Positions 1 through 64,000 of a stretch of DNA of 64,000 nucleotides are shown in pieces. The stretch's first letter is position 1; every line of letters starts with the position of its first letter. The notes under the pieces were generated by a model. It did not search any database. It was not told where the DNA came from and saw only the letters and a list, made by a program, of their open reading frames with translations. The DNA is from Paeniglutamicibacter psychrophenolicus (lineage in GTDB: Bacteria; Actinomycetota; Actinomycetes; Actinomycetales; Micrococcaceae): the NCBI RefSeq assembly GCF_030812255.1, contig NZ_JAUSSH010000007.1:1-64000 (forward strand), read 5' to 3'. A program made the position numbers and the translations under genes.

Positions 1-40
1 TCCGGCGATGTCTCGAATCTCTTCGCTGGGGGGCGCTCGG

Positions 41-140
41 TGTTTGGCGTGGGGGGGGGCGGCGTGTCCCCCCCCACCGCCCCCACCACTGTGGGGGGGG
101 GGGCCCCCCCCCCCCCCCCCCCCCCCCCCACCCCCATTTT
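41..140. other. C/G homopolymer low-complexity stretch
   Basis: A jumble of G runs and C runs, including a C tract of more than twenty bases, with no reading frame that resembles a protein. It lies just beyond the 3' end of the LysM gene. It could be a collapsed terminator hairpin or an end-of-contig sequencing or assembly error. I favour the artefact reading because nothing like it occurs elsewhere in the window. Confidence 0.6.
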
Positions 141-157
141 GCTGCTACCCGAACCGG

Positions 158-1699
158 TTAGCCGAACTTCTTCCGGTGTGCCAGGATGCTGGCGACATAG
201 TTCTTGGTGTCCGCGTACATGCCGTTGCGCTTCACTCCGGTGGCGCCCTGGTAGTAGTAGGCGATGCCCAGCTCGACCGACGGCGCCGAGCGCTGGTGCG
301 CGCGGATGATCGCGATCCCGGCGGTGACGTTGTCCTGCGGCTTGAGCAGGTCGAGCTTGCGCCCCACCAGCCCCGAGGCCCATTCCCCGGCCGAGGGGAT
401 GACCTGCATGACGCCCACGGCGTTCGCTGGGGAGACCGCGTTCATCCGGAAGCCGGACTCCTGGAAGGCATGGGCCTGGGCCAGGGAGGGATCGACGCCC
501 ATCTGGCGGGCGGTGCTGGCCACCATGGCCTGCATGGCCGCGGGGGAGGGCAGGTTGCGGGAGAGCAGCTCGCGCTTGTTGTCGTTTGCCGAACCCACCA
601 CGTCGCTCTTGTAGGTGCGGCCCAGGAACGTGTTGCCCACCAGCGGCTTCGAGCTGGTCGGGTTCACGTCCGAGGAGGACTTCGGCGCGGAGGTGCCGTT
701 GCCGTTGACCTTCAGCGTCCGCCCGATCTGCAGCACGGTGGAGTAGGTCACCGACGGGTTCAGGCGCAGGATGGTGTTCAGCGGCGTCCCGGTCTTCATC
801 GCAATGTGTCCCAGGGTGTCGCCGGAAACCACGGTGTAGCTGGAGCCGCCGGATGGGGCCTTGGGTGCTGCCGATGCCATGGGGGACGACGGCGCGGACG
901 GTGCGCTCGGGGCGCCGCTGATCTTCAGCTTGTCGCCCGGGCGGATGATGTCGCCGTTGGACAGGTTGTTCAGCTTCATGAAGGCGGAGACCGACATGTT
1001 GTGCCGGATGGCGATCATCGAGGGGGAGTCGCCGGACTTCACGGTGTAGGTTCCGGACGCGGAGGCGCTGTTGCCCTTGGGCGCGGACTTGGACGGGGAC
1101 GATGAGCCCTTGGATCCGAAGTGCAGCACCTGGCCGACGTAGATGGTGTCCCTGACGGGGTTGCCAGCGGCGCTGCGCACCTCGTCCAGGGAAACGCCAA
1201 GCTTCTTGGCGATCGCGCCCATGACATCGCCGTTGACGACCTTGTAGGTCTGTGCCGGTTTGGCGGAGGTGCCTGCGTTGTTCGTGGAGGCCTTGGGCGA
1301 TGCGGCGCGTGCGTCGCTGCCGCCCAGGCGCAGCACGTCTCCGGGCTTGATCAGGTCGGAGGAAAGCTTGTTGATCTTCTTGAGCTCGGAAACCGAGACC
1401 CCGGTGCGCACGGAGATGTGCGAGAGCGTGTCGTTCTTCTTGACGGTGACGGTTCCGCTCTTCTTGGCCAGGGGGATCACCGAGCCGGGAACGTGGGAGG
1501 CCACCAGGTGGGCGCTGATTCGTGCCTCGGCTGCCTTGACCATGGCGGGGGTGGCGGCCTTGGGCGTCAGGGCATCACGGGTGGGCAGCGGTGCTGCCTC
1601 GGCCGGGAGTGCGAGGGAACCAAGGACAACTGCAGGGATTGCGACCGTGGCCACGGCGCTGCCAATGGCTCTGACGCGATTGTTATGTGCAAGGGACAT
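158..1699 (-). CDS. Secreted LysM-repeat lytic transglycosylase-like protein
   Basis: Predicted 513-residue exported cell-wall protein. A signal peptide (basic N-terminus, hydrophobic stretch, AEA cleavage site near residue 35) is followed by four LysM peptidoglycan-binding repeats (roughly 84-126, 149-195, 217-263 and 287-332) separated by Ser/Ala/Pro linkers. A C-terminal SLT (goose-lysozyme/Slt-like) domain spans about 385-510, with the catalytic glutamate in AFQESGF and the GVMQVIP motif. It should bind peptidoglycan and cleave glycan strands outside the membrane. The start was moved 30 codons inside the longest frame to MSLAHNN because AAAGGA lies upstream and the signal peptide then begins correctly. 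Monocistronic and divergent from the next gene. The exact cleavage activity is inferred. Confidence 0.9.
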   Translation of the reverse strand: MSLAHNNRVRAIGSAVATVAIPAVVLGSLALPAEAAPLPTRDALTPKAATPAMVKAAEARISAHLVASHVPGSVIPLAKKSGTVTVKKNDTLSHISVRTGVSVSELKKINKLSSDLIKPGDVLRLGGSDARAASPKASTNNAGTSAKPAQTYKVVNGDVMGAIAKKLGVSLDEVRSAAGNPVRDTIYVGQVLHFGSKGSSSPSKSAPKGNSASASGTYTVKSGDSPSMIAIRHNMSVSAFMKLNNLSNGDIIRPGDKLKISGAPSAPSAPSSPMASAAPKAPSGGSSYTVVSGDTLGHIAMKTGTPLNTILRLNPSVTYSTVLQIGRTLKVNGNGTSAPKSSSDVNPTSSKPLVGNTFLGRTYKSDVVGSANDNKRELLSRNLPSPAAMQAMVASTARQMGVDPSLAQAHAFQESGFRMNAVSPANAVGVMQVIPSAGEWASGLVGRKLDLLKPQDNVTAGIAIIRAHQRSAPSVELGIAYYYQGATGVKRNGMYADTKNYVASILAHRKKFG

Positions 1700-1900
1700 G
1701 GAGCGATCCTTTGGGTTGGGGCAAGGACGAATCGTTCGGTCGCAAAAGAACGCACATGGGTTGTGGCCCATGTGCGTGTTGTGACTCATGGTGCAGGTGT
1801 GACTAATGTGAATTTACACCACGGATTGGAATTTGTGAAAGATCCCACCAAGAAATCGTTCATATGGCTCCTGAACCATCCAAGGATGTGGCACGCTGGA

Positions 1901-2257
1901 ATGGTGAGCAATCTTGAGAACCTAGTGGCCGACTGGCTGCCCCTGCCCGACCTTGCCGAAGCGCTGGACGTTTCCATCAAAAGGGTCCATAGCCTGATCG
2001 ACGAACGCGCCATCATTGCCGTGCGCGTGGGCAAGCGAAACATCCGCAGCGTACCCGCCGCCTTCGTGATGGACGGGGGCATTGTGGATAGCCTCAAGGG
2101 CACGATCTCGGTGCTCGTTGACTCCGGCTACGAGGACGAGGAGCTGCTGGTGTGGCTCTTCACCCCCGAAGAGTCCCTGAACGGCACGCCCATGGATGCG
2201 TTGCGAGCCGGACGCAAGACCGAGATCCGCCGCCGCGCCCAGGCGTTGAGCTGGTAG
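1901..2257 (+). CDS. Rv2175c-family DNA-binding protein
   Basis: A 118-residue protein matching the Rv2175c family. An N-terminal winged-helix/MerR-like DNA-binding segment (LPDLAEALDVSIKRVHSLID) is followed by the family's C-terminal domain, ending RRRAQALSW. The M. tuberculosis member is a DNA-binding substrate of the kinase PknL; its regulon is not established. The start is uncertain between ATG 1901 and GTG 1904, and neither has a good Shine-Dalgarno. As in mycobacteria, a polyprenyl synthase gene is close by. The gene ends at a strong shared terminator. Confidence 0.8.
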   Translation: MVSNLENLVADWLPLPDLAEALDVSIKRVHSLIDERAIIAVRVGKRNIRSVPAAFVMDGGIVDSLKGTISVLVDSGYEDEELLVWLFTPEESLNGTPMDALRAGRKTEIRRRAQALSW

Positions 2258-2306
2258 CAGGCACCGTGTTGCACCTGCCCGGTGCATAGCCCCGAACCCA
2301 AGCAAG

Positions 2307-2354
2307 AAGCGACGGCCCCCATCCGGATGATCCGGGATGGGGGCCGTCGCTTTT
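2307..2354. terminator. Bidirectional rho-independent terminator
   Basis: Near-perfect stem AAGCGACGGCCCCCATCC / GGATGGGGGCCGTCGCTT with a short loop. It has T residues on the plus side and A residues at the other base, so it can end both the Rv2175c-type gene and the convergent polyprenyl synthase gene. Confidence 0.9.
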
Positions 2355-2371
2355 CTCGTTCCTGCCTGCTC

Positions 2372-3478
2372 CTACGAGGTCCGGCGGATTGCCGCCAGGC
2401 CCAGGGTGCGCAGCCCGTGCCGTGCCAGCGGGGTGACGGTGAGCCGGTCCAGGGCGGCCAGGCCCTGCTCGGAGAGCTCGGCGATGGAAGCCTCGGTGGC
2501 CGCCAGCGCCCCGCACGACTCCAGCAACGCACTCATGCGGGTGACCTCGTCCTCGCGCAGGTCATCGGCACCCAAGCGCGACTGGATGAATTCCTGGTCG
2601 GTCGGCGGGGCAAGGGTCAGGGCATGCGCGATGATCTCGGTGCGCTTGCCCTCGCGCAGGTCGTCGCCGGCCGGCTTGCCGGTGATCGCCGGATCGCCAA
2701 AGACGCCCAGGACGTCGTCGCGCAGCTGGAAGGCCTCGCCCAGCGGCAGGGCAAACCGGGAATACTGTTCCAGCAGGTCTGAGGAGGCCCCCGCCAGCGC
2801 GCCGCCGAGCAGCGTGGGATTTTCCACGGAGTACTTGGCCGACTTGTAGCGCACGATGGTGCGGGCGCGCTTGACCGCCTCGGCCGGCCCGTAGGCCGGC
2901 CCTGCGGACTCCTCCAGGACGTCGAGGTACTGTCCGGCCATCACCTGCGCGCGCATGCGGTCAAAGATGGTGCGGGCCTCGGGCACCAGTGGCTGGATGG
3001 TGGCGAAGAGCTGCTCGCTCAGCGAAAGGCAAAGGTCCCCGGCGAGGATCGAGGCGGCCTCGCCAAAGCGCGGGGCGTCCCTGTGCCAGCCCGAGGCGCG
3101 GTGCAGCGACTCGAAGCGTCGGTGCATGCTGGGCTGGCCTCGTCGGGTGTCGGAGCGGTCGATGAGGTCGTCATGGATCAGGGCGGCGGCCTGGAAGAGC
3201 TCCAGTGCGGCTCCGGCCTGCACGATGTCGGTGGTCCGGGCATCGCCGCCGGCCCCCAGGTACCCCCAGAAGGCGAACAGCGGACGCAGGCGTTTGCCGC
3301 CGCGTGTCAGCTCGTCGATCGCGGTGACGATTTCCGCCGCCGCCGGGGCGATGTCGGAGATGGCTTCATGTTGTTCTGCAAGGAATTCCGACAGCAAGGT
3401 CTCGAGCCGTTCCGAGAAGTCTGCGGAAAGGTCCCGTGCCTTTTCGGGGTCGGAGGTGTCCGCAGCATAAAGTGTCAT
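2372..3478 (-). CDS. Polyprenyl (geranylgeranyl-type) diphosphate synthase
   Basis: 368-residue trans-isoprenyl diphosphate synthase. It condenses IPP with allylic diphosphates, feeding quinone, carotenoid or membrane lipid synthesis. The GGKRLRP motif binds IPP. The first aspartate-rich motif is IHDDLIDRSDTRRG and the second is LRDDVLGVFGD. The start is set at MTLYAADTSD because GGGA precedes it; an ATG three codons earlier is possible. Product chain length cannot be read from the sequence. The IdsA/GGPP synthase type is the closest fit. Confidence 0.88.
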   Translation of the reverse strand: MTLYAADTSDPEKARDLSADFSERLETLLSEFLAEQHEAISDIAPAAAEIVTAIDELTRGGKRLRPLFAFWGYLGAGGDARTTDIVQAGAALELFQAAALIHDDLIDRSDTRRGQPSMHRRFESLHRASGWHRDAPRFGEAASILAGDLCLSLSEQLFATIQPLVPEARTIFDRMRAQVMAGQYLDVLEESAGPAYGPAEAVKRARTIVRYKSAKYSVENPTLLGGALAGASSDLLEQYSRFALPLGEAFQLRDDVLGVFGDPAITGKPAGDDLREGKRTEIIAHALTLAPPTDQEFIQSRLGADDLREDEVTRMSALLESCGALAATEASIAELSEQGLAALDRLTVTPLARHGLRTLGLAAIRRTS

Positions 3479-3564
3479 GAGTCCCATCCATAGGTTGCGC
3501 AACGTGGTGTTTCCTTAACTCTAGCCGTGCAGTTGCCGCCAGCTGGATTGTCGGAGTCGTTGGC

Positions 3565-3578
3565 TAGACTTCAGTGCA
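3565..3578 (+). promoter_or_regulatory. -10 element giving a leaderless dinB mRNA
   Basis: TAGACT at 3565-3570 lies seven bases before the ATG at 3578 and no Shine-Dalgarno is present. The transcript probably starts at the A of ATG. Confidence 0.55.
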
Positions 3579-4780
3579 TGGCCCAAGGCAAGGTGCGCGC
3601 GATATTGCATGTCGACATGGATGCCTTTTTCGTGTCCGTCGAGTTGCTCACGCGCCCCGAGCTGGCGGGGAAACAAGTGATCGTGGGTCATCCGGGGGAA
3701 CGCTCCGTGGTGCTCTCGGCGTCCTATGAATGCAGGGCACTGGGAGTGAAATCGGCCATGCCGATGGCCGTGGCCATGAGGATGGCCCCGCACGCGGTGG
3801 TGATTCCGCCGACGCAGGGGCTGTATTCCGCATATTCCGCCAGGATCATGGAAATCTTCCACCAGATCACGCCGCTGGTGGAACAGCTCAGCGTGGACGA
3901 GGCATTCCTGGACGTGACCGGAAGCATCCGGCGACTGGGACCTCCAGAGGCGATCGGCGAGATGATTCGCGCACGGCTGCGCACCGAGCTGGGGTTGCCC
4001 GCAAGCGTGGGCATTGCCGCCTCGAAGTTCGTGGCCAAGGTTGCCTCCACCCGCGCCAAGCCCGATGGCATGTTGGTGATCCGCCCCGAGCAGACGCTGG
4101 CCTACCTGCACACACTGCCGGTGGGTGCGCTGTGGGGAGTGGGGGCCAAAACCGCATTGGTGCTGCGGGAAATGGGGATCACCACGGTGGCCCAGCTGGC
4201 CCAAACACCGCAGAACACACTTAGCCGCCGGCTGGGAGCGACCGGAATCCACCTGTACAACCTGGCCTGGGGGCGCGACGACCGGTCCGTGGAGACCGAG
4301 CGCGAGGAAAAGAGCATCGGCGCCGAGGAGACATTCGCCATCGACATCTGGGATGACGAAGCATTGCGCCGCGAAATACTCCACCTCGGCCATCGCGTGG
4401 CCACGCGGCTGCGCGAGGCCGAAAAGGTGGCGGGCGTCGTGGCCCTGAAGCTGCGCTACAGCGATTTTTCCACGCTCTCGCGCAGCCGGACCCTGCCGTA
4501 TCCCAGCAACGCGGCCGGCGACCTGGTCGCTGCCGCGGAGGGACTTTTTGAAAAGCTTGGCCAGCGGCCCCAAGCCGTGCGACTTGTGGGTATCCGGGCG
4601 GAGAAGCTGGCTGACGCCGGCGGCGGGATGCAATTGAGCATCGATCCGCGAGACGACAACTGGCGGCAAACCGAGGCAACGATGGATTTGATCCGTTCCC
4701 GGTTCCCGGCCGGGGCGCTTCGCCCGGCTTCCCTGCTCGAACGTGGGCAAAAAGAGAAAAAACCGGACCAGCCTTCTTGA
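3578..4780 (+). CDS. dinB: DNA polymerase IV (Y-family translesion polymerase)
   Basis: 400-residue Y-family polymerase, error-prone bypass of DNA lesions. The palm begins ILHVDMDAFFVSVE (metal-binding Asp), the second catalytic site is SVDEAFLD, and the finger motif YECRALGV and helix-hairpin-helix LPVGALWGVGAKT follow. A little-finger domain fills the C-terminus. There is no evident C-terminal clamp-binding motif in the last residues, which are Lys/Gln-rich. The start at MAQGKVRAIL is chosen because a -10 hexamer sits seven bases upstream. Confidence 0.94.
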   Translation: MAQGKVRAILHVDMDAFFVSVELLTRPELAGKQVIVGHPGERSVVLSASYECRALGVKSAMPMAVAMRMAPHAVVIPPTQGLYSAYSARIMEIFHQITPLVEQLSVDEAFLDVTGSIRRLGPPEAIGEMIRARLRTELGLPASVGIAASKFVAKVASTRAKPDGMLVIRPEQTLAYLHTLPVGALWGVGAKTALVLREMGITTVAQLAQTPQNTLSRRLGATGIHLYNLAWGRDDRSVETEREEKSIGAEETFAIDIWDDEALRREILHLGHRVATRLREAEKVAGVVALKLRYSDFSTLSRSRTLPYPSNAAGDLVAAAEGLFEKLGQRPQAVRLVGIRAEKLADAGGGMQLSIDPRDDNWRQTEATMDLIRSRFPAGALRPASLLERGQKEKKPDQPS

Positions 4781-4955
4781 CGCATTCGCCCTGAGTCTGC
4801 TGCGAGTTGAATCCTGACTACCTTATTAGCAAGATTCGGGACTATTCTGGAAGTAGAAGTTAGCTAGCCGTATCGGCCGGGAACATTGCCAAGGCGTATT
4901 ACGTTCAAGTAGGTAAAGGCGAGAGCCGGGACCGTGAAGTGAAGGGGAAGAGACG

Positions 4956-5333
4956 ATGCCACTTTCCGAGCATGAGCAACGTCTTCTGGAGCAGCTGGAA
5001 AAGCAGCTACATGAAGACCATCGCTTCGCATCGACGATGAAATCCGCGTCGACGGCGGGGAACTACTCAACGCGCAATCTTGCCTTGGGTGCTTTGATCG
5101 GCATCGTTGGGCTTGGGGTGCTGATCTATGGAGTTTCAAGCCAGTTGATCATCGTGGGCGTGCTGGGATTCATCATCATGTTTGGCGGCGTGTACCTGGC
5201 CCTTTCGCGCAAGGGCGGCTCCAAGAAGGGCGGCGTGCCCGGTGCGGGCAAGAATCCCCAGAAATCGGGATTCATGAGCGACCTCGAAAACAGGTGGGAA
5301 CAGCGCAAGCGTGACGAGCACGGTTCCTCGTAA
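4956..5333 (+). CDS. DUF3040 membrane protein
   Basis: 125 residues. The N-terminal MPLSEHEQRLLEQLEKQL signature is diagnostic of DUF3040, a small actinobacterial family. Two hydrophobic segments follow (about 49-66 and 68-86), then a Lys/Gly-rich hydrophilic tail, so it is a small inner-membrane protein. Function unknown. A GGGGAAG ribosome site precedes the ATG. It lies between dinB and the dcw cluster, as in related genomes. Confidence 0.85.
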   Translation: MPLSEHEQRLLEQLEKQLHEDHRFASTMKSASTAGNYSTRNLALGALIGIVGLGVLIYGVSSQLIIVGVLGFIIMFGGVYLALSRKGGSKKGGVPGAGKNPQKSGFMSDLENRWEQRKRDEHGSS

Positions 5334-5387
5334 GCCACCTTTGACCGGCGGCCCGGAGACCTGACACTCCGCCTCCGCTTACTCCAG

Positions 5388-5426
5388 CCAAGGCTCCGCA
5401 GCATGTGCGGGGCCTTTGCCTTTTTA
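5388..5426 (+). terminator. Rho-independent terminator after DUF3040 gene
   Basis: Stem AAGGCTCCGCA / TGCGGGGCCTT with a GCATG loop region, followed by TGCCTTTTT. Confidence 0.8.
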
Positions 5427-5855
5427 AGGACCGCCGCCCTCCGCCTGGAGGCATGCGGCCCCATGCCGTCTGGACGGGCCGCTGGCGCTCGCCACGGTCG
5501 GCCGCCGGCAGACAAGGCCAACACCGCAGCTGGCGCGCGACACGGCGACGCGCCGAGTATGCCCAATCGCCGTAAATTTTATTCCGGCGGTGGATCCCGC
5601 ACGCCCGCGCGCGCTGCCCGAATCCCTCCACTTGCCCCCACCGCAGCGGGCGGCTTCCCTGCCATTTCCTCATCCAGGTTCTAAAGATCCTTGTGAATCA
5701 GGGAATTTCCAGAATCCCCAATGTGCGCCCCGCCACATCCCGCTTTCTGGGAGTTTGGTCTGAATCCAAATCCCTCCACTTCGCCCCCACGCCGGAATGC
5801 CGCGGAAAATCAACACTTTTCGTTCTCTTTTCATCTCAAAATGCCGAAATGGTCG
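5427..5855. other. Non-coding region upstream of mraZ
   Basis: About 430 bases with no convincing gene. It holds two copies of a ~20-bp sequence containing CCCTCCACTT (5621-5641 and 5769-5791). Read on the other strand, each contains GTGGAG, the same hexamer as the MraZ boxes further down. These may be distal operator sites. Confidence 0.4.
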
Positions 5856-5887
5856 TTGACAGTGGAGGCTTGTGGAGTAAAGTGGAG
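5856..5887 (+). promoter_or_regulatory. dcw promoter with three MraZ boxes
   Basis: TTGACA at 5856-5861 is followed after 16 bases by TAAAGT (5878-5883). Overlapping it are three GTGGAG hexamers at 5862, 5872 and 5882, exactly one helical turn apart. Tandem 10-bp-spaced GTGG/TGGG repeats next to mraZ are the known binding pattern of the MraZ repressor, so autoregulation of the cluster is likely. Confidence 0.75.
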
Positions 5888-5940
5888 CGAAATAGAGGGG
5901 AATGGGGCAAGTTGCTTCTTTCAACCGGGAGGCGGTCTGT

Positions 5941-6369
5941 GTGTTCCTAGGAACTTATACACCGCGCCTGGATGAGAAGGGGCGATTAATCCTCCCGGCG
6001 AAATATCGTGACGAATTAGCCAATGGTTTAGTTCTGACTCGTGGCCAGGAGCGCTGCATCTACGTCTTTAGCCAACGTGAATTCGAGAAGCAGCATGAGC
6101 AAATGAGGCAAGCTCCGATCTCCTCACGCCAGGCCAGGGACTATGCGCGTGTTTTCCTCTCCGGCGCTTCGGATGAATTACCGGACAAGCAGGGGCGGGT
6201 CACCATTCCGTCCATGCTTCGTTCATATGCGGGGCTGGACCGTGAGGTCACAGTGATCGGCGCGGGCAACCGGGTCGAGATTTGGGATTCCACAGCGTGG
6301 AATGCCTACCTCGAAGAACAGGAGAATTCGTTCTCCGAAACGGATGACGAAGTACTTCCGGGATTCTAG
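5941..6369 (+). CDS. mraZ: Transcriptional regulator MraZ
   Basis: 142-residue AbrB/MraZ-fold DNA-binding protein, which forms rings and represses its own division and cell wall cluster. Two SpoVT/AbrB repeats are visible: [20 protein letters not shown] at the N-terminus and [14 protein letters not shown] in the middle. GTG 5941 is chosen over an in-frame ATG 13 codons upstream because the family begins at MFLGTY and GGGAGG sits eight bases before it. First gene of the dcw cluster; its likely operator lies 55-80 bases upstream. Confidence 0.93.
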
Positions 6370-6541
6370 GCACCACATGGTGACTGGAAACCGGCCAGTG
6401 GCTTGGACGAGATCTCCAGCCGCCCGTGCCACGCACATCCTGGCTCCACTTCCCCGGAGCCAGGCTGGGCAGCAGCGGGTCGGAGGGGGATCTGGTCTCA
6501 GCCAACAGATGAGGCACAATGCCCACGCGAAAGGGGGAGCG

Positions 6542-7537
6542 GTGAATATCGACGGCAACGCAGAGCGACCCGCCTCGGAACGCCACGTTCCAGTACTGCT
6601 CGATCGATGCGTAGGGCTTTTGGCACCTGGCATCGAAGCCGGAATCGCCGCACGGGGCCGTGCCGTGGTCGTTGACTGCACCCTGGGGATGGGCGGCCAC
6701 TCGGAAGCCTTGCTCCGGCGCTTCCCGGATGTCCACCTCATCGGTCTTGACCGCGACGAGCAAGCCCTGGCCCTCGCCGGTGCCCGGTTGGAACCCTACG
6801 CAAACCGCACGGACCTTGTTCATGCGATCTACGACGAAATCGCCGATGTCGTCGAGGACCTTGGATTCGACGGAATCGACGGGGTGCTCTTCGACCTCGG
6901 GGTTTCCTCCCTGCAGCTCGATGAACGCGATCGCGGTTTCGCCTACTCCTATGACGCCCCGCTTGACATGCGCATGGACACCTCGCGCGGACCCACCGCG
7001 GCCGACATCGTCAACGAGTACAGCGAAACCGAACTTGTGCGCATCATCCGTGCCTGGGGCGAAGAGAAATTCGCCGGACGCATCGCCTCGGCAATCGTCG
7101 AGGCGCGCAAGGCCAAGCCCTTCAGCACCACCGAGGAACTGGTGACGGCCATCCGGTCGGTCGTCCCCGCCGCAGCCGCACGCACCGGCGGCCACCCGGC
7201 CAAGCGGACCTTCCAGGCGCTTCGCATCGAAGTGAACGAGGAACTGGACGTGCTTGATCGGGCCATTCCCGCGGCCATGGGCGCCCTGCATGTCGGGGGA
7301 CGGGTGGTGGTGATGAGCTACCACTCGCTGGAAGACAAGATCACCAAGCGGCACTTCGCCGCCGGATCCAAATCATCGGCCCCGGCGGGTTTTCCCGTGG
7401 AGCTTGAAGAACACAAGGCGCAATTCAAGGTCCTCACCCGAGGAACCGAGAAGCCAACCGACCAAGAAATCGCCGAAAACTCACGAGCAGCCTCAGCGAA
7501 GCTGCGAGCCGTGGAACGCATCCTGAAGAGGAACTGA
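6542..7537 (+). CDS. rsmH: 16S rRNA (cytosine1402-N4)-methyltransferase
   Basis: 331-residue SAM-dependent methyltransferase (MraW) that methylates C1402 of 16S rRNA. Diagnostic segments are RHVPVLLDR, the SAM motif [41 protein letters not shown] and [13 protein letters not shown]. The GTG start at 6542 has AAAGGGGGAG directly upstream and gives the normal family length; the longer in-frame extension is rejected. It follows mraZ after about 170 bases and is two bases from ftsL. Confidence 0.94.
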
Positions 7538-7539
7538 GT

Positions 7540-8256
7540 ATGAGCAACCGGACACCGCACCGCGTACGTTCTCGCGTCATCGAGCTACCCGCAACACAGG
7601 GTGCCAACGCGCTCAGCCAGGCCCCACAGCCCATACCGGCCTCCCGCCCGGAGGAATCAACCGCCAAGCGCCGCACCACCCTCTCGGTGGTGCCGGCGCT
7701 GGGGGCCAAGCGACGGGTTCCATTCATCGTCTCCATCTTCGTCCTGGTCATAGCCTCGGTCGTGGCGGTGCTGCTGATCAACGTGTACATCGCCAACGGC
7801 CAGTACACCGCGGTGGACCTGCGCGGACAGGAACGCGCGCTGTCCCAGGAAAACGAGGCCCTGCGCCAGGAAGCGCTGTACCTGGGATCCCCCCAGGTGG
7901 TTGCCAAGAAGGCTGCCGACCTGGGCATGGTCAAGCCCGGCGCACCCGCGGCCATCAACCTGGACACCGGCAAGGTGGCCGGGACCGCCACGGCCGCCGA
8001 AAAGCCCAGCGCCGAGAACCGGGCCAAGAGCGGGATCCTGAAGGCCCCGGCCAAGCCCGGAACCACGACGGAGGCCAAGGGCAAGACCGCGGCCAAGGAC
8101 ACGGAGACCGACGCCCCGGTGGCCGCCGTGGTGCCGCCGAAGTCCACAGCGGCCCGGACGCCGGTTCCGGCCGACGGCTCGCGCCCCGACTTCTCCCCGG
8201 CACAACTCAATGGCGGGACGATCCCCGCACCAAGCCTGAAGACCCCGGGGCAGTAG
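7540..8256 (+). CDS. ftsL: FtsL-like septal membrane protein
   Basis: 238 residues. A basic cytoplasmic N-terminus (~1-60) is followed by one membrane span (~61-83) and a short heptad-like segment (QYTAVDLRGQERALSQENEALRQEA), then an Ala/Lys/Pro-rich disordered tail. Position between rsmH and ftsI and topology fit FtsL, part of the FtsQLB complex that activates septal peptidoglycan synthesis. Sequence conservation in this family is weak, so the name rests mainly on context. The tail is long compared with FtsL of other phyla. Confidence 0.75.
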   Translation: MSNRTPHRVRSRVIELPATQGANALSQAPQPIPASRPEESTAKRRTTLSVVPALGAKRRVPFIVSIFVLVIASVVAVLLINVYIANGQYTAVDLRGQERALSQENEALRQEALYLGSPQVVAKKAADLGMVKPGAPAAINLDTGKVAGTATAAEKPSAENRAKSGILKAPAKPGTTTEAKGKTAAKDTETDAPVAAVVPPKSTAARTPVPADGSRPDFSPAQLNGGTIPAPSLKTPGQ

Positions 8257-8330
8257 CACCCCCGGAACCGGGGCCGCACCAGGCCCCCGATACGCACCAC
8301 CACGCCCACCCGGTATGAGCTGAGGACCGA

Positions 8331-10160
8331 ATGCCACCAAAATCCCCAACCACCGGAACGACCCACCTGCGCCTGCGCATGGTGGTGGCGATCTCCCTGG
8401 TGCTGTTGCTGATCACCGGCGGACGGCTGTTCTTCGTCCAGTCGCTCAATGCCAAGGCCGTGGCCGCCGAAGCGGTGGACAATCGAACCCGCTTCCAGGA
8501 AACACAACCCAGGCGTGGCCAGATCCTGGATTCCAAGGGCACAATCCTGGCCACCAGCGTCGATCGCTACGACCTGGTCATCGACCAGCGGAAGGTTGAT
8601 GCCGACAAGCCCATCGTGCGCAAGAAGCTCTCCGGTGGAACCACCCGGGAATCGGTGAGCATCGAGCAGGCCGTGGGCGAGCTTGCACAGCTCATCGACC
8701 AGGACATCGACACGGTGCGCACCGCGATCGTGGGCGATCCCGGGGCGAAGAAGAACGCCTACTCCGTTGTGGCCAAGGGAGTGACCCCCGAGGTCCGCAA
8801 CTCGGTCATGGAACTGCGCATCCCCACGCTGACCGGACAGCTGCGCAGCGAACGCCAGTACCCCAACGGGGTGGTGGCCGGGCCCCTGCTCGGCTTCGTG
8901 ATGAACACCGACGACCAGCAATCGCTCAAGGGCGCCGAGGGCCTGGAAATGAGCCAGGACAAGCGCCTGACCGGCACCCCCGGAACGCGGACCTACGAGG
9001 TCGGAGCCGACGGCGTGCGGATCCCCGTCGCCGAGACCACAGAGGTCCCCGCGGTCGACGGGCAGGACGTGAAACTGACCCTGGACGCGGACATCAACTT
9101 CATCGCCCAGGAAGAGGCGTTGAAGAAGCAGAAGCAGTTCAACGCCGAATGGGTCTCGGTGATCGTCGAGGAAGTCAAGACCGGACGGCTGATCGCCATC
9201 GGCGACTCCAACCAGCTTGACCCCAACGACCCCAGCGCCACCGAGGCAACGTTCCGCCGCTCGGCCTCCATCACCCAGGCCTTCGAACCGGGATCCACCG
9301 GCAAGGTCCCGACCTTCGCCGCGGCCCTCGAGGAGGGCGTGGTCAAGCCCACCGACGCCTTCAAGGTCCCCAACGCGTACACCATCAACAAGGAAACCAT
9401 CAACGACTCGTTGAAGCACTCCACCTACGACATGACCGTCGCGGGCATCTTCGCCCGCTCCTACAACACCGGCACGGTCATGATCGGCAACAAGATGAGC
9501 AACGAGACCCGCTACAAGTACATGAAGAAGTTCGGCCTCGGCAAGGCCATCGACATCGGCCTGTCCGGGGCCAGCCAGGGCATCCTGGCCAAGCCGCAGG
9601 ACTGGGAGCGGCGCCAGCAGTACGCGACCATGTTCGGCCAGGCCTACACCCAGACCGCGCTGCACACCGCGCAGATCACCCAGGCCATCGCCAACGGCGG
9701 GGTGCGCATCGATCCCACGCTGATCGATTCCTACGTCAACCCCGACGGCACCATCGAGAAGCCCGCGGCACCCAAGTCCGAGCGCGTGGTTTCCGCGAAG
9801 ACCTCCAAGGAGATGCTGCGCTTGATGGAGACTGTGGTCCTGGAGGGAACGGGTACTAAGATGGCTGTGTCCGGTTACCGCGTCGGCGGCAAGTCGGGCA
9901 CCGGCCAGGCCGCCGGGCCAAACGGCGGCTACGACGGCTACACCAACTCGTTCGCCGGGGTCGCCCCGCTGGACGACCCGCAGATCGCCGTCGTGGTCAC
10001 CATGTACCGCCCCAAGGGAGACTGGAAGTCCTGGTCCGTGGGCGACACCTTCAGCGAAGTCATGGGCAAGACCCTGAACGCCTACAACGTTCCGCCGAGC
10101 AATTCGAAGCCCAACGGGTACGACGTGTTCATCGGATCCGAACAAAAGAAATCCTGGTAA
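8331..10160 (+). CDS. ftsI: Septal peptidoglycan transpeptidase (PBP, FtsI)
   Basis: 609-residue class B penicillin-binding protein that cross-links septal peptidoglycan. It has a membrane anchor at ~15-35, then a PBP dimerisation domain (TRFQETQPRRGQILDSKG) and a transpeptidase domain. The active-site motifs are S322-TGK, S377-YN and K521-SGTG. A GAGGA ribosome site precedes the ATG. The stop codon overlaps the murE start (TAATG), indicating translational coupling. Works with FtsW at the septum. Confidence 0.93.
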   Translation: MPPKSPTTGTTHLRLRMVVAISLVLLLITGGRLFFVQSLNAKAVAAEAVDNRTRFQETQPRRGQILDSKGTILATSVDRYDLVIDQRKVDADKPIVRKKLSGGTTRESVSIEQAVGELAQLIDQDIDTVRTAIVGDPGAKKNAYSVVAKGVTPEVRNSVMELRIPTLTGQLRSERQYPNGVVAGPLLGFVMNTDDQQSLKGAEGLEMSQDKRLTGTPGTRTYEVGADGVRIPVAETTEVPAVDGQDVKLTLDADINFIAQEEALKKQKQFNAEWVSVIVEEVKTGRLIAIGDSNQLDPNDPSATEATFRRSASITQAFEPGSTGKVPTFAAALEEGVVKPTDAFKVPNAYTINKETINDSLKHSTYDMTVAGIFARSYNTGTVMIGNKMSNETRYKYMKKFGLGKAIDIGLSGASQGILAKPQDWERRQQYATMFGQAYTQTALHTAQITQAIANGGVRIDPTLIDSYVNPDGTIEKPAAPKSERVVSAKTSKEMLRLMETVVLEGTGTKMAVSGYRVGGKSGTGQAAGPNGGYDGYTNSFAGVAPLDDPQIAVVVTMYRPKGDWKSWSVGDTFSEVMGKTLNAYNVPPSNSKPNGYDVFIGSEQKKSW

Positions 10161-11788
10161 TGCCTGAAGCCCTCACACCCCGCGCGGCGGAAGCGCTGCT
10201 GCGCCCGCTGAAACAACGGACCACCACCCTGCGAGCCATGCTCGAATACCTGCACGAAACCGGGCGGGGTGCGAACATCATCGGCAACGGCGAGGCGCAG
10301 GTCACCGGCATCTGCCTGGACTCCCGCGCCGTGCTGCCCGGGGACCTCTATGTCGCCGCGCCGGGGGCCCGCTTCCACGGCGCGCAATTTGCCGCCGCCG
10401 CCGCACAGGCCGGTGCCGCCGCGATCCTCACCGACATCGAGGGCGAGGCCGCCGCCTCGGCGCTGGGCCTGCCGGTGCTGCTGGCCGGCGATGTGCGCGA
10501 GGTCGTCGGGGAACTGGCCGCCCTCATCTACGGGACCGACGAGGACTGCCCCGAGCTGTTCGGGCTGACCGGAACCAACGGGAAGACCACCACCAGCTAC
10601 ATGATCCGCTCGGTGCTCGGCGCCCTGGGCCGGGAAACCGGCCTGGTGGGCACCATCGAGATCTCCGCCGGGCAGACCCCGATCCCCAGCATCCTCACCA
10701 CCCCCGAGGCCCCGCAGCTGCACGGCCTGATGGCCCGCATGCGGGAACTGGGCGTCACCTCCGCCACCATGGAGGTGTCCTCCCACTCCCTGTCCTACCG
10801 GCGGGTCGACGGCCTGCGCTTCGCGGTCTCCGGCTTCACCAACCTCACCCAGGACCACCTGGACCTGCACGGCAGCATGCAGGAATACTTTGCGACCAAG
10901 GCCGAGCTCTTCGACCTGGAACGCAGCGACCGCGCCGTGATCACCGTCGACGACGACTGGGGACGTGCCATGGCAGCCCAGGCCACGGCCGAGGTCTGGA
11001 CCCTGGCCACTACCGGCACCGGAACGGACGCTGACTGGGCCGTGGCCAACGTGCTCCCGGCCGGCCTTGGGCACCGCTTCGAGCTGCATGGCCCCGGGGA
11101 GCAGGTGCTCACCGCGGTCACCGGCCTGCCGGGGGACTTCAACGTCTCCAACGCCGCCCTGGCCGTGGTGATGGTCCTGGCCTCCGGGGTTGAACCGGGG
11201 CGGCTGCAGGCAGCCCTGGATGCCGCCAACCCGCTGACCGTCCAGGTGCCCGGCCGGATGCAGGTCATCGCAGAATCCCCGGCCGCCATCGTCGACTTCG
11301 CCCACAACCCCGACGCCCTGGCCCGGGCCCTGGGTTCGGTGCGCTCCGCCGAACCGGGTTCCAGGGTCATCGTGGTCTTCGGGGCCACCGGCGAACGCGA
11401 CGCGACCAAGCGCCCGGTCATGGGCGCCGTGGCCGCCAGACACGCAGACGTGGTCATTGTCACTGACGACGACCCGCACTCCGAGGACCCCTCCGGGATC
11501 CGGGAAGCGGTCGCCGCCGGCGCGCGGGCCGAAATCCTCGCCAAAGGGCTCGGAACCGAGGTCCACGAGATCCACCCGCGGGCGGCCGCAATTGCCGCCG
11601 CGGCGGCGATGGCGGGGGAACACGACACCATCCTGGTCGCCGGGCGCGGCCACGAGGTCTTCCAGGAAGTCATGGGCGTGAACCTGGAACTCGACGACCG
11701 GCAGGAGCTGCGCCGGGCATTGCTCGCCAACGGCTTCCAGCCCCTGGAACCGGCTTCCGGTTCCATCGATCCCGCGGATGAAGGGTAA
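10160..11788 (+). CDS. murE: UDP-MurNAc-L-Ala-D-Glu: amino acid ligase MurE
   Basis: 542-residue Mur ligase that adds the third stem-peptide residue in the cytoplasm. The ATP loop is LTGTNGKTTT (~136-145); the central and C-terminal Mur domains follow. Where meso-diaminopimelate ligases carry DNPR, this protein has DDPHSEDP (~436-443), arguing against a DAP substrate and for lysine (or another diamino acid), as in Lys-type Micrococcaceae. Overlaps ftsI by one base. Confidence 0.93.
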   Translation: MPEALTPRAAEALLRPLKQRTTTLRAMLEYLHETGRGANIIGNGEAQVTGICLDSRAVLPGDLYVAAPGARFHGAQFAAAAAQAGAAAILTDIEGEAAASALGLPVLLAGDVREVVGELAALIYGTDEDCPELFGLTGTNGKTTTSYMIRSVLGALGRETGLVGTIEISAGQTPIPSILTTPEAPQLHGLMARMRELGVTSATMEVSSHSLSYRRVDGLRFAVSGFTNLTQDHLDLHGSMQEYFATKAELFDLERSDRAVITVDDDWGRAMAAQATAEVWTLATTGTGTDADWAVANVLPAGLGHRFELHGPGEQVLTAVTGLPGDFNVSNAALAVVMVLASGVEPGRLQAALDAANPLTVQVPGRMQVIAESPAAIVDFAHNPDALARALGSVRSAEPGSRVIVVFGATGERDATKRPVMGAVAARHADVVIVTDDDPHSEDPSGIREAVAAGARAEILAKGLGTEVHEIHPRAAAIAAAAAMAGEHDTILVAGRGHEVFQEVMGVNLELDDRQELRRALLANGFQPLEPASGSIDPADEG

Positions 11789-11801
11789 AGTCCTAGTTGC
11801 C

Positions 11802-13277
11802 ATGATTGATCTTCTTTCCGCCGAAATCGCCGAAATCACCGGCGGGCGACTCACCTCCTCGGCCAGCGCCGACACATCCGTCCTCGGGGTCGACACCGAC
11901 TCGCGTGCCTGTGAAGCCGGTTGGCTCTTCGTGGCCAAGCCCGGGGAGTCCTCCGACGGACACCACTTCATCGACGCCGCCCTCAGGCAGGGTGCCGTGC
12001 TGGCCCTGGCCGAGCGCGAAACTCTGGCGCAGGACGGCACCGTCCATCCGGCGATCATCGTCCCCGACGCCGTCATCGCCATGGGCCAGATCGCCGCGGC
12101 CATCGTCGAGCGCCTCAAGGCCTCCAACGGGCTGCGCGTGGTGGGCATCACCGGGTCGGCCGGCAAGACCACCACCAAGGACCTGCTCGCCGCGCTGCTG
12201 GGCGAACTCGGCCAGACCGTCGCACCGGTCGGCTCGTACAACGGCGAGGTCGGCGTCCCGCTGACCGTCTTCCGGGCCACCGCGGAGACCAAGTACCTGG
12301 TCGTGGAGATGGGTGCCACCGGCATCGGCCACATCACCTACCTCACCGACATGGTCCACCCCGAGGTCGGGGTCGTGCTGGGCGTCGGCTCGGCCCACGC
12401 CGGGGAATTCGGCGGCATTGAAAACATCGCCAAGGCCAAGGGTGAAATGGTCGAGGCGCTGCCCGCCACCGGGCTCGCGGCGCTGAACAACGACGACAAC
12501 CTCGTCGCGGCCATGCACCCCCGCACCGTTGCGCCGGTGCTGCGCTTCGGCGTCCAGCGCACCGCGGGGGACGCCGCCGGCGTCTGGGCCCGCGACCTGG
12601 ACGTCGACGCCAATGGCCACCCCGTCTTCACGCTCGTGGCGGCCGACGCCACCGAGCACACGGTGACCTCCGGGCTCATCGGGCGCCACCATGTGGCCAA
12701 CATCCTGGCCGCCGCCGCCGTGGCCGAATACCTGGGCCTGGCACCGGCGAAGATCGCCGCGACCCTGCAGGGCCTGGGCCCGGCCAGCCGCTGGCGCATG
12801 GAACGCCTCGAACGGGCCGACGGGGTGAGCATCATCAACGATGCCTACAACGCCAACCCGGATTCGATGCGCGCCGCGCTGCGCACGCTGGCCGAACTCG
12901 GCCTGCCCGACGCGCAGGGCAACGCCCGGCGCACCTGGGCGGTGCTGGGCGAAATGCTCGAGCTCGGCGAGGATTCCCGCCACGAACACGACATGCTGGG
13001 CCGCATCGCGGTGCGCATGAACATCAAAAAACTGCTCGTCGTGGGGCGCGGGGCCAAGCTGGCCTACAACTCCGCGGTGCTCGAGGGCAGCTGGGGCGAC
13101 GAGGCGTACTACGCCGAGGACGCCAAGGCCGCCGCCCGCATCCTGAACGAAAACCTGCTCCCGGGGGACATCGTGTTGTTCAAGTCCTCCAACGGTGCCG
13201 GCCTGCGGCACCTGGGCGACCAGATTGCCGGAACCAACAACGGCGCACCCGCCGCAAAGGAGGGCACCGCACTGTGA
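11802..13277 (+). CDS. murF: UDP-MurNAc-tripeptide: D-Ala-D-Ala ligase MurF
   Basis: 491-residue Mur ligase that adds D-Ala-D-Ala to the UDP-MurNAc-tripeptide. ATP-binding motif is GITGSAGKTTTKD (~115-127), followed by YNGEVGVPLT and the C-terminal INDAYNANPDSM motif. The start at MIDLLSAEIAE fits the family; an ATG eight codons earlier would overlap murE and has no ribosome site. Its stop overlaps the mraY start by four bases (GTGA). Confidence 0.92.
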   Translation: MIDLLSAEIAEITGGRLTSSASADTSVLGVDTDSRACEAGWLFVAKPGESSDGHHFIDAALRQGAVLALAERETLAQDGTVHPAIIVPDAVIAMGQIAAAIVERLKASNGLRVVGITGSAGKTTTKDLLAALLGELGQTVAPVGSYNGEVGVPLTVFRATAETKYLVVEMGATGIGHITYLTDMVHPEVGVVLGVGSAHAGEFGGIENIAKAKGEMVEALPATGLAALNNDDNLVAAMHPRTVAPVLRFGVQRTAGDAAGVWARDLDVDANGHPVFTLVAADATEHTVTSGLIGRHHVANILAAAAVAEYLGLAPAKIAATLQGLGPASRWRMERLERADGVSIINDAYNANPDSMRAALRTLAELGLPDAQGNARRTWAVLGEMLELGEDSRHEHDMLGRIAVRMNIKKLLVVGRGAKLAYNSAVLEGSWGDEAYYAEDAKAAARILNENLLPGDIVLFKSSNGAGLRHLGDQIAGTNNGAPAAKEGTAL

Positions 13278-14377
13278 TTGCTCTAATCATGGGATCAGGC
13301 ATCGCCTTGATCTTCACGATGGTCACCATGCCATTGTTCATCCGCATGCTCCGGCGCCGCCAGTACGGGCAGGTGGTCCGCGACGACGGACCCACCTCGC
13401 ACGCCACCAAGTCCGGCACCCCCACCATGGGCGGGGTCGTGATCATCGCCGCGGTGATCCTGAGCTACTTCGCCACCCACGGCCTGCTGACCCTGATGGG
13501 CCGGCCCTCCGCCGGGGTGACCTCCAGCGGGTTGCTGTTGCTGCTGCTCTTCGGCGGGATGGGCGTGGTCGGGTTCCTCGACGACTTCATCAAGATCGCC
13601 AAGAAACGTTCGCTGGGCCTGCGCGCCTGGGAAAAGATCGTGCTGCAGGCGGCGGTGGGCATCGGCTTTGCCGTGCTGGCGCTGAACTTCCCCAACGAGA
13701 AGGGCCTGACCCCGGCCTCGACCGCGATCTCCTTCCTGCGCGACACCAACATCGATTTGGCCTTCGCCGGCCCGGTCCTGGGCCTGGTGCTCTTCGTGGT
13801 CTGGTCCAACCTGATCGTCACCGCCGCCACCAACGGCGTGAACCTCACCGACGGGCTGGACGGGTTGGCCACCGGCGCCTCCATCATGGTCTTCGGCGCG
13901 TACACCATCATCGGGATCTGGCAGCAGAACCAGGCCTGTGCCCTGCACGAGGCGGCCAACGTCTGCTACACCGTGCGCGACCCCATGGACCTGGCCCTGC
14001 TCGGCGCGATCCTCTGCGGCGCGTTGATCGGGTTCCTCTGGTGGAACGCGAAGCCGGCAAAGATCTTCATGGGCGACACCGGGTCGCTGGCCATCGGCGG
14101 CGCCGTGGCCGCCTTCGCCATCCTCTCCCGCACCCAGGTGCTGCTTCTCGTGCTGGCCGGGCTGTTCGTGATGATCACCCTCTCGGTGATCATCCAGGTC
14201 GGGTTCTTCAAGCTCTCGGGCGGCAAGCGCGTGTTCAAGATGGCGCCGCTGCAGCACCACTTCGAGCTCTCCGGCTGGGCCGAGGAGAACGTGGTGGTCC
14301 GGTTCTGGATCCTCGGCGGGCTGTTCGTGGCCGCCGGGCTGGGCATCTTCTACTCCGAATGGGTCGTTGGACTGTGA
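13274..14377 (+). CDS. mraY: Phospho-MurNAc-pentapeptide transferase
   Basis: 367-residue polytopic membrane enzyme that makes lipid I from UDP-MurNAc-pentapeptide and undecaprenyl phosphate. Ten or so hydrophobic spans. Signature motifs are GTPTMGGVVI, FLDDFIKI (Asp-Asp), NGVNLTDGLDGLATG, FMGDTGSLAIGG and PLQHHFELSGW with its catalytic-region histidines. GTG start overlapping murF by four bases; its stop again overlaps murD by GTGA. Confidence 0.95.
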   Translation: MIALIMGSGIALIFTMVTMPLFIRMLRRRQYGQVVRDDGPTSHATKSGTPTMGGVVIIAAVILSYFATHGLLTLMGRPSAGVTSSGLLLLLLFGGMGVVGFLDDFIKIAKKRSLGLRAWEKIVLQAAVGIGFAVLALNFPNEKGLTPASTAISFLRDTNIDLAFAGPVLGLVLFVVWSNLIVTAATNGVNLTDGLDGLATGASIMVFGAYTIIGIWQQNQACALHEAANVCYTVRDPMDLALLGAILCGALIGFLWWNAKPAKIFMGDTGSLAIGGAVAAFAILSRTQVLLLVLAGLFVMITLSVIIQVGFFKLSGGKRVFKMAPLQHHFELSGWAEENVVVRFWILGGLFVAAGLGIFYSEWVVGL

Positions 14378-15903
14378 CACCTGTCAATCTTGGGCACCTG
14401 GTCCGCTGGGAATCGGACTGGGCGGGGCTGCGCGTCGTCGTGGCGGGCCTGGGCCTGTCCGGCTTCTCCGCCGCCGACACGCTGATCGAACTCGGCGCCA
14501 AGGTCGTGGTCGTCGACGGCGCCGACACCGAGGTGAACCGCTCGCGGGCCGACACGCTGAAGATTGTCGGGGCCACCGACGTGCTGCTGGGCCCCGCGCA
14601 CGTCGACGCGCTGCCGCCCGTCGACGGCCAGGCGCCGCAATTGCTCATCGCCTCCCCGGGCTGGAACCCGCGCCAACCCATGCTCGCCGCGGCCGCCGAG
14701 GCCGGGATCGAGATCTGGGGGGACGTGGAACTGGCCTGGCGCGTGCGCGAGAAGGAGGGCCGCAAGACCGCAGAATGGGTCGTGATCACCGGGACCAACG
14801 GCAAGACCACCACGGTGGGGATGGCCGAGTCGATCTTCAGGGCCGCGGGACTGCGCGCGGTTGCCGCCGGCAACGTCGGCACCCCGATCCTGGATGCGAT
14901 CCGGGATCCGGAGGGCTTCGACGTGATCGCCGTGGAGCTCTCCAGCTTCCAGCTGCACTTCACCCACACCATCTCCCCGCTGGCCTCCGTGGTGCTGAAC
15001 ATCGCCGAGGACCACGTGGACTGGCACGGCGGGTTTGAGAACTACAAGGCCGACAAGGCCAAGATCTACGAGCGGACCCGCGTCGCGGCGATCTTCAACG
15101 CCGAGGAGCCCGTCGTGGAGGCCATGGTCGAGAACGCCGACGTCATCGAGGGCTGCCGCGCCATCGGCTTCACCACCGGGGTCCCGGCGGTGAGCATGGT
15201 CGGGGTGGTCGAGGACCTGCTGGTGGACCGCGCCTTCCTGGAGGACCGCAGGAACTCGGCGGCCGAACTCATCGCCCTGAAGGACATCGGCGAGGTCGTG
15301 CCCCGGCACACCGCCGCCAACGCCGCGGCCGCTGCCGCCCTGGCCCGCGCCTACGGGGTCGAACCCGACGCCGTCGCCAGGGGCCTGGCCGGCTTCGACG
15401 CGGGGGACCACCGCATCCAGGCCGTGGCCCGCCGCGACGACGTGTTGTGGATCAACGATTCCAAGGCCACCAACCCGCACGCCGCCAACGCCTCGCTGGG
15501 CGCCTTCTCCTCGGTCATCTGGATCGCCGGGGGCCTGTCCAAGGGCGTGGAATACGACGAGTTGGTCTCGGCGCACGCCACCCGGCTCAAGGCGGTGGTG
15601 CTGATCGGCACCGACACCGCCGCGCTGCGCGAAGCCCTTGAACGACACGCGCCACTGGTGCCCGTGATTGGGCCCGGCGTGCGCGAAACTGAACGGGAGA
15701 CCGCGGCCGGAACAACCGGCTCGGCAGCCGGCTGGGCCGTGATGGCCCAGGCCGTCACGGAAGCCGCCGGGATAGCCGAGCCCGGGGACACCGTGCTCAT
15801 GGCACCGGCAGCAGCCTCAATGGACCAATTCACCTCATACGCACAACGCGGCAATGCCTTCATTGACGCGGTCCGTGCGCTCATGGGGGAGACAAGCAAG
15901 TAA
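14374..15903 (+). CDS. murD: UDP-MurNAc-L-alanine: D-glutamate ligase
   Basis: 509-residue Mur ligase adding D-Glu to UDP-MurNAc-L-Ala. It has an N-terminal Rossmann-like segment (RVVVAGLGLSGFSAADTL), the ATP loop VVITGTNGKTTTVGMAE, and the WINDSKATNPHA motif in the C-terminal domain. The GTG at 14374 is chosen from the four-base overlap with mraY; a much longer upstream frame is only the shadow of mraY. AAGGAG at its end serves ftsW. Confidence 0.93.
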   Translation: MTPVNLGHLVRWESDWAGLRVVVAGLGLSGFSAADTLIELGAKVVVVDGADTEVNRSRADTLKIVGATDVLLGPAHVDALPPVDGQAPQLLIASPGWNPRQPMLAAAAEAGIEIWGDVELAWRVREKEGRKTAEWVVITGTNGKTTTVGMAESIFRAAGLRAVAAGNVGTPILDAIRDPEGFDVIAVELSSFQLHFTHTISPLASVVLNIAEDHVDWHGGFENYKADKAKIYERTRVAAIFNAEEPVVEAMVENADVIEGCRAIGFTTGVPAVSMVGVVEDLLVDRAFLEDRRNSAAELIALKDIGEVVPRHTAANAAAAAALARAYGVEPDAVARGLAGFDAGDHRIQAVARRDDVLWINDSKATNPHAANASLGAFSSVIWIAGGLSKGVEYDELVSAHATRLKAVVLIGTDTAALREALERHAPLVPVIGPGVRETERETAAGTTGSAAGWAVMAQAVTEAAGIAEPGDTVLMAPAAASMDQFTSYAQRGNAFIDAVRALMGETSK

Positions 15904-15912
15904 GGAGCGACC

Positions 15913-17202
15913 GTGAGCGGCACTTCCCGGACCCCGCGCGGCAAGGGCGCCAAGGCCGGCACCCCGGGCCCCGCGCGCGGCCGGGGACGCGAGCCCCGCG
16001 GGCCCTCCGCCTGGTTCACCCGCCTCGAGGACCCCTCGCTGCGCGGCGCCCAGATCAACTACTACGTGGTGCTGGGGACCACGTTGGCGCTGACCTTCAT
16101 GGGCCTGATCATGGTGCTTTCCTCCTCCTCGGTGGAGGCCATCGCCCGGAACAAGTCCGCCTTCGGCGACTTCTCCCGGCAGTCGATGTGGGCGATCCTC
16201 GGGGTCGCGGCCATGGTCGGGATGCAGATGCTGCCGCTGCGGGCCCTCAAGAAGCTTGCCTGGCCTGCGTTGGGCGGCGCCGCGCTCCTGCTGATGGCCG
16301 TGCTGGCCTTCGGCACCGAGATCTACGGCAACAAGAACTGGATCTACATCGGGTCCTTCTCCATCCAGCCCTCGGAGTTCGCCAAGGTGGCCCTGGCCCT
16401 GTGGGGCGCCTGGGTGGTCGAACGCAAGGCCAACCTGATGGACCAGTGGAAACACGCCGTCATCCCGCTGCTGGTGCCCTTCGGGCTGCTGGTGGTCGGG
16501 CTGGTGCTGCTGGGCCACGACCTGGGCACCGCGCTGATCCTGCTGCTGATCCTGGCCGTGGTGATGTTCGTCGGCGGCGCCAAGGCCAGGCTCTTCGTGC
16601 TGGCCGGGCTGCTGGGTGTGGTGGGGATCCTGGTGATGGTGCTGGTGGCGCCCAACCGGATGGGCCGCATCCTGGCGTGGCTGGGCATTGCCTGCGGGGA
16701 CCTGAACGACTACTGCTACCAGGCCCAGCAGGGGCTGTTCGCCCTGGCCTCCGGCGGCTGGTTCGGCGTGGGCCTGGGCCAGTCGAGGCAGAAGTGGTCG
16801 CACATCCCCGAGGCGCAGAACGACTTCATCTTCGCGGTGCTCGGCGAGGAACTGGGCCTGCTGGGCACCATCTTCGTGATCGTGCTCTACGCGATGCTGG
16901 CGGTGGCCATGTACCGGATTGCGGTGCGCACCGGGACCATCTTCGGGCGGGTGGCCATCAGCGGCATCATGGCCTGGCTCATCGGGCAGGCGTTCATCAA
17001 CATCGGGATGGTCACCGGCCTGCTGCCGGTGATCGGAGTCCCGCTTCCCTTCATCTCCTCCGGCGGCTCGGCCCTGCTTGCCGCGTTCCTGGGCGTCGGG
17101 GTGGTACTGTCCTTTGCCCGGGAACAACGCGTTCGGCTGCAACCGGCCGGAACCCCGCGCGGGCTCGCGGCCCTGCTGGCCAGGGCGCGGGCCAAACGCT
17201 GA
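15913..17202 (+). CDS. ftsW: Septal peptidoglycan glycosyltransferase FtsW
   Basis: 429-residue SEDS-family polymerase that builds septal glycan strands from lipid II, partnered by FtsI. After a basic Pro/Gly-rich cytoplasmic tail (~1-45), about ten membrane spans follow. Family motifs visible are SIQPSEFAKVAL, GHDLGTALIL, the loop IPEAQNDFIFAVLGEELGL, and PVIGVPLPFISSGGSALL near the end. GTG start with AAGGAG six bases upstream. No putative lipid II flippase (MurJ) gene lies in the window. Confidence 0.94.
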   Translation: MSGTSRTPRGKGAKAGTPGPARGRGREPRGPSAWFTRLEDPSLRGAQINYYVVLGTTLALTFMGLIMVLSSSSVEAIARNKSAFGDFSRQSMWAILGVAAMVGMQMLPLRALKKLAWPALGGAALLLMAVLAFGTEIYGNKNWIYIGSFSIQPSEFAKVALALWGAWVVERKANLMDQWKHAVIPLLVPFGLLVVGLVLLGHDLGTALILLLILAVVMFVGGAKARLFVLAGLLGVVGILVMVLVAPNRMGRILAWLGIACGDLNDYCYQAQQGLFALASGGWFGVGLGQSRQKWSHIPEAQNDFIFAVLGEELGLLGTIFVIVLYAMLAVAMYRIAVRTGTIFGRVAISGIMAWLIGQAFINIGMVTGLLPVIGVPLPFISSGGSALLAAFLGVGVVLSFAREQRVRLQPAGTPRGLAALLARARAKR

Positions 17203-17241
17203 AACCACTTGACACACCTTCGAAAGCAGCACACCTTGCCC

Positions 17242-18369
17242 ATGACTGACGCATTTGCCGTGGTGGTCGCCGGCGGCGGCACGGCCGGACACATCACCCC
17301 CATGATCGCGATCGCCGACGCCCTGCGCCAGGCGGACCCGGACGCCGCCGTCACCGCGGTGGGAACCGCCGACGGCCTGGAAACCAGGCTGGTCCCCGAG
17401 GCCGGCTACGAGCTGCGCACCATCGCCAAGGTGCCCATGCCGCGCCGTCCCTCGGTGGACCTGCTCAAGCTGCCCTTCCGCTTCCTGTCCGCGGTCAAGG
17501 CCGCCGGGACGATCCTGGACGACACGCACGCCCGGGCCGTGCTCGGGGTCGGCGGCTACGTGTGCACCCCGGTGTACCTCGCCGCCAGGAAGCGCAAGCT
17601 GCCGATCTTCATCCACGAGGCCAACGCCCGGGCCGGGCTGGCCAACAGGGTCGGAGCCCGCTACGCCGCCGGAGTCGGGGCCGCCTTCAGCGGCACCGGG
17701 CTGCCCGGGGCCAAGGTGGTGGGCATGCCGATGCGCGGCTTCGTGGCCACCATGGACCGGGCGGCGCAGCGCGATGCGGCCCGCGAGGCCCTGGGCTTCA
17801 CCGGGGATGCACCGGCCCTGGTGGTCACCGGGGGCTCCTCCGGTGCCGCCTCGATCAACGCCACCATCGCCGCGTCGCTGCCGCTGCTGGCGCGCGCCGG
17901 GGTGCAGGTGCTGCACATCACCGGCCGCGGCAAGGCGGTGCTCGATACCGCCGGCAAGCCGTTGGCCGCCGCGGGATACCGGCAGGTCGAGTACGTTGAC
18001 TCCATGGACCAGGCCTATGCCGCCGCCGACCTGATCGTCGCCCGCTCCGGGGCCGGCACGGTGTGCGAGCTCGCGGTGGCCGGGACCCCCTCGGTGCTGG
18101 TCCCGCTGCCCATCGGCAACGGGGAGCAGCGCCTGAACGCCGCCGACCTGGTCGCCGCCGGGGGAGCGCTGCTGGTGGAGGACGCGCAGTTCACCACCTC
18201 GTACCTGGCCAACACGCTGCTGCCGCTGCTGGCCGACAAGGAGGCGCTGGCCGCCATGGGGGCTGCCGCCAAGACCCAGGGCAAGACCGATGCCGCCGCG
18301 GTCATGGCCGCAATGATCCGCCAGGGCCTGGGCCGCACGACGCCGCCACCAACCACCACGGGAAGCTAA
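17242..18369 (+). CDS. murG: UDP-GlcNAc: lipid I GlcNAc transferase
   Basis: 375-residue GT28 glycosyltransferase at the inner membrane face that turns lipid I into lipid II. It has the glycine-rich loop [31 protein letters not shown], the second loop VTGGSSGA, and the nucleotide-sugar site [20 protein letters not shown] with PLPIGNGEQ. Start at [12 protein letters not shown]; the in-frame TTG upstream would merely add a tail. Six bases separate its stop from murC. Confidence 0.94.
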
Positions 18370-18374
18370 GGGAC

Positions 18375-19775
18375 ATGCAGGAACTACACACACTTGAGAA
18401 CCTGGGCAACGTCCACCTGATGGGCATCGGCGGGGTCGGGGTCTCCGCGGTGGCCCGGCTGATGCTGGCCCGCGGCCTGAACGTCTCGGGATCCGACGCC
18501 AAGGAGCTGCCGGTCCTGGACGACCTGCGCGAGGCCGGGGCGCGGATCTGCGTGGGCTACGCCGCCGAGAACCTGGGCGACGCCGACACCGTGGTCATCT
18601 CCTCGATCATCAAGCCCGGAAACCCGGAGTACGACGAGGCCGTGGCCCGCGGGCTGCGGATCCTGCACCGCTCCGAGGGGCTGGCGGCCACCATGGAGGG
18701 CCACCGGGTCATCACCGTGGCCGGGACCCACGGCAAGACCACCACGACCTCGCTGATCGCCTTCATGCTGCGCGAGGCCGGGATCTCCCCGAGCTTCGCC
18801 GTCGGGGCGAACATCGGCTCGCTGGGGTTCAACGCCGAGTACGGGCAGGGGCGGGTGTTCGTGGCCGAGGCCGACGAATCCGACGCCTCGTTCCTGAACT
18901 ACTCCCCGGACGTTGCGGTGGTCACCAACATCGAGGCCGACCACCTGGACCACTACGGTTCCGTCGAGGCCGTGCACCAGGCTTTCCACGCCTTTGCCTC
19001 CCTGCTGCCCGAGGACGGGCTGCTGATCTGCTGCGCCGACGACCCCGGGTCGTTGGCCCTGGCCGAGCGGATGCGCCGCGAGCGCCCGGACTTGCGGGTG
19101 CAGACCTACGGCTTCTCCGAGGACGCCGACCGCCGGCTGGCCGATGCGCACCCGCGCGGACAGCGTTTCGCCTGCACCCTGGAATGGGGCGCCGGGGAAA
19201 CCGCGGAGCTGGAGCTCGCCCTGCCGGGGAACCACAACCTGCTCAACGCCGCAGCGGGCTTCGCCGTCGGCCTGGACTGCGGGCTGGATCCCGAGGTCGC
19301 GGTGGCCGGCCTCGGCGCCTTCACCGGGGCGGCGCGCCGCTTCGACTTCCGCGGCGAGGCCGCCGGGGTGCGGGTCTATGACGACTACGCCCACCACCCC
19401 ACCGAGGTGCTGGCGGCGCTGCGTGCCGCCCGCGCCGTGGCCGGCGACGGGGCGGTCCACGTGCTGTTCCAGCCGCACCTGTTCTCCCGCACCAAGGAAT
19501 TCCACCGCGAGTTCGCCGCGGCGCTCTCGCTGGCGGATTCGGCGTACGTGCTGGAGATCTATCCGGCGCGCGAAACCCCGATCCCCGGGGTGACCAGCGA
19601 ATTGGTGACCCGCGAGCTGAACACCGCCGGCGGGCTGGTGTCCATGGGCAAGGCCGCCGGGGTGCTGGCCGCGGCCGCGAAGGCCGGGGACGTCATCATG
19701 ACCATCGGAGCCGGGGACGTCACCGAGCAGGGCAGCGCCATCCTGGCCGCCCTGGAAGAACGCCCGGGCAGCTGA
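18375..19775 (+). CDS. murC: UDP-MurNAc: L-alanine ligase
   Basis: 466-residue Mur ligase that attaches the first residue (L-Ala) to UDP-MurNAc. It has an N-terminal Rossmann motif VHLMGIGGVGVSAVA, the ATP loop VAGTHGKTTTTSL (~116-128), EADESDASFL, and YDDYAHHPTE in the C-terminal domain. The longer frame opening inside murG is rejected. Stop overlaps the ftsQ start by one base (TGATG). Confidence 0.94.
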   Translation: MQELHTLENLGNVHLMGIGGVGVSAVARLMLARGLNVSGSDAKELPVLDDLREAGARICVGYAAENLGDADTVVISSIIKPGNPEYDEAVARGLRILHRSEGLAATMEGHRVITVAGTHGKTTTTSLIAFMLREAGISPSFAVGANIGSLGFNAEYGQGRVFVAEADESDASFLNYSPDVAVVTNIEADHLDHYGSVEAVHQAFHAFASLLPEDGLLICCADDPGSLALAERMRRERPDLRVQTYGFSEDADRRLADAHPRGQRFACTLEWGAGETAELELALPGNHNLLNAAAGFAVGLDCGLDPEVAVAGLGAFTGAARRFDFRGEAAGVRVYDDYAHHPTEVLAALRAARAVAGDGAVHVLFQPHLFSRTKEFHREFAAALSLADSAYVLEIYPARETPIPGVTSELVTRELNTAGGLVSMGKAAGVLAAAAKAGDVIMTIGAGDVTEQGSAILAALEERPGS

Positions 19776-20530
19776 TGCGGGGCAACACCGGGGCGGGGCC
19801 GGGGGAATCGAACGTCCTTGACCTGCCGCAGGACCCCGCGGTGCGCGCCAGGAAACGCTGGCTCATCGGCGGCGCGGTGGTCGCCGCGCTGGTCGTGGCA
19901 CTGGTCCTGGTGCTGACGTTTTCCCCGATCCTGGCGATCAAGTCGATCACGGTCTCGGGCAACGAGCTGGTCAGCGAGAAGAAGATCCAGCAGGCCCTGG
20001 AGCCGCTGCACGGGGTCCCGCTCTCGCGGGTCGGGACCGGCACGGTCATGGAGCTGCTGGCGGGGGAGCCGGCGGTGAAGGACGCGATCGTGCAGGCCGA
20101 GGCCAACAACACGCTGCAGGTCCAGGTCGTGGAATTCGTTCCGGTGGCGGTGCTGCTGGAGGGCAAGCAGCGTTCCCTGGTGGGCCCCGACGGGCAGCGG
20201 TTGGCGAAGCTGGGTGCCAAGGACAAGCCGAAGCTTCCGACCATCCGCTCGTCGAAGGTGACCAAGGATCCCAAGGTGTTTGCGATGCTCACCCGGGTTC
20301 TCTCAGAACTACCCGATAAGCTGTTGGCGACGGTGGATCATGCAACGGCCACCAGCAAGGACTTTGTCGAGCTCAAGCTCAACGACGGGACACTGGTGAT
20401 TTGGGGCAACGACCAGGATTCGGCGCTCAAGACAAAGGTTCTTGAAGCACTTCTGGGGGCACCGAAGGACAAGAAGGCACCGATCAAGGTGTACGACATT
20501 TCCAGCCCGCAGCACCCGGTGGCCCGTTAA
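19775..20530 (+). CDS. ftsQ: Division protein FtsQ (POTRA)
   Basis: 251 residues. A short cytoplasmic tail, one membrane span (~29-50), then an extracytoplasmic POTRA domain (ILAIKSITVSGNELVSEKKI) and the FtsQ beta domain (VEFVPVAVLLEGKQRSLVGPDGQRL). Part of the FtsQLB complex linking the Z-ring to septal wall synthesis. One-base overlap with murC. No ddl gene lies between murC and ftsQ, unlike in many bacteria. Confidence 0.9.
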   Translation: MRGNTGAGPGESNVLDLPQDPAVRARKRWLIGGAVVAALVVALVLVLTFSPILAIKSITVSGNELVSEKKIQQALEPLHGVPLSRVGTGTVMELLAGEPAVKDAIVQAEANNTLQVQVVEFVPVAVLLEGKQRSLVGPDGQRLAKLGAKDKPKLPTIRSSKVTKDPKVFAMLTRVLSELPDKLLATVDHATATSKDFVELKLNDGTLVIWGNDQDSALKTKVLEALLGAPKDKKAPIKVYDISSPQHPVAR

Positions 20531-20729
20531 CGGTCCGCCAAAGGCATAATTACAAGAAAAAAGAACGACTTAGGGGCGACACGCTGCCTTGGTCGTTGCA
20601 TGTACGAACCACGAAACATAGCGTTTTAATAGCGGTTGCTTGACATAACTATAACCTTCGAGTTGAGGGTTAACGTTGGTCCGGTTGAGCTTCCTCGGTC
20701 AGCAGCACATCGAACAAGGGAATCAGGAC
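20531..20729 (+). promoter_or_regulatory. ftsQ-ftsZ intergenic region with probable ftsZ promoter
   Basis: About 200 AT-richer bases. TTGACA lies at 20640-20645 without a clear -10 partner at normal spacing. An imperfect inverted repeat, AACCTTC / GAGGGTT, follows at 20653-20671. Independent expression of ftsZ is typical, so this is its likely control region; exact elements are uncertain. Confidence 0.4.
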
Positions 20730-21899
20730 GTGGCAGCTCCACAGAACTACCTCGCCGTCATCAAGGTCGTCGGCATTGGCGGTGGCGGCGTCAACGCCGT
20801 CAACCGCATGATCGAAGTTGGCCTGCGAGGCGTCGAATTTATTGCAATCAACACGGATGCGCAGGCATTGCTCATGAGCGATGCCGACGTCAAGCTCGAT
20901 GTGGGACGCGAACTTACCCGTGGCCTGGGCGCCGGCGCCAACCCCGATGTGGGTCGCCAGGCAGCCGAGGACCACGCGGAGGAAATCGAGGAAGTGCTGC
21001 GCGGGGCCGATATGGTCTTCGTCACCGCCGGTGAAGGCGGTGGCACCGGTACCGGTGGCGCGCCGGTCATCGCACGCATTGCCCGCGGTCTGGGCGCACT
21101 GACCATTGGCGTGGTCACCCGTCCGTTCACCTTCGAGGGCCGTCGCCGCGCCACCAGCGCCGACAACGGCATCGAGGCGCTGCGCGACGAGGTCGACACC
21201 CTCATCGTCATCCCCAACGACCGCCTGCTCTCGATCTCCGACCGCAACGTCTCGGTCCTGGACGCATTCCGCCAGGCCGACCAGGTGCTGCTTTCCGGCG
21301 TCCAGGGCATCACCGACCTGATCACCACCCCGGGCCTGATCAACCTCGACTTCGCCGACGTGAAGTCGGTCATGCAGGGAGCCGGCTCGGCATTGATGGG
21401 CATCGGTTCGGCACGCGGCGAGGATCGCGCGGTCAAGGCGGCCGAGCTCGCCATCGCCTCCCCGCTGCTCGAGGCCTCCATCGACGGCGCCCACGGCGTC
21501 CTGCTGTCCATCCAGGGCGGCTCGGACCTCGGCCTGTTCGAGATCAACGAGGCCGCACGCCTCGTCCAGGAAGTCGCGCACCCGGAAGCCAACATCATCT
21601 TCGGCGCCGTCATCGACGATGCCCTGGGCGACGAGGCACGCGTGACGGTGATCGCCGCCGGCTTCGACCAGGTCGACGCCACCAGCGCCCCGCAGACCGT
21701 GCAGCCAGCGGTTCGCAACGCCCCTGCGGCCCCGGCAGCGGCACCCGCCGCCCCGATGGCGGCACCGGCGGCGGCGCGCGAGGAAGTTCGCGCGGCGGTT
21801 GCCACGGCCGAGCCGGGCTTCGAGGAACTCCCCGCCATCGTTGAGCCGGACCTCTCGGCCACCAACGACGACCTGGATGTCCCCGACTTCCTGAAATAG
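20730..21899 (+). CDS. ftsZ: Cell division GTPase FtsZ
   Basis: 389-residue tubulin-like GTPase forming the Z-ring. [15 protein letters not shown] opens the nucleotide site, [15 protein letters not shown] (~102-116) is the tubulin signature, and the T7-loop region [11 protein letters not shown] completes GTPase sites between subunits. After an Ala/Pro-rich linker the protein ends [10 protein letters not shown], the conserved C-terminal peptide that docks to SepF in actinobacteria lacking FtsA. GTG 20730 gives the family N-terminus [13 protein letters not shown]; the upstream ATG at 20676 is unlikely. Confidence 0.96.
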
Positions 21900-21937
21900 G
21901 CGGGAAAACGCCGGAGAGGGATCCTTCAAGGCCCACC

Positions 21938-22681
21938 ATGTTGCGATACCAATCGACGCTCGCCCCGAGCGTGCACATTGCATTCACTTCCGTGGCCGAA
22001 GGAAACCTTGCCGTCCACGTTCCGGACGATCGCGACGCCGTGCTGCTGCGGCGTCGCGATCTGGAACAGGACCTGGGCCTGGGCCCGAAGCGGTTCAGCT
22101 ACATGAACCAGATCCACTCGGCCACGGTGCTTGAGGTGGCCGAAGGATCCCGGGACACCGGGATTCCCACCTGCGACGCCCTGTTCAGCCCGGACGCCGC
22201 GTCGCCGCTAGCCGTGATGGTCGCCGACTGCGTTCCGGTGGTCTTTGTCGGAACCGGGGAGCACGGCGCCCTCAGCGCGGTCGCACACGCCGGACGACGC
22301 GGACTGCTCGACGGCATCCTGGGCGCCACGGCCGAACGCCTGCGTGCGGCCGGGGCCCGGCAGCTCGAGGCCTGGATCGGGCCGGCCATCTGTGGAGCCT
22401 GCTACGAGGTTCCCGAGGCCATGGCTGCCGAAGCCAGCGGGCAACGCCCCGGGATCGGGTCCAGAACCCGCCAGGGAACCACCGGGCTGGACCTGCCGCA
22501 CGCGGCGGCAGCCGAACTGCGCGACCTTGGCGTCAGCGTCACCGAATCGGGGATCTGCACCCTGGAGAACGAGGACTACTTTTCCTACCGCAGGGATCCA
22601 GGCACCGGCCGGCTGGCCGGATTGGTGTGGGACACGGCCACCCCGGGCTGGCCGGGAACCGGACCGGGCGCCCGGCGCTAG
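21938..22681 (+). CDS. pgeF: PgeF/YfiH-type purine nucleosidase-laccase family protein
   Basis: 247-residue member of the multicopper-polyphenol-oxidase (YfiH/PgeF) family. Metal-site residues are in MNQIHSATV, MVADCVPVV and VAHAGRRGLLDG; the late IGPAICGACYEV motif is also conserved. E. coli PgeF hydrolyses mis-incorporated UDP-MurNAc-L-Ser, and other members act on purine nucleosides; which applies here is not clear. Lies 38 bases after ftsZ, a normal position in Gram-positive dcw clusters. The yggS gene that often follows is absent. Confidence 0.85.
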   Translation: MLRYQSTLAPSVHIAFTSVAEGNLAVHVPDDRDAVLLRRRDLEQDLGLGPKRFSYMNQIHSATVLEVAEGSRDTGIPTCDALFSPDAASPLAVMVADCVPVVFVGTGEHGALSAVAHAGRRGLLDGILGATAERLRAAGARQLEAWIGPAICGACYEVPEAMAAEASGQRPGIGSRTRQGTTGLDLPHAAAAELRDLGVSVTESGICTLENEDYFSYRRDPGTGRLAGLVWDTATPGWPGTGPGARR

Positions 22682-22861
22682 CCCGCGGTCCACCCCGGGC
22701 ACCACCTTCCGGGGCCCCGGGCACAACCCCCGCGGTGCGACACACCGCGCAAATCGCCCCAATGTCCTCCGGCACCGCCAAATGGTGCTGTAGCGTCTAG
22801 TTAGCGGAGAGACTTGCGGTTCGGTAAACCGCCGACCGCGCACGATCAAAAGGAGAAGACC

Positions 22862-23395
22862 ATGGCTGGCGCATTGCGCAAGACAATGATCTACCTGGGA
22901 CTCGCCGAGGGTGACGAGAACTTCGAGGCCGAGAAGCACGACATTGAAGCGCGTGAAGAAGTGCGTGTTGTCGAGCCGGTCCGCGAAGAGCCGGTTGCCG
23001 CACAGCCTGCTCCGGTAGCACCAGTGGCACCCCGCCCTGTCATCGAAAACGAATACCGGGCTCCGGTAACACCCATCAAGCGCGCACCTTCTGCACGGGA
23101 CGAGGACTCTTCATTGCGTCAGATCACCACCGTTCATCCACGTTCTTACAATGATGCAAAAATCATTGGCGAGAACTTCCGTGATGGCATCCCCGTCATC
23201 ATGAACGTCACGGACATGGGTGAAGCAGACGCCAAGCGCCTGGTTGATTTCTCCGCGGGGCTGGTCTTTGCCCTGCACGGCAGCATCGAGCGCGTCACCA
23301 ACAAGGTGTTCCTGCTTTCACCCTCCACGGTCGAGGTCCTGGGTGAGGACAAGAAGCAGTCCGAAGACCAGGCCACGTTTTTCAACCAGAGCTAA
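22862..23395 (+). CDS. sepF: Z-ring anchor protein SepF
   Basis: 177 residues. The N-terminal amphipathic helix ([16 protein letters not shown]) binds membrane, a Glu/Pro/Val-rich linker follows, and a C-terminal SepF fold ([39 protein letters not shown]) binds the FtsZ tail. It is the membrane tether for FtsZ in organisms without FtsA. AAGGAGA precedes the ATG. An in-frame TTG 16 codons upstream is not used. Confidence 0.93.
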
Positions 23396-23416
23396 GTTCA
23401 AGGGTTCGTAGGAATA

Positions 23417-23722
23417 GTGGAGCTAATTTTCGCACTGTTGTATGTGGTGCTGACGGTGCTGCAAGTCATGTTGCTGTTGCGCATAGTGCTTGACGTCACG
23501 GAGTCGTTTGCGCGCTCGTGGCGTCCGCGCGGCATGGCGCTGGTCGCGGTCTCGCTGATCGCCAAGACCACCGACCCGCCGATGCGCTGGTTGCGCTCGC
23601 GCATAAAACCGCTGGATCTCGGGGGAATCCGCCTGGATCTGGCGTTCATCATTTTGTTCTTCGCCGTCATCGTGCTCAAGATTATTGTGAACAACCTGGG
23701 CATGGCCACGGTGCAGGGATAG
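23417..23722 (+). CDS. YggT family membrane protein
   Basis: 101 residues with two hydrophobic segments (~2-24 and ~72-94) flanking a basic loop with TTDPPMRWLRSRI, the YggT signature. Conserved next to sepF and divIVA and thought to act in division or osmotic balance; molecular role unknown. GTG start with AGGA upstream, 21 bases after sepF. Confidence 0.87.
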   Translation: MELIFALLYVVLTVLQVMLLLRIVLDVTESFARSWRPRGMALVAVSLIAKTTDPPMRWLRSRIKPLDLGGIRLDLAFIILFFAVIVLKIIVNNLGMATVQG

Positions 23723-23936
23723 GCCTTGAAAGAGGCATGAATTACGGTGCGACAAGGGCCAAGGCAAGAGACTTTTGGAAAGAAAGTGCGTTGCCTTTAG
23801 CCTTTACCGGCCCAGTCGTTATAGTGTTGTCACATTAGGCGCAACGACTGCACCGGGTTGCGCACCAATAAACGGTAAGTGTACTCGAGCCGCACTTCAG
23901 CGGTTCGAGGAGAGAACCAAGTATCGAGGTGACCAG

Positions 23937-24626
23937 ATGGCTCTCACGCCAGAAGATGTAGTCAACAAGCGATTTCAGCCGACGAAGTTTCGTGAAGGCT
24001 ACGATCAGGATGAGGTTGACGATTTCCTAGACGAGATCGTTGTCGAGCTACGTCGTCTGACGCAGGAGAATGACGAACTGCGTCGCCGCCTGTCGGAAGC
24101 CGGCATCAGCGAAGGCGAACAGTCCGTTCCTGCCCCTGTGGCGGCCGCACCGGCAGCCAAGCCTGCCGAGGCCGACAAGCCCAAGGAAGCCAAGGCTCCC
24201 GAGGCCAAGAAGGAAGAGCCCAAGGCAGCCGAAGCGCCCAAGGCAGCCGAGCCGGCCAAGGTTGTTGCAGCAGCCCCGGCCGCAGCTCCCGCCCAGGCTT
24301 CCACCGCCGAATCGGCCGCAGGCGTTCTCGCCATGGCCCAGCGCCTGCACGACGAATACGTCTCCGCGGGTGTCGAGCAGCGAGACAAGATCATCGCCGA
24401 AGCCCAGGTCGAGGCCAACAGCCTCGTTTCCGAGGCCGAGGAGAAGAGCCGCAAGACCCTCTCCGCACTGGAACAGCAGAAAACTGTCCTGGAGCGCAAG
24501 GTCGAGCAGCTGCGTGGTTTCGAACGCGACTACCGTGCACGCCTGAAGACCTACATCGAGGGCCAGCTTCGCGACCTCGAAGCCAAGGGCTCCATGGACA
24601 CGGCAGACGCCAAGGACAACGGCTAA
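23937..24626 (+). CDS. wag31: DivIVA/Wag31 polar growth scaffold
   Basis: 229-residue coiled-coil protein that marks the poles and organises tip growth and septum placement. The DivIVA membrane-binding N-terminus MALTPEDVVNKRFQPTKFRE and first coiled coil (~25-55) are followed by an Ala/Pro/Lys-rich spacer (~60-125). A second long coiled coil (~130-215) starts GVLAMAQRLHDEYV. GAGGTGA lies before the ATG; the 54-codon upstream extension is rejected. A TATAGT hexamer at 23820-23825 may be its own -10. Confidence 0.93.
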   Translation: MALTPEDVVNKRFQPTKFREGYDQDEVDDFLDEIVVELRRLTQENDELRRRLSEAGISEGEQSVPAPVAAAPAAKPAEADKPKEAKAPEAKKEEPKAAEAPKAAEPAKVVAAAPAAAPAQASTAESAAGVLAMAQRLHDEYVSAGVEQRDKIIAEAQVEANSLVSEAEEKSRKTLSALEQQKTVLERKVEQLRGFERDYRARLKTYIEGQLRDLEAKGSMDTADAKDNG

Positions 24627-24664
24627 TCTGCTTCACCACTTGCCTCGCATATTGATGGCTTAAG

Positions 24665-24698
24665 ATTGTTGGCGGCCGGGTTACCGGCCGCCAACAAT
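24665..24698 (+). terminator. Perfect 15-bp hairpin between wag31 and lspA
   Basis: ATTGTTGGCGGCCGG and its exact reverse complement flank a GTTA loop. No T run follows, so it may be a processing or attenuation structure rather than a classical terminator. It ends 12 bases before the lspA ribosome site region. Confidence 0.6.
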
Positions 24699-24713
24699 GC
24701 GTTAAAGGACATG

Positions 24714-25304
24714 ATGGAAAACAGCTCCGTACCACCGGCACCACAGGGTGCCGCCAAGCCCGCGGCAGGCAGCGCCACCCGGCGCCACCTGGTGCTCGCC
24801 ACGAGCACCCTGGCCGTCCTGGCGCTGGTCCTCGACCAGTTCACCAAGCGCATCGTTGAAACCAGCATGTACGAGGGCCAGGTGACCGATGTCTTCCCGC
24901 CGCTGCTGCGCTGGTACTTCATCAAGAACTCCGGTGCCGCCTTCTCCATGGGCGAGGGCGTCACCTGGATCTTCACCATCATCCAGGCCGCAGTGCTGCT
25001 CTATGTCGCGATCTTCCTGGTGCGCAAGGTCCGCGTCTGGTCCTGGGCACTGGCCCTGGGCGGGCTGATGGGCGGGGTTGCGGGAAACCTCACCGACCGG
25101 CTGTTCCGTCCGCCGTCCTTCGGGCACGGACACGTGGTCGACTTCATCGCCCTGCCGAACTTTGCCATCTTCAACGTTGCGGACATGTTCATCGTCTGTT
25201 CAATGGTCTCCATCTGCCTCCTGCTGTTCACCGGCCGGGAGCTCGACGGCAGCAGGTCCGGCTCCAAGGACAAACCCGGGACCGATACGCAGGAGAAGCC
25301 GTGA
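24714..25304 (+). CDS. lspA: Lipoprotein signal peptidase
   Basis: 196-residue type II signal peptidase that removes the signal peptide of prolipoproteins after lipidation. Four membrane spans. Conserved boxes are LDQFTKRIV (D), [22 protein letters not shown], and FNVADMFIV with the catalytic aspartates in HVVDFI and NVADMFI. Two adjacent ATGs exist; the second (24714) has better spacing from AAAGGA. The stop overlaps the rluD start by four bases. Confidence 0.92.
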
Positions 25305-26239
25305 GCGGCGAACGCACCGAAACACTCCAGGTCTCCGAGGAAGAAGCCGGCACGCGCATCGATGCCTTCCTGGTCCAACGGCTGGGCATCTCCCGTGGCC
25401 AGGCGGCGCTGCTGTGCAGCGAAGGCAACGTCACCATGGCCGGAAAGGCCCTGGGGAAGTCCCGCAAGGCCCCCGCGGGGGCAACCATCGAAGTCTTCAT
25501 CCCGCTTCGTCCGGACCCACTAGAAATCAGGGTAGAACTCGTGGAAGACCTCAAGATCATCGCCGACGACGATGACTACGTCGTCATCGACAAGCCCGTG
25601 GGGGTCGCCGCACACCCCTCGCCGGGCTGGGTCGGGCCCACCGTCGTCGGGGCCCTGATGGCCGCGGGCTACCGGATTTCCACCTCCGGCGCCTCCGAAC
25701 GCCAAGGCATCGTCCACCGCCTGGACGTAGGCACCAGCGGCCTGATGGTCGTCGCCAAGACCGAACGCGCCTACACGGCACTCAAGCGCGCCTTCAAGGA
25801 ACGCACCCCGAAAAAGATCTACCACGCGGTGGTCCAGGGACTGCCCGACCCGCTCGAGGGCACCATCAACGCCCCGCTGGGACGGCACCCGGGCCACGAC
25901 TGGAAGTTCGCCGTCGTCGAGGACGGCCGCGACTCGGTGACCCACTACAAGGTCATTGAGGCCTTCGGCCGAGCCTCGCTGGTGGAGGTCAACCTGGAAA
26001 CCGGGCGCACCCACCAGATCCGCGTGCATTTCTCCGCCCTGCGCCACCCCTGCGCCGGGGACCAGACCTACGGGGCCGACCCGAAGCTGGCCGCCGCCCT
26101 GGGCCTGACCCGGCAGTGGCTGCACGCCCAGCGGCTGGGCTTCTTCCACCCGGTGAGCGGCGAATGGGTCGAATACACCAGTGAATACCCGCTGGACCTG
26201 AACAACGCCCTGGAAATGCTGCGCGAGGGCAACTTCTAG
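25301..26239 (+). CDS. rluD: RluA-family ribosomal large subunit pseudouridine synthase
   Basis: 312 residues. An N-terminal S4 RNA-binding domain (~13-60) precedes an RluA-type catalytic domain with [16 protein letters not shown] (catalytic Asp) and [11 protein letters not shown]. It isomerises uridines in 23S rRNA; the RluD-type target set is inferred from position after lspA. GTG start with AGGAG upstream, overlapping lspA by four bases. Last gene of the dcw-linked operon. Confidence 0.9.
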
Positions 26240-26246
26240 GACCTCG

Positions 26247-26277
26247 GCGGCACCCGCGGCACGGCTTCGGGTGCCGC
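26247..26277 (+). terminator. Hairpin after rluD
   Basis: GCGGCACCCG pairs with CGGGTGCCGC across an 11-base loop that can also fold. The tail is TATTCA, a weak T tract. Probably ends the dcw-lspA-rluD transcript. Confidence 0.55.
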
Positions 26278-26323
26278 TATTCACATCCGGTTCGATTGGC
26301 CGGCATTGCTTGACGCAACGGCC

Positions 26324-26336
26324 TAGACTGGATCGG
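26324..26336 (+). promoter_or_regulatory. -10 element for leaderless dnaE
   Basis: TAGACT at 26324-26329 is six bases from the GTG start at 26336 and there is no Shine-Dalgarno, suggesting transcription starts at the initiation codon. Confidence 0.5.
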
Positions 26337-29300
26337 TGGCTAGCTCAAATCGCGATGGATTCGTACACCTTCACACACACACCGAATATTCAATGCTTGA
26401 CGGTGCTGCGCGCCTGACAGAACTCTTTGAAGAGACCAACCGGCTCGGGATGACCGCCCTGGCCACCACCGACCACGGCTATTTGTTCGGTGCCTTCGAC
26501 TTCTGGTCCAAGGCAACCGCCGCCGGCGTCAAGCCGATCATCGGCATCGAGGCCTACGTCACCCCGGGCACCGCGCGCGACGACAAGACCCGTGTGAAGT
26601 GGCGCACCGACGAGTCCCAGCGCCGCGACGACGTCTCCGGCGGTGGCCTCTACACCCACATGACGCTGCTGAGCTACAACAACACCGGCATGAAGAACCT
26701 GTTCAAGGCCTCCTCCATCGCCTCGCTCGACTCGGTCTTCGGCAAGTACCCGCGCCTTGACCGCGACCTGCTGAACACTTACCACGAGGGCATCATCGCC
26801 ACCACCGGCTGCCCGTCCGGAGAGGTGCAGACCAAGCTCCGCCTGGGCCAATACAACGAGGCCAAGGCGGCCGCCGCCGAGTTCCAGGACCTGTTCGGCA
26901 AGGAAAACTACTTCTGCGAGTTCATGGACCACGGCCTGGACATCGAGCGCCGGGTCACCAAGGACCTGCTGCGCCTGGCCAAGGAACTGGACATCCCGCG
27001 GCTTGCCACCAACGACCTGCACTACACCCACGAGCACGACGCCCCGGCCCACGAGGCCTTGCTGGCCATCAACTCCGGGTCCACGCTGGACGAGCCGACG
27101 TACGACCAGGGCGGTTCGCGCTTCGCCTTCTCCGGTTCCGGCTACTACCTCAAGTCCCCGGCCGAAATGCGCCACCTGTTCCGGGAAATGCCCGACGCCT
27201 GCGACAACACCCTGCTGATCGCCGAGCGCGCCGAGGTCTCCTTCGACACCAGCGCCAACTACATGCCGCGCTTCCCCTGCCCGCCCGGGGAGGACGAGAC
27301 CAGCTGGCTGATCAAGGAAGTCGACACCGGACTGCACTACCGCTACCCCAACGGCATCCCTGACGACGTGCGACGCCAGGCGGACTACGAACTCGACGTC
27401 ATCATCAAGATGGGCTTCCCCGGCTACTTCCTGGTCGTGGCCGACTTCATCAACTGGTCCAAGGACAACGGCATCCGCGTGGGACCCGGGCGCGGCTCCG
27501 GCGCCGGGTCCATGGTCGCGTACGCCATGCGCATCACCGACCTGGACCCGCTGCACCACGGGCTGATCTTCGAACGCTTCCTGAACCCCGAGCGCGTCTC
27601 CATGCCCGACTTCGACGTCGACTTCGATGATAGGCGCCGCTCGGAAGTGATCAGGTACGTCACCGAGAAGTACGGCGACGAACGCGTGTCCATGATCGTG
27701 ACCTACGGGTCGATCAAGACCAAGCAGGCGCTGAAGGATTCCTCGCGCGTGCTGGGCTACCCCTTCTCCATGGGCGAGCAGCTGACCAAGGCCCTGCCCC
27801 CGGCCGTCATGGCCAAGGACATCCCGCTCAACGACATCGAGGACCCCAAGTCCAAGCGCTACTCCGAGGCCGGGGACTTCCGCCAGTTGGTGGCCACCGA
27901 CCCGGAAGCCGCGCGCGTCTTCGAGACCGCCAAGGGCCTCGAGGGGCTCAAGCGGCAATGGGGCGTGCACGCCGCCGGGGTCATCATGAGCTCGGATCCG
28001 ATCATCGACGTCATCCCGATCATGCGCCGCATCCAGGACGGGCAGGTCATCACGCAATTCGACTACCCGACCTGCGAAGGCCTGGGGCTGATCAAGATGG
28101 ACTTCCTGGGGTTGCGCAACCTCACCATCATTTCCGACGCCCTGGAAAACATGAAGGCGAACCAGGGCGTGGACCTGGACCTGGAGCGCCTGGAACTCGA
28201 CGACGCCGGAGCCTACGAGCTGATGGCCCGCGGCGACACCCTGGGCGTGTTCCAGCTCGACGGCGGGCCCATGCGTTCGCTGCTCAAGCTCATGCGCCCG
28301 GACAACTTCGAAGACATCTCCGCGGTGCTCGCGCTGTACCGCCCGGGCCCGATGGGCGCGAACTCGCACAACAACTATGCGTTGCGCAAGAACAAGCTCC
28401 AGGAAGAAACCCCGATCCACCCGACCCTCCTGGAACCGCTGCGGGAGATCCTGGGAACCACCTACGGCCTGATCGTGTACCAGGAGCAGGTCATGTCCAT
28501 CGCGCAGAAACTGGCCGGCTTCTCGCTGGGCCAGGCAGACATCCTGCGCCGCGCCATGGGCAAGAAGAAGAAATCGGAACTGGACAAGCAGTTTGCCGGC
28601 TTCTCCCAGGGCATGATCGACAACGGGTACTCCATGGAGGCCGTCAAGGCCCTGTGGGACATCCTGCTTCCCTTCTCCGACTACGCCTTCAACAAGGCGC
28701 ACTCGGCCGCCTACGGCGTGATCTCCTACTGGACCGCGTACCTCAAGGCCCATTACCCCTCCGAATACATGGCCGCCCTGCTGACGTCCGTCGCGGACGA
28801 CAAGGACAAGACGGCCATGTACCTGAACGAGTGCCGGCACATGGGCATCACCGTGCTGGCGCCCGACGTGAACGAATCGGCGTTGAACTTCACCCCGGTC
28901 GGCACCGACATCCGCTTCGGCATGGGGGCGATCCGCAACGTCGGCGCCAACGTCGTCAACGCCCTTGTCGAGGCCCGCAATGAAAAGGGCAAGTTCGAGA
29001 ACTTCGCCGACTTCCTGCAAAAGGTCCCCGCGGTGGTCTGCAACAAGCGCACCATCGAATCGTTGATCAAGGCCGGGGCCTTCGACTCCATGGGCCACGC
29101 GCGCCGTGCGCTGGTCGCCATCCACGAAGAGGCCGTGGACTCGGTCATCGCGGTCAAGCGCAACGAGGCCGCCAACCAGTTCGACCTCTTCAGCGCGTTC
29201 GACGATCCGACCGCCGCGGCCGGCATGACGGTCTCGGTCCCGGACCTGCCGGACTGGGAAAAGAAGGACAAGCTCGCCTTCGAACGCGACATGCTGGGCC

Positions 29301-29902
29301 TGTACGTCTCGGACCACCCGCTCAAGGGCCTGGGCGGGCTGTTGGCCCAAAACGCCGACATGTCCGTCACCCAGGTGCTCTCCGACGACGGGCCGCAGGA
29401 CGGGCACACCGTGACCATCTGCGGGATGATCACCTCGCTGCAGCGCCGCATCGCCAAGAAGTCCGGCAACCCGTACGCGCGCTGCGAGATCGAGGACCTC
29501 TCCGGGTCCATGGAAACCATGTTCTTCGGCAACGCCTACGCCCCGATCGCCAACGTGCTGGCCGAGGACCTGATCGTGGTGGTCAAGGGCCGGGTGCAGA
29601 AACGCGACGACGGCTCCATCACGCTCAACGCCCAGGAGCTCACGGTCCCGGAAATCAGCGAGGACGGCGAGGGCGGGCCGGTGGTCATTTCCATGGCCAA
29701 CCACAAGGCCACCGAGGAAGTCATCTCCGCCCTCGGCGACGTGCTGCGCGTGCACCAGGGCACCACCGAGGTGCGCGTGAAGCTGCACAGCACCCGCGGG
29801 ACCTCGCTGGTGCGCCTGGGCATGGAATACCGGGTCAACCCGAACTCCGCGCTCTTCGGGGACCTGAAGGTGCTGCTGGGCCCCACCTGCCTGGACGGCT
29901 AG
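26336..29902 (+). CDS. dnaE: DNA polymerase III alpha subunit
   Basis: 1188-residue replicative polymerase. The N-terminal PHP domain keeps metal ligands (FVHLHTHTEYSMLDGA, TTDHG), so proofreading by PHP is possible. The polymerase core contains GPGRGSGAGSMVAY and the catalytic MPDFDVDFDDRRR (~423-435). Tandem helix-hairpin-helix follows, then an OB fold near the C-terminus (TICGMITSLQRRIAKKSGN). Length fits the DnaE1 class. GTG start, probably leaderless. Monocistronic, converging on the next gene with only 42 bases between. Confidence 0.96.
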   Translation: MASSNRDGFVHLHTHTEYSMLDGAARLTELFEETNRLGMTALATTDHGYLFGAFDFWSKATAAGVKPIIGIEAYVTPGTARDDKTRVKWRTDESQRRDDVSGGGLYTHMTLLSYNNTGMKNLFKASSIASLDSVFGKYPRLDRDLLNTYHEGIIATTGCPSGEVQTKLRLGQYNEAKAAAAEFQDLFGKENYFCEFMDHGLDIERRVTKDLLRLAKELDIPRLATNDLHYTHEHDAPAHEALLAINSGSTLDEPTYDQGGSRFAFSGSGYYLKSPAEMRHLFREMPDACDNTLLIAERAEVSFDTSANYMPRFPCPPGEDETSWLIKEVDTGLHYRYPNGIPDDVRRQADYELDVIIKMGFPGYFLVVADFINWSKDNGIRVGPGRGSGAGSMVAYAMRITDLDPLHHGLIFERFLNPERVSMPDFDVDFDDRRRSEVIRYVTEKYGDERVSMIVTYGSIKTKQALKDSSRVLGYPFSMGEQLTKALPPAVMAKDIPLNDIEDPKSKRYSEAGDFRQLVATDPEAARVFETAKGLEGLKRQWGVHAAGVIMSSDPIIDVIPIMRRIQDGQVITQFDYPTCEGLGLIKMDFLGLRNLTIISDALENMKANQGVDLDLERLELDDAGAYELMARGDTLGVFQLDGGPMRSLLKLMRPDNFEDISAVLALYRPGPMGANSHNNYALRKNKLQEETPIHPTLLEPLREILGTTYGLIVYQEQVMSIAQKLAGFSLGQADILRRAMGKKKKSELDKQFAGFSQGMIDNGYSMEAVKALWDILLPFSDYAFNKAHSAAYGVISYWTAYLKAHYPSEYMAALLTSVADDKDKTAMYLNECRHMGITVLAPDVNESALNFTPVGTDIRFGMGAIRNVGANVVNALVEARNEKGKFENFADFLQKVPAVVCNKRTIESLIKAGAFDSMGHARRALVAIHEEAVDSVIAVKRNEAANQFDLFSAFDDPTAAAGMTVSVPDLPDWEKKDKLAFERDMLGLYVSDHPLKGLGGLLAQNADMSVTQVLSDDGPQDGHTVTICGMITSLQRRIAKKSGNPYARCEIEDLSGSMETMFFGNAYAPIANVLAEDLIVVVKGRVQKRDDGSITLNAQELTVPEISEDGEGGPVVISMANHKATEEVISALGDVLRVHQGTTEVRVKLHSTRGTSLVRLGMEYRVNPNSALFGDLKVLLGPTCLDG

Positions 29903-29944
29903 GGCCCGGGTCCCTGCTGCGCCGCGGCTGCGGCACCGGCGCGG

Positions 29945-30448
29945 CTACGGCTGCCCGGGCGCCGCGGCGTAGGCGTCGGCCAGCGCTGGATAGAACTCGT
30001 CCCATGCCACCTCGTCCGGGTCTTCCCCCAGCGCGTGGGCGATGGCCCTTTGCATGTAGTACTCCCAGCCCGGACCCATGTTCCGCGGGTCGTCCGCATC
30101 ACCGAGCACCTGGTGGAATTCGAGCTCGCACCCGCCGGCGGCCGGCCTGATCACCAGGCCCATGCCCCAGCCGCCGTACTTGCTGGTCGTGGTGTACTCG
30201 AGTTCGTGCGGCGCCCGGCACCGGGTGACATCCAGTTCCTCGGGATCCGATTCCGCCCCGCCCTCGAGCATCGCGAAGGTGCGCGTGCCGGTGGCCTCGT
30301 CGGTGCGCAGCACCCCGATCCACCCGGCCAGGGCGGTGGCGTCGGTGAAGGTTTCCCACAGCCGCTGCGGGGACACCGCCACGGAACGGGTGATGACGAT
30401 CCGGGACTTTCCCTCGTGCAGCTGGGTAGATCCGTGTGCCTCGCGCAT
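29945..30448 (-). CDS. SRPBCC/AHSA1 (START-like) domain protein
   Basis: 167 residues of START-like fold, recognised from SVAVSPQRLWETFTDATALAGWIG near the N-terminus and the beta-rich continuation with YGGWGMGLVI. Members bind hydrophobic ligands or assist Hsp90; substrate unknown here. AAGGAG sits ten bases before the ATG. Transcribed towards dnaE and divergent from hisD. Confidence 0.75.
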   Translation of the reverse strand: MREAHGSTQLHEGKSRIVITRSVAVSPQRLWETFTDATALAGWIGVLRTDEATGTRTFAMLEGGAESDPEELDVTRCRAPHELEYTTTSKYGGWGMGLVIRPAAGGCELEFHQVLGDADDPRNMGPGWEYYMQRAIAHALGEDPDEVAWDEFYPALADAYAAAPGQP

Positions 30449-30603
30449 GGTGAAGTGTCTCCTTGGCTGTCGATGGTTTGGTCCTGGAAGCAGCCTAGGC
30501 CACCGGGCCCGGCGGCGGGGGCGGACAAGGGGCAGGGGGCTGCCGGGTTACGCCTCCGGAGGCCACTGTGGCCTCGGCTGCCGCACCTGGACCCGGCCCG
30601 CGA

Positions 30604-30616
30604 TAAACTGGCATGG
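30604..30616 (+). promoter_or_regulatory. -10 element for leaderless hisD
   Basis: TAAACT at 30604-30609 lies six bases before GTG 30616 and only three before ATG 30613, which favours the GTG as the mRNA 5' end and start. Confidence 0.45.
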
Positions 30617-31974
30617 TGACTTCCAATGTACGCCCCCAGACCTTTTCCGCGCTCCAGGACCTCGACCTGCGAGGTGCCGCCCTGGACCATGCCAGCCTCA
30701 AGGCGGTGCTGCCGCGCCCGGAACTGAACTTCGCCACCGCGGCAGAAGCGGTCGAATCGATCATCCGCCGCGTGCGCACCGACGGATTCTCCGCGCTGTC
30801 CGAGCTGGCCGAGCAGTTCGACGGCGTGCAGCAGGACCACACCCGGGTCCCGGCAGACGCGATGGAACGGGCCCTGGCGGAGCTTGACCCCGGGGTGCGG
30901 GCAGGCCTCGAGGAATCCATCGCCCGGGCCCGCGTCTTTGCCGCCGCCCAGGTGCCCGGCGAGACCCGCGTCGAATACGGCGCCGGTGCCACCGTCACCC
31001 AGCGCTGGGTCCCGGTGCGCCGGGTGGGCCTGTACGTCCCGGGCGGGCTGGCCGTGTACCCCAGCTCGGTGATCATGAACGCGGTGCCTGCCCTGGCCGC
31101 GGGCGTCGGCTCCCTGGCCATCGCCTCGCCCCCGCAGAAGGAGTTCGGCGGGCTGCCCCACCCCGTGATCCTGGCCGCCGCCCAGCTGCTGGGCGTCGGC
31201 GAGGTCCACGCCATCGGCGGGGCCCAGGCCATTGCCGCCTTCGCCTACGGCGTCCCGGCCGGCGCGGGAATGGACCCGGCGCTGGCCATCGAGCCCGTCG
31301 ACGTGGTCACCGGTCCCGGGAACCTCTTCGTGGCCACCGCCAAGCGCCTGGTCAAGGGCGTGGTCGGCATCGACGCCGAGGCCGGGCCCACCGAGATCGC
31401 GATCCTTGCCGACGCCACGGCGAATCCCGCCTTCATCGCCGCCGACATGGTCTCTCAGGCCGAGCACGACCCCAACGCCGCCGCGGTGCTGGTCACCGAC
31501 TCCCCGGAGCTTGCCGAGGCGGTGCGCGAGGCGCTGGAAAACCAGTGCGCCGCCACGAAGCACTCCGAGCGGGTGCGCATCGCGCTGGGAGGGAACCAGT
31601 CGGCGATCATCCTGGTCGACGACGTCGCCGCCGGGATCGCCGTGTGCAACGTGTACGCCGCCGAGCACCTGGAGGTCCACACGGCCGACGCGGCAGCCGA
31701 CGCCGCGGGGATCACCGCGGCGGGTGCCGTGTTCGTCGGGCCCAACGCCCCGGTGAGCCTGGGGGACTACTGCGCCGGCTCCAACCACGTCCTGCCGACC
31801 AGCGGCACCGCGGCCTTCGCCTCGGGGTTGAACGTGAACACCTTCCTGAAGGCCATCCAGGTCATCGACTACGACCGCGCCGCGCTGGCCGCGGTGGCGC
31901 CGCACGTGATCGCGCTGGCCAACGCCGAGGACCTGCCGGCCCACGGGGATGCGGTGGCCATCCGCTTCCCGTGA
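30616..31974 (+). CDS. hisD: Histidinol dehydrogenase
   Basis: 452-residue zinc enzyme carrying out the last two oxidations from histidinol to histidine. Visible signatures are [57 protein letters not shown] and [19 protein letters not shown]. Start chosen at GTG 30616 from the promoter spacing; ATG 30613, one codon earlier, is the alternative. Stands alone, without other his genes in the window; nrdR follows after 150 bases. Confidence 0.93.
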
Positions 31975-32020
31975 GGCGCCCGGGGCAAGCCGGCCGCCAT
32001 GGTGCCCGATTGTGAGCACG

Positions 32021-32075
32021 ACCACAACATGTGGTAATCACATTGTTGTGATTAGGCTATATATGGCCCTAAACT
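32021..32075 (+). promoter_or_regulatory. nrdR promoter with two palindromes
   Basis: Palindrome ACCACA-ACA-TGTGGT at 32021-32035 is followed by AATCACA-TTGT-TGTGATT at 32036-32053. TTGTGA (32046-32051) and TAAACT (32070-32075), 18 bases apart, look like a promoter, so the second palindrome covers the -35. The first resembles the NrdR box consensus, suggesting NrdR autoregulation. Confidence 0.5.
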
Positions 32076-32123
32076 GATCCCGGGCACGTATGTGCCCGGC
32101 CAAAGACCCGAGGAAGGGGTGCC

Positions 32124-32612
32124 ATGTACTGTCCCTATTGCAGGCACACCGATTCGCGCGTTGTGGACAGCCGGCTGACCGATGACGGCACCGCGATTCG
32201 CCGCCGCCGGCAATGCGCCGCCTGCGGACGCAGGTTCAGCACCGCCGAGACCACCAGCCTGAACGTGCTCAAGCGTTCCGGGGTGGCCGAGCCGTTCAGC
32301 CGCGCGAAGGTCATCAACGGCGTGCGCAAGGCCTGCCAGGGCCGGCCCGTCACGGACGACGACCTGGCCGTGCTGGCCCAGGAAGTCGAGGAAGCGGTGC
32401 GCTCCAGCGGAGCGGCCGAAATCAATGCCCGCGAGGTCGGGCTGGCGATCCTTGCCCCGCTGCAGCGCCTCGACGAGGTGGCCTACCTGCGCTTTGCCAG
32501 CGTCTACCAGGACTTCAAGTCGCTCGAGGACTTCGAGCTGGCGATCGCCAAGCTGCGGGCCGAACGCGAGGTCCGGCCCGTGGGGCGCCAGCGCCCGCTG
32601 GGCGCCCGCTAG
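32124..32612 (+). CDS. nrdR: Ribonucleotide reductase repressor NrdR
   Basis: 162-residue nucleotide-sensing repressor of ribonucleotide reductase genes. N-terminal zinc ribbon with four cysteines (CPYC near residue 3, CAAC near 31), then an ATP-cone (~46-136) starting [27 protein letters not shown] precedes the ATG. No nrd gene is adjacent in this window, so it is likely to act in trans. Palindromes upstream could be its own boxes. Confidence 0.94.
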
Positions 32613-32647
32613 GCCGGAAGGCCCGCAGGGGCCCATGGCATCAACCG

Positions 32648-32720
32648 CAAACGGCGGGCCGCCCGGCCATTCCCTTCACCGAAACGTGAATGGGGATGGC
32701 AGGGGGCCCGCCGTTGTTTT
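32648..32720. terminator. Long bidirectional terminator nrdR/ppgK
   Basis: Stem AACGGCGGGCC (32650-32660) pairs with GGCCCGCCGTT (32705-32715), with a second imperfect stem inside, then TGTTTT. It lies between two convergent genes. Confidence 0.85.
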
Positions 32721-32733
32721 GCGCCCGTAAGGT

Positions 32734-33516
32734 CTAGGACAGCGCCGACTGCAATGCCGCACCGACGATGCCGGCGTTGTTCTTGGACTTCGCCGTGGTG
32801 ATCGGGGTGGCGATCGAAAGCTGCGGCAGGTAGTCGTCGGCACGCTTGGAGATCCCGCCGCCGATGATGAACAGGGTGGGGGAGAAGAGGAACTCCACGT
32901 GGGAGAAGAACCGCTGCAGGCGCACCGCGTACTCGTCCCAGGACAGGTCGTCGCGCTCGCGGGCCGACGCCGAGGCGCGGGCCTCGGCGATGACCGAGTC
33001 GATTTCCAGGTGCCCGAGTTCCAGGTTGGGAACCAGCACGCCGTTGTGGATCAGGGCCGAGCCGATGCCGGTGCCCAGGGTGATGACCAGCACCGTCCCG
33101 TCGACACCGACGCCCGCACCGAAATGCACCTCGGCCAGTCCGGCGGCGTCGGCGTCGTTCATGACATGGACCGGGCGCCCCAGCTGCTCGGTGAACAGCG
33201 CATCGACGTCCGTGCCGATCCACGACTTGTCCACGTTGGCCGCCGAGCGCGCCACGCCGCGGTGGATGATCGCCGGGAAGGTGACACCCACCGGGGTTCC
33301 GGAGCCGGGGGCATCCCCGCGGGCATCGAGCTCGGCAACGATCCTGGCAACGACCTCGGCCACCGCGGCCGGGGTGGCGGGCTGCGGGGTGTCGATGCGG
33401 ACGCGTTCGCCGATCAGCTTCCCGATCGAGAGGTCGACGATGCCGCCCTTGATGCCGGTGCCACCGATGTCGATGCCGATGGCCAGGGGAGTCGGGGTGG
33501 AGGCGCTGTGTGTCAT
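32734..33516 (-). CDS. ppgK: Polyphosphate glucokinase
   Basis: 260-residue ROK-type kinase that phosphorylates glucose using polyphosphate (or ATP), typical of actinobacteria. Phosphate-binding [16 protein letters not shown] opens the protein. [14 protein letters not shown] carries the catalytic Asp, and [15 protein letters not shown] and [11 protein letters not shown] follow. AAGGAA lies ten bases before the ATG. Ends in a terminator shared with nrdR. Feeds glycolysis and the pentose phosphate pathway. Confidence 0.92.
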
Positions 33517-33570
33517 GCGGTGGGGTTTCCTTCTCGAACGGGTTCTTGACGGGGCGGGTGGTGACCTGCG

Positions 33571-34446
33571 CTAGGGCAGGGTCAGGATTTCGGCGCCGTC
33601 CTCGTTGACGAGCAAGGTGTGTTCAAATTGTGCGGTCCGCTTGCGGTCCTTGGTGGTGGCGGTCCAGCCGTCGTCCCACATGTCCCACTCGATGGTGCCG
33701 AGGGTGAGCATGGGTTCGATGGTGAACGTCATGCCCTCTTCGATGAGCTGGCTGTAGGCCGGTGCTGCATCGTAGTGCGGGATGATCAAGCCGGTATGGA
33801 AGGATTCTGCCACGCCGTGGCCGGTGAAGTCCCGCACCACGCCATAGCCGAAGCGTTTTGCGTAGGCGGAGATGGTGCGGCCGATGACGTTGATCTCCCG
33901 GCCCGGCATGACCGACTTGATGGCCCGGCGCAGGGATTCCTCGGTGCGCTCGACCAGCAGCCGGGATTCCTCGTCCACGTCCCCGGCCAGGAACGTGGCG
34001 TTGGTGTCGCCGTGGACCCCGCCGATGAACGCGGTGATGTCGATGTTCACGATGTCCCCGTCCTGCACCACGGTGGTGTCCGGGATGCCGTGGCAGATGA
34101 CCTCGTTGATCGAGGCGCACAGCGACTTGGTGAAGCCGCGGTAGCCCAGGGTCGAGGGGTAGGCCTTGTGGTCCAGCAGGAACTCGTGCCCGATCCTGTC
34201 GAGCTCGTCGGTGGTGACCCCCGGGACGATGGCACGGCCGACCTCGGCCAGTGCCTGGGCTGCGATCTTGGAGGCCACGCGCATCTTGGCGATGATCTCG
34301 GGGGAGCGGACCTCCGGGGCATCGGACTTGCGCGGTGCGGGGCGCCCGACGTACTCGGGGCGGGGGATCGAGGCGGGGACGGTGCGTTGCGCAGTGGGGG
34401 TCCCTGGAACCAGGGAACCAATGGGCGCGGTTGAAGCTAAAGGCAT
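33571..34446 (-). CDS. map: Type I methionine aminopeptidase
   Basis: 291-residue metalloprotease removing N-terminal methionine from new proteins. Metal ligands are visible: the two Asp in [18 protein letters not shown], His in [11 protein letters not shown], Glu in TIEPMLT and Glu in QFEHTLLV. The ~45-residue N-terminal extension rich in Pro/Ala resembles the longer actinobacterial MetAPs. Start 34446 chosen because TAGAAT (minus strand, 34459-34454) ends seven bases before it; an ATG three codons upstream overlaps that hexamer. Confidence 0.93.
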
Positions 34447-34453
34447 GGTTTCC

Positions 34454-34459
34454 ATTCTA
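34454..34459 (-). promoter_or_regulatory. -10 element for leaderless map
   Basis: TAGAAT on the minus strand, seven bases from the ATG at 34446, without a ribosome-binding site. Confidence 0.5.
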
Positions 34460-34581
34460 GCGGTGTGACGGGACCCCAAGCCACGGCGCATTCCCGTTTC
34501 GCACGGCGCTGCGCCGCCGCCCGGCGGTAGGGTGGTGGCATACCGAGTCACGATGCAGGAACGAAAGGTGGGTCAGTCCCG

Positions 34582-34776
34582 ATGAGTGGAGCATTGCCCG
34601 GCGAGGGCGAATTCTGGTTCAACATCACCACCGGCCAGGTGGAGTCCGGTCCGCAGGCGGATTGGTCAAAGCTCCTGGGCCCCTACAAGTCGCGGGCCGA
34701 GGCCGAACTTGCCATGAGCAAGGTGCGCGAACGCAACGAACAGTGGGACCAGGCCGACGAGGAAGACGAAGAGTAG
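34582..34776 (+). CDS. Small SPOR-like domain protein
   Basis: 64-residue acidic protein. It has a SPOR-like pattern (FWFNITTGQVE ... LLGPYKSRAEAELAMSKVRERN) and an Asp/Glu tail. No signal peptide or membrane span, so probably cytoplasmic. Small proteins like this are found beside map in relatives; role unknown. AAAGGTGGG precedes the ATG and TAGGGT (34528-34533) is a likely -10. Converges on panB with 23 bases between. Confidence 0.75.
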   Translation: MSGALPGEGEFWFNITTGQVESGPQADWSKLLGPYKSRAEAELAMSKVRERNEQWDQADEEDEE

Positions 34777-34799
34777 GGAAGGGAACGGGCGGGGACCCG

Positions 34800-35654
34800 C
34801 TACTGCCCGAACTCGTGTTCCGGGCCCGGGAAGACGCCGCCGAGGACCTCGTCGTGGTATGCGGCGGCGGCATCTGCCACCACCGAGCGCAGGTCCGCGT
34901 ACTTCTTCACGAAGCGGGCGGCCTTGCCTGCGCCGAGCCCGAGCATGTCCTGCCACACCAGCACCTGCCCGGTCGTGGCGCCGCCGGCACCGATGCCCAC
35001 GGTGGGAACGTGCAGGGACGCATCGACGCGGGCCGCGGTTTCGGTGGGAACCATTTCCATCAGCACGGCAAACGCGCCGGCGGCCTCCAGCGCCTGGGCG
35101 TCGGCAACCATTGCGTCGGCCGCATCGCCGCGGCCCTGCACCCGGTAGCCGCCCAGGGCATGTTCGGACTGCGGGGTGAAACCGATGTGCGCCATCACCG
35201 GCACGCCGGCGGCGACCAGCGCCCGCACGTGCGGGACGAAGTACGCCCCGCCCTCGAGCTTGACCGCATGTACCCCGCCCTCCTTCATCAGCTTCACCGC
35301 CGAGGCCACGGCCTGTTCGGGCGACACCTCGTAGGAACCGAACGGAAGGTCGCACACCACCAGGGCGCGCTTGGCCCCGGAAACCACCGACTTGGCGAAG
35401 ACGACCATGTCGTCAAGGGTGATCGGCAACGTGGAGGAGTATCCCATCACGGTGTTTGCCGCCGAGTCGCCCACCAGCAGCACCTCGATGCCGGCGGAAT
35501 CGAAGATGGAGGCCATCATGGTGTCGTAGGCGGTGAGCATCGCGAACTTCGCACCCTGGTCCTTGGCCGATTGCAGGTGGTGCAGCCGGATGCGGGCGGT
35601 GGATGCGGGACCGGGGGATGCTGGATTTGCTGGTGTGGAAGGATGAGCACTCAT
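34800..35654 (-). CDS. panB: 3-methyl-2-oxobutanoate hydroxymethyltransferase
   Basis: 284-residue TIM-barrel enzyme making ketopantoate, the first committed step to pantothenate and CoA. Signatures are FAMLTAYDTMMASIFDSAG, LLVGDSAANTVMGY (Mg-binding Asp), VHAVKLEGG, MAHIGFTPQS and TVGIGAGGATTGQVLVW. The start at MSAHPS is chosen because TAGTCT on the minus strand ends seven bases before it. No panC or panD is nearby. Confidence 0.94.
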   Translation of the reverse strand: MSAHPSTPANPASPGPASTARIRLHHLQSAKDQGAKFAMLTAYDTMMASIFDSAGIEVLLVGDSAANTVMGYSSTLPITLDDMVVFAKSVVSGAKRALVVCDLPFGSYEVSPEQAVASAVKLMKEGGVHAVKLEGGAYFVPHVRALVAAGVPVMAHIGFTPQSEHALGGYRVQGRGDAADAMVADAQALEAAGAFAVLMEMVPTETAARVDASLHVPTVGIGAGGATTGQVLVWQDMLGLGAGKAARFVKKYADLRSVVADAAAAYHDEVLGGVFPGPEHEFGQ

Positions 35655-35661
35655 GGGCAAG

Positions 35662-35667
35662 AGACTA
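35662..35667 (-). promoter_or_regulatory. -10 element for leaderless panB
   Basis: TAGTCT on the minus strand, seven bases before the ATG at 35654, with no Shine-Dalgarno. Confidence 0.5.
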
Positions 35668-35778
35668 ATGCACATTCAGGTGAAGCTGTCGTTCGGCGTC
35701 ATGAACGCAAAAACGTATAAAGTGAGTTAGTGGGGGCGGGAACCGCCGCCAGAGAAGCCGTTGTGGAAGGAACCCGCC

Positions 35779-37119
35779 GTGGATCGCCAGCAGGAATTCG
35801 TCCTAAGAACCATTGAAGAACGAGACGTGCGTTTTGTGCGCCTGTGGTTCACGGACGTGGTTGGTTCCATGAAATCCGTGGCGCTGGCCCCCGCCGAGGT
35901 CGAGGGCGCCTTCGAGGAAGGCCTGGGATTCGACGGCTCCTCCATCGAGGGATTGTCGCGCATCTACGAATCGGACATGCTGCTGCAGCCGGACCCCTCC
36001 ACCTTCCAGATCCTGCCGTGGCGCGGCGAGGTCGAGCCCACCTCGCGGATGTTCTGTGACATCCTGACTCCCGACGGGCTGCCGGCCGCCGCCGACCCGC
36101 GCCACGTGCTCAAGCGCCAGCTGGCAGTTGCCTCCGAGATGGGCTTCACCTGCTACACGCACCCGGAAATCGAATTCTATTTGTTACGCTCCTCGGAGCT
36201 GGGCCTCGACGGCTACCCGGTGCCGGTTGACCGGGGCGGTTACTTCGACCACGTCACCGGAGGCGTGGCCCAGGACTTCCGCCGCACCGCGGTGACGATG
36301 CTCGAGGCCGTGGGGATCTCCGTGGAGTTCAGCCACCACGAAAGCGGTCCGGGCCAGAACGAGATCGACCTGCGCTACGCCGATGCGCTGCAGACCGCCG
36401 ACAACGTGATGACCTTCCGCACCGTGATCAAGGAGGTCGCGATCCAGCAGGGCATCTATGCCACGTTCATGCCCAAGCCCTTCTCGGACGAACCCGGATC
36501 CGGCATGCACACCCACTTCTCCCTCTTCGAGGGCGACACCAATGCGTTCTTCGAGGCCGGGCGGGAATTCCAGCTCTCGGACACGGCCCGCCAGTTCATT
36601 GCCGGGATCCTGCACCACGCCCCGGAATTCACGGCCGTGACCAACCAGTTCGTGAACTCCTACAAGCGCCTCTGGGGCGGCGGGGAGGCCCCGAGCCACC
36701 GCTCCTGGGGACACAACAACCGCTCCGCGCTGGTCCGCGTCCCGCTGTACAAGCCCGGCAAGGGCCAGAGCGCCCGCGTGGAGTACCGCGGCATCGACTC
36801 GGCCACCAACCCCTACCTGGCCTACGCCTGCCTGCTGGGCGCCGGGCTGAAGGGCATCCAGGAAGGCTACGAACTCGAGCCGCAGGCCGAGGAAGACGTC
36901 TGGGGCCTGAGCAGCGCCGAACGCCGTGCCTCCGGGCACGACCCGCTGCCCGGTTCCCTGCACGACGCGATCCGCGCCATGGAGGAATCCGAGCTGGTCG
37001 CCGACATCCTGGGCGAGCAGGTCTTCACCTCTTTCCTGCGCAACAAGCGCGACGAGTGGGAGGCCTACCGGCAGAACGTCAGCCCGTTCGAGCTGCGCCG
37101 CTACCTCGGGATCCTCTAG
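35779..37119 (+). CDS. glnA2: Type I glutamine synthetase, GlnA2 class
   Basis: 446-residue glutamine synthetase, the same length as mycobacterial GlnA2. Active-site segments are visible: FDGSSIEGLSRIYESDM, HPEIEFYLL, HHESGPGQNEIDLRYADAL, GSGMHTHFSLF and EYRGIDSATNPYLAYA. Where adenylylated enzymes have a Tyr (NLYDLP-like), this one has DVWGLS, so it should not be controlled by GlnE. GTG 35779 with AAGGAA eight bases upstream gives the family N-terminus. Twenty-one bases from glnE, hence probably co-transcribed. Confidence 0.92.
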   Translation: MDRQQEFVLRTIEERDVRFVRLWFTDVVGSMKSVALAPAEVEGAFEEGLGFDGSSIEGLSRIYESDMLLQPDPSTFQILPWRGEVEPTSRMFCDILTPDGLPAAADPRHVLKRQLAVASEMGFTCYTHPEIEFYLLRSSELGLDGYPVPVDRGGYFDHVTGGVAQDFRRTAVTMLEAVGISVEFSHHESGPGQNEIDLRYADALQTADNVMTFRTVIKEVAIQQGIYATFMPKPFSDEPGSGMHTHFSLFEGDTNAFFEAGREFQLSDTARQFIAGILHHAPEFTAVTNQFVNSYKRLWGGGEAPSHRSWGHNNRSALVRVPLYKPGKGQSARVEYRGIDSATNPYLAYACLLGAGLKGIQEGYELEPQAEEDVWGLSSAERRASGHDPLPGSLHDAIRAMEESELVADILGEQVFTSFLRNKRDEWEAYRQNVSPFELRRYLGIL

Positions 37120-37140
37120 GCCGGCGGGGGAGCGGATTCC

Positions 37141-40100
37141 TTGCAGATCTCCACGCGGCAGCTGATTTCCGCCGGGTTCGACGACCTGGAGCGGGCCAAG
37201 CGTTTCCTGGATGACAGGGAACTGGCGGGCATCGACCATGCAGCGCTGGTGCGCCACTTGGCATACGCCGCCGACCCGGACCAGGCGCTGCTGTCGCTGA
37301 TCCGCCTGGTTCCGCATGCCCCCGCGGCGCTGGAACTGGCCGTCGACCCGCGCACCGCGCCGGGGTTGCTGCGCTTGCTGGGCGCCTCCGGGGCCATGGC
37401 GAACTTCATGATCCGCGAACCCGGGTGCCTGGAAGTCTTCCGGACCCCGGCCCCCGAACGCATGGCGGGCCGTGACGCGATGGAACTGCGTGCCCAGTTG
37501 CTGCGCGCGGTGGGTGCCGATCCGGCCTCAGGGATCCCGCCGGTGGCGGGCGTCTCCGGCGAAGAGGGCTACCGCGTGCTGCGCGTGGCCTACCGCAAGG
37601 CGCTGCTGTCCCTGGTCCACCGGGACCTGGGCGCCGCCGATGCGCTCGAGGCGATGCCGGAGGTCGGCCGGGAGCTGGCCGACCTTGCTGCCGCCGCCCT
37701 CGAAGGTGCCCTGGCCATCAGCCGGGCCGAGGCTTCCGCACGCTTTTCCGTCGAGGACGTCGCCGACGTGCGACTGGCGGTGATCGGCATGGGCAAGTGC
37801 GGCGCCCACGAACTGAACTACGTCTCGGACGTCGATGTCATCTACGTCCACTCGTCCGAGCGCCTCGACGAGGAGCTGGCCCACACCGTGGCCAGGGAAC
37901 TGGCCTCCGGGATCTCCCGGGCCATCGACGCGTCGGGAACCGAACCGGGACTCTGGGAAGTCGATGCCAACCTGCGCCCCGAGGGCAAGGACGGCGCCCT
38001 GAGCCGGACGCTGGAATCCCACGCCGCCTACTATGGGCGCTGGGCCGCGTCCTGGGAGTTCCAGGCGCTGCTCAAGGCCCGGGCGATCGCCGGGGATGCC
38101 GAGCTGGGCGCCGCCTACGAGGCCATGGTCGCACCGCTGGTGTGGGGGGCCTCGGAACGCGACGGATTCGTCGAGTCCGTGCAGCGGATGCGCCGGAGGG
38201 TCACCGCAAACATCAAGCCGGCCGAACTGGCGCACCAGATCAAGCTGGGCCCCGGCGGGCTGCGCGATGTCGAATTCACCGTCCAGCTGCTCCAACTGGT
38301 CCACGGCCGGGTCGACGAGACGCTGCGCGTGCGCTCCACCACCGGGGCCATCGCCGCGCTGTCCCTGGCAGGGTACATCGGGCGCGACGACGCCAAGAAA
38401 TTCGACAGCTCCTACCGATTCCTGCGCGTGCTCGAGCACCGCATCCAGCTGGTGAACCTGCGCCGGACCCACCTGATGCCGCACAAGGAATCGGGCCAGC
38501 GCGTGCTGGCCCGGGCGCTGCGCTCCACCCTGGGCGTCGAGCTGTCCACCGCCGCCGCGCTGCTGGAACGCTGGGGCGAGACCAAGAAGCTGGTGCGGCT
38601 TCTGCACGAGCGGATCTTCTACCGCCCGCTGCTGTCCAACGCCGCCAACCTCTCCGCGGACGAGGTGCGGCTCTCGCCGGAGGCCGCGCAATCGCGCCTG
38701 CGGGCCCTGGGCTATGTGGACCCGAAGGCCGCCATGCGCCACATCGAGGCGCTCACCGGGGGAGTGCGCCGACGCGCCGCGCTGCAACGGCAGCTGCTGC
38801 CGGTGCTGCTGGGCTGGATCGCCGAGGGCGTTGACCCGGATGCCGGGCTGCTGGGCTTCCGGCGGCTGAGCGAGTCCTTGGGGGAATCGCACTGGTACCT
38901 GGGCATGCTGCGGGACTCCAACGCGGCGGCCGAGCGGTTGTGCAAGATGCTGTCGAACTCCCGCTTCATCACCGACCTACTGGAGGTTTCCCCGGAATCG
39001 GCGGCATGGCTGGGGTCCAGCAAGTCGCTGCAGCCACTGGGGTACGAGGCGCTATGGGGCGAGATCTCCTCAAAGCTCAAGCGGAACCTCGGCCCCGACC
39101 AGGCGATCCGGCTGATCCGGGTCATCAGGCGCCGCGAGATCCTGCGCATCGCCCTGGCGGATGGCGCCGCGGTCATCGACCAGGACACCGTGGGACGGGC
39201 CCTGGCGGACAACGACAGGGCCGCCGTGCGCGGGGCACTGGAGGTGGCCCAGCGCACCGAATATGCCGCGACCCCGCAGCTGGGCGAGTTCCTGGTGATG
39301 GCCATGGGCCGGCAGGGCGGGCATGAGATCGGCTACTGCTCGGACGCGGACGTGATGTTCGTGCAGCGCGCCTTCGACGCGGCCGACCAGCAGGGCGCCC
39401 AGGAACAGGCGATGCGCATCGCCACGGCCCTCGGCTCGTTGCTGGGCAGGCCCATGGTGCCGGCCATCCAAGCCGAACCCCGGCTGGAAATCGACGCGGC
39501 GCTGCGCCCGGAGGGCAAGAGCGGTCCGCTGGTGCGCTCCCTGGCCTCTTATGAGGAGTACTACCGGCGCTGGTCCCAGATCTGGGAACAGCAGGCGCTG
39601 CTGCGGGCCACGCCCATGGCGGGGTCAGAGGAATTGGCAGCCGACTTCATGGCCATGATCGATCCGCTGCGCTACGAACAGGTCATGGGCGAGGAACAAA
39701 TCCGCGAGATCCGCCGGATCAAGGCGCGCGTGGAGGCCGAACGGCTGCCCCGCGGCGCGGAGCCCGAGCGGCACCTGAAGCTGGGCCGCGGCTCCCTCAG
39801 CGACGTCGAATGGCTGGTCCAGCTGATGCAGCTGAGCCACGCCAAGGACCATCCGGCACTGCGAACCACCTCCACGCGCCCTGCACTGGCAGCCATCGCC
39901 AAGGCAGGGATCATCCCGGCCGAGGACGTGGCGCTGCTGGACCATGCATGGTCCCTGGCGACCAAGATCAGGAGCGCCGGGTTGATTTGCACCGGGCGGG
40001 TCAGCGATGTCCTGCCCAATTCCTGGCGTGACATGGAAGCGGTGGCCCGCTGGTGCGGCTATGCACCGGGGGAGGCCTCGGTGATGGAGGATGATTACCT

Positions 40101-40161
40101 CAAGGCCACCCGGCGGGCACGGCAGGTCTTCGAGCGCTACTTCTATGGGTTTGAGGACTGA
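37141..40161 (+). CDS. glnE: Glutamine synthetase adenylyltransferase/deadenylylase
   Basis: 1006-residue bifunctional enzyme that adds and removes AMP on glutamine synthetase. Two nucleotidyltransferase domains are present, each with the G-G/S...DxD pattern: MGKCGAHELNYVSDVDVIYV (~217-236) and MGRQGGHEIGYCSDADVMFV (~721-740). Each is followed by a GlnD-type helical domain. TTG start with GGGGGAG eight bases upstream. Its target in this genome is likely GlnA1 at 50.2-51.6 kb, which retains the Tyr. Confidence 0.94.
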   Translation: MQISTRQLISAGFDDLERAKRFLDDRELAGIDHAALVRHLAYAADPDQALLSLIRLVPHAPAALELAVDPRTAPGLLRLLGASGAMANFMIREPGCLEVFRTPAPERMAGRDAMELRAQLLRAVGADPASGIPPVAGVSGEEGYRVLRVAYRKALLSLVHRDLGAADALEAMPEVGRELADLAAAALEGALAISRAEASARFSVEDVADVRLAVIGMGKCGAHELNYVSDVDVIYVHSSERLDEELAHTVARELASGISRAIDASGTEPGLWEVDANLRPEGKDGALSRTLESHAAYYGRWAASWEFQALLKARAIAGDAELGAAYEAMVAPLVWGASERDGFVESVQRMRRRVTANIKPAELAHQIKLGPGGLRDVEFTVQLLQLVHGRVDETLRVRSTTGAIAALSLAGYIGRDDAKKFDSSYRFLRVLEHRIQLVNLRRTHLMPHKESGQRVLARALRSTLGVELSTAAALLERWGETKKLVRLLHERIFYRPLLSNAANLSADEVRLSPEAAQSRLRALGYVDPKAAMRHIEALTGGVRRRAALQRQLLPVLLGWIAEGVDPDAGLLGFRRLSESLGESHWYLGMLRDSNAAAERLCKMLSNSRFITDLLEVSPESAAWLGSSKSLQPLGYEALWGEISSKLKRNLGPDQAIRLIRVIRRREILRIALADGAAVIDQDTVGRALADNDRAAVRGALEVAQRTEYAATPQLGEFLVMAMGRQGGHEIGYCSDADVMFVQRAFDAADQQGAQEQAMRIATALGSLLGRPMVPAIQAEPRLEIDAALRPEGKSGPLVRSLASYEEYYRRWSQIWEQQALLRATPMAGSEELAADFMAMIDPLRYEQVMGEEQIREIRRIKARVEAERLPRGAEPERHLKLGRGSLSDVEWLVQLMQLSHAKDHPALRTTSTRPALAAIAKAGIIPAEDVALLDHAWSLATKIRSAGLICTGRVSDVLPNSWRDMEAVARWCGYAPGEASVMEDDYLKATRRARQVFERYFYGFED

Positions 40162-40234
40162 ATCGCCTGAAGCGAACGTAAGGTGGGTTGGGCCAGGTTT
40201 TTGTGGTTGTCATTGAAAGGGCAGGGAAAGAACC

Positions 40235-40564
40235 ATGCACGTTACCAGCGCCGAACTTGATCAACTTGTCACGAAGGAATGGGACAAGGCAACGGCTTCC
40301 AACAATGGCCGCAGTGCCATCGCGGTGCTCAAGGATGGGCGCCTGCGCCACACCTTGGTCACGCTGCTGGCCGGGTCCACGCTGAACGACCATGAAAAGC
40401 CCGAGGCGGCGACCCTGCAGGTGTTGCGAGGATCCATCGTGGTCAATTGGGAAGGCGAGTCCAAGACGATCGAGCACGGGGGGCTGTTCGTGCTGCCCGA
40501 TGCCGTGCACAACGTTGTGGCAAACGAGGACTGTGCCTTCCTGCTCACCTCGTTGGCGGGTTGA
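40235..40564 (+). CDS. Cupin domain protein
   Basis: 109-residue single-domain cupin (beta-barrel ATLQVLRGSIVVNWEGESKTIEHGGLFVLPDAVHNVVA). The usual HxH metal site is degenerate in the first motif (NDHEKPEAATLQVL) and one His remains in the second, so metal binding is uncertain. Substrate unknown. GGGAAAG precedes the ATG. Follows glnE after about 70 bases. Confidence 0.75.
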   Translation: MHVTSAELDQLVTKEWDKATASNNGRSAIAVLKDGRLRHTLVTLLAGSTLNDHEKPEAATLQVLRGSIVVNWEGESKTIEHGGLFVLPDAVHNVVANEDCAFLLTSLAG

Positions 40565-40603
40565 CCTCGGACCGTCGCCTGCCCAGGTCCTGTGTCAATA
40601 AAC

Positions 40604-40633
40604 CTTGACGAGCCGACAGCGTCAAGATAGGTT
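40604..40633 (+). promoter_or_regulatory. Promoter with inverted repeat upstream of HTH gene
   Basis: TTGACG (40605-40610), 17 bases, then TAGGTT (40628-40633). CTTGACG (40604-40610) and CGTCAAG (40620-40626) form an inverted repeat covering the -35 and spacer. A further GTTGACG follows at 40631. The repeat is a plausible operator for the small HTH protein it precedes. Confidence 0.6.
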
Positions 40634-40655
40634 GACGTTGGAAGGCGGGTGTTCA

Positions 40656-40859
40656 ATGACCAAGACAAAGCTTGAGCAGGGCGAAGGCGGAACGATTGAC
40701 GCCTTGCGCGCGGTGGCCGACCTTCAACGGGACGCCAGGCGCCAGGAATCCGTGCTGGTGCGCCGCGCGCGTGCCGAGGGCTTCTCCTGGGAGGCCATCG
40801 CGCTTGTTCTGGGCGTGAGCCGCCAGGCCGTGCACCAGCGTTACGGGAAGAAGTCCTAG
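40656..40859 (+). CDS. Small helix-turn-helix protein
   Basis: 67 residues. A lysine/glutamate-rich N-terminus is followed by a clear helix-turn-helix (GFSWEAIALVLGVSRQAVHQRYGK). Such short proteins occur widely in actinobacteria; targets unknown, autoregulation plausible. GGAAGGCGGG is upstream of the ATG; the frame opening 17 codons earlier is inside the promoter and rejected. Confidence 0.75.
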   Translation: MTKTKLEQGEGGTIDALRAVADLQRDARRQESVLVRRARAEGFSWEAIALVLGVSRQAVHQRYGKKS

Positions 40860-40887
40860 CCGATTCCCTACCCATCGCAGAAAGCAA

Positions 40888-40945
40888 AAAAGTCCGCGCG
40901 GGGCCGGAGCTTCACTCTGAAGCAACGGCGTCCACGCGGACTTTT
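40888..40945. terminator. Bidirectional terminator, probably the native glnA1 terminator
   Basis: AAAAGTCCGCG (40888-40898) pairs with CGCGGACTTTT (40935-40945). It lies just outside attL. Before integration of the element it would have been directly downstream of glnA1, which reads towards it. A small GGTGCCG/CGGCACC hairpin follows at 40951-40972. Confidence 0.75.
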
Positions 40946-40976
40946 AAGTCGGTGCCGAGGAATCCCGGCACCCTAT

Positions 40977-41002
40977 CTAGCAGCCGTAGTACAGCTCGAA
41001 CT
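40977..41002. repeat. attL: 26-bp direct repeat of glnA1 3' end
   Basis: Identical over 26 bases to 50185-50210. It begins CTAGCAGCCGTAG and contains the reverse complement of the last glnA1 codons (FELYYGC and stop). The two copies bound the integrated element. Confidence 0.92.
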
Positions 41003-41252
41003 GGCAAAGGGTAATTGGTAGGGGTTGGATACCGCCGAATTCCGCGTGATTCCGGGCTTTTCGTGGTTGGGCAGGAATGGCGAAAAATGACCGTTTGTAG
41101 ACCTCTTGCGGACTTCTTGCGGACTGGTGACCTCTTCCCGCCCCGAGAGTATCCAACAGGGAATGGTTCCCGGTCCTTAAGCTCGTGCCCACACTTTCGA
41201 CTCCTTGCAACAGGGAATCATGGTTCCGCGTTGCCGCTGGCATGATGTGATC

Positions 41253-41972
41253 ATGGGATTCTTTCAAAAACTATTCGGTGGCCGGTCAAGTCGTGATGCT
41301 GTTTCTACGGATTCGCATAAGCCTCCGATTGAAAAGCCGGCTCCCGTGATGGTCAACGACATTCCCGCACCACAGGCGAATGTTGGTGTACGCGAACGTT
41401 ACCGCGATTTGTCGCCAGGCGAAGCTCGCCGGCTTGAACGCCAGGCGCAGATCTATGATCGGGAACGAGAGCGGGCGGCCGCCGCCGGTAAGTCCGTGAA
41501 ACAGCTACGTGCTGGCCTGCTCGGCACAGAAGACACCAAAGTCGCGCTGGCCGCACTGAAGGCCGCCGGCGAGCCCATGCCAAAATTTCGACTGCGGGGA
41601 TGCGGCAAGGGGTTAGCTATCGCACTTCCTGACGGCCGCGTTATTGACCCGACAAGCATCTATCTCCGACCCTGGGACGTGTACGGCGCAAAGATCATGG
41701 GGACGGGCTATTACAAGGCAGGTAGCGCGCAACGTTCAGACGGGCAACAGCTCAGCTTGAAGCGAGAGCCTAAGAACGAGCACGACCCCAACGCTGTGGC
41801 GGTCATGACGCGCTCAGGTTCCGCCAAGATCGGTTATGTGCGCAAAGGCCAGGCCAAGTGGGTGGCTAAAGCAATGGACGCCGACGTGGAGCTGGTCGCC
41901 CATACAGTCATGGGCGGTTCACAGGTGTTAATCACCACGCCCGCAACATGGGCCGCGATCAACGGTCGGTAG
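41253..41972 (+). CDS. HIRAN-domain protein (candidate island cargo)
   Basis: 239 residues. N-terminal ~100 residues are polar with a basic helix (PGEARRLERQAQIYDRERER). A C-terminal HIRAN domain (~147-225) is recognised from GTGYYKAG, LKREPKNEHDPNAVAVM and IGYVRKGQAKWVAKAMD. HIRAN domains bind damaged or single-stranded DNA ends and are often fused to helicases or nucleases; none is fused here. Start at MGFFQKLFGGR: CATGAT lies six bases upstream, suggesting a leaderless mRNA. It is alone on the plus strand at the attL end, where satellites usually carry accessory or anti-phage genes. Confidence 0.7.
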   Translation: MGFFQKLFGGRSSRDAVSTDSHKPPIEKPAPVMVNDIPAPQANVGVRERYRDLSPGEARRLERQAQIYDRERERAAAAGKSVKQLRAGLLGTEDTKVALAALKAAGEPMPKFRLRGCGKGLAIALPDGRVIDPTSIYLRPWDVYGAKIMGTGYYKAGSAQRSDGQQLSLKREPKNEHDPNAVAVMTRSGSAKIGYVRKGQAKWVAKAMDADVELVAHTVMGGSQVLITTPATWAAINGR

Positions 41973-42310
41973 AAGGTTCCCATGCCTTAGCAGGACAAAG
42001 GCTCCCGGACTCTCGGCGGACTTCCCCGAATCGCACACGCTCGCGAGGTTTCCCGTAACCCTCGCGAAAGTCCTAGATCACAGCACGACGACAAAAGGCC
42101 CCCCAGGAGCTCATGTGAGCTACTGGGGGGCTTCGTCTTGCAGTCAATAACAGGGTTGGAAGGCGACAGAATCCTAATCTGAATAGCCACCTGCGTTTTA
42201 CTCGACTGCTGGCGCTGGCAGGTCATCGCAAACAACCCGTTCGCTCGCTGCCATCGTCCGGCACTTACCTTGTTGCAGCCCGCCGGTGACGTTGACGCCA
42301 AATCTAAGGG
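41973..42310. other. Non-coding region between HIRAN gene and convergent minus-strand operon
   Basis: About 340 bases. Apart from a strong hairpin (42098-42131) I see no gene or recognisable site. Confidence 0.6.
42093..42136. terminator. Bidirectional terminator in the element
   Basis: GCCCCCCAG (42098-42106) pairs with CTGGGGGGC (42123-42131), with a further AGCTCA/TGAGCT stem inside. The minus-strand tail is CCTTTTGT. It ends the convergent HIRAN gene and the minus-strand packaging operon. Confidence 0.75.
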
Positions 42311-42553
42311 TCAGATCGTGTGGGCGACTTCGCTCCACGGTCGGTCGGGGATTCGGCCTTCCCACCACGGCAGCGAGGCAACGCCGTCCGGCAGATTCTC
42401 AGTTGCCCAAGCGGTGCGGGCGGTATTCCATGCCTTCCACTGGTGGTATCCGCAGTCACCCTGCCAGTCTTCAAGCGCAAATTCGAGCACCCAAACCGGA
42501 ATTTCTGAACCGTCCAGGATGGAAACGAGCGGCTTTACCTTGCGGCGGGCCAC
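42311..42553 (-). CDS. Unknown 80-residue protein coupled to terminase small subunit
   Basis: Trp-rich (eight Trp) acidic protein of no recognised family. GTG start overlapping the stop of the terminase gene by one base (TAGTG), so translation is coupled. Last gene of the minus-strand module before the terminator. A small packaging or capsid accessory protein would fit the position, but nothing in the sequence proves it. Confidence 0.65.
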   Translation of the reverse strand: MARRKVKPLVSILDGSEIPVWVLEFALEDWQGDCGYHQWKAWNTARTAWATENLPDGVASLPWWEGRIPDRPWSEVAHTI

Positions 42554-42906
42554 TAGACGGCCCTCAATCCGCGGACGCCAACGCGTCGCTGAGGCAACCG
42601 CCCGGCCTCTTCGTCTTCTTCGAGGGGCAGGCGCAGCGAGGCAACCAGCTTGGCCAGGGTAATTGCCTGCTGGCGCGACTCCACAAGGGCCGGGTGAGCC
42701 TTCACGCCCTGCGGCGTGGTCACCGTGACACCCTCGGCACGGACGATGCTTTCCAGTGCGTCCAGCGCGTCAACAGCGCGGACAACCTGGAGCAACAGGG
42801 TCAGTTCGTGCGGGCCCAAATCGTACTCTTCAACGACGCTTTTCCACATCTTTTTGCCTCCCGCGTTCAGGTTCGGAGGCATTCTAGGGGTCTTGCCGGT
42901 AGTCAT
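42553..42906 (-). CDS. P27-family phage terminase small subunit
   Basis: 117 residues. The pattern GKKMWKSVVEEYDLGPHELTLL, then a helix with VRAVDALDALESIVRAEG, TVTTPQGVKAHPALVESR and LAKLVASLRLPL matches P27-type small terminases, which recognise phage DNA and start packaging. In a complete phage the large subunit follows; here an 80-residue unknown protein and then a terminator follow. In satellites a private small subunit redirects a helper phage's packaging machinery. The start has AAAGGAC nearby. Confidence 0.8.
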   Translation of the reverse strand: MTTGKTPRMPPNLNAGGKKMWKSVVEEYDLGPHELTLLLQVVRAVDALDALESIVRAEGVTVTTPQGVKAHPALVESRQQAITLAKLVASLRLPLEEDEEAGRLPQRRVGVRGLRAV

Positions 42907-43292
42907 TCTGGTGTCCTTTCATTGGAAACACGGGGATAAGGCCGTAAAAATAGGTCGATTCATCCAGGTCTTCTGGAGACGGAGAGCTAGGCCAGGGGGG
43001 AGACTGCAGGGCGGTGGACGAGCCCCTCCCCCCTGGGGTCTGTCTGGCGGTGCGGTTGGCTGGCCCGCGGTGTGGTTTTGGGCGGCTTGCGGGTGTTGCC
43101 GTGGGCGCCGGTTCGGCCGCTGGTGTGGGAGTCCGTTAGACGGGCTCCTGTGGTGTTGGTGGTGGTGCTTGGTGTGGCCCAACGTTGTCCGTGTTGGGCC
43201 ACACTGGATGGCAAGCGCCAGGGTTTGCCATGGCTGTTGCTATCCGTTTGCTATTGCTTTGCCATGGCTTGCCGCTTGGCTAGGTCGGCCGG
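42907..43292. other. 386-bp gap upstream of terminase small subunit; possible packaging site
   Basis: No convincing gene. The composition is strongly strand-biased (G/T-rich on plus). It holds CCCTCCCCCCTGGGG near 43025 and a perfect 12-bp hairpin at 43172-43204. In cos-type phages the cos site lies just upstream of the small terminase gene, so this is the obvious place to look for a cos/pac site of the element. Confidence 0.4.
43172..43204. repeat. Perfect 12-bp inverted repeat
   Basis: GTGTGGCCCAAC and GTTGGGCCACAC flank a nine-base loop. No T tract follows on either strand, so it is not an obvious terminator. Confidence 0.7.
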
Positions 43293-44075
43293 CTACTGTC
43301 CGGCGTTTTCTGCTGCCTGCTGCTGGGCGCGTGCTTCTGCCTGTCGCTGCTGCTCTCGGGTCTGGCTCAATGCGACGGCGCGGGCGCGCACATCGTCGTA
43401 GTCGGTGGCCAGGTCTACCGTGATGCCGTTACACAAGGCGTCCCAGACTCCCTTTTTGCGGCCGGTGGTGGTGAGCTCTCCAAGGTCTGCGCCTAGTCGG
43501 TCGGCTTCTTCGGCGGTGGCTCGCAGGTAGTGCAAGATGCCGGTTCTTACTCCCGGCTGGCCCGCAAGGTGGAACATCAGCGTGCTCCAGTTCTGCACGA
43601 TTAGATCCGTTGTGTAGAGCGCGGCCTGTGCGTGGATGCGCACAATGGCGTTCTTGTCGCCGGGGCTGGCAAAGTTGCGATCCCACAGCGGTTCGTCTCC
43701 CAGCACCTTGTGGGCGTCGCGCAGCACTTCGGCGGCGGCGTCGAACTTCTCTTTCATCTCGGCAATCAGCGTTTCCCGCTGCGCCTTGATGTGGGCGATG
43801 TGGCGCAACGATTCGCTGTAGGCGTGCTTGGTCTGCATGTAGTGGGTGTAGTTGGCGATGTTGTGCCGGGTGACGGCCCGCTGCACGTCTGGATCTTCGG
43901 CTGGGTCGTTGCCGGCTTCCAGGCTTTCGAGGATGACCGCGGCCACATCATCGCTGGTGATGCGCTCGGGGATGACCAGGGGCCGGGGCTCGTAGGGCTT
44001 GTAGCCTTCAAGGCCTGTGGCGTTGATGGCGTGCTCTGCGGTCTTGGCGAACGTTGCGTTGTTGGCGGTAGACAT
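43293..44075 (-). CDS. Unknown 260-residue protein of the element
   Basis: No recognised family. Largely helical by composition. A polar N-terminus is followed by a helix-rich core with HYMQTKHAYSESLRHIAHIK and EMKEKFDAAAEVLRDAHK, and the tail is Gln/Ala/Arg-rich coiled-coil-like (ALSQTREQQRQAEARAQQQA). AAAGG lies 11 bases before the ATG. It begins 24 bases downstream of a terminator for the preceding operon and so may have its own promoter or depend on read-through. Position next to the terminase gene suggests a late or packaging role, which is inference. Confidence 0.65.
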   Translation of the reverse strand: MSTANNATFAKTAEHAINATGLEGYKPYEPRPLVIPERITSDDVAAVILESLEAGNDPAEDPDVQRAVTRHNIANYTHYMQTKHAYSESLRHIAHIKAQRETLIAEMKEKFDAAAEVLRDAHKVLGDEPLWDRNFASPGDKNAIVRIHAQAALYTTDLIVQNWSTLMFHLAGQPGVRTGILHYLRATAEEADRLGADLGELTTTGRKKGVWDALCNGITVDLATDYDDVRARAVALSQTREQQRQAEARAQQQAAENAGQ

Positions 44076-44098
44076 GTTGGTGTTGCCTTTCGGGTATG

Positions 44099-44127
44099 AA
44101 AAAAGCCGTCACGGGGTTGTGACGGCT
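44099..44127 (-). terminator. Rho-independent terminator
   Basis: On the minus strand AGCCGTCAC and GTGACGGCT flank an AACCCC loop, followed by six T. It ends the operon of small scaffold-like genes. Confidence 0.9.
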
Positions 44128-44145
44128 TGGGGTTCGGAGTGTTGG

Positions 44146-44556
44146 TTAGCTGCGCAGGTGCGGGGCCGACATGAGGTTGAGCATGGCGCGCAAGTCGCGG
44201 GGCATCCCGGCCGCTGGCGGGGGCGTGGTGCCCTGGCCGTCGATGACCGGGGCGCCAATGTCGCCCATCCATGCGCTGAGTGCTTGGGCGTGCTGGGTGA
44301 GTTCTTCGGGCGTGTTCCCGACCAGGGCGGCGGCGGGCACGTTGTGGGCGGCGGCGATGCGTTCCACAACGGTTGCCTTGGCCTGCTGCTGTGCGGTGTC
44401 GGCCTCCCATTGCCGGAAGGGGTCTATCTGGGCTGCGGGTGCCGGCGGGTCGGTGGGCTCGGCCGGCGGGGTTGCGGCCGGCTCGGCTTCGAGGGGTGCG
44501 CCGGTAAACAGTGCTCGGCTCAGTGCGGCCCAGGGGTTCGGGTCGTTGGTGGTCAT
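44146..44556 (-). CDS. Scaffold-like protein A
   Basis: 136 residues. A Pro/Ala-rich N-terminus (~20-45) is followed by a helix with VVERIAAAHNVPAAALVGNT and EELTQHAQALSAWM. The same module occurs in the neighbouring 94-residue protein, so the two are paralogues. The pattern (helix, V-P-A, short loop, EEL-HAQAL) resembles C-terminal parts of actinophage capsid scaffolding proteins; that similarity is by eye only. Overlaps the upstream gene by four bases. Confidence 0.65.
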   Translation of the reverse strand: MTTNDPNPWAALSRALFTGAPLEAEPAATPPAEPTDPPAPAAQIDPFRQWEADTAQQQAKATVVERIAAAHNVPAAALVGNTPEELTQHAQALSAWMGDIGAPVIDGQGTTPPPAAGMPRDLRAMLNLMSAPHLRS

Positions 44557-44837
44557 CGTGGCATCAGTCCTTTGATGGTTTGGGCGTGTGCGGTCAGTTC
44601 GGCTTCATCGGCGCCGCGCAGCACGCCGGCGGGCACTCCGGCAGCGGTGGCTACCTTGTGGATCAGTGCGGCGCGTGCCTGGTTGGAATCAAGCGCGGCG
44701 AGCTTGGCGGCGAGTTCGTGCTCTTGGGCTTCGAGTTCGGCAAATTTGCCGTTCAGGGCTTCGAGTTCGTCGCGGGTGTCCTTGGCCTTGGTTTCCCATT
44801 CGCGGGCTGCTTTTTTCCAGTCGTGTTCATCAGGCAT
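44553..44837 (-). CDS. Scaffold-like protein B (coiled coil)
   Basis: 94 residues. An N-terminal coiled coil (WETKAKDTRDELEALNGKFAELEAQEHELAAKLAAL, about residues 13-48) precedes the module ALIHKVATAAGVPAGVLRGA and AELTAHAQTIKGLM shared with the downstream paralogue. Coiled coil plus this tail is typical of phage scaffold proteins, which set capsid size. Overlaps the upstream 55-residue gene by eight bases. Confidence 0.68.
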   Translation of the reverse strand: MPDEHDWKKAAREWETKAKDTRDELEALNGKFAELEAQEHELAAKLAALDSNQARAALIHKVATAAGVPAGVLRGADEAELTAHAQTIKGLMPR

Positions 44838-44997
44838 TGGTGGTTTCTTCCTCTGCTTCGAGCCAGTGGAGCCACCGGCGAAAATGGGCGATGGTCTTGT
44901 GTTCGTAGGTGACTCTTAGGCCGGTGCTGTCGGTGTGCACGTCTTCGGCGGTGCCGGGGACGGTAAACGTCCCTTCGGCGGTGATTACTTGGATCAT
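44830..44997 (-). CDS. Small 55-residue protein
   Basis: Short frame beginning MIQVITAEGTFTVPGTAEDV and ending LEAEEETTNA. Its start overlaps the upstream stop by four bases (ATGA) and its end overlaps the next start by eight, so it is embedded in a tightly packed operon. Beta-rich N-terminus, Trp-rich helix afterwards. Family not recognised. Similar small proteins lie among phage head genes. Confidence 0.65.
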   Translation of the reverse strand: MIQVITAEGTFTVPGTAEDVHTDSTGLRVTYEHKTIAHFRRWLHWLEAEEETTNA

Positions 44998-45275
44998 GGC
45001 TTGCTTCCTGATTCGGTGGGGGTGGTGCTGCGGCTGGTGTGGAGCGGCGCGGCGATCGCTGGCGTTGGCTCTGCTTCTGGCTCAGCTTCTATTGCGTCGA
45101 TGATGCGGTTTGCAAAGCGGACGGCGTGGCCCTCGGTGACTGTGGCAAGGAACGGCCCAAAGCGTAGTTGCACGCCGCGCCCTCGGTTGTTGTCTAAGTT
45201 GACCGGTCGGGCCCGTAGGCGCTTTCCGATTGCGTAGTCCGGTTCGCCTTTTGGTCGGGTCTTGGGGTTGTTCAT
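44994..45275 (-). CDS. Unknown 93-residue protein
   Basis: Basic N-terminus (MNNPKTRPKGEPDYAIGKRL), a short beta-rich core (VQLRFGPFLATVTEGHAVRF), then a Pro/Thr/Ser-rich tail. No family recognised. AGGAAGG seven bases before this internal ATG decides the start; the longer in-frame opening is rejected. Co-directional with its neighbours, 28 bases after the gene before it. Confidence 0.6.
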   Translation of the reverse strand: MNNPKTRPKGEPDYAIGKRLRARPVNLDNNRGRGVQLRFGPFLATVTEGHAVRFANRIIDAIEAEPEAEPTPAIAAPLHTSRSTTPTESGSKP

Positions 45276-45303
45276 TTGGTGCCTTCCTGGCAGTCGTGGT
45301 GAT

Positions 45304-45555
45304 TCAGCATGGGGGCTCGTCGGGAAGAACGATGTAGTAGCCGGAGTTCTCGTTCCCGTCCGAACAGTGGGAGACTCGGTGCCCGATGGGCGTTCCCTCG
45401 GGGTCAGCCAGGGGCCAGCCGTGGGTGTGAGTCTTGGGGCAGTGCGGACACTTGATTTCGACCGTCCGCACACCGCCCGGCTTGTGGATATGAACGGCGG
45501 TGACGGTGGCGTTGGGAATGCTTGGCGTGGGTCGGAACCCTTGGCGGTGGATCAT
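45304..45555 (-). CDS. Small zinc-ribbon-like protein
   Basis: 83 residues. Cysteines in IKCPHCPKTHTHGW, with a later GHRVSHC, form a possible single zinc ribbon or knuckle. Function unknown. GAGAGG precedes the ATG. It is the first gene of the minus-strand packaging-side operon and starts next to the repeat-rich candidate origin. Confidence 0.6.
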   Translation of the reverse strand: MIHRQGFRPTPSIPNATVTAVHIHKPGGVRTVEIKCPHCPKTHTHGWPLADPEGTPIGHRVSHCSDGNENSGYYIVLPDEPPC

Positions 45556-45583
45556 GGTGGAACCTCTCTGTGCTTGTGTAGGC

Positions 45584-45788
45584 GTACGTAAGATACGTAC
45601 TAACGTAAGAAGGGCTTGCATCCCTTTGTTTGCGCGGTTTCTTCGTGCGTTTCGGGCTACGCACTCGGTTACGCACAAAGCGCGTGGGCACTAAGTGCGT
45701 AACCGAATGCGTAGCCGTTTACGCGCTAAAGTTCCCTGTGTTTATGCGGCAACGGAGGGCTTTCCACGTAAATACGTATCTTGCGTAC
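45584..45788. repeat. Nested inverted repeats: candidate replication origin
   Basis: Inner pair: 45655-45676 and 45695-45716, 22 bases each, reverse complements with one mismatch (arms contain GGTTACGCAC / GTGCGTAACC). Outer pair: GTACGTAAGATACGTA at 45584-45599 and TACGTATCTTGCGTAC at 45773-45788, one mismatch. Further TTACG/CGTAA and GCGT motifs crowd the space. The right outer arm falls inside the 3' end of the replication gene. Repeats beside a rep gene are where satellites such as SaPIs have their origin. Confidence 0.6.
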
Positions 45789-47106
45789 CCCGCGCATGTT
45801 CGCGGGCGTAGAAGACCACCTTGGATCGGCCGTCCGTCTTGACCTCTTGCTGAACAATTGATCCCTGCTGCATGAGGGCCGCAAGGTCGGCGGTGATAAG
45901 TGCGGACTTCCGATTTTTCTTGTAGAGGTCTGCATATATCTCGGCTCGGCTCTTGCCCTGGGTGCCGCCCGCCCGGATGAACTGCGCCAACTTGCCATGC
46001 TCGGTAGATCCCTTATCAACATGCGATTCGAAGATGTACCTTGCACTGTCCACGCTGTACTGTTCAAATGCCGCCGCGGCCCTCAAATCATCGAGGCTGA
46101 CAACGTTTCTTTGATCCAGCAATGCGTAGACCATGGCAATTCGCAGCGTGTACGGCGCACGTCGGCTTGTGGCCTTCGTGAGCAGCGTGTCTGGGCGTTC
46201 CGCGGTCAACTTGTAGTAGAGCGGTTCCCAGTAGCTCTCCGCCTCTGGCGACAACTTGATGCGGCCTGCCTTGCGGGCCATTGCGACGGATTCAGCGAAG
46301 TATTCCGCCGTCCCCTTGATGACCTCCTGTGGGGCGTTGCCGCCGTTTGGGAGACGCTTGGAGCGCCGCGAACACACGAACAGGAATCTGTTCAAGGTGC
46401 CGCCGTCCACGTCGCTACCGCTGACAACCTTTTGCAGCTCGCCAGGGCTGATATGCCCCACGATGACGATGTGTGGTGCCGTTGCCGTCATGCTGCGCCG
46501 GTTCATCACGGATAAGTCCCGGCCGTCCCACGCTAGGCGGAGAGTCGGGCCCAGCGTCGATCCTTCCCGGTTTGATCGTTTGAAGACCTGGGCTATTTCG
46601 TCCTCCATCACGAAGAGGCGCTTGTCCAGAACGCCGGGCTCAAAGTGCTTTTCGTCGGCAGGGTCTCCACTGTCATCCTTCACGGATTCAATGAGACCTT
46701 CACCGGACGATAGGCCGGTCTTATGTGCTGGGGGATTCAGCACACTTCCCAGGTACTCTCGGACTACGCGCCATATGACGCTATGGGAAGTGCCTTTAGC
46801 TCCAACGGAGGTTGTGCCAACGATCATGGGCCACAACCTCGCATGGTGCGGTGAGTTCGCAATGAGCATGTGCGCCGATTCTTGTTCCGCCCCGACTGCC
46901 CATCCGAACGATGCCAGCAGGTCTGCCAGCAACGCGGCGGGATCGGCTTCGGTGGTCGGCTCCAAGCTGCGCACAATTTCACCCGCCGCGCCGTGAAATG
47001 CTTCCTCTCTCAAAGTTGGCCATTCACGGTCAACCTGGATCGGTTCGGCCTCGGCTTCATGGGCGCGAACCTGCTCCAACTCCCACTGAAGGGGGTTTTC
47101 CGTCAT
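45742..47106 (-). CDS. DUF3987-like replication protein (P-loop ATPase)
   Basis: 454 residues. MIVGTTSVGAKGTSHSVIW (~94-112) looks like a Walker-A-type loop (non-canonical). VMEDEIAQVF may be Walker B, and APHIVIVGHISPGELQKVV and GTLNRFLFVCSRRSKRLP are typical of DUF3987/YfjI-type helicase-like proteins. The C-terminal ~80 residues look like a winged-helix domain. No primase domain is present. By position and family it should initiate replication of the excised element at the adjacent repeats. Its start lies inside the upstream gene (50-base overlap). Confidence 0.72.
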   Translation of the reverse strand: MTENPLQWELEQVRAHEAEAEPIQVDREWPTLREEAFHGAAGEIVRSLEPTTEADPAALLADLLASFGWAVGAEQESAHMLIANSPHHARLWPMIVGTTSVGAKGTSHSVIWRVVREYLGSVLNPPAHKTGLSSGEGLIESVKDDSGDPADEKHFEPGVLDKRLFVMEDEIAQVFKRSNREGSTLGPTLRLAWDGRDLSVMNRRSMTATAPHIVIVGHISPGELQKVVSGSDVDGGTLNRFLFVCSRRSKRLPNGGNAPQEVIKGTAEYFAESVAMARKAGRIKLSPEAESYWEPLYYKLTAERPDTLLTKATSRRAPYTLRIAMVYALLDQRNVVSLDDLRAAAAFEQYSVDSARYIFESHVDKGSTEHGKLAQFIRAGGTQGKSRAEIYADLYKKNRKSALITADLAALMQQGSIVQQEVKTDGRSKVVFYAREHARGTQDTYLRGKPSVAA

Positions 47107-47380
47107 TCGGAGATCTCCTCAAGTTTTCGCGACGCCGTTTCTCTCGGTGCGCTTGTATGTCGATGAAGTCAGCCGTTGACTTCACGAGGGCTTTGTTCAC
47201 TCCGTAGTTGAGTTCCATAGCCCGGATGATCCGGGCCAGGTGGTCATGGTCGATGCTGCGGGCCAGACCTGTTTCGTAGCCCATTCGGAACAGCTCCCAC
47301 GCGGTTCTGTCGGTGCGTATGAGCTGTTCGAGGTAAGCGGATTCTGGGTCTGGCCCAGTGGCTAGGGGTTGCTGGGTCAA
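47057..47380 (-). CDS. Unknown 107-residue protein
   Basis: Helical protein with no recognised family. It contains SAYLEQLIRTDRTAWELFRM and DFIDIQAHREKRRRENL, a strongly basic stretch near the C-terminus that could bind nucleic acid. TTG at 47380 is chosen because AGGAG lies ten bases upstream and the preceding small gene ends at 47397. Overlaps the replication gene by 50 bases, so the two are co-expressed. Confidence 0.55.
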   Translation of the reverse strand: MTQQPLATGPDPESAYLEQLIRTDRTAWELFRMGYETGLARSIDHDHLARIIRAMELNYGVNKALVKSTADFIDIQAHREKRRRENLRRSPNDGKPPSVGVGAGSRP

Positions 47381-47396
47381 CGGCTGCGCGCTCCTG

Positions 47397-47504
47397 TCAG
47401 AACGGGCCAGTGAATACGCTTGGGAGCGCGCAAACAATGAGTGCTACAAAGACGCAGGTACACCAGAAGACGCCGCGGGCGGTGAGCTGGATTGCGCGCT
47501 TCAC
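47397..47504 (-). CDS. 35-residue single-span membrane peptide
   Basis: Very short frame with GTG start overlapping the upstream stop by four bases (GTGA). It encodes MKRAIQLTAR followed by a hydrophobic span (GVFWCTCVFVALIVCALPSV). Basic N-terminus and one span indicate a small inner-membrane peptide. The overlap makes it plausible; no homologue recognised. Confidence 0.4.
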   Translation of the reverse strand: MKRAIQLTARGVFWCTCVFVALIVCALPSVFTGPF

Positions 47505-47905
47505 TTGGTGGCCCGGGTGACGATTCCCCACGCCTCAACCATTGCGGCCGGGGACAGGCCGGTATCAATGGCGGCGCGGCACAACTGGGTCACAGTGGTT
47601 GCCTGGGTGGCCAGCTCGGGAGTCTCCCGCAGGTATTCGACCGCCGTCACGCGTGCGGCCTCGTAGGACGCATCACGGCGGCGCTGTAGCTCCGCTTCAA
47701 GCTCGGTATCGGTGAATGCCTCGATAGCGGCGGGCGCGGTGAACGGCTCAAGGTCGGTCACGGGGAGAATGCCCGCGGGGTTCTTGCCGCCGGTGGTGTC
47801 CCACTCGACTACGGCGGAAACGCCGTTGGTGCTGATGAGGGTTCCGCGCTCGTCCGTGGCGGCGTGGATGACCGTATCGCCGGGGGTGAAGGTATGGTTA
47901 GACAT
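47501..47905 (-). CDS. Unknown 134-residue protein
   Basis: N-terminal ~55 residues look like a small beta-barrel (MSNHTFTPGDTVIHAATDER, then VSAVVEWD), as in SH3/KOW-type folds. A helical C-terminus follows (ELEAELQRRRDASYEAARV, LCRAAIDTGLSPAAMVEAWG). Function unknown. AAAAGGA before the ATG at 47905 decides the start against a 42-codon upstream extension. Confidence 0.6.
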   Translation of the reverse strand: MSNHTFTPGDTVIHAATDERGTLISTNGVSAVVEWDTTGGKNPAGILPVTDLEPFTAPAAIEAFTDTELEAELQRRRDASYEAARVTAVEYLRETPELATQATTVTQLCRAAIDTGLSPAAMVEAWGIVTRATK

Positions 47906-47930
47906 ATCAATTCCTTTTCTGAGGGTTTGG

Positions 47931-48191
47931 TTAGGCGGCTTCGGAATACTGTTTGGCGACGGTTCCGGGGCCGTTTTTCTGTTGCAGGACGTTTCGGACC
48001 GCCGTTTCGGCTGTCGGGTCCGAATGCCCAAATAGGTGATGCAGCTCGGAAATACCTATGAGCTGTTGCCGCTTGTGCCACTTGAGTGCAAGACGCTGGG
48101 CTTTGCCCTTGCTAATCTCGTGCCCGTTGGCCTCGGCGTAATCACGGATCAGCTTTTCGTTGGCTGTCTGGGTGGGGATATTTTCCGGCAT
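47931..48191 (-). CDS. Unknown 86-residue protein
   Basis: Basic helical protein. LIRDYAEANGHEISKGKAQR and WHKRQQLIGISELHHLFGH suggest a small DNA-binding or replication accessory protein, but no family is recognised. AAGGAAAC lies before the ATG. It is the second gene of the early minus-strand operon. Confidence 0.55.
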   Translation of the reverse strand: MPENIPTQTANEKLIRDYAEANGHEISKGKAQRLALKWHKRQQLIGISELHHLFGHSDPTAETAVRNVLQQKNGPGTVAKQYSEAA

Positions 48192-48252
48192 GGAAAAGTT
48201 TCCTTGTCTCTTCGTCCGTGGCGAACCTCGGAGCGGATGCGGTGCGTTGATC

Positions 48253-48447
48253 TTAGGAAGCGGCTTTGTCGAACGCTTCGTTGATCCAGGCGTCTACGTC
48301 TGCCCGGCGATACATGACGCGCCCGCCGATCTTTGCCGACTTCGGCCCGGTTTCCTTGTGGCGGTAGTACCGCAGCGTGTTCTCCGGGATGCGGGTCATC
48401 TCCGCAACCTCGGCCATGGTCATCAGCTGGTGTGTCTCGGTGTTCAC
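48253..48447 (-). CDS. AlpA/MerR-type excisionase-regulator
   Basis: 64-residue winged-helix DNA-binding protein. TMAEVAEMTRIPENTLRYYR is the MerR/AlpA helix-turn-helix, and KIGGRVMYRRADVDAWINEA is the wing and C-terminal helix usual in excisionase-like proteins. It may act as recombination directionality factor and/or activator of the early genes. GTG 48447 is preceded by GAGGGGAAG. First gene after the divergent promoter. Confidence 0.8.
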   Translation of the reverse strand: MNTETHQLMTMAEVAEMTRIPENTLRYYRHKETGPKSAKIGGRVMYRRADVDAWINEAFDKAAS

Positions 48448-48490
48448 GGCTTCCCCTCTTTCATGGTGTGTTTGAGCCTTACAAGATGTA

Positions 48491-48520
48491 ACCATAGATC
48501 ATGAATTAACGCTGAGTCAA
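48491..48520 (-). promoter_or_regulatory. Early leftward promoter of the element
   Basis: Minus-strand TTGACT (48520-48515), 18 bases, then TATGGT (48496-48491). Its -35 overlaps the first operator half-site. Confidence 0.65.
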
Positions 48521-48552
48521 CACGACACGTGTTGAGTCCTTACAACACGTGT
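48518..48552. promoter_or_regulatory. Repressor operator array
   Basis: Half-sites CAACACG (48518-48524), ACACGTGTTG (48525-48534) and CAACACGTGT (48543-48552). The last two are a perfect 10-bp inverted repeat with an eight-base spacer; the first two form another. They cover the -35 regions of both divergent promoters. Confidence 0.75.
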
Positions 48553-48560
48553 GAAAGTAT
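48532..48560 (+). promoter_or_regulatory. Repressor promoter
   Basis: TTGAGT (48532-48537), 17 bases, then AAGTAT (48555-48560). Six bases later comes the ATG at 48567 with no Shine-Dalgarno, so the repressor mRNA may be leaderless. The promoter lies within the operator array, implying autoregulation. Confidence 0.55.
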
Positions 48561-48566
48561 TAGGGC

Positions 48567-49097
48567 ATGAAGATACCCACAGATGAAAATTTCGGGGCCA
48601 TGGTGCGGGAGTACCGCGAGCTTAGAAAATGGTCGATGACCGAGTTTGCAAGCAAATTGCGGGACGCGGGACTCGCAAACTTCCATCCGACAACGATTAG
48701 CCGAATGGAGCGAGGCGAGCGCCCCGCAAAAATCGGCGAAGCGGCCGTAATCGCCCAAGTCCTCGGAACCCAATTAGACAACTTGGTTGATACTCCACTA
48801 GAGGCTTATTTTGAACTTGAGTTTGAGGGAAAGCAGCTGGAAATGGTCGCCAAGTGGGCGGCTTGGTGGGCCATGAGGGCCGAAGATGACAAGGCAGACA
48901 TTCTGCGCCTCGCGTCCGATTTGGAGCAGTTGGCCGATGAGGGCAAAGTTCCCGGTGATGAACTCGAAGCGAGCGTGGCATACATTGCGAAATGGCGGGC
49001 CCTGGTCGCACAGGATCGCGTGAAATTCTGGCTTGACCATATCCGCGGGCTAAGTGAGGATGAGCGCGAGGAATTTAAGAGAGAGCACGTGAGATAA
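48567..49097 (+). CDS. XRE-family phage-type repressor
   Basis: 176 residues. The N-terminal helix-turn-helix (MVREYRELRKWSMTEFASKL, then FHPTTISRMERGERPAKIGE) is of XRE/Cro-CI type. The helical C-terminal ~100 residues with DKADILRLASDLEQLADEG probably mediate dimerisation. There is no LexA/CI-type peptidase domain, so induction is not expected to be by RecA self-cleavage; an anti-repressor would be needed. Divergent from the AlpA/MerR-type gene across the operator array; two bases separate it from the integrase. Confidence 0.8.
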   Translation: MKIPTDENFGAMVREYRELRKWSMTEFASKLRDAGLANFHPTTISRMERGERPAKIGEAAVIAQVLGTQLDNLVDTPLEAYFELEFEGKQLEMVAKWAAWWAMRAEDDKADILRLASDLEQLADEGKVPGDELEASVAYIAKWRALVAQDRVKFWLDHIRGLSEDEREEFKREHVR

Positions 49098-49099
49098 CC

Positions 49100-50188
49100 G
49101 TGGCGTCGATCAAGAAACGACCTAACGGGACGTGGCGGGCGCGCTATCGTGATGAAGCTAACAAGGAACATGCGCGGCACTTCAAGCGGAAGATCGACGC
49201 GCAAAACTGGCTAGATGAAGTCACCGCGGCTATTGTAACAGGAACTTACGTTGATCCAAAGAGCGCAAAAACTACCGTCTCGTAATGGTCGCAATCGTGG
49301 CTGAAAGGCTACGCGAACAATCGGCCCTCAAGTCTGCGCCAAGCCAAGACGCATATGAAGCGGATCTGTGCGGCGTTCGGTGATCGTCCGCTGAAAGATG
49401 TGCGGCCCTCGGAGGTTCGGTCATGGACGGCATCACTAAAGGCTGAGGGGCTGGCAGATTCGACGATCTACGCGCTACATGCCAGGCTTGGGCACCTGTT
49501 CTCGGATGCAGTGCATGACGGGATCATTCCCAAGTCCCCGGTGAGCCGTAGAACGTCGCCGCCGGCAGGAAAGCAGCGGGCGTATGTCGCCACGACTGAA
49601 CAGGTCTGGGCGCTGCATGAGGCCATGCCGGACGGAATGCGCAACGTCGTCTTGCTGGGCGCGTTTGTCGGCCTGCGGGTCGCTGAAATAGCGGCGCTGC
49701 GGGTGGGAGACGTGGATTCGCTGCGCGGGTTCGTGAACCCGGCGATCCAGTACCCAAGTGAACCGCTGAAAACGGAAGTGTCTAAGACGCCGGTTCCGAT
49801 ACCGCGGGATCTCGCTTTTGAGCTGAACAAGAATCCGGCGAAGTGGGGGAGTGCAACGTTCGTGACAAGTGAGTTCGGTCGATCGGTCGCACCGTACACC
49901 ATCGAAGCCCGGTTCAGGACGGCCAGGGCGACCGTGGAGGGCCTGCCGGAAGATTTCCGTATCCACGACCTGAGGCACTACTACGCGTCGCTCCTGATCG
50001 CGTCAGGGCTCGATGTGAAGGTTGTCCAGGCGAGGCTACGTCACGCGTCGGCAAAGACAACCTTGGACGTTTACGGGCACTTGTGGCCAGATACAGATGA
50101 GTCCGCACGTACCGCCGTGAATAACGTTCTGGCGGCTCGTGCGGACTCTCTGCGGACTAAAGGCGATTTAGCCCCTAGATTTGGCTAG
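49100..50188 (+). pseudogene. int: Tyrosine integrase interrupted by an in-frame ochre codon
   Basis: Phage-type tyrosine recombinase of about 362 codons, split by TAA at 49283-49285 (codon 62) in an otherwise continuous frame. The first part (from GTG 49100) is an arm-binding domain (SIKKRPNGTWRARYRDEANK). The second has the core-binding domain and catalytic domain with Arg in GLRVAEIAAL, HDLRHYYASLL, RLRHASAKTTLDVYGHLW (nucleophilic Tyr near residue 325). An ATG at 49355 could restart translation but would lose the arm-binding domain. The reading frame on either side is intact, so this is a recent mutation, a sequencing error, or readthrough. Confidence 0.85.
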
Positions 50189-50210
50189 CAGCCGTAGTAC
50201 AGCTCGAACT
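50185..50210. repeat. attR: 26-bp repeat inside glnA1 3' end
   Basis: Second copy of the att core, identical to 40977-41002. Here it is the true end of glnA1 (last eight codons including TAG), so integration restores a complete glnA1. It overlaps the end of the integrase gene by four bases. Confidence 0.92.
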
Positions 50211-51609
50211 CGTACGGGTTCGGGCGCAGCGACAGCGGCTTGATTTCGTATTCGCGCTTGTATTCGATCCAGGTGCGGATCAGGTCCTCGGTGAACACGT
50301 CGCCCTCGAGCAGGAAGTCGAAGTCGTTCTCCAGGGCCTCAAGGGCCTCGTCCAGCGAGGCCGGGGCCTTCTGGATGTCCTTGGCTTCCTCGGCGGGCAG
50401 CTCGTAGAGGTCCTTGTCGATCGGGTCCGCGGGCTCGATGCGGTTCTTGATGCCGTCCAGGCCGGCCATCAGCTGCGCGGCGAAGGCCAGGTACGGGTTG
50501 CACGCGGCATCCGGTGCGCGGAACTCGATGCGCTTGGCCTTCGGGTTCGAGCCGGTGACCGGGATGCGGATGCCTGCGGAGCGGTTGCCCTGCGAGTACA
50601 CCATGTTGACCGGGGCCTCGTAGCCCTTGACCAGGCGGCGGTAGGAGTTCACGGTCGGGTTGGTGAAGGCGAGCACGGCGGAGGCGTGCTTCAACAGGCC
50701 GCCGATGTACCAGCGGGCGGTGTCGGACAGGCCGGCGTAGCCCTTCTCGTCGTAGAACAGCGGGACGCCGTTGGACCACAGCGACTGGTGGCAGTGCATG
50801 CCCGAGCCGTTGTCACCGAAGATCGGCTTGGGCATGAAGGTTGCGGACTTGCCCCAGGCATCGGCCACGTTCTTGACGATGTACTTGAACTTCAGGATGT
50901 CATCGGCCGAGTGGGTCAGCGTGTTGAACTTGTAGTTGATCTCCGCCTGGCCGGCTGCGCCGACCTCGTGGTGGGAGCGCTCGACCTCAAGGCCGGCAGC
51001 TTCAAGTTCCAGGCAGATGGCATCGCGCAGGTCGGCCTGCTTGTCGGTCGGGGAAACCGGGAAGTAACCGCCCTTGAAGGGGGTCTTGTAGCCCTGGTTG
51101 CCGCCCTCTTCCTTCTTGCCGGTGTTCCACGGGGCCTCGACGGAGTCGACCTTGTAGAAGGAGCCCTGCGGCTTGGACTCGTACTGCACGTTGTCGAAGA
51201 TGAAGAACTCGGCCTCGGGTGCAAAGAAGGCGGTGTCGGCGATGCCGGTCGAGGAGAGGTAGGACTCGGCGCGCTCGGCCACGCCGCGCGGATCGCGGTG
51301 GTACGGCTCGCCGGTGCGCGGGTTCACGATGGAGAAGTTGAACGCGAGGGTCTTCTCGAGGCGGAACGGATCGATGTAGCCGGAAGTGACATCGGGGATC
51401 AGCTGCATGTCGGAGTCGGAGATGCCGGCGAAACCGCGGATCGAGGACGCATCGAACAGCTGTCCGTTGATGAAGAAATCCGCGTCGACGGTGCGTGCCG
51501 GGACGTTGAAGTGCTGCTGGATGCCGGGAAGGTCGGTGAAGCGGATGTCAACGAACTTGACGTCTTCTTCGGCAATGTATGCGATGACTTCTTCGGGACT
51601 CTTGAACAT
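50185..51609 (-). CDS. glnA: Type I glutamine synthetase GlnA1
   Basis: 474-residue main glutamine synthetase (ATP + glutamate + ammonia to glutamine). Active-site segments are [64 protein letters not shown] and [24 protein letters not shown] (Tyr ~402) is the adenylylation site, so GlnE at 37.1-40.2 kb should control it. Start at [13 protein letters not shown] with AGGAG nine bases upstream. Its last 26 bases form attR of the satellite-like element. Confidence 0.96.
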
Positions 51610-51714
51610 GGTCAGGGACTCCTGTGTGGGGTTTCTGCTGTGACGACTAGCGTGCCGTGCCGTGAAACGTTTACCAACGTTTTCTTCCTGTGTTATCAAC
51701 ACTAGCCCCCGGCG

Positions 51715-51752
51715 ATTACTCTCCTGTGTCTCGATTGTTTCCGTTACGTTAC
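51715..51752 (-). promoter_or_regulatory. GlnR-like operator upstream of glnA1
   Basis: On the minus strand: GTAAC, six bases, GAAAC, six bases, GACAC, six bases, GTAAT. The first pair fits the actinobacterial GlnR a-site/b-site (gTnAc-n6-GaAAc) and the spacing is kept in the second. TAGTGT just downstream could be a -10. Nitrogen control by GlnR is inferred. Confidence 0.6.
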
Positions 51753-51877
51753 ACGGACGCGGAATCCAGCCAATCATGCGTTAGCTAAATCACATCACCT
51801 GTCCCGAGTGTGACGGAGGGTGCTTGGCCGGGTGCGAAAGGCTGGCTTTGGGCGCGGACGCCCGGTGTTTGCCCCGG

Positions 51878-51883
51878 TAGGCT
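51878..51883 (+). promoter_or_regulatory. -10 element for leaderless RDD gene
   Basis: TAGGCT ends six bases before the GTG at 51890. Confidence 0.45.
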
Positions 51884-51889
51884 GGGGGT

Positions 51890-52324
51890 GTGGAAAGAAA
51901 AGATTTTGGCTCGTGGCTCGAGGGCCCGCCGCAGCTAAGCAACCAGGAATGGCCCGGCAAGCGGTTGGGGCGCCCCGAAAAGGGACCCGGATCGGTCGCA
52001 CGCATCGGCCGGCGTGTCGCGGCGTTGTTGTTGGACTGGGGGATCGCGATGCTCATCTCGTTCTTCTTCTTCAAGTCCGACCCGACCGCCAACCTGATCA
52101 TCTTCGCGGCCACCCAGATGCTGTTTGTCGGCGTGACCGGGCACTCCATCGGGCACCGTGTCTTTGGCATGCAGGTCCAGGGGTTGGATGGCAGTGCGGT
52201 GAAGCCGCTGACCGGCATCGTCCGGACCTTGCTGATCTGCCTGGTGGTTCCGGTTCTGTTCAGCGACTCCGACCAGCGTGGCTACCACGACCGATTGGGC
52301 AAGACGATCCTGGTGCGCATCTAG
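51890..52324 (+). CDS. RDD family membrane protein
   Basis: 144 residues. A hydrophilic N-terminus is followed by the RDD signature (ARIGRRVAALLLDWGIAMLI: Arg, Asp) and three membrane spans (~45-63, ~70-90, ~108-127). It ends YHDRLGKTILVRI, a further family hallmark. Role unknown (transport suggested for some members). GTG start, probably leaderless. Lies divergently from glnA1, a common location in Micrococcaceae. Confidence 0.85.
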   Translation: MERKDFGSWLEGPPQLSNQEWPGKRLGRPEKGPGSVARIGRRVAALLLDWGIAMLISFFFFKSDPTANLIIFAATQMLFVGVTGHSIGHRVFGMQVQGLDGSAVKPLTGIVRTLLICLVVPVLFSDSDQRGYHDRLGKTILVRI

Positions 52325-52391
52325 CACTTCGGCCAGGTGCCGAGCCCGGGCCGCGGGCCCGGTGCACCGCACGCAGCTACCGGATTAAGCA

Positions 52392-52437
52392 AGCAAGGTG
52401 GGTGTTGGAACCAACTGGTTCCAACACCCACCTTGCT
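52392..52437. terminator. Perfect 22-bp stem palindrome between convergent genes
   Basis: Bases 52392-52413 and 52416-52437 are exact reverse complements with only AC between. The arms begin AGCAAGGTGGGTG. It has no T tract, but it lies between the convergent RDD and DUF4191 genes and would end or block both transcripts. Confidence 0.75.
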
Positions 52438-52461
52438 AGTTAAGGAGTGCTTTGCCTGGTG

Positions 52462-53217
52462 TTAGCGCATCTGCTTGCGGTTGGGCCGTGCCCGGTTCGG
52501 GTCGATGCCCTTCGGGATCGGCAGCTTGGCGCTGCCCAGGGTGCTCAGGCGCTTGTCGACGGCCCCGATCTCCAGCTTGGTGATCGACTTCGGAAGCTTC
52601 TTCATCTTCTTGCCGACTTCGGCAAGCGGGGTCTGGCCTTCGTCGTTTCCGGCGTTGATCACGTGGATCGGGACGTTCGGAAGCACGCGGCCCATGCGCT
52701 TGCGCTCTGCGTCAACCAGCGTGCGAACACGGGCGTTGGGGCCCTCGGTGACCAGCACGACGCCTGCGCGGCCAATGCCCAGGAACACCAGGTCCTTGGT
52801 GCGCGGGTTCACCGCCACCGGCTCGTCCTTCAGGATCCAGCCGCGGCGCAACACGCTCATGGCCGCGCCGGCAGCGCCGGGACGACCCTCGAGCTGCTTG
52901 AAGGCGGCCTTCTCGGCTCGACGCGAAAGGATCATGGTCGCAGCCAACAGGGCCAGCGGAAGCGCGATCAGCACCGCCGTGATCCAGTTGTTGATCAGCA
53001 GGCCAATGATCAGGCCCACAACAAGGATGCCAAGGGCAGCCAGAAGCATCAGCCAGACGACCATCGGGTCGTTCTTGCGGGTCATCTGGAAGACCTGGCC
53101 CAGCTGTTTCAGCCGGCCCGGTTCCTTGTTGGCCTTTTCGGCCTTCGGCTTGCGCGAGAACAGTCCGCGCTTAGGACTTGCAGCCTCGGACGAGGCATTA
53201 TCGGTGTTTTTGGCCAT
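52462..53217 (-). CDS. DUF4191 membrane protein
   Basis: 251 residues of an actinobacterial family of unknown function. A basic N-terminus (GLFSRKPKAEKANKEPGRLK) precedes two close spans (~53-74 and ~78-98) and a long cytoplasmic domain with GAAMSVLRRGWILKDEPVAV and DLVFLGIGRAGVVLVTEG. TAGAAT on the minus strand ends nine bases before the ATG, so the leader is very short or absent. Conserved next to lipA in relatives. Confidence 0.85.
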   Translation of the reverse strand: MAKNTDNASSEAASPKRGLFSRKPKAEKANKEPGRLKQLGQVFQMTRKNDPMVVWLMLLAALGILVVGLIIGLLINNWITAVLIALPLALLAATMILSRRAEKAAFKQLEGRPGAAGAAMSVLRRGWILKDEPVAVNPRTKDLVFLGIGRAGVVLVTEGPNARVRTLVDAERKRMGRVLPNVPIHVINAGNDEGQTPLAEVGKKMKKLPKSITKLEIGAVDKRLSTLGSAKLPIPKGIDPNRARPNRKQMR

Positions 53218-53248
53218 AGTGATTCAATTCTACGCGATCGGGCACCGG

Positions 53249-54250
53249 CTAGGAGCCGACCAGCGAGGAAGCTTCCTGGCGGGTGTCGCCGGAGCTGGCG
53301 ATGTGTTCCAGCGCCTCCGGGATCGGGAGCCCCTTCCTGCGCATGGCCCCCGCCCACAACCGGCCTGCGCGATACGAGGACCGCACCAGCGGGCCGCTCA
53401 TGACGCCGAGGATGCCCAGCTCTTCGGCCTCCTGCTGCAGCTCCACGAATTCCTGCGGCTTGACCCAGCGCTCGACCGGGTGGTGGCGCTCGGTGGGGCG
53501 CAGGTACTGGGTGATGGTCAACAGGTCGCAGCCCGCCGAGACCAGGTCCTTGATGGCCTCGGAGATCTCCTCGCGGGTCTCGCCCATGCCCAGGATCAGG
53601 TTCGACTTGGTGATCATGCCGTTGGCGCGGCCCTGCGTAATGACATCCAGGGAACGGTCGTAGCGGAACGCCGGGCGGATGGACTTGAACAGGCGGGGAA
53701 CCGTCTCGAGGTTGTGTGCATACACCTCGGGGGCGGACGCCGCGATCTCGTCCAGGTATTCGGGCTTGCCTGAGAAGTCGGGGATCAGCAGCTCCACGCC
53801 GGTGCCCGGGTTCAGCTGGTGGATGCGGCGCACGGTCTCGGCGTAGAGCCAAGTGCCCTCGTCCGCGAGGTCGTCGCGGGCCACGCCGGTGACGGTGGCG
53901 TAGCGCAGGCCCATCTTCTTCACGCTCATGGCAACCTTGAACGGTTCGGCGCGGTCGATGGCCTGGGGCTTGCCGGTGTCGATCTGGCAGAAATCGCAGC
54001 GGCGGGTGCATTCGGAGCCGCCGATGAGGAAGGTTGCTTCCTTGTCTTCCCAGCATTCAAAGATGTTCGGGCAGCCTGCCTCTTCGCAGACGGTGTTCAG
54101 GCCCTCGGACTTGACCAGCTTCTTCAACCCCACGTACTCGGGGCCGATGTTGATCTTTGCCTTGATCCACTCGGGCTTGCGCTCGACGGGCGTTTCGGAA
54201 TTTCGCTGCTCGATGCGCAGCAGGCGGCGACCTTCGGGGGCGGCACTCAT
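53249..54250 (-). CDS. lipA: Lipoyl synthase
   Basis: 333-residue radical-SAM enzyme inserting two sulfurs into protein-bound octanoate. Auxiliary cluster ligands are [12 protein letters not shown] and the radical-SAM cluster is CTRRCDFC. The conserved C-terminal RSSYRAG serine is present ([11 protein letters not shown]). Overlaps lipB by four bases. Substrate domains are those of SucB (57.8-59.5 kb) and other lipoylated proteins. Confidence 0.95.
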
Positions 54251-54927
54251 GGTCGGGCTCCTTCGGGGGTAGTGGCGGTCAACGACACAATCGGGCTGAG
54301 CAAGGTTTCAAGTTCTTGCTCGACCCGGTCGAGGACGTCGGCTGGAGTGACGGTGGTTCCAGTTTCTTCGCTGATGCTTGTGACACCGGCGTCGGTGATA
54401 CCGCAGGGGATGATTTGTGAATAGGGTGCGAGGTCGTTGGAGCAGTTCAACGCGAATCCGTGCATGGTCACGCCATGGTCGACGCGGATTCCGATCGCGG
54501 CGAGCTTGCGGTCCTGGCCGCCGTTGGTTCCGGCAACCCAAACGCCGCTGCGACCCTTGATGCGCACGGCGTCGATGCCGTAACCCAACGCTACATTGAT
54601 CAGGGCTTCTTCGAGGGTCGTGACGTACTCGCGGATTCCCTTCATATCGCGCAAGCGCACGATCGGGTAGCCGACCAACTGCCCCGGGCCGTGCCAGGTG
54701 AGCTTGCCGCCGCGATCGACATCGATCACGGGGGTTCCGTCGACCGGCAGGTCTTCCGGCTCGGTACGGCGTCCGGCCGTGTAAACGGCGGCATGTTCCA
54801 GGAGAAATACAACGGGGCCCGCCACGCCTTCGGTCACGTCATGGTGAACGCGGCGCTGCATGTCCCACGCGATGCGGTAATCGACCAGCTCGGGGGCATG
54901 GCCAATTCGCTCGAATTTGATGGTCAT
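54247..54927 (-). CDS. lipB: Octanoyl-ACP: protein octanoyltransferase
   Basis: 226-residue acyltransferase that loads octanoate from ACP onto lipoyl domains before LipA acts. Catalytic features are [19 protein letters not shown] (the RGG/HGPGQ signature), [20 protein letters not shown] with the key Lys, and [13 protein letters not shown] with the active-site Cys. Co-transcribed with lipA. Divergent from the kinase gene 105 bases away. Confidence 0.95.
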
Positions 54928-55032
54928 GGCGATAACAGTACGCCGTTCACCGGGAGGCCCCCGAATCGGCTAACCGTTTGTTTCTTGTGGATAACTTATG
55001 CACGGATTTTCTCTCCGGCGTAGAAATGAATC

Positions 55033-56646
55033 ATGGAATTCAATGAAGAGCCGTTGGCTTTCCCGCAGATTGAGGGGTACAGCACGCTTCGCCACCTGGA
55101 CGAGGGCTCGGGCAGCAGCGTATGGCTTGTTGAAGACGACGCGACACATGACGAACTGGCCGTGAAGATCCTCGGCAAGGATGCTCCCGAGAATGCCGCC
55201 GCAACCGAAGCGCTGGACCTGGACCACGAGTTCCTCGTGGAAGCGCTCGGGATCCTCCAGACATCCCAGGGCCCCGGGATCCTGATGGAGTATTGCCCGG
55301 CCGGTTCCGCGGCCCAGGTCGTGGCGGTGCGTGGCCCGCTGAGCGTGGGGGAGACCATCACCGTGGTCGCCCCGATAGCCGGGGCGTTGGCGTACCTGCA
55401 TGCGCAGGGCCTGACCCACGGGGACCTGTCGCCGCGCAACATCCTGTTCACGGCCGAGGGCAAGCCAAAGCTGGGGGACTTTGGGACGCACCGCGTGGTG
55501 GGCCAGTTGCCGGGGGATCTGGGTACCCAGGGCTTCTGCGCCCCGGAAACCTTCAATGGCACCGAATCCGGCCAACTCGAACCTGCTCGCGATGTGTACG
55601 CCTTGGCCGCCTGCACCTGGTACCTCCTGACCGGGCGGCCACCCAATGCGACTGCCAACAGGGTCCCGTTGGGTTCGATGGTTCCGGAGGTCAATGACGA
55701 ATTCGCGAAGTTGCTCGAGCAGTGCCTTGACCAGGAACCGGTGAAACGACCCAGTGCGGAACAGTTTGGGCAACGGATCTTCGTTGCCGGGGAGCCGCTT
55801 CCCGTGGAACTGAGCGAGGCGGTCGAGCCGGGGGCACTCAAGCACATGCTCACCACCCGGCAGGAGCCCGCACCGGCCGGCCTTCTGGGCGGGCGCCGGA
55901 ACAGGGGGAATCCCACGGCCGCAGACAGGGAACTGCTCAGGGAGCGCAAGGCGCAGATCAAGGCGCAGCAAAAGCCGGTCCCGCGCCGGCTCCGGGCGGC
56001 GTTCGGACTTGATGCGGCCGCGTCGCCCGGAGCGGATCCGGGCGACGGGGAATGGCAGTGGGCCCAGGAGCACCGGGTCCACGGCCTGAAGCGCGGGAAC
56101 CGCAGGGTCGCGGTGGCCGTTGCCGCCGGAGTGCTCTTGGTTGCCGTGGCGGCCGGGGGAGCGGGCCTGCTCAGGGCAAGCGGCGAGCCGGCGGCCGCGG
56201 AGCCCGTAGCGACGTCTTCCCCCACAGGCGACCCTGCCCGCCAGGGAAAGGCCGAATCGTCCGGGGAATTGATGCTGGTGGCGGCCGAGCTGGCTGCGCG
56301 CCGCGACGAGGGATTGATGAGCCGGAACATGGAGCTACTCGGGGACGTCCATGTTGCCGGCTCGCCGGCGCTGGATGTGGATGGAAGGGTCGTGGCCCGG
56401 ATGCGTGGGCTCGGCCTGCACCTGGAAGCCCTGGAAACGCGGCTGGGTGATGTCGAGGTGCTGCCGGGGAGCACTCAGGGAGAAGCGGTTCTCGAAGCCG
56501 TCAGCGTGCAAGGCGGTTACCGCTACGTCGATGACAAGGGCAAGACCGTGGTGAGCGCCAAGAAGGACGACAGCCAGCGTGTACGCATGGTCTTGCGGTT
56601 CACGGAGGGATCGTGGCGGATCTGGGAGGTGACCGCCGCGGGCTGA
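55033..56646 (+). CDS. Membrane Ser/Thr protein kinase with atypical catalytic loop
   Basis: 537 residues. Kinase domain ~15-260: glycine-loop LDEGSGSSVWLVED, Lys45 in AVKIL, catalytic loop HGDLSPRNIL (Asp131, Asn present, but Gly where HRD kinases have Arg) and GDFGTH (DFG, Asp149). The segment after DFG is short. A basic juxtamembrane region, one span (~358-381) and an extracytoplasmic domain of ~155 residues follow, so it may sense an external signal. Core residues are kept, so activity is possible. TAGAAA six bases before the ATG hints at a leaderless mRNA. Confidence 0.8.
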   Translation: MEFNEEPLAFPQIEGYSTLRHLDEGSGSSVWLVEDDATHDELAVKILGKDAPENAAATEALDLDHEFLVEALGILQTSQGPGILMEYCPAGSAAQVVAVRGPLSVGETITVVAPIAGALAYLHAQGLTHGDLSPRNILFTAEGKPKLGDFGTHRVVGQLPGDLGTQGFCAPETFNGTESGQLEPARDVYALAACTWYLLTGRPPNATANRVPLGSMVPEVNDEFAKLLEQCLDQEPVKRPSAEQFGQRIFVAGEPLPVELSEAVEPGALKHMLTTRQEPAPAGLLGGRRNRGNPTAADRELLRERKAQIKAQQKPVPRRLRAAFGLDAAASPGADPGDGEWQWAQEHRVHGLKRGNRRVAVAVAAGVLLVAVAAGGAGLLRASGEPAAAEPVATSSPTGDPARQGKAESSGELMLVAAELAARRDEGLMSRNMELLGDVHVAGSPALDVDGRVVARMRGLGLHLEALETRLGDVEVLPGSTQGEAVLEAVSVQGGYRYVDDKGKTVVSAKKDDSQRVRMVLRFTEGSWRIWEVTAAG

Positions 56647-56693
56647 CCCAGCGGGGTGCCGGTGTGCCTCCCCCCGGCACACCGGCAACGCGG

Positions 56694-57131
56694 TTACTGG
56701 CTCAGGCGGGCATCGAGGGTGATGGAAGGGACGGCTGCCAGGGCGGCGGACACCGGGCAACCGACCTTGGCTGCCTGCGCATGGGTCTGGAATTCTTCCT
56801 CGGTCAAGCCCGGGACGGTGGCGTTGAGCGACAACCGAATTTCGCTGATCTTGGCGCCGTCGCTGGTGTCAAAGTCCACCTCCGCGGTGGTTTCCAGCCT
56901 CTCGGCGACGTGTCCGGCGCCCTTGAGGATATTGCTCAGCGACATCGAGAAACATGTGGCATGGGCCGCGGCAATCAGTTCCTCCGGGCTGGTCTTGCCC
57001 TCGGCCGCCTCGGTGCGGGCGCGCCAGGTAACCGGGAATGTGCCGATGCCCGAGGTCTCGAAGGTGGTTTCCCCGGTTCCGGAGGCCAGGTCACCGCTCC
57101 AAACGGTGCTTGCGCTTCTTGTGAATGCCAT
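56694..57131 (-). CDS. OsmC-family peroxidase
   Basis: 145-residue OsmC/Ohr-type thiol peroxidase against organic hydroperoxides. Redox cysteines are in AAHATCFSMSLS and AAKVGCPVSAAL; the SPEELIAAAHATCF block is diagnostic. Length and the N-terminus (WSGDLASGTG) favour OsmC over Ohr. GAGGAG precedes the ATG at 57131, which decides against the upstream extension. Confidence 0.9.
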   Translation of the reverse strand: MAFTRSASTVWSGDLASGTGETTFETSGIGTFPVTWRARTEAAEGKTSPEELIAAAHATCFSMSLSNILKGAGHVAERLETTAEVDFDTSDGAKISEIRLSLNATVPGLTEEEFQTHAQAAKVGCPVSAALAAVPSITLDARLSQ

Positions 57132-57234
57132 GGTGATGACTCCTCTGATTTGCAACGAGACGAAGGCGAGCGCCCTCAAGGCCCATCCTAGGGGCACCGG
57201 CTGGGGAACCAAAGAGACCCTGGGGAACGACGAA

Positions 57235-57269
57235 GCGGCCTGCCACCAGCATTGCTGGTGGCAGGCCGC
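57235..57269 (-). terminator. Perfect 16-bp hairpin terminator
   Basis: GCGGCCTGCCACCAGC and its exact complement flank a three-base ATT spacer. It lies downstream of the 116-residue membrane protein gene; the minus-strand tail TTCGTCGTT is only moderately T-rich. Confidence 0.7.
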
Positions 57270-57310
57270 CTGTGCGTCGGCAAGAATCCGGCTGGTGCCT
57301 TCCGGGTGGA

Positions 57311-57661
57311 CTAGACCCAGAGGGTGGCCACGGCGATGGCGATCAGGGCGGTGCCGCCGGTCCCGTGGGCCAGTCCGGTGGGAACCTCAAGTCCGTTCTT
57401 GATCTTCTTGCGGCCCAGCAGGGCTGCGACGAAGACGCCGATGGCCAGCAGGAGCTTGACGCCGATCTTGATGTTGTTCACTTCAAGATCACGCATCTCG
57501 AGCATGCCGACGAGAAGCAGCCCGGTCACCAGCTGGGCGATGGATCCGTACCACTGCCAGATGTTGACCGTCGGGGTCTTGAAGTTGGCGAGCCAGCCGC
57601 CAAAGATTGCCGCTGCACCTAAAACGTGCAGGAATACCAGGATTGCAGTCAAAAAGGTCAT
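57311..57661 (-). CDS. Small four-span membrane protein
   Basis: 116 residues with four hydrophobic segments (~3-22, ~38-54, ~64-83, ~97-115). An N-terminal FLHVLGAAAIFGGWL resembles the CopD/DUF-type small membrane proteins found in actinobacteria. Function unknown. Single gene between OsmC and sucB. Confidence 0.7.
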   Translation of the reverse strand: MTFLTAILVFLHVLGAAAIFGGWLANFKTPTVNIWQWYGSIAQLVTGLLLVGMLEMRDLEVNNIKIGVKLLLAIGVFVAALLGRKKIKNGLEVPTGLAHGTGGTALIAIAVATLWV

Positions 57662-57732
57662 GCCGCAAGCCTAATGGAAACTGCACACCATCAAGAATCT
57701 GCCCGGCCGAAGGTGGCGCAGGACATAGCAAA

Positions 57733-57768
57733 GGGGGCACCCACCGCCAAAATGCAGTGGACGCCCCC
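57733..57768 (-). terminator. Terminator after sucB
   Basis: GGGGGC and GCCCCC with inner CCAC/GTGG pairs form a hairpin 13 bases beyond the sucB stop; the minus-strand tail is CCTTTGC. Confidence 0.6.
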
Positions 57769-57780
57769 TCCAACCAAGTC

Positions 57781-59529
57781 CTAGAGACCCAGGTCTGCCT
57801 GGAAGGCACCTTCTTCAAGGCGAGCCTTCAGCGTCTGCAGGAAGCGACCTGCATCGGCGCCGTCGACCAGGCGGTGGTCGTAGGTCAGCGACAGGTACAT
57901 CATGTGGCGGATGGCGATGGTGTCGTCACCGTCGGCGTCGGTCACGACGACCGCACGCTTCACGATGGAGCCGGTGCCCAGGATGGCGACCTGCGGCTGG
58001 TTGATGATCGGGGTGTCGAAGAGCGCGCCGACCGAACCGATGTTCGTGATCGAGAACGTTCCTCCGGACAGCTCGTCCGGACCGATCTTGTTGTCGCGGG
58101 TGCGCTTTGCCACGTCGGCGATCTTGCCGGCCAGGCCGGCAAGGTTCAGGTCGCCGGCGTTGGCGATGACCGGAACCAAAAGGCCCTTGTCGGTGTCGAC
58201 CGCAATCGCCAGGTGCTCGGCATTGTGGTAGGTGATTTCCTGCTTGGACTCGTCGTACTCGGCGTTCAGCTTCGGGTGCTGCTTCAGCGCCTCGGCCACG
58301 GCCTTGGCGATGAACGGCAGGAAGGTGAGCTTGGAGCCGTTGACGGCCGCGAACTCGTTCTTGGCGGCGTTGCGCAGCTTGGCGACGCGGGTCATGTCGA
58401 CCTCGTGGACCTGGGTCAGCTGGGTGGAGATTTCCAGCGACTCGCGCATGCGGCGGGCAATGACCTGGCGGATGCGCGGGGCCTTGGCGACGGTGCCGCG
58501 CAGCGAGGACGCCACGACGGGTGCCGCTGCCTTGGCTGCCGGTGCTGTTGCGGGAGCCGAGGCTGCTGCGGCAGGGGCGGTCTTTGCCGCGGCAGCGGCA
58601 TCGACGACGTCCTGCTTGCGGATGCGACCGCCAACGCCGGTGCCGGTCACGGTGGACAGGTCGACGTTGTTCTGGTTGGCCAGGCGGCGAACCAGCGGGG
58701 TGACGTAGCCGTCGTTGCCTGCGGCCGGAGCTGCGGCCGGTGCGGTTTCCTGGGCCGGGGCGGCCGGGGCGGCCGGGGCGGCAGGTGCTGCCGGGGCGGC
58801 AACCGGTGCTGCAGGAGCAGGCGCGGGAGCGGCGGCGGGTGCAGCCGGAGCCGGTGCGGGCTCGGCGGCAGGGGCCGGTGCTGCCTCGGCAGGGGCTGCG
58901 GGTGCAGCTGCGCCGGCGGCACCGATGACGGCCAGGACGGCGCCGACCTCGGCGGTCTCGTCTTCCGGAACGCGGATTTCCAGCAGGACGCCGGCGACCG
59001 GAGACGGAACCTCGGTGTCGACCTTGTCGGTGGAGACCTCAAGCAGCGGCTCGTCAACGGCAACTTCTTCGCCCACGGCCTTGAGCCAGCGGGTGACGGT
59101 GCCTTCGGTCACGGATTCGCCCAGTGCCGGGAGGGTGATCTCGGTGCCGGATGCGGCTTCTGCCGGTGCGGCAGGTGCCGCCGGTGCAGCGGCGGGTGCC
59201 GGTGCCTCGGCGGGTGCGGCAGGTGCCTCGGCAGGTGCGGCAGGTGTCTCTGCGGCCGGGGCTGCTTCGGCAGGTGCCGAGCCGGAGCCCGAGCCATCAC
59301 CGATGCGAACCAGTGCGGCTCCAACTTCGGCGGTCTCGTCTTCGGCGACGAGGATTTCCTCGATGACGCCGGCAACCGGCGAAGGGATTTCGGTGTCAAC
59401 CTTGTCGGTCGAAACCTCCAGCAGCGGCTCGTCGACCTCGACGCGGTCGCCGACCTGCTTGAGCCAACGCGTAACGGTGCCTTCGGTGACGCTTTCACCC
59501 AAAGCGGGCAAGTTCACGGTTTCAGACAT
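57781..59529 (-). CDS. sucB: 2-oxo acid dehydrogenase E2 (dihydrolipoyl acyltransferase)
   Basis: 582-residue E2. Two N-terminal lipoyl domains (~1-77 and ~120-196), each with the lipoylated Lys in STDKVDTE. They are joined by Ala/Pro-rich linkers, followed by an E3/E1-binding domain ([20 protein letters not shown], ~285-320) and a catalytic core ending [17 protein letters not shown] (His, Asp). In actinobacteria this SucB/DlaT-type protein can serve pyruvate and 2-oxoglutarate dehydrogenases; the exact E1 partner is not in the window. AGGAG upstream. E3 (lpdA) lies directly upstream on the same strand. Confidence 0.92.
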
Positions 59530-59627
59530 CTTGTTCCCGTTCTCCTAAAACTAAAAAATTTGTGTGCGAGAGATCCGCGGTTTCCCGCACATCCCGTTTG
59601 GAGGTCAGTGCCTCCGAGCTTAGTGCA

Positions 59628-59661
59628 CCGGGCACGCGCACCTCGTGGTGCGCGTGCCCGG
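59628..59661 (-). terminator. Perfect 15-bp hairpin between lpdA and sucB
   Basis: CCGGGCACGCGCACC and its exact complement flank TCGT. It lies just after the lpdA stop, so lpdA and sucB are probably separate transcripts or partly attenuated. Confidence 0.7.
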
Positions 59662-59675
59662 TTAAGCATTTGTGA

Positions 59676-61055
59676 CTAACCGTGCAACGGCTTGCCGGCC
59701 AGGGCCATTGCGGCCTCGCCAAGCGATTCGTTCTGCGTCGGGTGTGCGTGGATGAGCTGTGCCACATCCTCCGGGTAGGCTTCCCAGTTCACGATCAGCT
59801 GTGCTTCGCCGATCTGCTCGCCGATGCGGCCGCCGATGCCGTGAACGCCCACGATCGGGCCGTTCTTGACGCGAACCATCTTGATCAAGCCGGAGGTGCC
59901 CAGGATGGAGGACTTGCCGTTGCCGGCCAGGTTGTACTCGGTGGTCTCGATCTGGTCGTCGCCGAACTTGGCCTTGGCGGCCGGTTCCGAGTAGCCAACC
60001 GAAGCGATCTCCGGTTCGCAGAAGGTGACCTTCGGGATGTTGATGTCCTCGACAACCACCGGGTTCAGGCCGCCGATTTCCTCGGCGACGAAGATGCCGT
60101 GCTGGTAGCCGCGGTGCGCCAGCTGGACGCCCGGGACGATGTCGCCGATGGCGTAGATGTTGCCCACGCCGGTGTGGCAGCGCTCGTTGGCGAGCACGAA
60201 GCCGCGGTCCATCGGGATGCCCTGCTCTTCGTAGCCCAGGTTCGCGGTGACCGGGCCGCGGCCCACTGCCACGAGCACGATCTCGGCTTCGAGGACCTTG
60301 CCGTCGGCCAGGAAGACCTTGACGCCGTTGGCGTCCTGCTCGACCTTTTCGAAGAAGACACCGGTGTTGAACTTGATGCCGCGCTTCTTGAAGGCACGCT
60401 CCAGGTTCTTGATGATCGCCGGATCCTCGTTCGGAACCAGCGAGGGCAGGCCCTCGACGATGGTCACCTCGACGCCGAAGGACTTCCACACGGAAGCGAA
60501 CTCGACGCCGATGACGCCGCCGCCGAGCACGATGGCGCTCTTCGGGAGGGTGTCCATGTTCAGCGCCTCGGTGCTGGTGAGGATGCGTCCGCCGATTTCC
60601 AGGCCAAAGGTCTTGGACTCGGAGCCGGTGGCGAGGATGATGTTCTTGCCCTTGTACTGCACGCCATCGACGTCGATGGTGTCCTGGGAAACCAGGCGGC
60701 CGTTACCTTCGATAACGGTGACCTTCTTCATCTTCAGCAGACCCGTCAGGCCCTTGTGCTTGCCGGCGACAATGCCGTCCTTGTAGCTGCGCACTGCACC
60801 CAGGTCGATGGAATTGAGGGTGGTGTTGATGCCGTACTTCGCACCTTCGCGAGCGTTCTCGGCCAATTCGGCGGAGTGCAGGTACGCCTTGGTGGGGATG
60901 CAGCCGGTGTGCAGGCAGGTGCCACCGAGCTTGGCCTTTTCAATCAAGCCGACGGTGAAACCCAGCTGGACGGCGCGCAATGCTGCCGAGTAGCCGGCGG
61001 AACCGCCACCGAGAATGAGGATGTCGAATTCTTGCGTTGCTGCCGATTCGGCCAC
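59676..61055 (-). CDS. lpdA: Dihydrolipoyl dehydrogenase (E3)
   Basis: 459-residue flavoprotein that reoxidises the dihydrolipoyl groups of E2, passing electrons to NAD. FAD site ILGGGSAGYSAALRA, redox disulfide GGTCLHTGCIPTK, NAD site IVLGGGVIGVEFASVW, and the C-terminal His-Glu pair in HAHPTQNESLGEA. GTG start with GAGGGAG nine bases upstream. Confidence 0.95.
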   Translation of the reverse strand: MAESAATQEFDILILGGGSAGYSAALRAVQLGFTVGLIEKAKLGGTCLHTGCIPTKAYLHSAELAENAREGAKYGINTTLNSIDLGAVRSYKDGIVAGKHKGLTGLLKMKKVTVIEGNGRLVSQDTIDVDGVQYKGKNIILATGSESKTFGLEIGGRILTSTEALNMDTLPKSAIVLGGGVIGVEFASVWKSFGVEVTIVEGLPSLVPNEDPAIIKNLERAFKKRGIKFNTGVFFEKVEQDANGVKVFLADGKVLEAEIVLVAVGRGPVTANLGYEEQGIPMDRGFVLANERCHTGVGNIYAIGDIVPGVQLAHRGYQHGIFVAEEIGGLNPVVVEDINIPKVTFCEPEIASVGYSEPAAKAKFGDDQIETTEYNLAGNGKSSILGTSGLIKMVRVKNGPIVGVHGIGGRIGEQIGEAQLIVNWEAYPEDVAQLIHAHPTQNESLGEAAMALAGKPLHG

Positions 61056-61357
61056 GTGAACGCTCCCTCGTTATGAGTTGTGGCCGACGTCATGGACGGC
61101 CAGGGGTCTGTTGGGGGTGTACCTGCAAACCCGGGTCGGGGCTCGCACAAATACGGTGATGCTAGTGATCTATCAGGATTACCTTATCCCCCCGAAACGC
61201 GGTCGGCCACATACGGTGAGACAGATTGCCCGTGCCTGTGACCGGTTGCACAGTGGCGGCGGCCCTTCCTTGCTGGTGAAGGGCCGCCGCCGCATGCAGC
61301 CGCGGATTCCTACTACAAGAAGTAGAAATCCATGGGGGCCGGGTGGCTTCGTGCCCG
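61056..61357. other. lpdA-pepA intergenic region
   Basis: About 300 bases without a gene. It should contain the lpdA promoter and the pepA terminator: GGCGGCGGCCCTTC (61255-61268) pairs with GAAGGGCCGCCGCC (61278-61291). No other clear site seen. Confidence 0.6.
61255..61291 (-). terminator. Hairpin terminator after pepA
   Basis: 14-bp perfect stem with a nine-base loop, about 65 bases beyond the pepA stop; the T tail is weak. Confidence 0.65.
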
Positions 61358-62872
61358 CTACTTGGCGGAGGACATATCCTCGGCCAGTGCCACCAGGGTG
61401 CGCACCGAGGAGCCGGTGCCGTTCTTGTGGGTGTAGCCGTAGGCTGCCTGCTCGTTGAACGCCGGGCCGGCGATGTCCAGGTGCGCCCACGGGATCTTGG
61501 TCCCGTCGGACTCGCCGACAAACTCGTTGAGGAACACCGCGGCGGTCATCATCCCGCCCATGCGCTCACCGATGTTGGCCAGGTCGGCGACCTGCGAATC
61601 GATCGTGGGACGCAGTTCCTCGGGCATCGGCATGGCCCAGGCGGCCTCGCCGGCCTTGTCGGCGGCGGACACCACGGCGTCGCGAAGGGTCTCCTCGCCC
61701 ATGACGCCCGCGGTGCGCAGGCCCAGGGCCACCATTTGTGCGCCGGTCAGCGTGGCGACGTCGATGAGTGCATCGGGCTTCTCGGCGCTGGCGGCCACCA
61801 GGCCGTCGGCCATGACCAGCCGGCCCTCGGCGTCGGTGTTCAGCACCTCGACGGTCTTGCCGCCAAACATCGTGATGACGTCGCCCGGGCGGGTCGAGGC
61901 GCCACCTGGCATGTTCTCGGCCAGGCACAGCCAGCCGGTGACCTTGATCGGCAGGCCGAGCTCGGCAATGGCGACGATCGCCTGGAAGATGGTGGCGGCG
62001 CCGGCCATGTCGCACTTCATGGCGTGCATGCCGGCGGCCGGCTTGATGGAGATGCCGCCGGTGTCGAAGGTGATGCCCTTGCCCACCAGGGCCAGGTGCT
62101 TGGCGGGCTTGGCCGGGGCGTATTCGACCTTGACCATCCGGGGCTTGCGCTCGGAACCGCCGCCAACTCCCATCAAGCCGCCGTAGCCGTCCTTTTCCAG
62201 CTTCTTGTCGTCGAGCACGGTGACCTTCAGCGGCAGGCCCTTGGCATTGTCCTTGACCGCCTGGGCGAAGGACTCCGGGTAGAGCACGTTCGGGGCGACG
62301 TTGACCAGGTCGCGGGTCGCGCGCACTGCGCGACCCAGGATCGCGGCGCGCTTCAGCGCGGCCGGCAGGTCCTTGTCCGCGGAGGCCGCGGTGGCGATGA
62401 CGGCCTCGCCCAGCGGCAGCTTCTTGGCCGGGGTGGAGCGGTGGTTGTTGAACTGGTAGGCGCCCAGGGCCACACCCTCGGCGATGGCAGCGGCCTGTCC
62501 CACGGTGGCCGCGGGCAGGGCGAAGAGCACGGTGGGGACGCCGGCGAGCTGGCGCGTGGCGGAGCCGGCGGCCCGGCGCAAGGCCTCCTCGGTGAGCGTG
62601 GATTCCTCGAAGGCGCCCAGGCCGGCGAACGCCAGGGTCTCGGCCTTGGTCTCGGCGGTGGCAGGCAGGCGGACCAGTTCATCTGCGGCACCGGTGATGT
62701 TCAGGGCGGCCAGGGAACCCTGGAGGGATTCGGTGACCTTGGCGCTGAAGGGCGAGGCCACCAGAACCGGACCGTCGGTGCCCTTGGCGACGCCAAGAAC
62801 CAGTGCGCCGGCACTGATGCGCTTGATGTCGGTGGAGACAGCGGTCAGCTTGAGATCCATGGAGTTGATCAC
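61358..62872 (-). CDS. pepA: Leucyl aminopeptidase (M17)
   Basis: 504-residue cytosolic zinc/manganese aminopeptidase removing N-terminal residues from peptides. Metal and catalytic segments are VGKGITFDTGGISIKPA (Lys, Asp), MHAMKCDMAGAATIF (Asp), and the M17 signature NTDAEGRLVMADGL (Asp, Glu, Arg). GTG 62872 is preferred because AGGAA lies seven bases upstream; the ATG four codons later (MDLKLTAV) is the alternative. Confidence 0.93.
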   Translation of the reverse strand: MINSMDLKLTAVSTDIKRISAGALVLGVAKGTDGPVLVASPFSAKVTESLQGSLAALNITGAADELVRLPATAETKAETLAFAGLGAFEESTLTEEALRRAAGSATRQLAGVPTVLFALPAATVGQAAAIAEGVALGAYQFNNHRSTPAKKLPLGEAVIATAASADKDLPAALKRAAILGRAVRATRDLVNVAPNVLYPESFAQAVKDNAKGLPLKVTVLDDKKLEKDGYGGLMGVGGGSERKPRMVKVEYAPAKPAKHLALVGKGITFDTGGISIKPAAGMHAMKCDMAGAATIFQAIVAIAELGLPIKVTGWLCLAENMPGGASTRPGDVITMFGGKTVEVLNTDAEGRLVMADGLVAASAEKPDALIDVATLTGAQMVALGLRTAGVMGEETLRDAVVSAADKAGEAAWAMPMPEELRPTIDSQVADLANIGERMGGMMTAAVFLNEFVGESDGTKIPWAHLDIAGPAFNEQAAYGYTHKNGTGSSVRTLVALAEDMSSAK

Positions 62873-63284
62873 GAAACGATTCCTGTTCGTTGGTTGTGTA
62901 CATGCACGTCGAATGCCCATGCACCGAAGGAGCCGAAACGGCCGCGTGTTCCCGGGGTTCCCGGGACGCAAACGCCGATTGGCCTTTATCGATCGTATCG
63001 CTGAGACCGAGCCCACAGCGCATCGGTGTGGCAACCGGCCTAGAATTGGAGACGGGCCACGGGAAGAAAATACCTTCCGAAGAGGTTGACCACGTCAGTA
63101 GGCAACCGAACGAATCATCTTTGGGTTCACCCGGCCCCGCACCTGCCCCCGGCTTTCTTGTGGTTTGCACCGTACCGATTCGGGTGCTGCGGCAAGGAAT
63201 AGGCGAGGGCCGCACGAAGGCCTTGGCCGTCGGTGGCGGTGTGGCCGGCGGAACCCATGACGCAACCTGAAAGGAGCAGCGGCA
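62873..63284. other. Divergent intergenic region pepA / PAC2 gene
   Basis: About 410 bases with no convincing gene on either strand. TAGAAT at 63041-63046 is a possible rightward -10. AAGGAG at 63271-63276 is the ribosome site of the PAC2 gene. Nothing else identified. Confidence 0.5.
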
Positions 63285-64000
63285 ATGCTTGACCCCCAAT
63301 CCCTGATCAGGTTCGAAGACCACGACCTGGATTCACTCGAACTTCAGGGCCTTGACCTGCTCATTGGCCTTCGCGGCCACGCCGATGCCGGACACGCGCT
63401 GTCCCAAGTCCGCACCGAACTGCTGGACTCGCTCGAACCTCGGCTGATCGCCTCCTTCGACATCGACCAGCTGATCAACTACCGCGAACGACGCCCCCAG
63501 ATTTCCTTCCTTGGCGACCACTTCGCCGCCTACCAGCCGCCGCGCCTGGAACTTTACCGGCTGACCGACGGGCTGGAACGGGACTTCCTCTTCCTGACCG
63601 GGCCCGAGCCGGACCTGGCCTGGGAACGGGTCACCGCCGCCGTCGTTGCCCTGGTCAAGGCCTTCAACGTGCAGTTGGCCGTTTCATTCGACGCGGTGCC
63701 GATGCCCGTTCCGCACACCCGCCCGCTGGGCGTGACCGCCCACGGAAACCGCATGGACCTGATCGAGGGGATCTCCACCTGGACCCCCACTGCGGAGCTG
63801 CCGGCGAGTCTGGCGGCCCTCATCGAGGTCCGGTTGATCGAGGCGGGGCGCGACGCGGTGGGATATTCCATCCACGTGCCGCACTATCTCTCCGAGGCCG
63901 AATACCCCCAGGTTGCCGTCGGCATCCTGGAATACGTGGGTGCGGCCATGGAACTCGGCCTGCCCACGGACCGGCTGCGCGAAGCCGGCCGCAACCTCGA
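63285..64000 (+). CDS. PAC2-family protein (partial, cut by window end)
   Basis: First ~238 residues of a PAC2 (proteasome assembly chaperone 2) family protein. Recognised from the N-terminal domain (LQGLDLLIGLRGHADAGHAL, VRTELLDSL, ISFLGDHFAAY) and FLLFL-like core with LTGPEPDLAWERVTAAVVAL. Actinobacterial members are widespread and of unknown function. ATG with AAGGAG eight bases upstream. The 3' end lies outside the window. Confidence 0.85.
   Translation, partial: MLDPQSLIRFEDHDLDSLELQGLDLLIGLRGHADAGHALSQVRTELLDSLEPRLIASFDIDQLINYRERRPQISFLGDHFAAYQPPRLELYRLTDGLERDFLFLTGPEPDLAWERVTAAVVALVKAFNVQLAVSFDAVPMPVPHTRPLGVTAHGNRMDLIEGISTWTPTAELPASLAALIEVRLIEAGRDAVGYSIHVPHYLSEAEYPQVAVGILEYVGAAMELGLPTDRLREAGRNL

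Follow-up and report, generated by a model that had tools for sequence, protein, structure and literature searches.

Gene content and boundaries of the element

The window, a 64,000-nucleotide stretch of the Paeniglutamicibacter psychrophenolicus contig NZ_JAUSSH010000007.1, contained an element of 9,208 bp at the 3' end of glnA (50185-51609, minus strand), with an exact 26-bp repeat on both sides. The distal copy of the att core was located at 40977..41002, and the second copy (50185..50210) was formed by the last 26 bp of glnA, which are its C-terminal codons. No third copy was found with up to six mismatches on either strand of the 64-kb window. When 14 other congeneric genomes were compared, the glnA site was uninterrupted in three (L209, L211, and L212), in which the element-distal sequence continued unbroken into the core with identities of 95, 96, and 85%, respectively, over ~600 bp. 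Because these three genomes run unbroken through the site, the element boundaries are real. The direct repeat around 9.2 kb described in an earlier note on this DNA was borne out, and the empty sites that it suggested looking for in related genomes were found. The glnA site was seen both empty and occupied among relatives.

The integrase was read on the plus strand as an N-terminal fragment (49100..49285), with 69–75% identity to the N-termini of sister-element integrases, and a catalytic C-terminal ORF in the same frame (49355..50188; Pfam Phage_integrase, 8.8e-15). An in-frame TAA at 49283-49285 ended the N-terminal fragment and interrupted the integrase frame, and the insertion enzyme of the window copy looks broken from its sequence. 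The integrase gene reported in the earlier note is present, but its frame is interrupted, the stop codon having been missed. The comparison of the C-terminal part with that of L056, another element at a glnA site, gave a dN/dS of 0.175 at a dS of 1.5. The integrase of locus L051 was also frame-disrupted, whereas that of the element in Arthrobacter koreensis DSM 16760 (L237, at the position of L043) was full-length.

A helix-turn-helix repressor (48567..49097, plus strand; HTH_31, 1e-9; PHROG transcriptional repressor, 2.6e-7) was divergent from an AlpA/MerR-like excisionase-regulator gene (48253..48495, minus strand; HTH_17, 3.1e-12; PHROG excisionase, 3.6e-12). Overlapping inverted repeats of 11 nt (91%) and 10 nt (100%) between the two genes (48514..48552) are candidate operators. 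The divergent pair had been described as a repressor/AlpA-type switch; the pair itself was confirmed, but AlpA matched only below the Pfam cut-off, and HTH_17 and PHROG excisionase are the better profile labels for the 48253..48495 gene.

The helicase gene (45742..47106, minus strand) matched DUF3987 (4.3e-14) and a PHROG helicase (8.2e-20), and its product was 73% identical to that of G220/L007, with a dN/dS of 0.128. It is likely the replication protein, as judged by its family, and no relatives were found in viral_contigs. An imperfect 42-nt inverted repeat, a candidate origin, was located 3' of the gene (45642..45729). Iterons in this region were rejected: the maximum 6-mer count was 4 in 186 bp, and 346 of 2,059 windows reached at least 4. 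Since this short-repeat density is ordinary for the window, an origin was not supported by the short-repeat test. The replication protein of the earlier note was retained as a helicase, and its adjacent repeats were reduced to the one inverted repeat.

The remaining genes between the regulators and the scaffold-like proteins were small and on the minus strand. They encoded an 86-aa protein without a PHROG match below 0.05 (47931..48191), a 134-aa protein weakly similar to proteins of L007 and L039 at ~4e-4 (47501..47905), a 126-aa ORF kept in L039 with 74% identity over 82 aa (47057..47437), an 83-aa protein with an L007 homologue of 56% identity over 52 aa (45304..45555), a c2-family protein (44994..45275), and p55 (44830..44997), with 36–52% identical homologs in L037, L039, L042, and L044. 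The c2 family was widespread, with 26 members among the loci and more than one in some of them. A HIRAN-domain protein (41205..41972, plus strand; Pfam HIRAN, 9.9e-17; PADLOC candidate PDC-M03B, 1.8e-9) is likely cargo in the 3' slot.

Scaffold-like proteins, terminase, and a cos-like site

Two adjacent minus-strand genes each encoded a scaffold-like protein. Scaffold-like protein 1 (44553..44837; PHROG scaffolding, 4e-14) had a coiled coil and an AAGVPAxxLRG motif without the C-terminal tail, and was 38% identical to the MrSmee scaffold (3e-4). Scaffold-like protein 2 (44146..44556; PHROG scaffolding, 5.2e-9) had an altered N-terminus and kept the scaffold C-terminal tail, APVIDGQ..TP, which in the alignment was common to MrSmee/Rousseau-type scaffolds. 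Nine proteins from eight sister loci, examined for such a pair, gave no scaffold match. The next gene encoded p260 (43293..44075, minus strand), a helical protein that was the hallmark of the family by alignment. Its AlphaFold model had a pLDDT of 82 and gave no match at E ≤ 0.001 in viral and PDB libraries, and no convincing sequence relative was found in Pfam and PHROG scans. The p260 protein evolves fast (dN/dS of 0.28–0.77).

The small terminase, TerS (42553..42906, minus strand; PHROG, 1.7e-17), was 58–68% identical in nine aligned sister elements. It was followed by p80 (42311..42553, minus strand), with homologs of 31–56% identity immediately downstream of TerS in eight loci. Scaffold-like proteins and a small terminase without a TerL, portal, capsid, or lysis gene had been noted earlier, and this combination held up: no match to TerL, portal, capsid, or lysin was found in the window element with Pfam and PHROG profiles. 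The phrog_2 TerL profile gave no match in the 31 loci described below and missed two of four test phages (Footloose and Hum25). Since phrog_2 was insufficient by itself, phrog_9 was added; it recovered TerL in each of the four test phages, with no match across the 31 loci of 30 genomes. A helper TerL was not found in the host genome by PF03354, MrSmee TerL, or phrog_9, and the best phrog_2 match there was 7.4e-4.

Upstream of terS, many family members had a site similar to cos, the physical end of the genome, in phages of Arthrobacter, Brevibacterium, and Microbacterium. A matrix was built from 18 of 25 terS-upstream sequences; those of L045, L049, L054, L055, and L056 and two of L052 had no evident site and were left out. 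When it was applied to two phages absent from matrix building, the physical end of Rousseau came first among 80,640 positions, and that of Footloose second among 79,782. At the AbbyDaisy end, the score at the best of seven offsets was reached by a fraction of 2.5e-5 of the background. The matrix point coincided with the physical end within one base in six of the nine records tested; the best register was one base off at the MrSmee, Hum25, and AGM4 ends, and the record ends of LuckyBarnes, Montesquieu, and JSForest2 did not fit. A reverse matrix made from the six phage ends, omitting the three non-fitting ones, placed the site at rank 1 in the terS-upstream region of five of 25 elements, against ~0.6 expected. 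In addition, L043 was identical to AbbyDaisy at 13 of 14 bases right of the cut. Thus a cos-like site is supported at the family level.

In the window, the corresponding region (42940..43010, minus strand) was assigned mainly by homology; its cut is predicted to fall between 42989 and 42988, with CTGGATGAATCGACC following. With the phage-end matrix, this site came 11th among 18,336 positions around terS and 81st among the 127,936 of the window, which was not significant by itself. Matches of the cos region to phages by blastn were at chance level only. A scan of viral_contigs with the pattern CTGGATGAATCGRCC gave at least 80 loci; these matches were regarded as chance because none of the loci listed had a TerS, p260, p80, c2, or helicase relative. 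The cos-like site had been overlooked by the earlier note.

Related loci in Micrococcales

Thirty related loci were gathered from Micrococcales, which with the window made 31 loci of 30 genomes; seven TerS matches (G287:C4, G376, G151, G262, G145, G255, and G072) were excluded from the set. The p260 protein was present in 20 of the 31 loci, and a recognised TerS was located downstream in 14 of these 20. Other candidate p260 matches were rejected, those in G595 and G608 as weak and among apparent host genes and that in L049 as a ribosome recycling factor by eye. The gene order p260, TerS, p80 was common among homologous elements.

Ends defined by repeats were obtained for 17 of the 26 loci tried (L040, L044, L048, L055, and L074 were outside this search), with lengths of 7.7–13.3 kb and a median of 9.5 kb; 14 of the 17 were between 8.3 and 10.3 kb. 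The repeats obtained for L042, L046, and L076 (15, 14, and 14 bp, respectively) were rejected as element ends. The target genes of the 17 elements were glnA, yajQ-like, tRNA, or tmRNA genes, with one target unassigned. Sister elements occupied the 3' ends of yajQ-like, tRNA, and tmRNA genes, and glnA was one of several targets, also used by two related elements, one from another genus and one from another family. A search for the same gene order at the same glnA site, as proposed earlier, therefore found both the common order and two further occupants of glnA.

The TerS, the helicase, and the C-terminal part of the integrase are under purifying selection, with dN/dS values of 0.07–0.24 and a dS above 1 in six of the nine pairs computed. 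Several sister elements encoded tape-measure-like proteins, and no tape measure protein was found in the window element. The sister locus L054 carried a capsid gene, and weak endolysin matches were present in L045 and L052.

Interpretation and comparison with known satellites

The element is probably a helper-dependent phage satellite, which would divert packaging by means of a TerS and a cos of its own and would mimic the helper scaffold for small heads. The in-frame integrase stop and the lack of a helper TerL match in the host speak against mobility of the window copy. The satellite reading of the earlier note was supported by the recurrent gene order, the uniform size, and the lack of a TerL, portal, or capsid match; the two findings named there as contrary to it, a truncated prophage and homologues of unconserved order, were not what the family presented.

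A full prophage decayed by loss of the genes for head, tail, and lysis would account for the phage origin of the TerS, scaffold, and integrase genes and for the broken integrase. However, elements across families, inserted at many attachment sites, agree in gene order and are similar in size, the TerS and helicase are under purifying selection, and convergence on 8–10 kb is not expected from independent decay; this explanation is largely refuted by the conserved family and is highly improbable. The probability is equally slight that the element is a non-phage integrative, defence-type island with a terS acquired by chance and another mode of movement. Its HIRAN cargo resembles a candidate defence family, but the Pfam and PHROG labels obtained include no transfer gene, the TerS and cos-like site recur together, and sister elements carry tape-measure or capsid genes.

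Two further explanations leave the satellite reading of the lineage in place. The chances are about even that the lineage is live and the window copy is a fossil locked in by the integrase stop, since the TAA lies in a frame whose C-terminal part is under purifying selection against L056, and the L051 frame is disrupted too; yet the draft assembly (35 contigs) may contain a sequence error, and a different integrase could act in trans. Headful packaging as in pac-type SaPIs, with the conserved terS-upstream sequence merely a leader or promoter, is unlikely. The SaPIs treated in the part of PMC5052747 considered combine a TerS of their own with pac packaging, and the site in the window scores weakly with the phage matrix, but the agreement within one base with physical ends in six of nine records and the match of L043 to AbbyDaisy argue against it.

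For the satellite, the following cycle is proposed. The repressor would keep the element silent at glnA until a phage protein lifts repression, and integrase and excisionase would excise it by recombination of the 26-bp cores, a step for which the anatomy is present and the integrase of the window copy is broken. The helicase, judging from its family, would replicate the element into concatemers. The element TerS would bind the site that the element carries immediately upstream of terS and recruit the helper large terminase, which would cut at the cos-like sequence located by comparison. The two scaffold-like proteins, perhaps with p260, may compete for the capsid protein of the helper, yielding a smaller head, as suggested by homology and by the uniform element size; such a head would hold about a quarter of a ~40-kb helper genome. 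Helper tail and lysis genes would complete the particle, and the tape-measure-like protein of some sister elements would reset or protect the tail.

The design is PICI-like, a likeness drawn from descriptions rather than from direct comparison with SaPI proteins. The element has an integrase, though interrupted, and divergent regulators including a master repressor, and its candidate replication module is the DUF3987 helicase with one inverted repeat nearby, without enrichment of short repeats. Its length and the family median are below the 12–15 kb typical of PICIs, and it differs from capsid-forming PICIs, which have their own capsid, portal, and TerL, in that no match to any of these was found. 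The P4 module consists of Psu, Sid, and the alpha primase, none of which was named by general Pfam and PHROG scans of the element.

As far as the sections of the cited papers examined describe them, SaPI1 and SaPIbov1, pac-type SaPIs of Gram-positive hosts, share with the element an integrase by att, a divergent repressor, an excisionase, a replication gene, a capsid-redirecting scaffold mimic, and a TerS without TerL (PMC6092414, PMC5644958). They differ in their length of ~15 kb and their pac site, whereas the window element has a DUF3987 helicase, a cos-like site, and p260, which has no known relative. A helper-like cos site is used for packaging by the cos-type SaPIbov5 and the E. coli PICI EcCICFT073; in the same partial sources, operon I of SaPIbov4/5 is replaced except for the 3' region of terS, and EcCICFT073 lacks TerS and uses Rpp (PMC5052747, PMC6092414, PMC6739421). 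In contrast, the window element has TerS and a cos-like site side by side.

Among actinobacterial elements, the candidate PICIs of Mycobacterium are similar in their tRNA att sites and, in some, scaffold and terminase genes, but are defined, in the portion of the description considered, by a major capsid gene (PMC10654092), for which the window element has no match. The Streptomyces siphophage satellites Mulch and Flayer are described in the extract examined as encoding TerL, portal, and capsid (PMC10690885), again without matches in the window element. The Mycolicibacterium records JSForest1, JSForest2, and Maddie1 (11 kb) have a related TerS (33%). The JSForest2 annotation includes scaffold and tape measure genes and no TerL, but JSForest2 differs in its capsid and head-tail genes, its serine integrase, and a record end that misfits the cos matrix. 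The tape measure genes of sister elements recall the V. cholerae PLE, whose own tape measure protein enters chimeric tails according to the part of PMC12987554 considered; the window element differs from PLE in having no such gene found.

The packaging strategies in the published descriptions examined are pac with TerS, cos without TerS, cos with Rpp, and a satellite's own TerS with TerL, and the actinobacterial satellites described there encode capsids of their own. Those descriptions do not include the packaging strategy that a lineage lacking a capsid gene, with TerS and a cos of its own, would represent. The p260 hallmark provides a handle for finding further members, and hosts such as Arthrobacter, with many deposited siphophages, would allow tests of how packaging is split between TerS choice and cos choice and of tail changes caused by satellite tape measures. 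More tentatively, and at somewhat less than even probability, a hitherto undescribed satellite lineage across Micrococcales may combine a private TerS/cos pair with heads of about T=3 made by split scaffold mimics and p260, several members also replacing the helper tail ruler or adhesion-type genes. If this is true, one parasite of 9–13 kb reprograms both the head and the tail of its helper.

Gene content and boundaries of the element

The element was bounded by an exact 26-bp repeat (40977–41002 and 50185–50210), the second copy being the end of glnA. Its length of 9,208 bp agreed with the 9.2 kb between perfect direct repeats at the glnA 3' end described in an earlier note. When the glnA 3' end was used as a query against 15 genomes of the genus, including the window's own, the empty site proposed as a check was seen uninterrupted in three of the 14 other congeners (loci L209, L211, and L212), where the distal flank of the window continued directly into the core with identities of 95, 96, and 85% over ~600 bp, respectively. 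In the remaining 11 congeners, the flanks at the glnA 3' end differed or were rearranged. Beyond glnA, the window contained a perfect 22-nt inverted repeat with a 2-nt loop (52392–52437), perhaps a terminator. The start of contig C7 (1–140) carried long C and G homopolymers, including 32 C at 104–135, and is probably an assembly artefact.

A tyrosine integrase gene adjoined glnA and read towards it. The repressor gene (48567–49097) faced a divergent HTH_17/excisionase gene (48253–48495) across overlapping inverted repeats. The leftward run opened with small ORFs, followed by a DUF3987/PHROG helicase, further small proteins, a pair of scaffold-like proteins, the predicted helical hallmark protein p260, the small terminase TerS, and the conserved protein p80. 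The gene content claimed earlier (integrase, divergent repressor/AlpA-type switch, replication protein, scaffold-like proteins, and small terminase) was confirmed, the helicase being the likely replication protein and HTH_17/excisionase the better label for the AlpA-type gene. The integrase frame was interrupted by TAA at 49283–49285, after codon 61. The integrases of sister elements L007, L043, L053, and L056 had sense codons at this position. The C-terminal integrase ORF showed a dN/dS of 0.175 (dS 1.5) against L056; the break therefore looks like a recent event or an assembly error. The window copy is possibly immobile. The L051 integrase (15878–16941) was also frame-disrupted near the corresponding position.

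At the far end of the element, a HIRAN protein was encoded in the opposite direction to the leftward run (41205–41972). HIRAN-like proteins, so called from shared PHROG and PADLOC families, recurred near the 3' slot in L073 (10538–11035) and L077 (8270–8881), and all three proteins matched a PADLOC candidate defence family.

Related loci and packaging genes

TerS matches were found in 26 of 395 genomes of the taxonomic family (20 loci taken, from 19 genomes), and across the order, 13 of 396 genomes matched the p260 profile (11 loci taken, nine judged real). Together with the window and the helicase-found L007, these made a set of 31 loci in 30 genomes. Of these loci, 20 contained a p260 call, and in 14 of the 20 a recognised TerS lay downstream, which bears out the shared gene order to be looked for in related genomes. 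A transposase gene was present in two copies of opposite orientation between p260 and TerS in L045 (10081–13009). A TerS scan of genome contigs gave eight loci, from Arthrobacter rhombi, A. koreensis, A. echini, Arthrobacter sp. Br18 and H5, Micrococcus sp., Agromyces allii, and a contig binned as Myxococcota.

Flanking repeats were searched in 26 of the 31 loci and defined the ends of 17. The glnA 3' end was the site of the window element, L056, and L080, and the 3' end of a gene that we take to be yajQ-like was that of L007, L043, and L051. The 3' ends of tRNA genes (L038, L039, L041, L049, L050, L075, and L079) and tmRNA genes (L052, L073, and L081) were also used, and L077 lay at a site without gene assignment. 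The 17 elements measured 7.7–13.3 kb (median 9.5), 14 of them 8.3–10.3 kb. The four phage genomes fetched whole measured 39.7–42.7 kb, AbbyDaisy 54.9 kb, and AGM4 36.1 kb. If the helper head were T=7, a quarter-size genome would fit a T=3 head.

The large terminase (TerL) profile phrog_9, which detected TerL in all four fully fetched phages, matched only G220, G587, and G706 among the 30 genomes, always outside the element locus. The phrog_2 profile, which missed two of these four phages as a TerL test, gave strong matches in G380, G587, and G104 and weaker ones elsewhere, none within an element locus. When 17 queries from phages, covering TerL, portal, capsid, major tail, and lysin, were run against the 31 loci, the only matches were a capsid homolog in L054, confirmed by PHROG (3.8e-32), and weak ones to lysin in L045 and L052. 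In line with the earlier claim that the element lacks large terminase, capsid, portal, tail, and lysis genes, the window element matched none of these queries. Host genome G000 gave no match to phrog_9, PF03354, or the TerL of phage MrSmee; a helper phage would come from outside the host.

Major capsid homologs marked a subgroup of TerS loci (L054 5489–6364, L244 317–1189, and L241 6612–7502) resembling the Mycolicibacterium record JSForest2. The 11-kb Mycolicibacterium 'phages' JSForest1/2 and Maddie1 (L002, OR387116.1) resemble satellites that were submitted as phage genomes; in JSForest2, TerS is present and TerL is not annotated.

The cos-like site upstream of terS

The sequence CTGGATGAATCG was identical upstream of terS in six elements (window, L037, L041, L042, L043, and L044), and before it lay a stretch rich in C and a conserved TAG(C) point. 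A matrix was built from 18 of 25 terS-upstream sequences. With it, the physical genome end ranked 1st of 80,640 positions in Rousseau, 2nd of 79,782 in Footloose, 12th of 82,490 in MrSmee, and 42nd of 85,696 in Hum25; the last two phages are not independent tests, since both were in the alignment that revealed the site. Two more ends also fitted, that of AbbyDaisy, whose best of 7 offsets was reached by 2.5e-5 of background, and that of AGM4 (annotated cos-site, 4.4e-4); those of LuckyBarnes, Montesquieu, and JSForest2 did not. The best register was off by one base in MrSmee, Hum25, and AGM4.

When the test was reversed and a matrix made from the six phage ends that fitted was scored on the 25 terS-upstream regions, the best site was in the top 10 in 13 (~6 expected) and ranked first in five (~0.6 expected). 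Four of these five were the aligned site, and that of L048 was a different one. The window's site ranked 11th of 18,336 locally. These sequence comparisons support a cos-like site at the level of the family; for the window element, the support comes through homology. The cut is predicted to fall between minus-strand positions 42989 and 42988.

Putative morphogenesis genes and relation to known satellites

The protein at 44553–44837 aligned to the MrSmee and Rousseau scaffolds and ended short of their C-terminal tail, and the protein at 44146–44556 differed at its N-terminus and kept that tail (APVIDGQ..TP). The mode of action proposed from sequence for this pair is that of SaPI1 CpmB, which carries the capsid-binding motif found at the C-terminus of the scaffold and competes with the latter (PMC5644958). 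Nine proteins near p260 or TerS from eight sister loci gave no scaffold match, so the pair may be peculiar to the window element, or its counterparts in the sisters may have diverged too far. p260 was predicted to be mostly helical (pLDDT 82, pTM 0.69), gave no match in a fold search, and was fast-evolving (dN/dS 0.28–0.77); its gene position suggests a role in morphogenesis.

Tape-measure-like genes were located downstream of TerS or p260 in L051 (6012–9110, 1032 aa), L056 (5903–8836, 977 aa), L053 (10627–12936, 769 aa; top PHROG label endolysin, tape measure second), L076 (6745–9312, 855 aa), and L080 (7918–9579, 553 aa; moderate matches). They lay within the att repeats in all three elements with known ends (L051, L056, and L080). 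In L242 (8458–11124) and L243 (749–3739), TerS was followed by a tape-measure-like ORF 40–42% identical to the L056 protein. Large proteins inside or beside other satellites were of the GDSL tail/esterase type in L049 (4941–7049; same-cluster copy L055, 3986–6094) and of the polysaccharide-lyase type in L050 (7006–9288), possibly with adhesion or depolymerase function. The idea of a satellite-encoded tape measure protein is already known, since PMC12987554 describes Vibrio PLE satellites that build their own into chimeric tails and shows cf-PICIs bearing putative tmp genes. The occurrence in this lineage is apparently new, at least to us.

An actinobacterial prophage survey, in the portion available, goes no further than suggesting that small elements might be satellites (PMC10023795). 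In the literature searched, including part of PMC6092414, no description of the p260/TerS family was found; the family may already be in print elsewhere. As first proposed, the compact element is very probably a genuine satellite, a reading that is strong for the family; its design is PICI-like. What sets it apart within this known kind is the pairing of TerS with a cos-like site next to it, together with p260 and the varied tail genes of its sisters.
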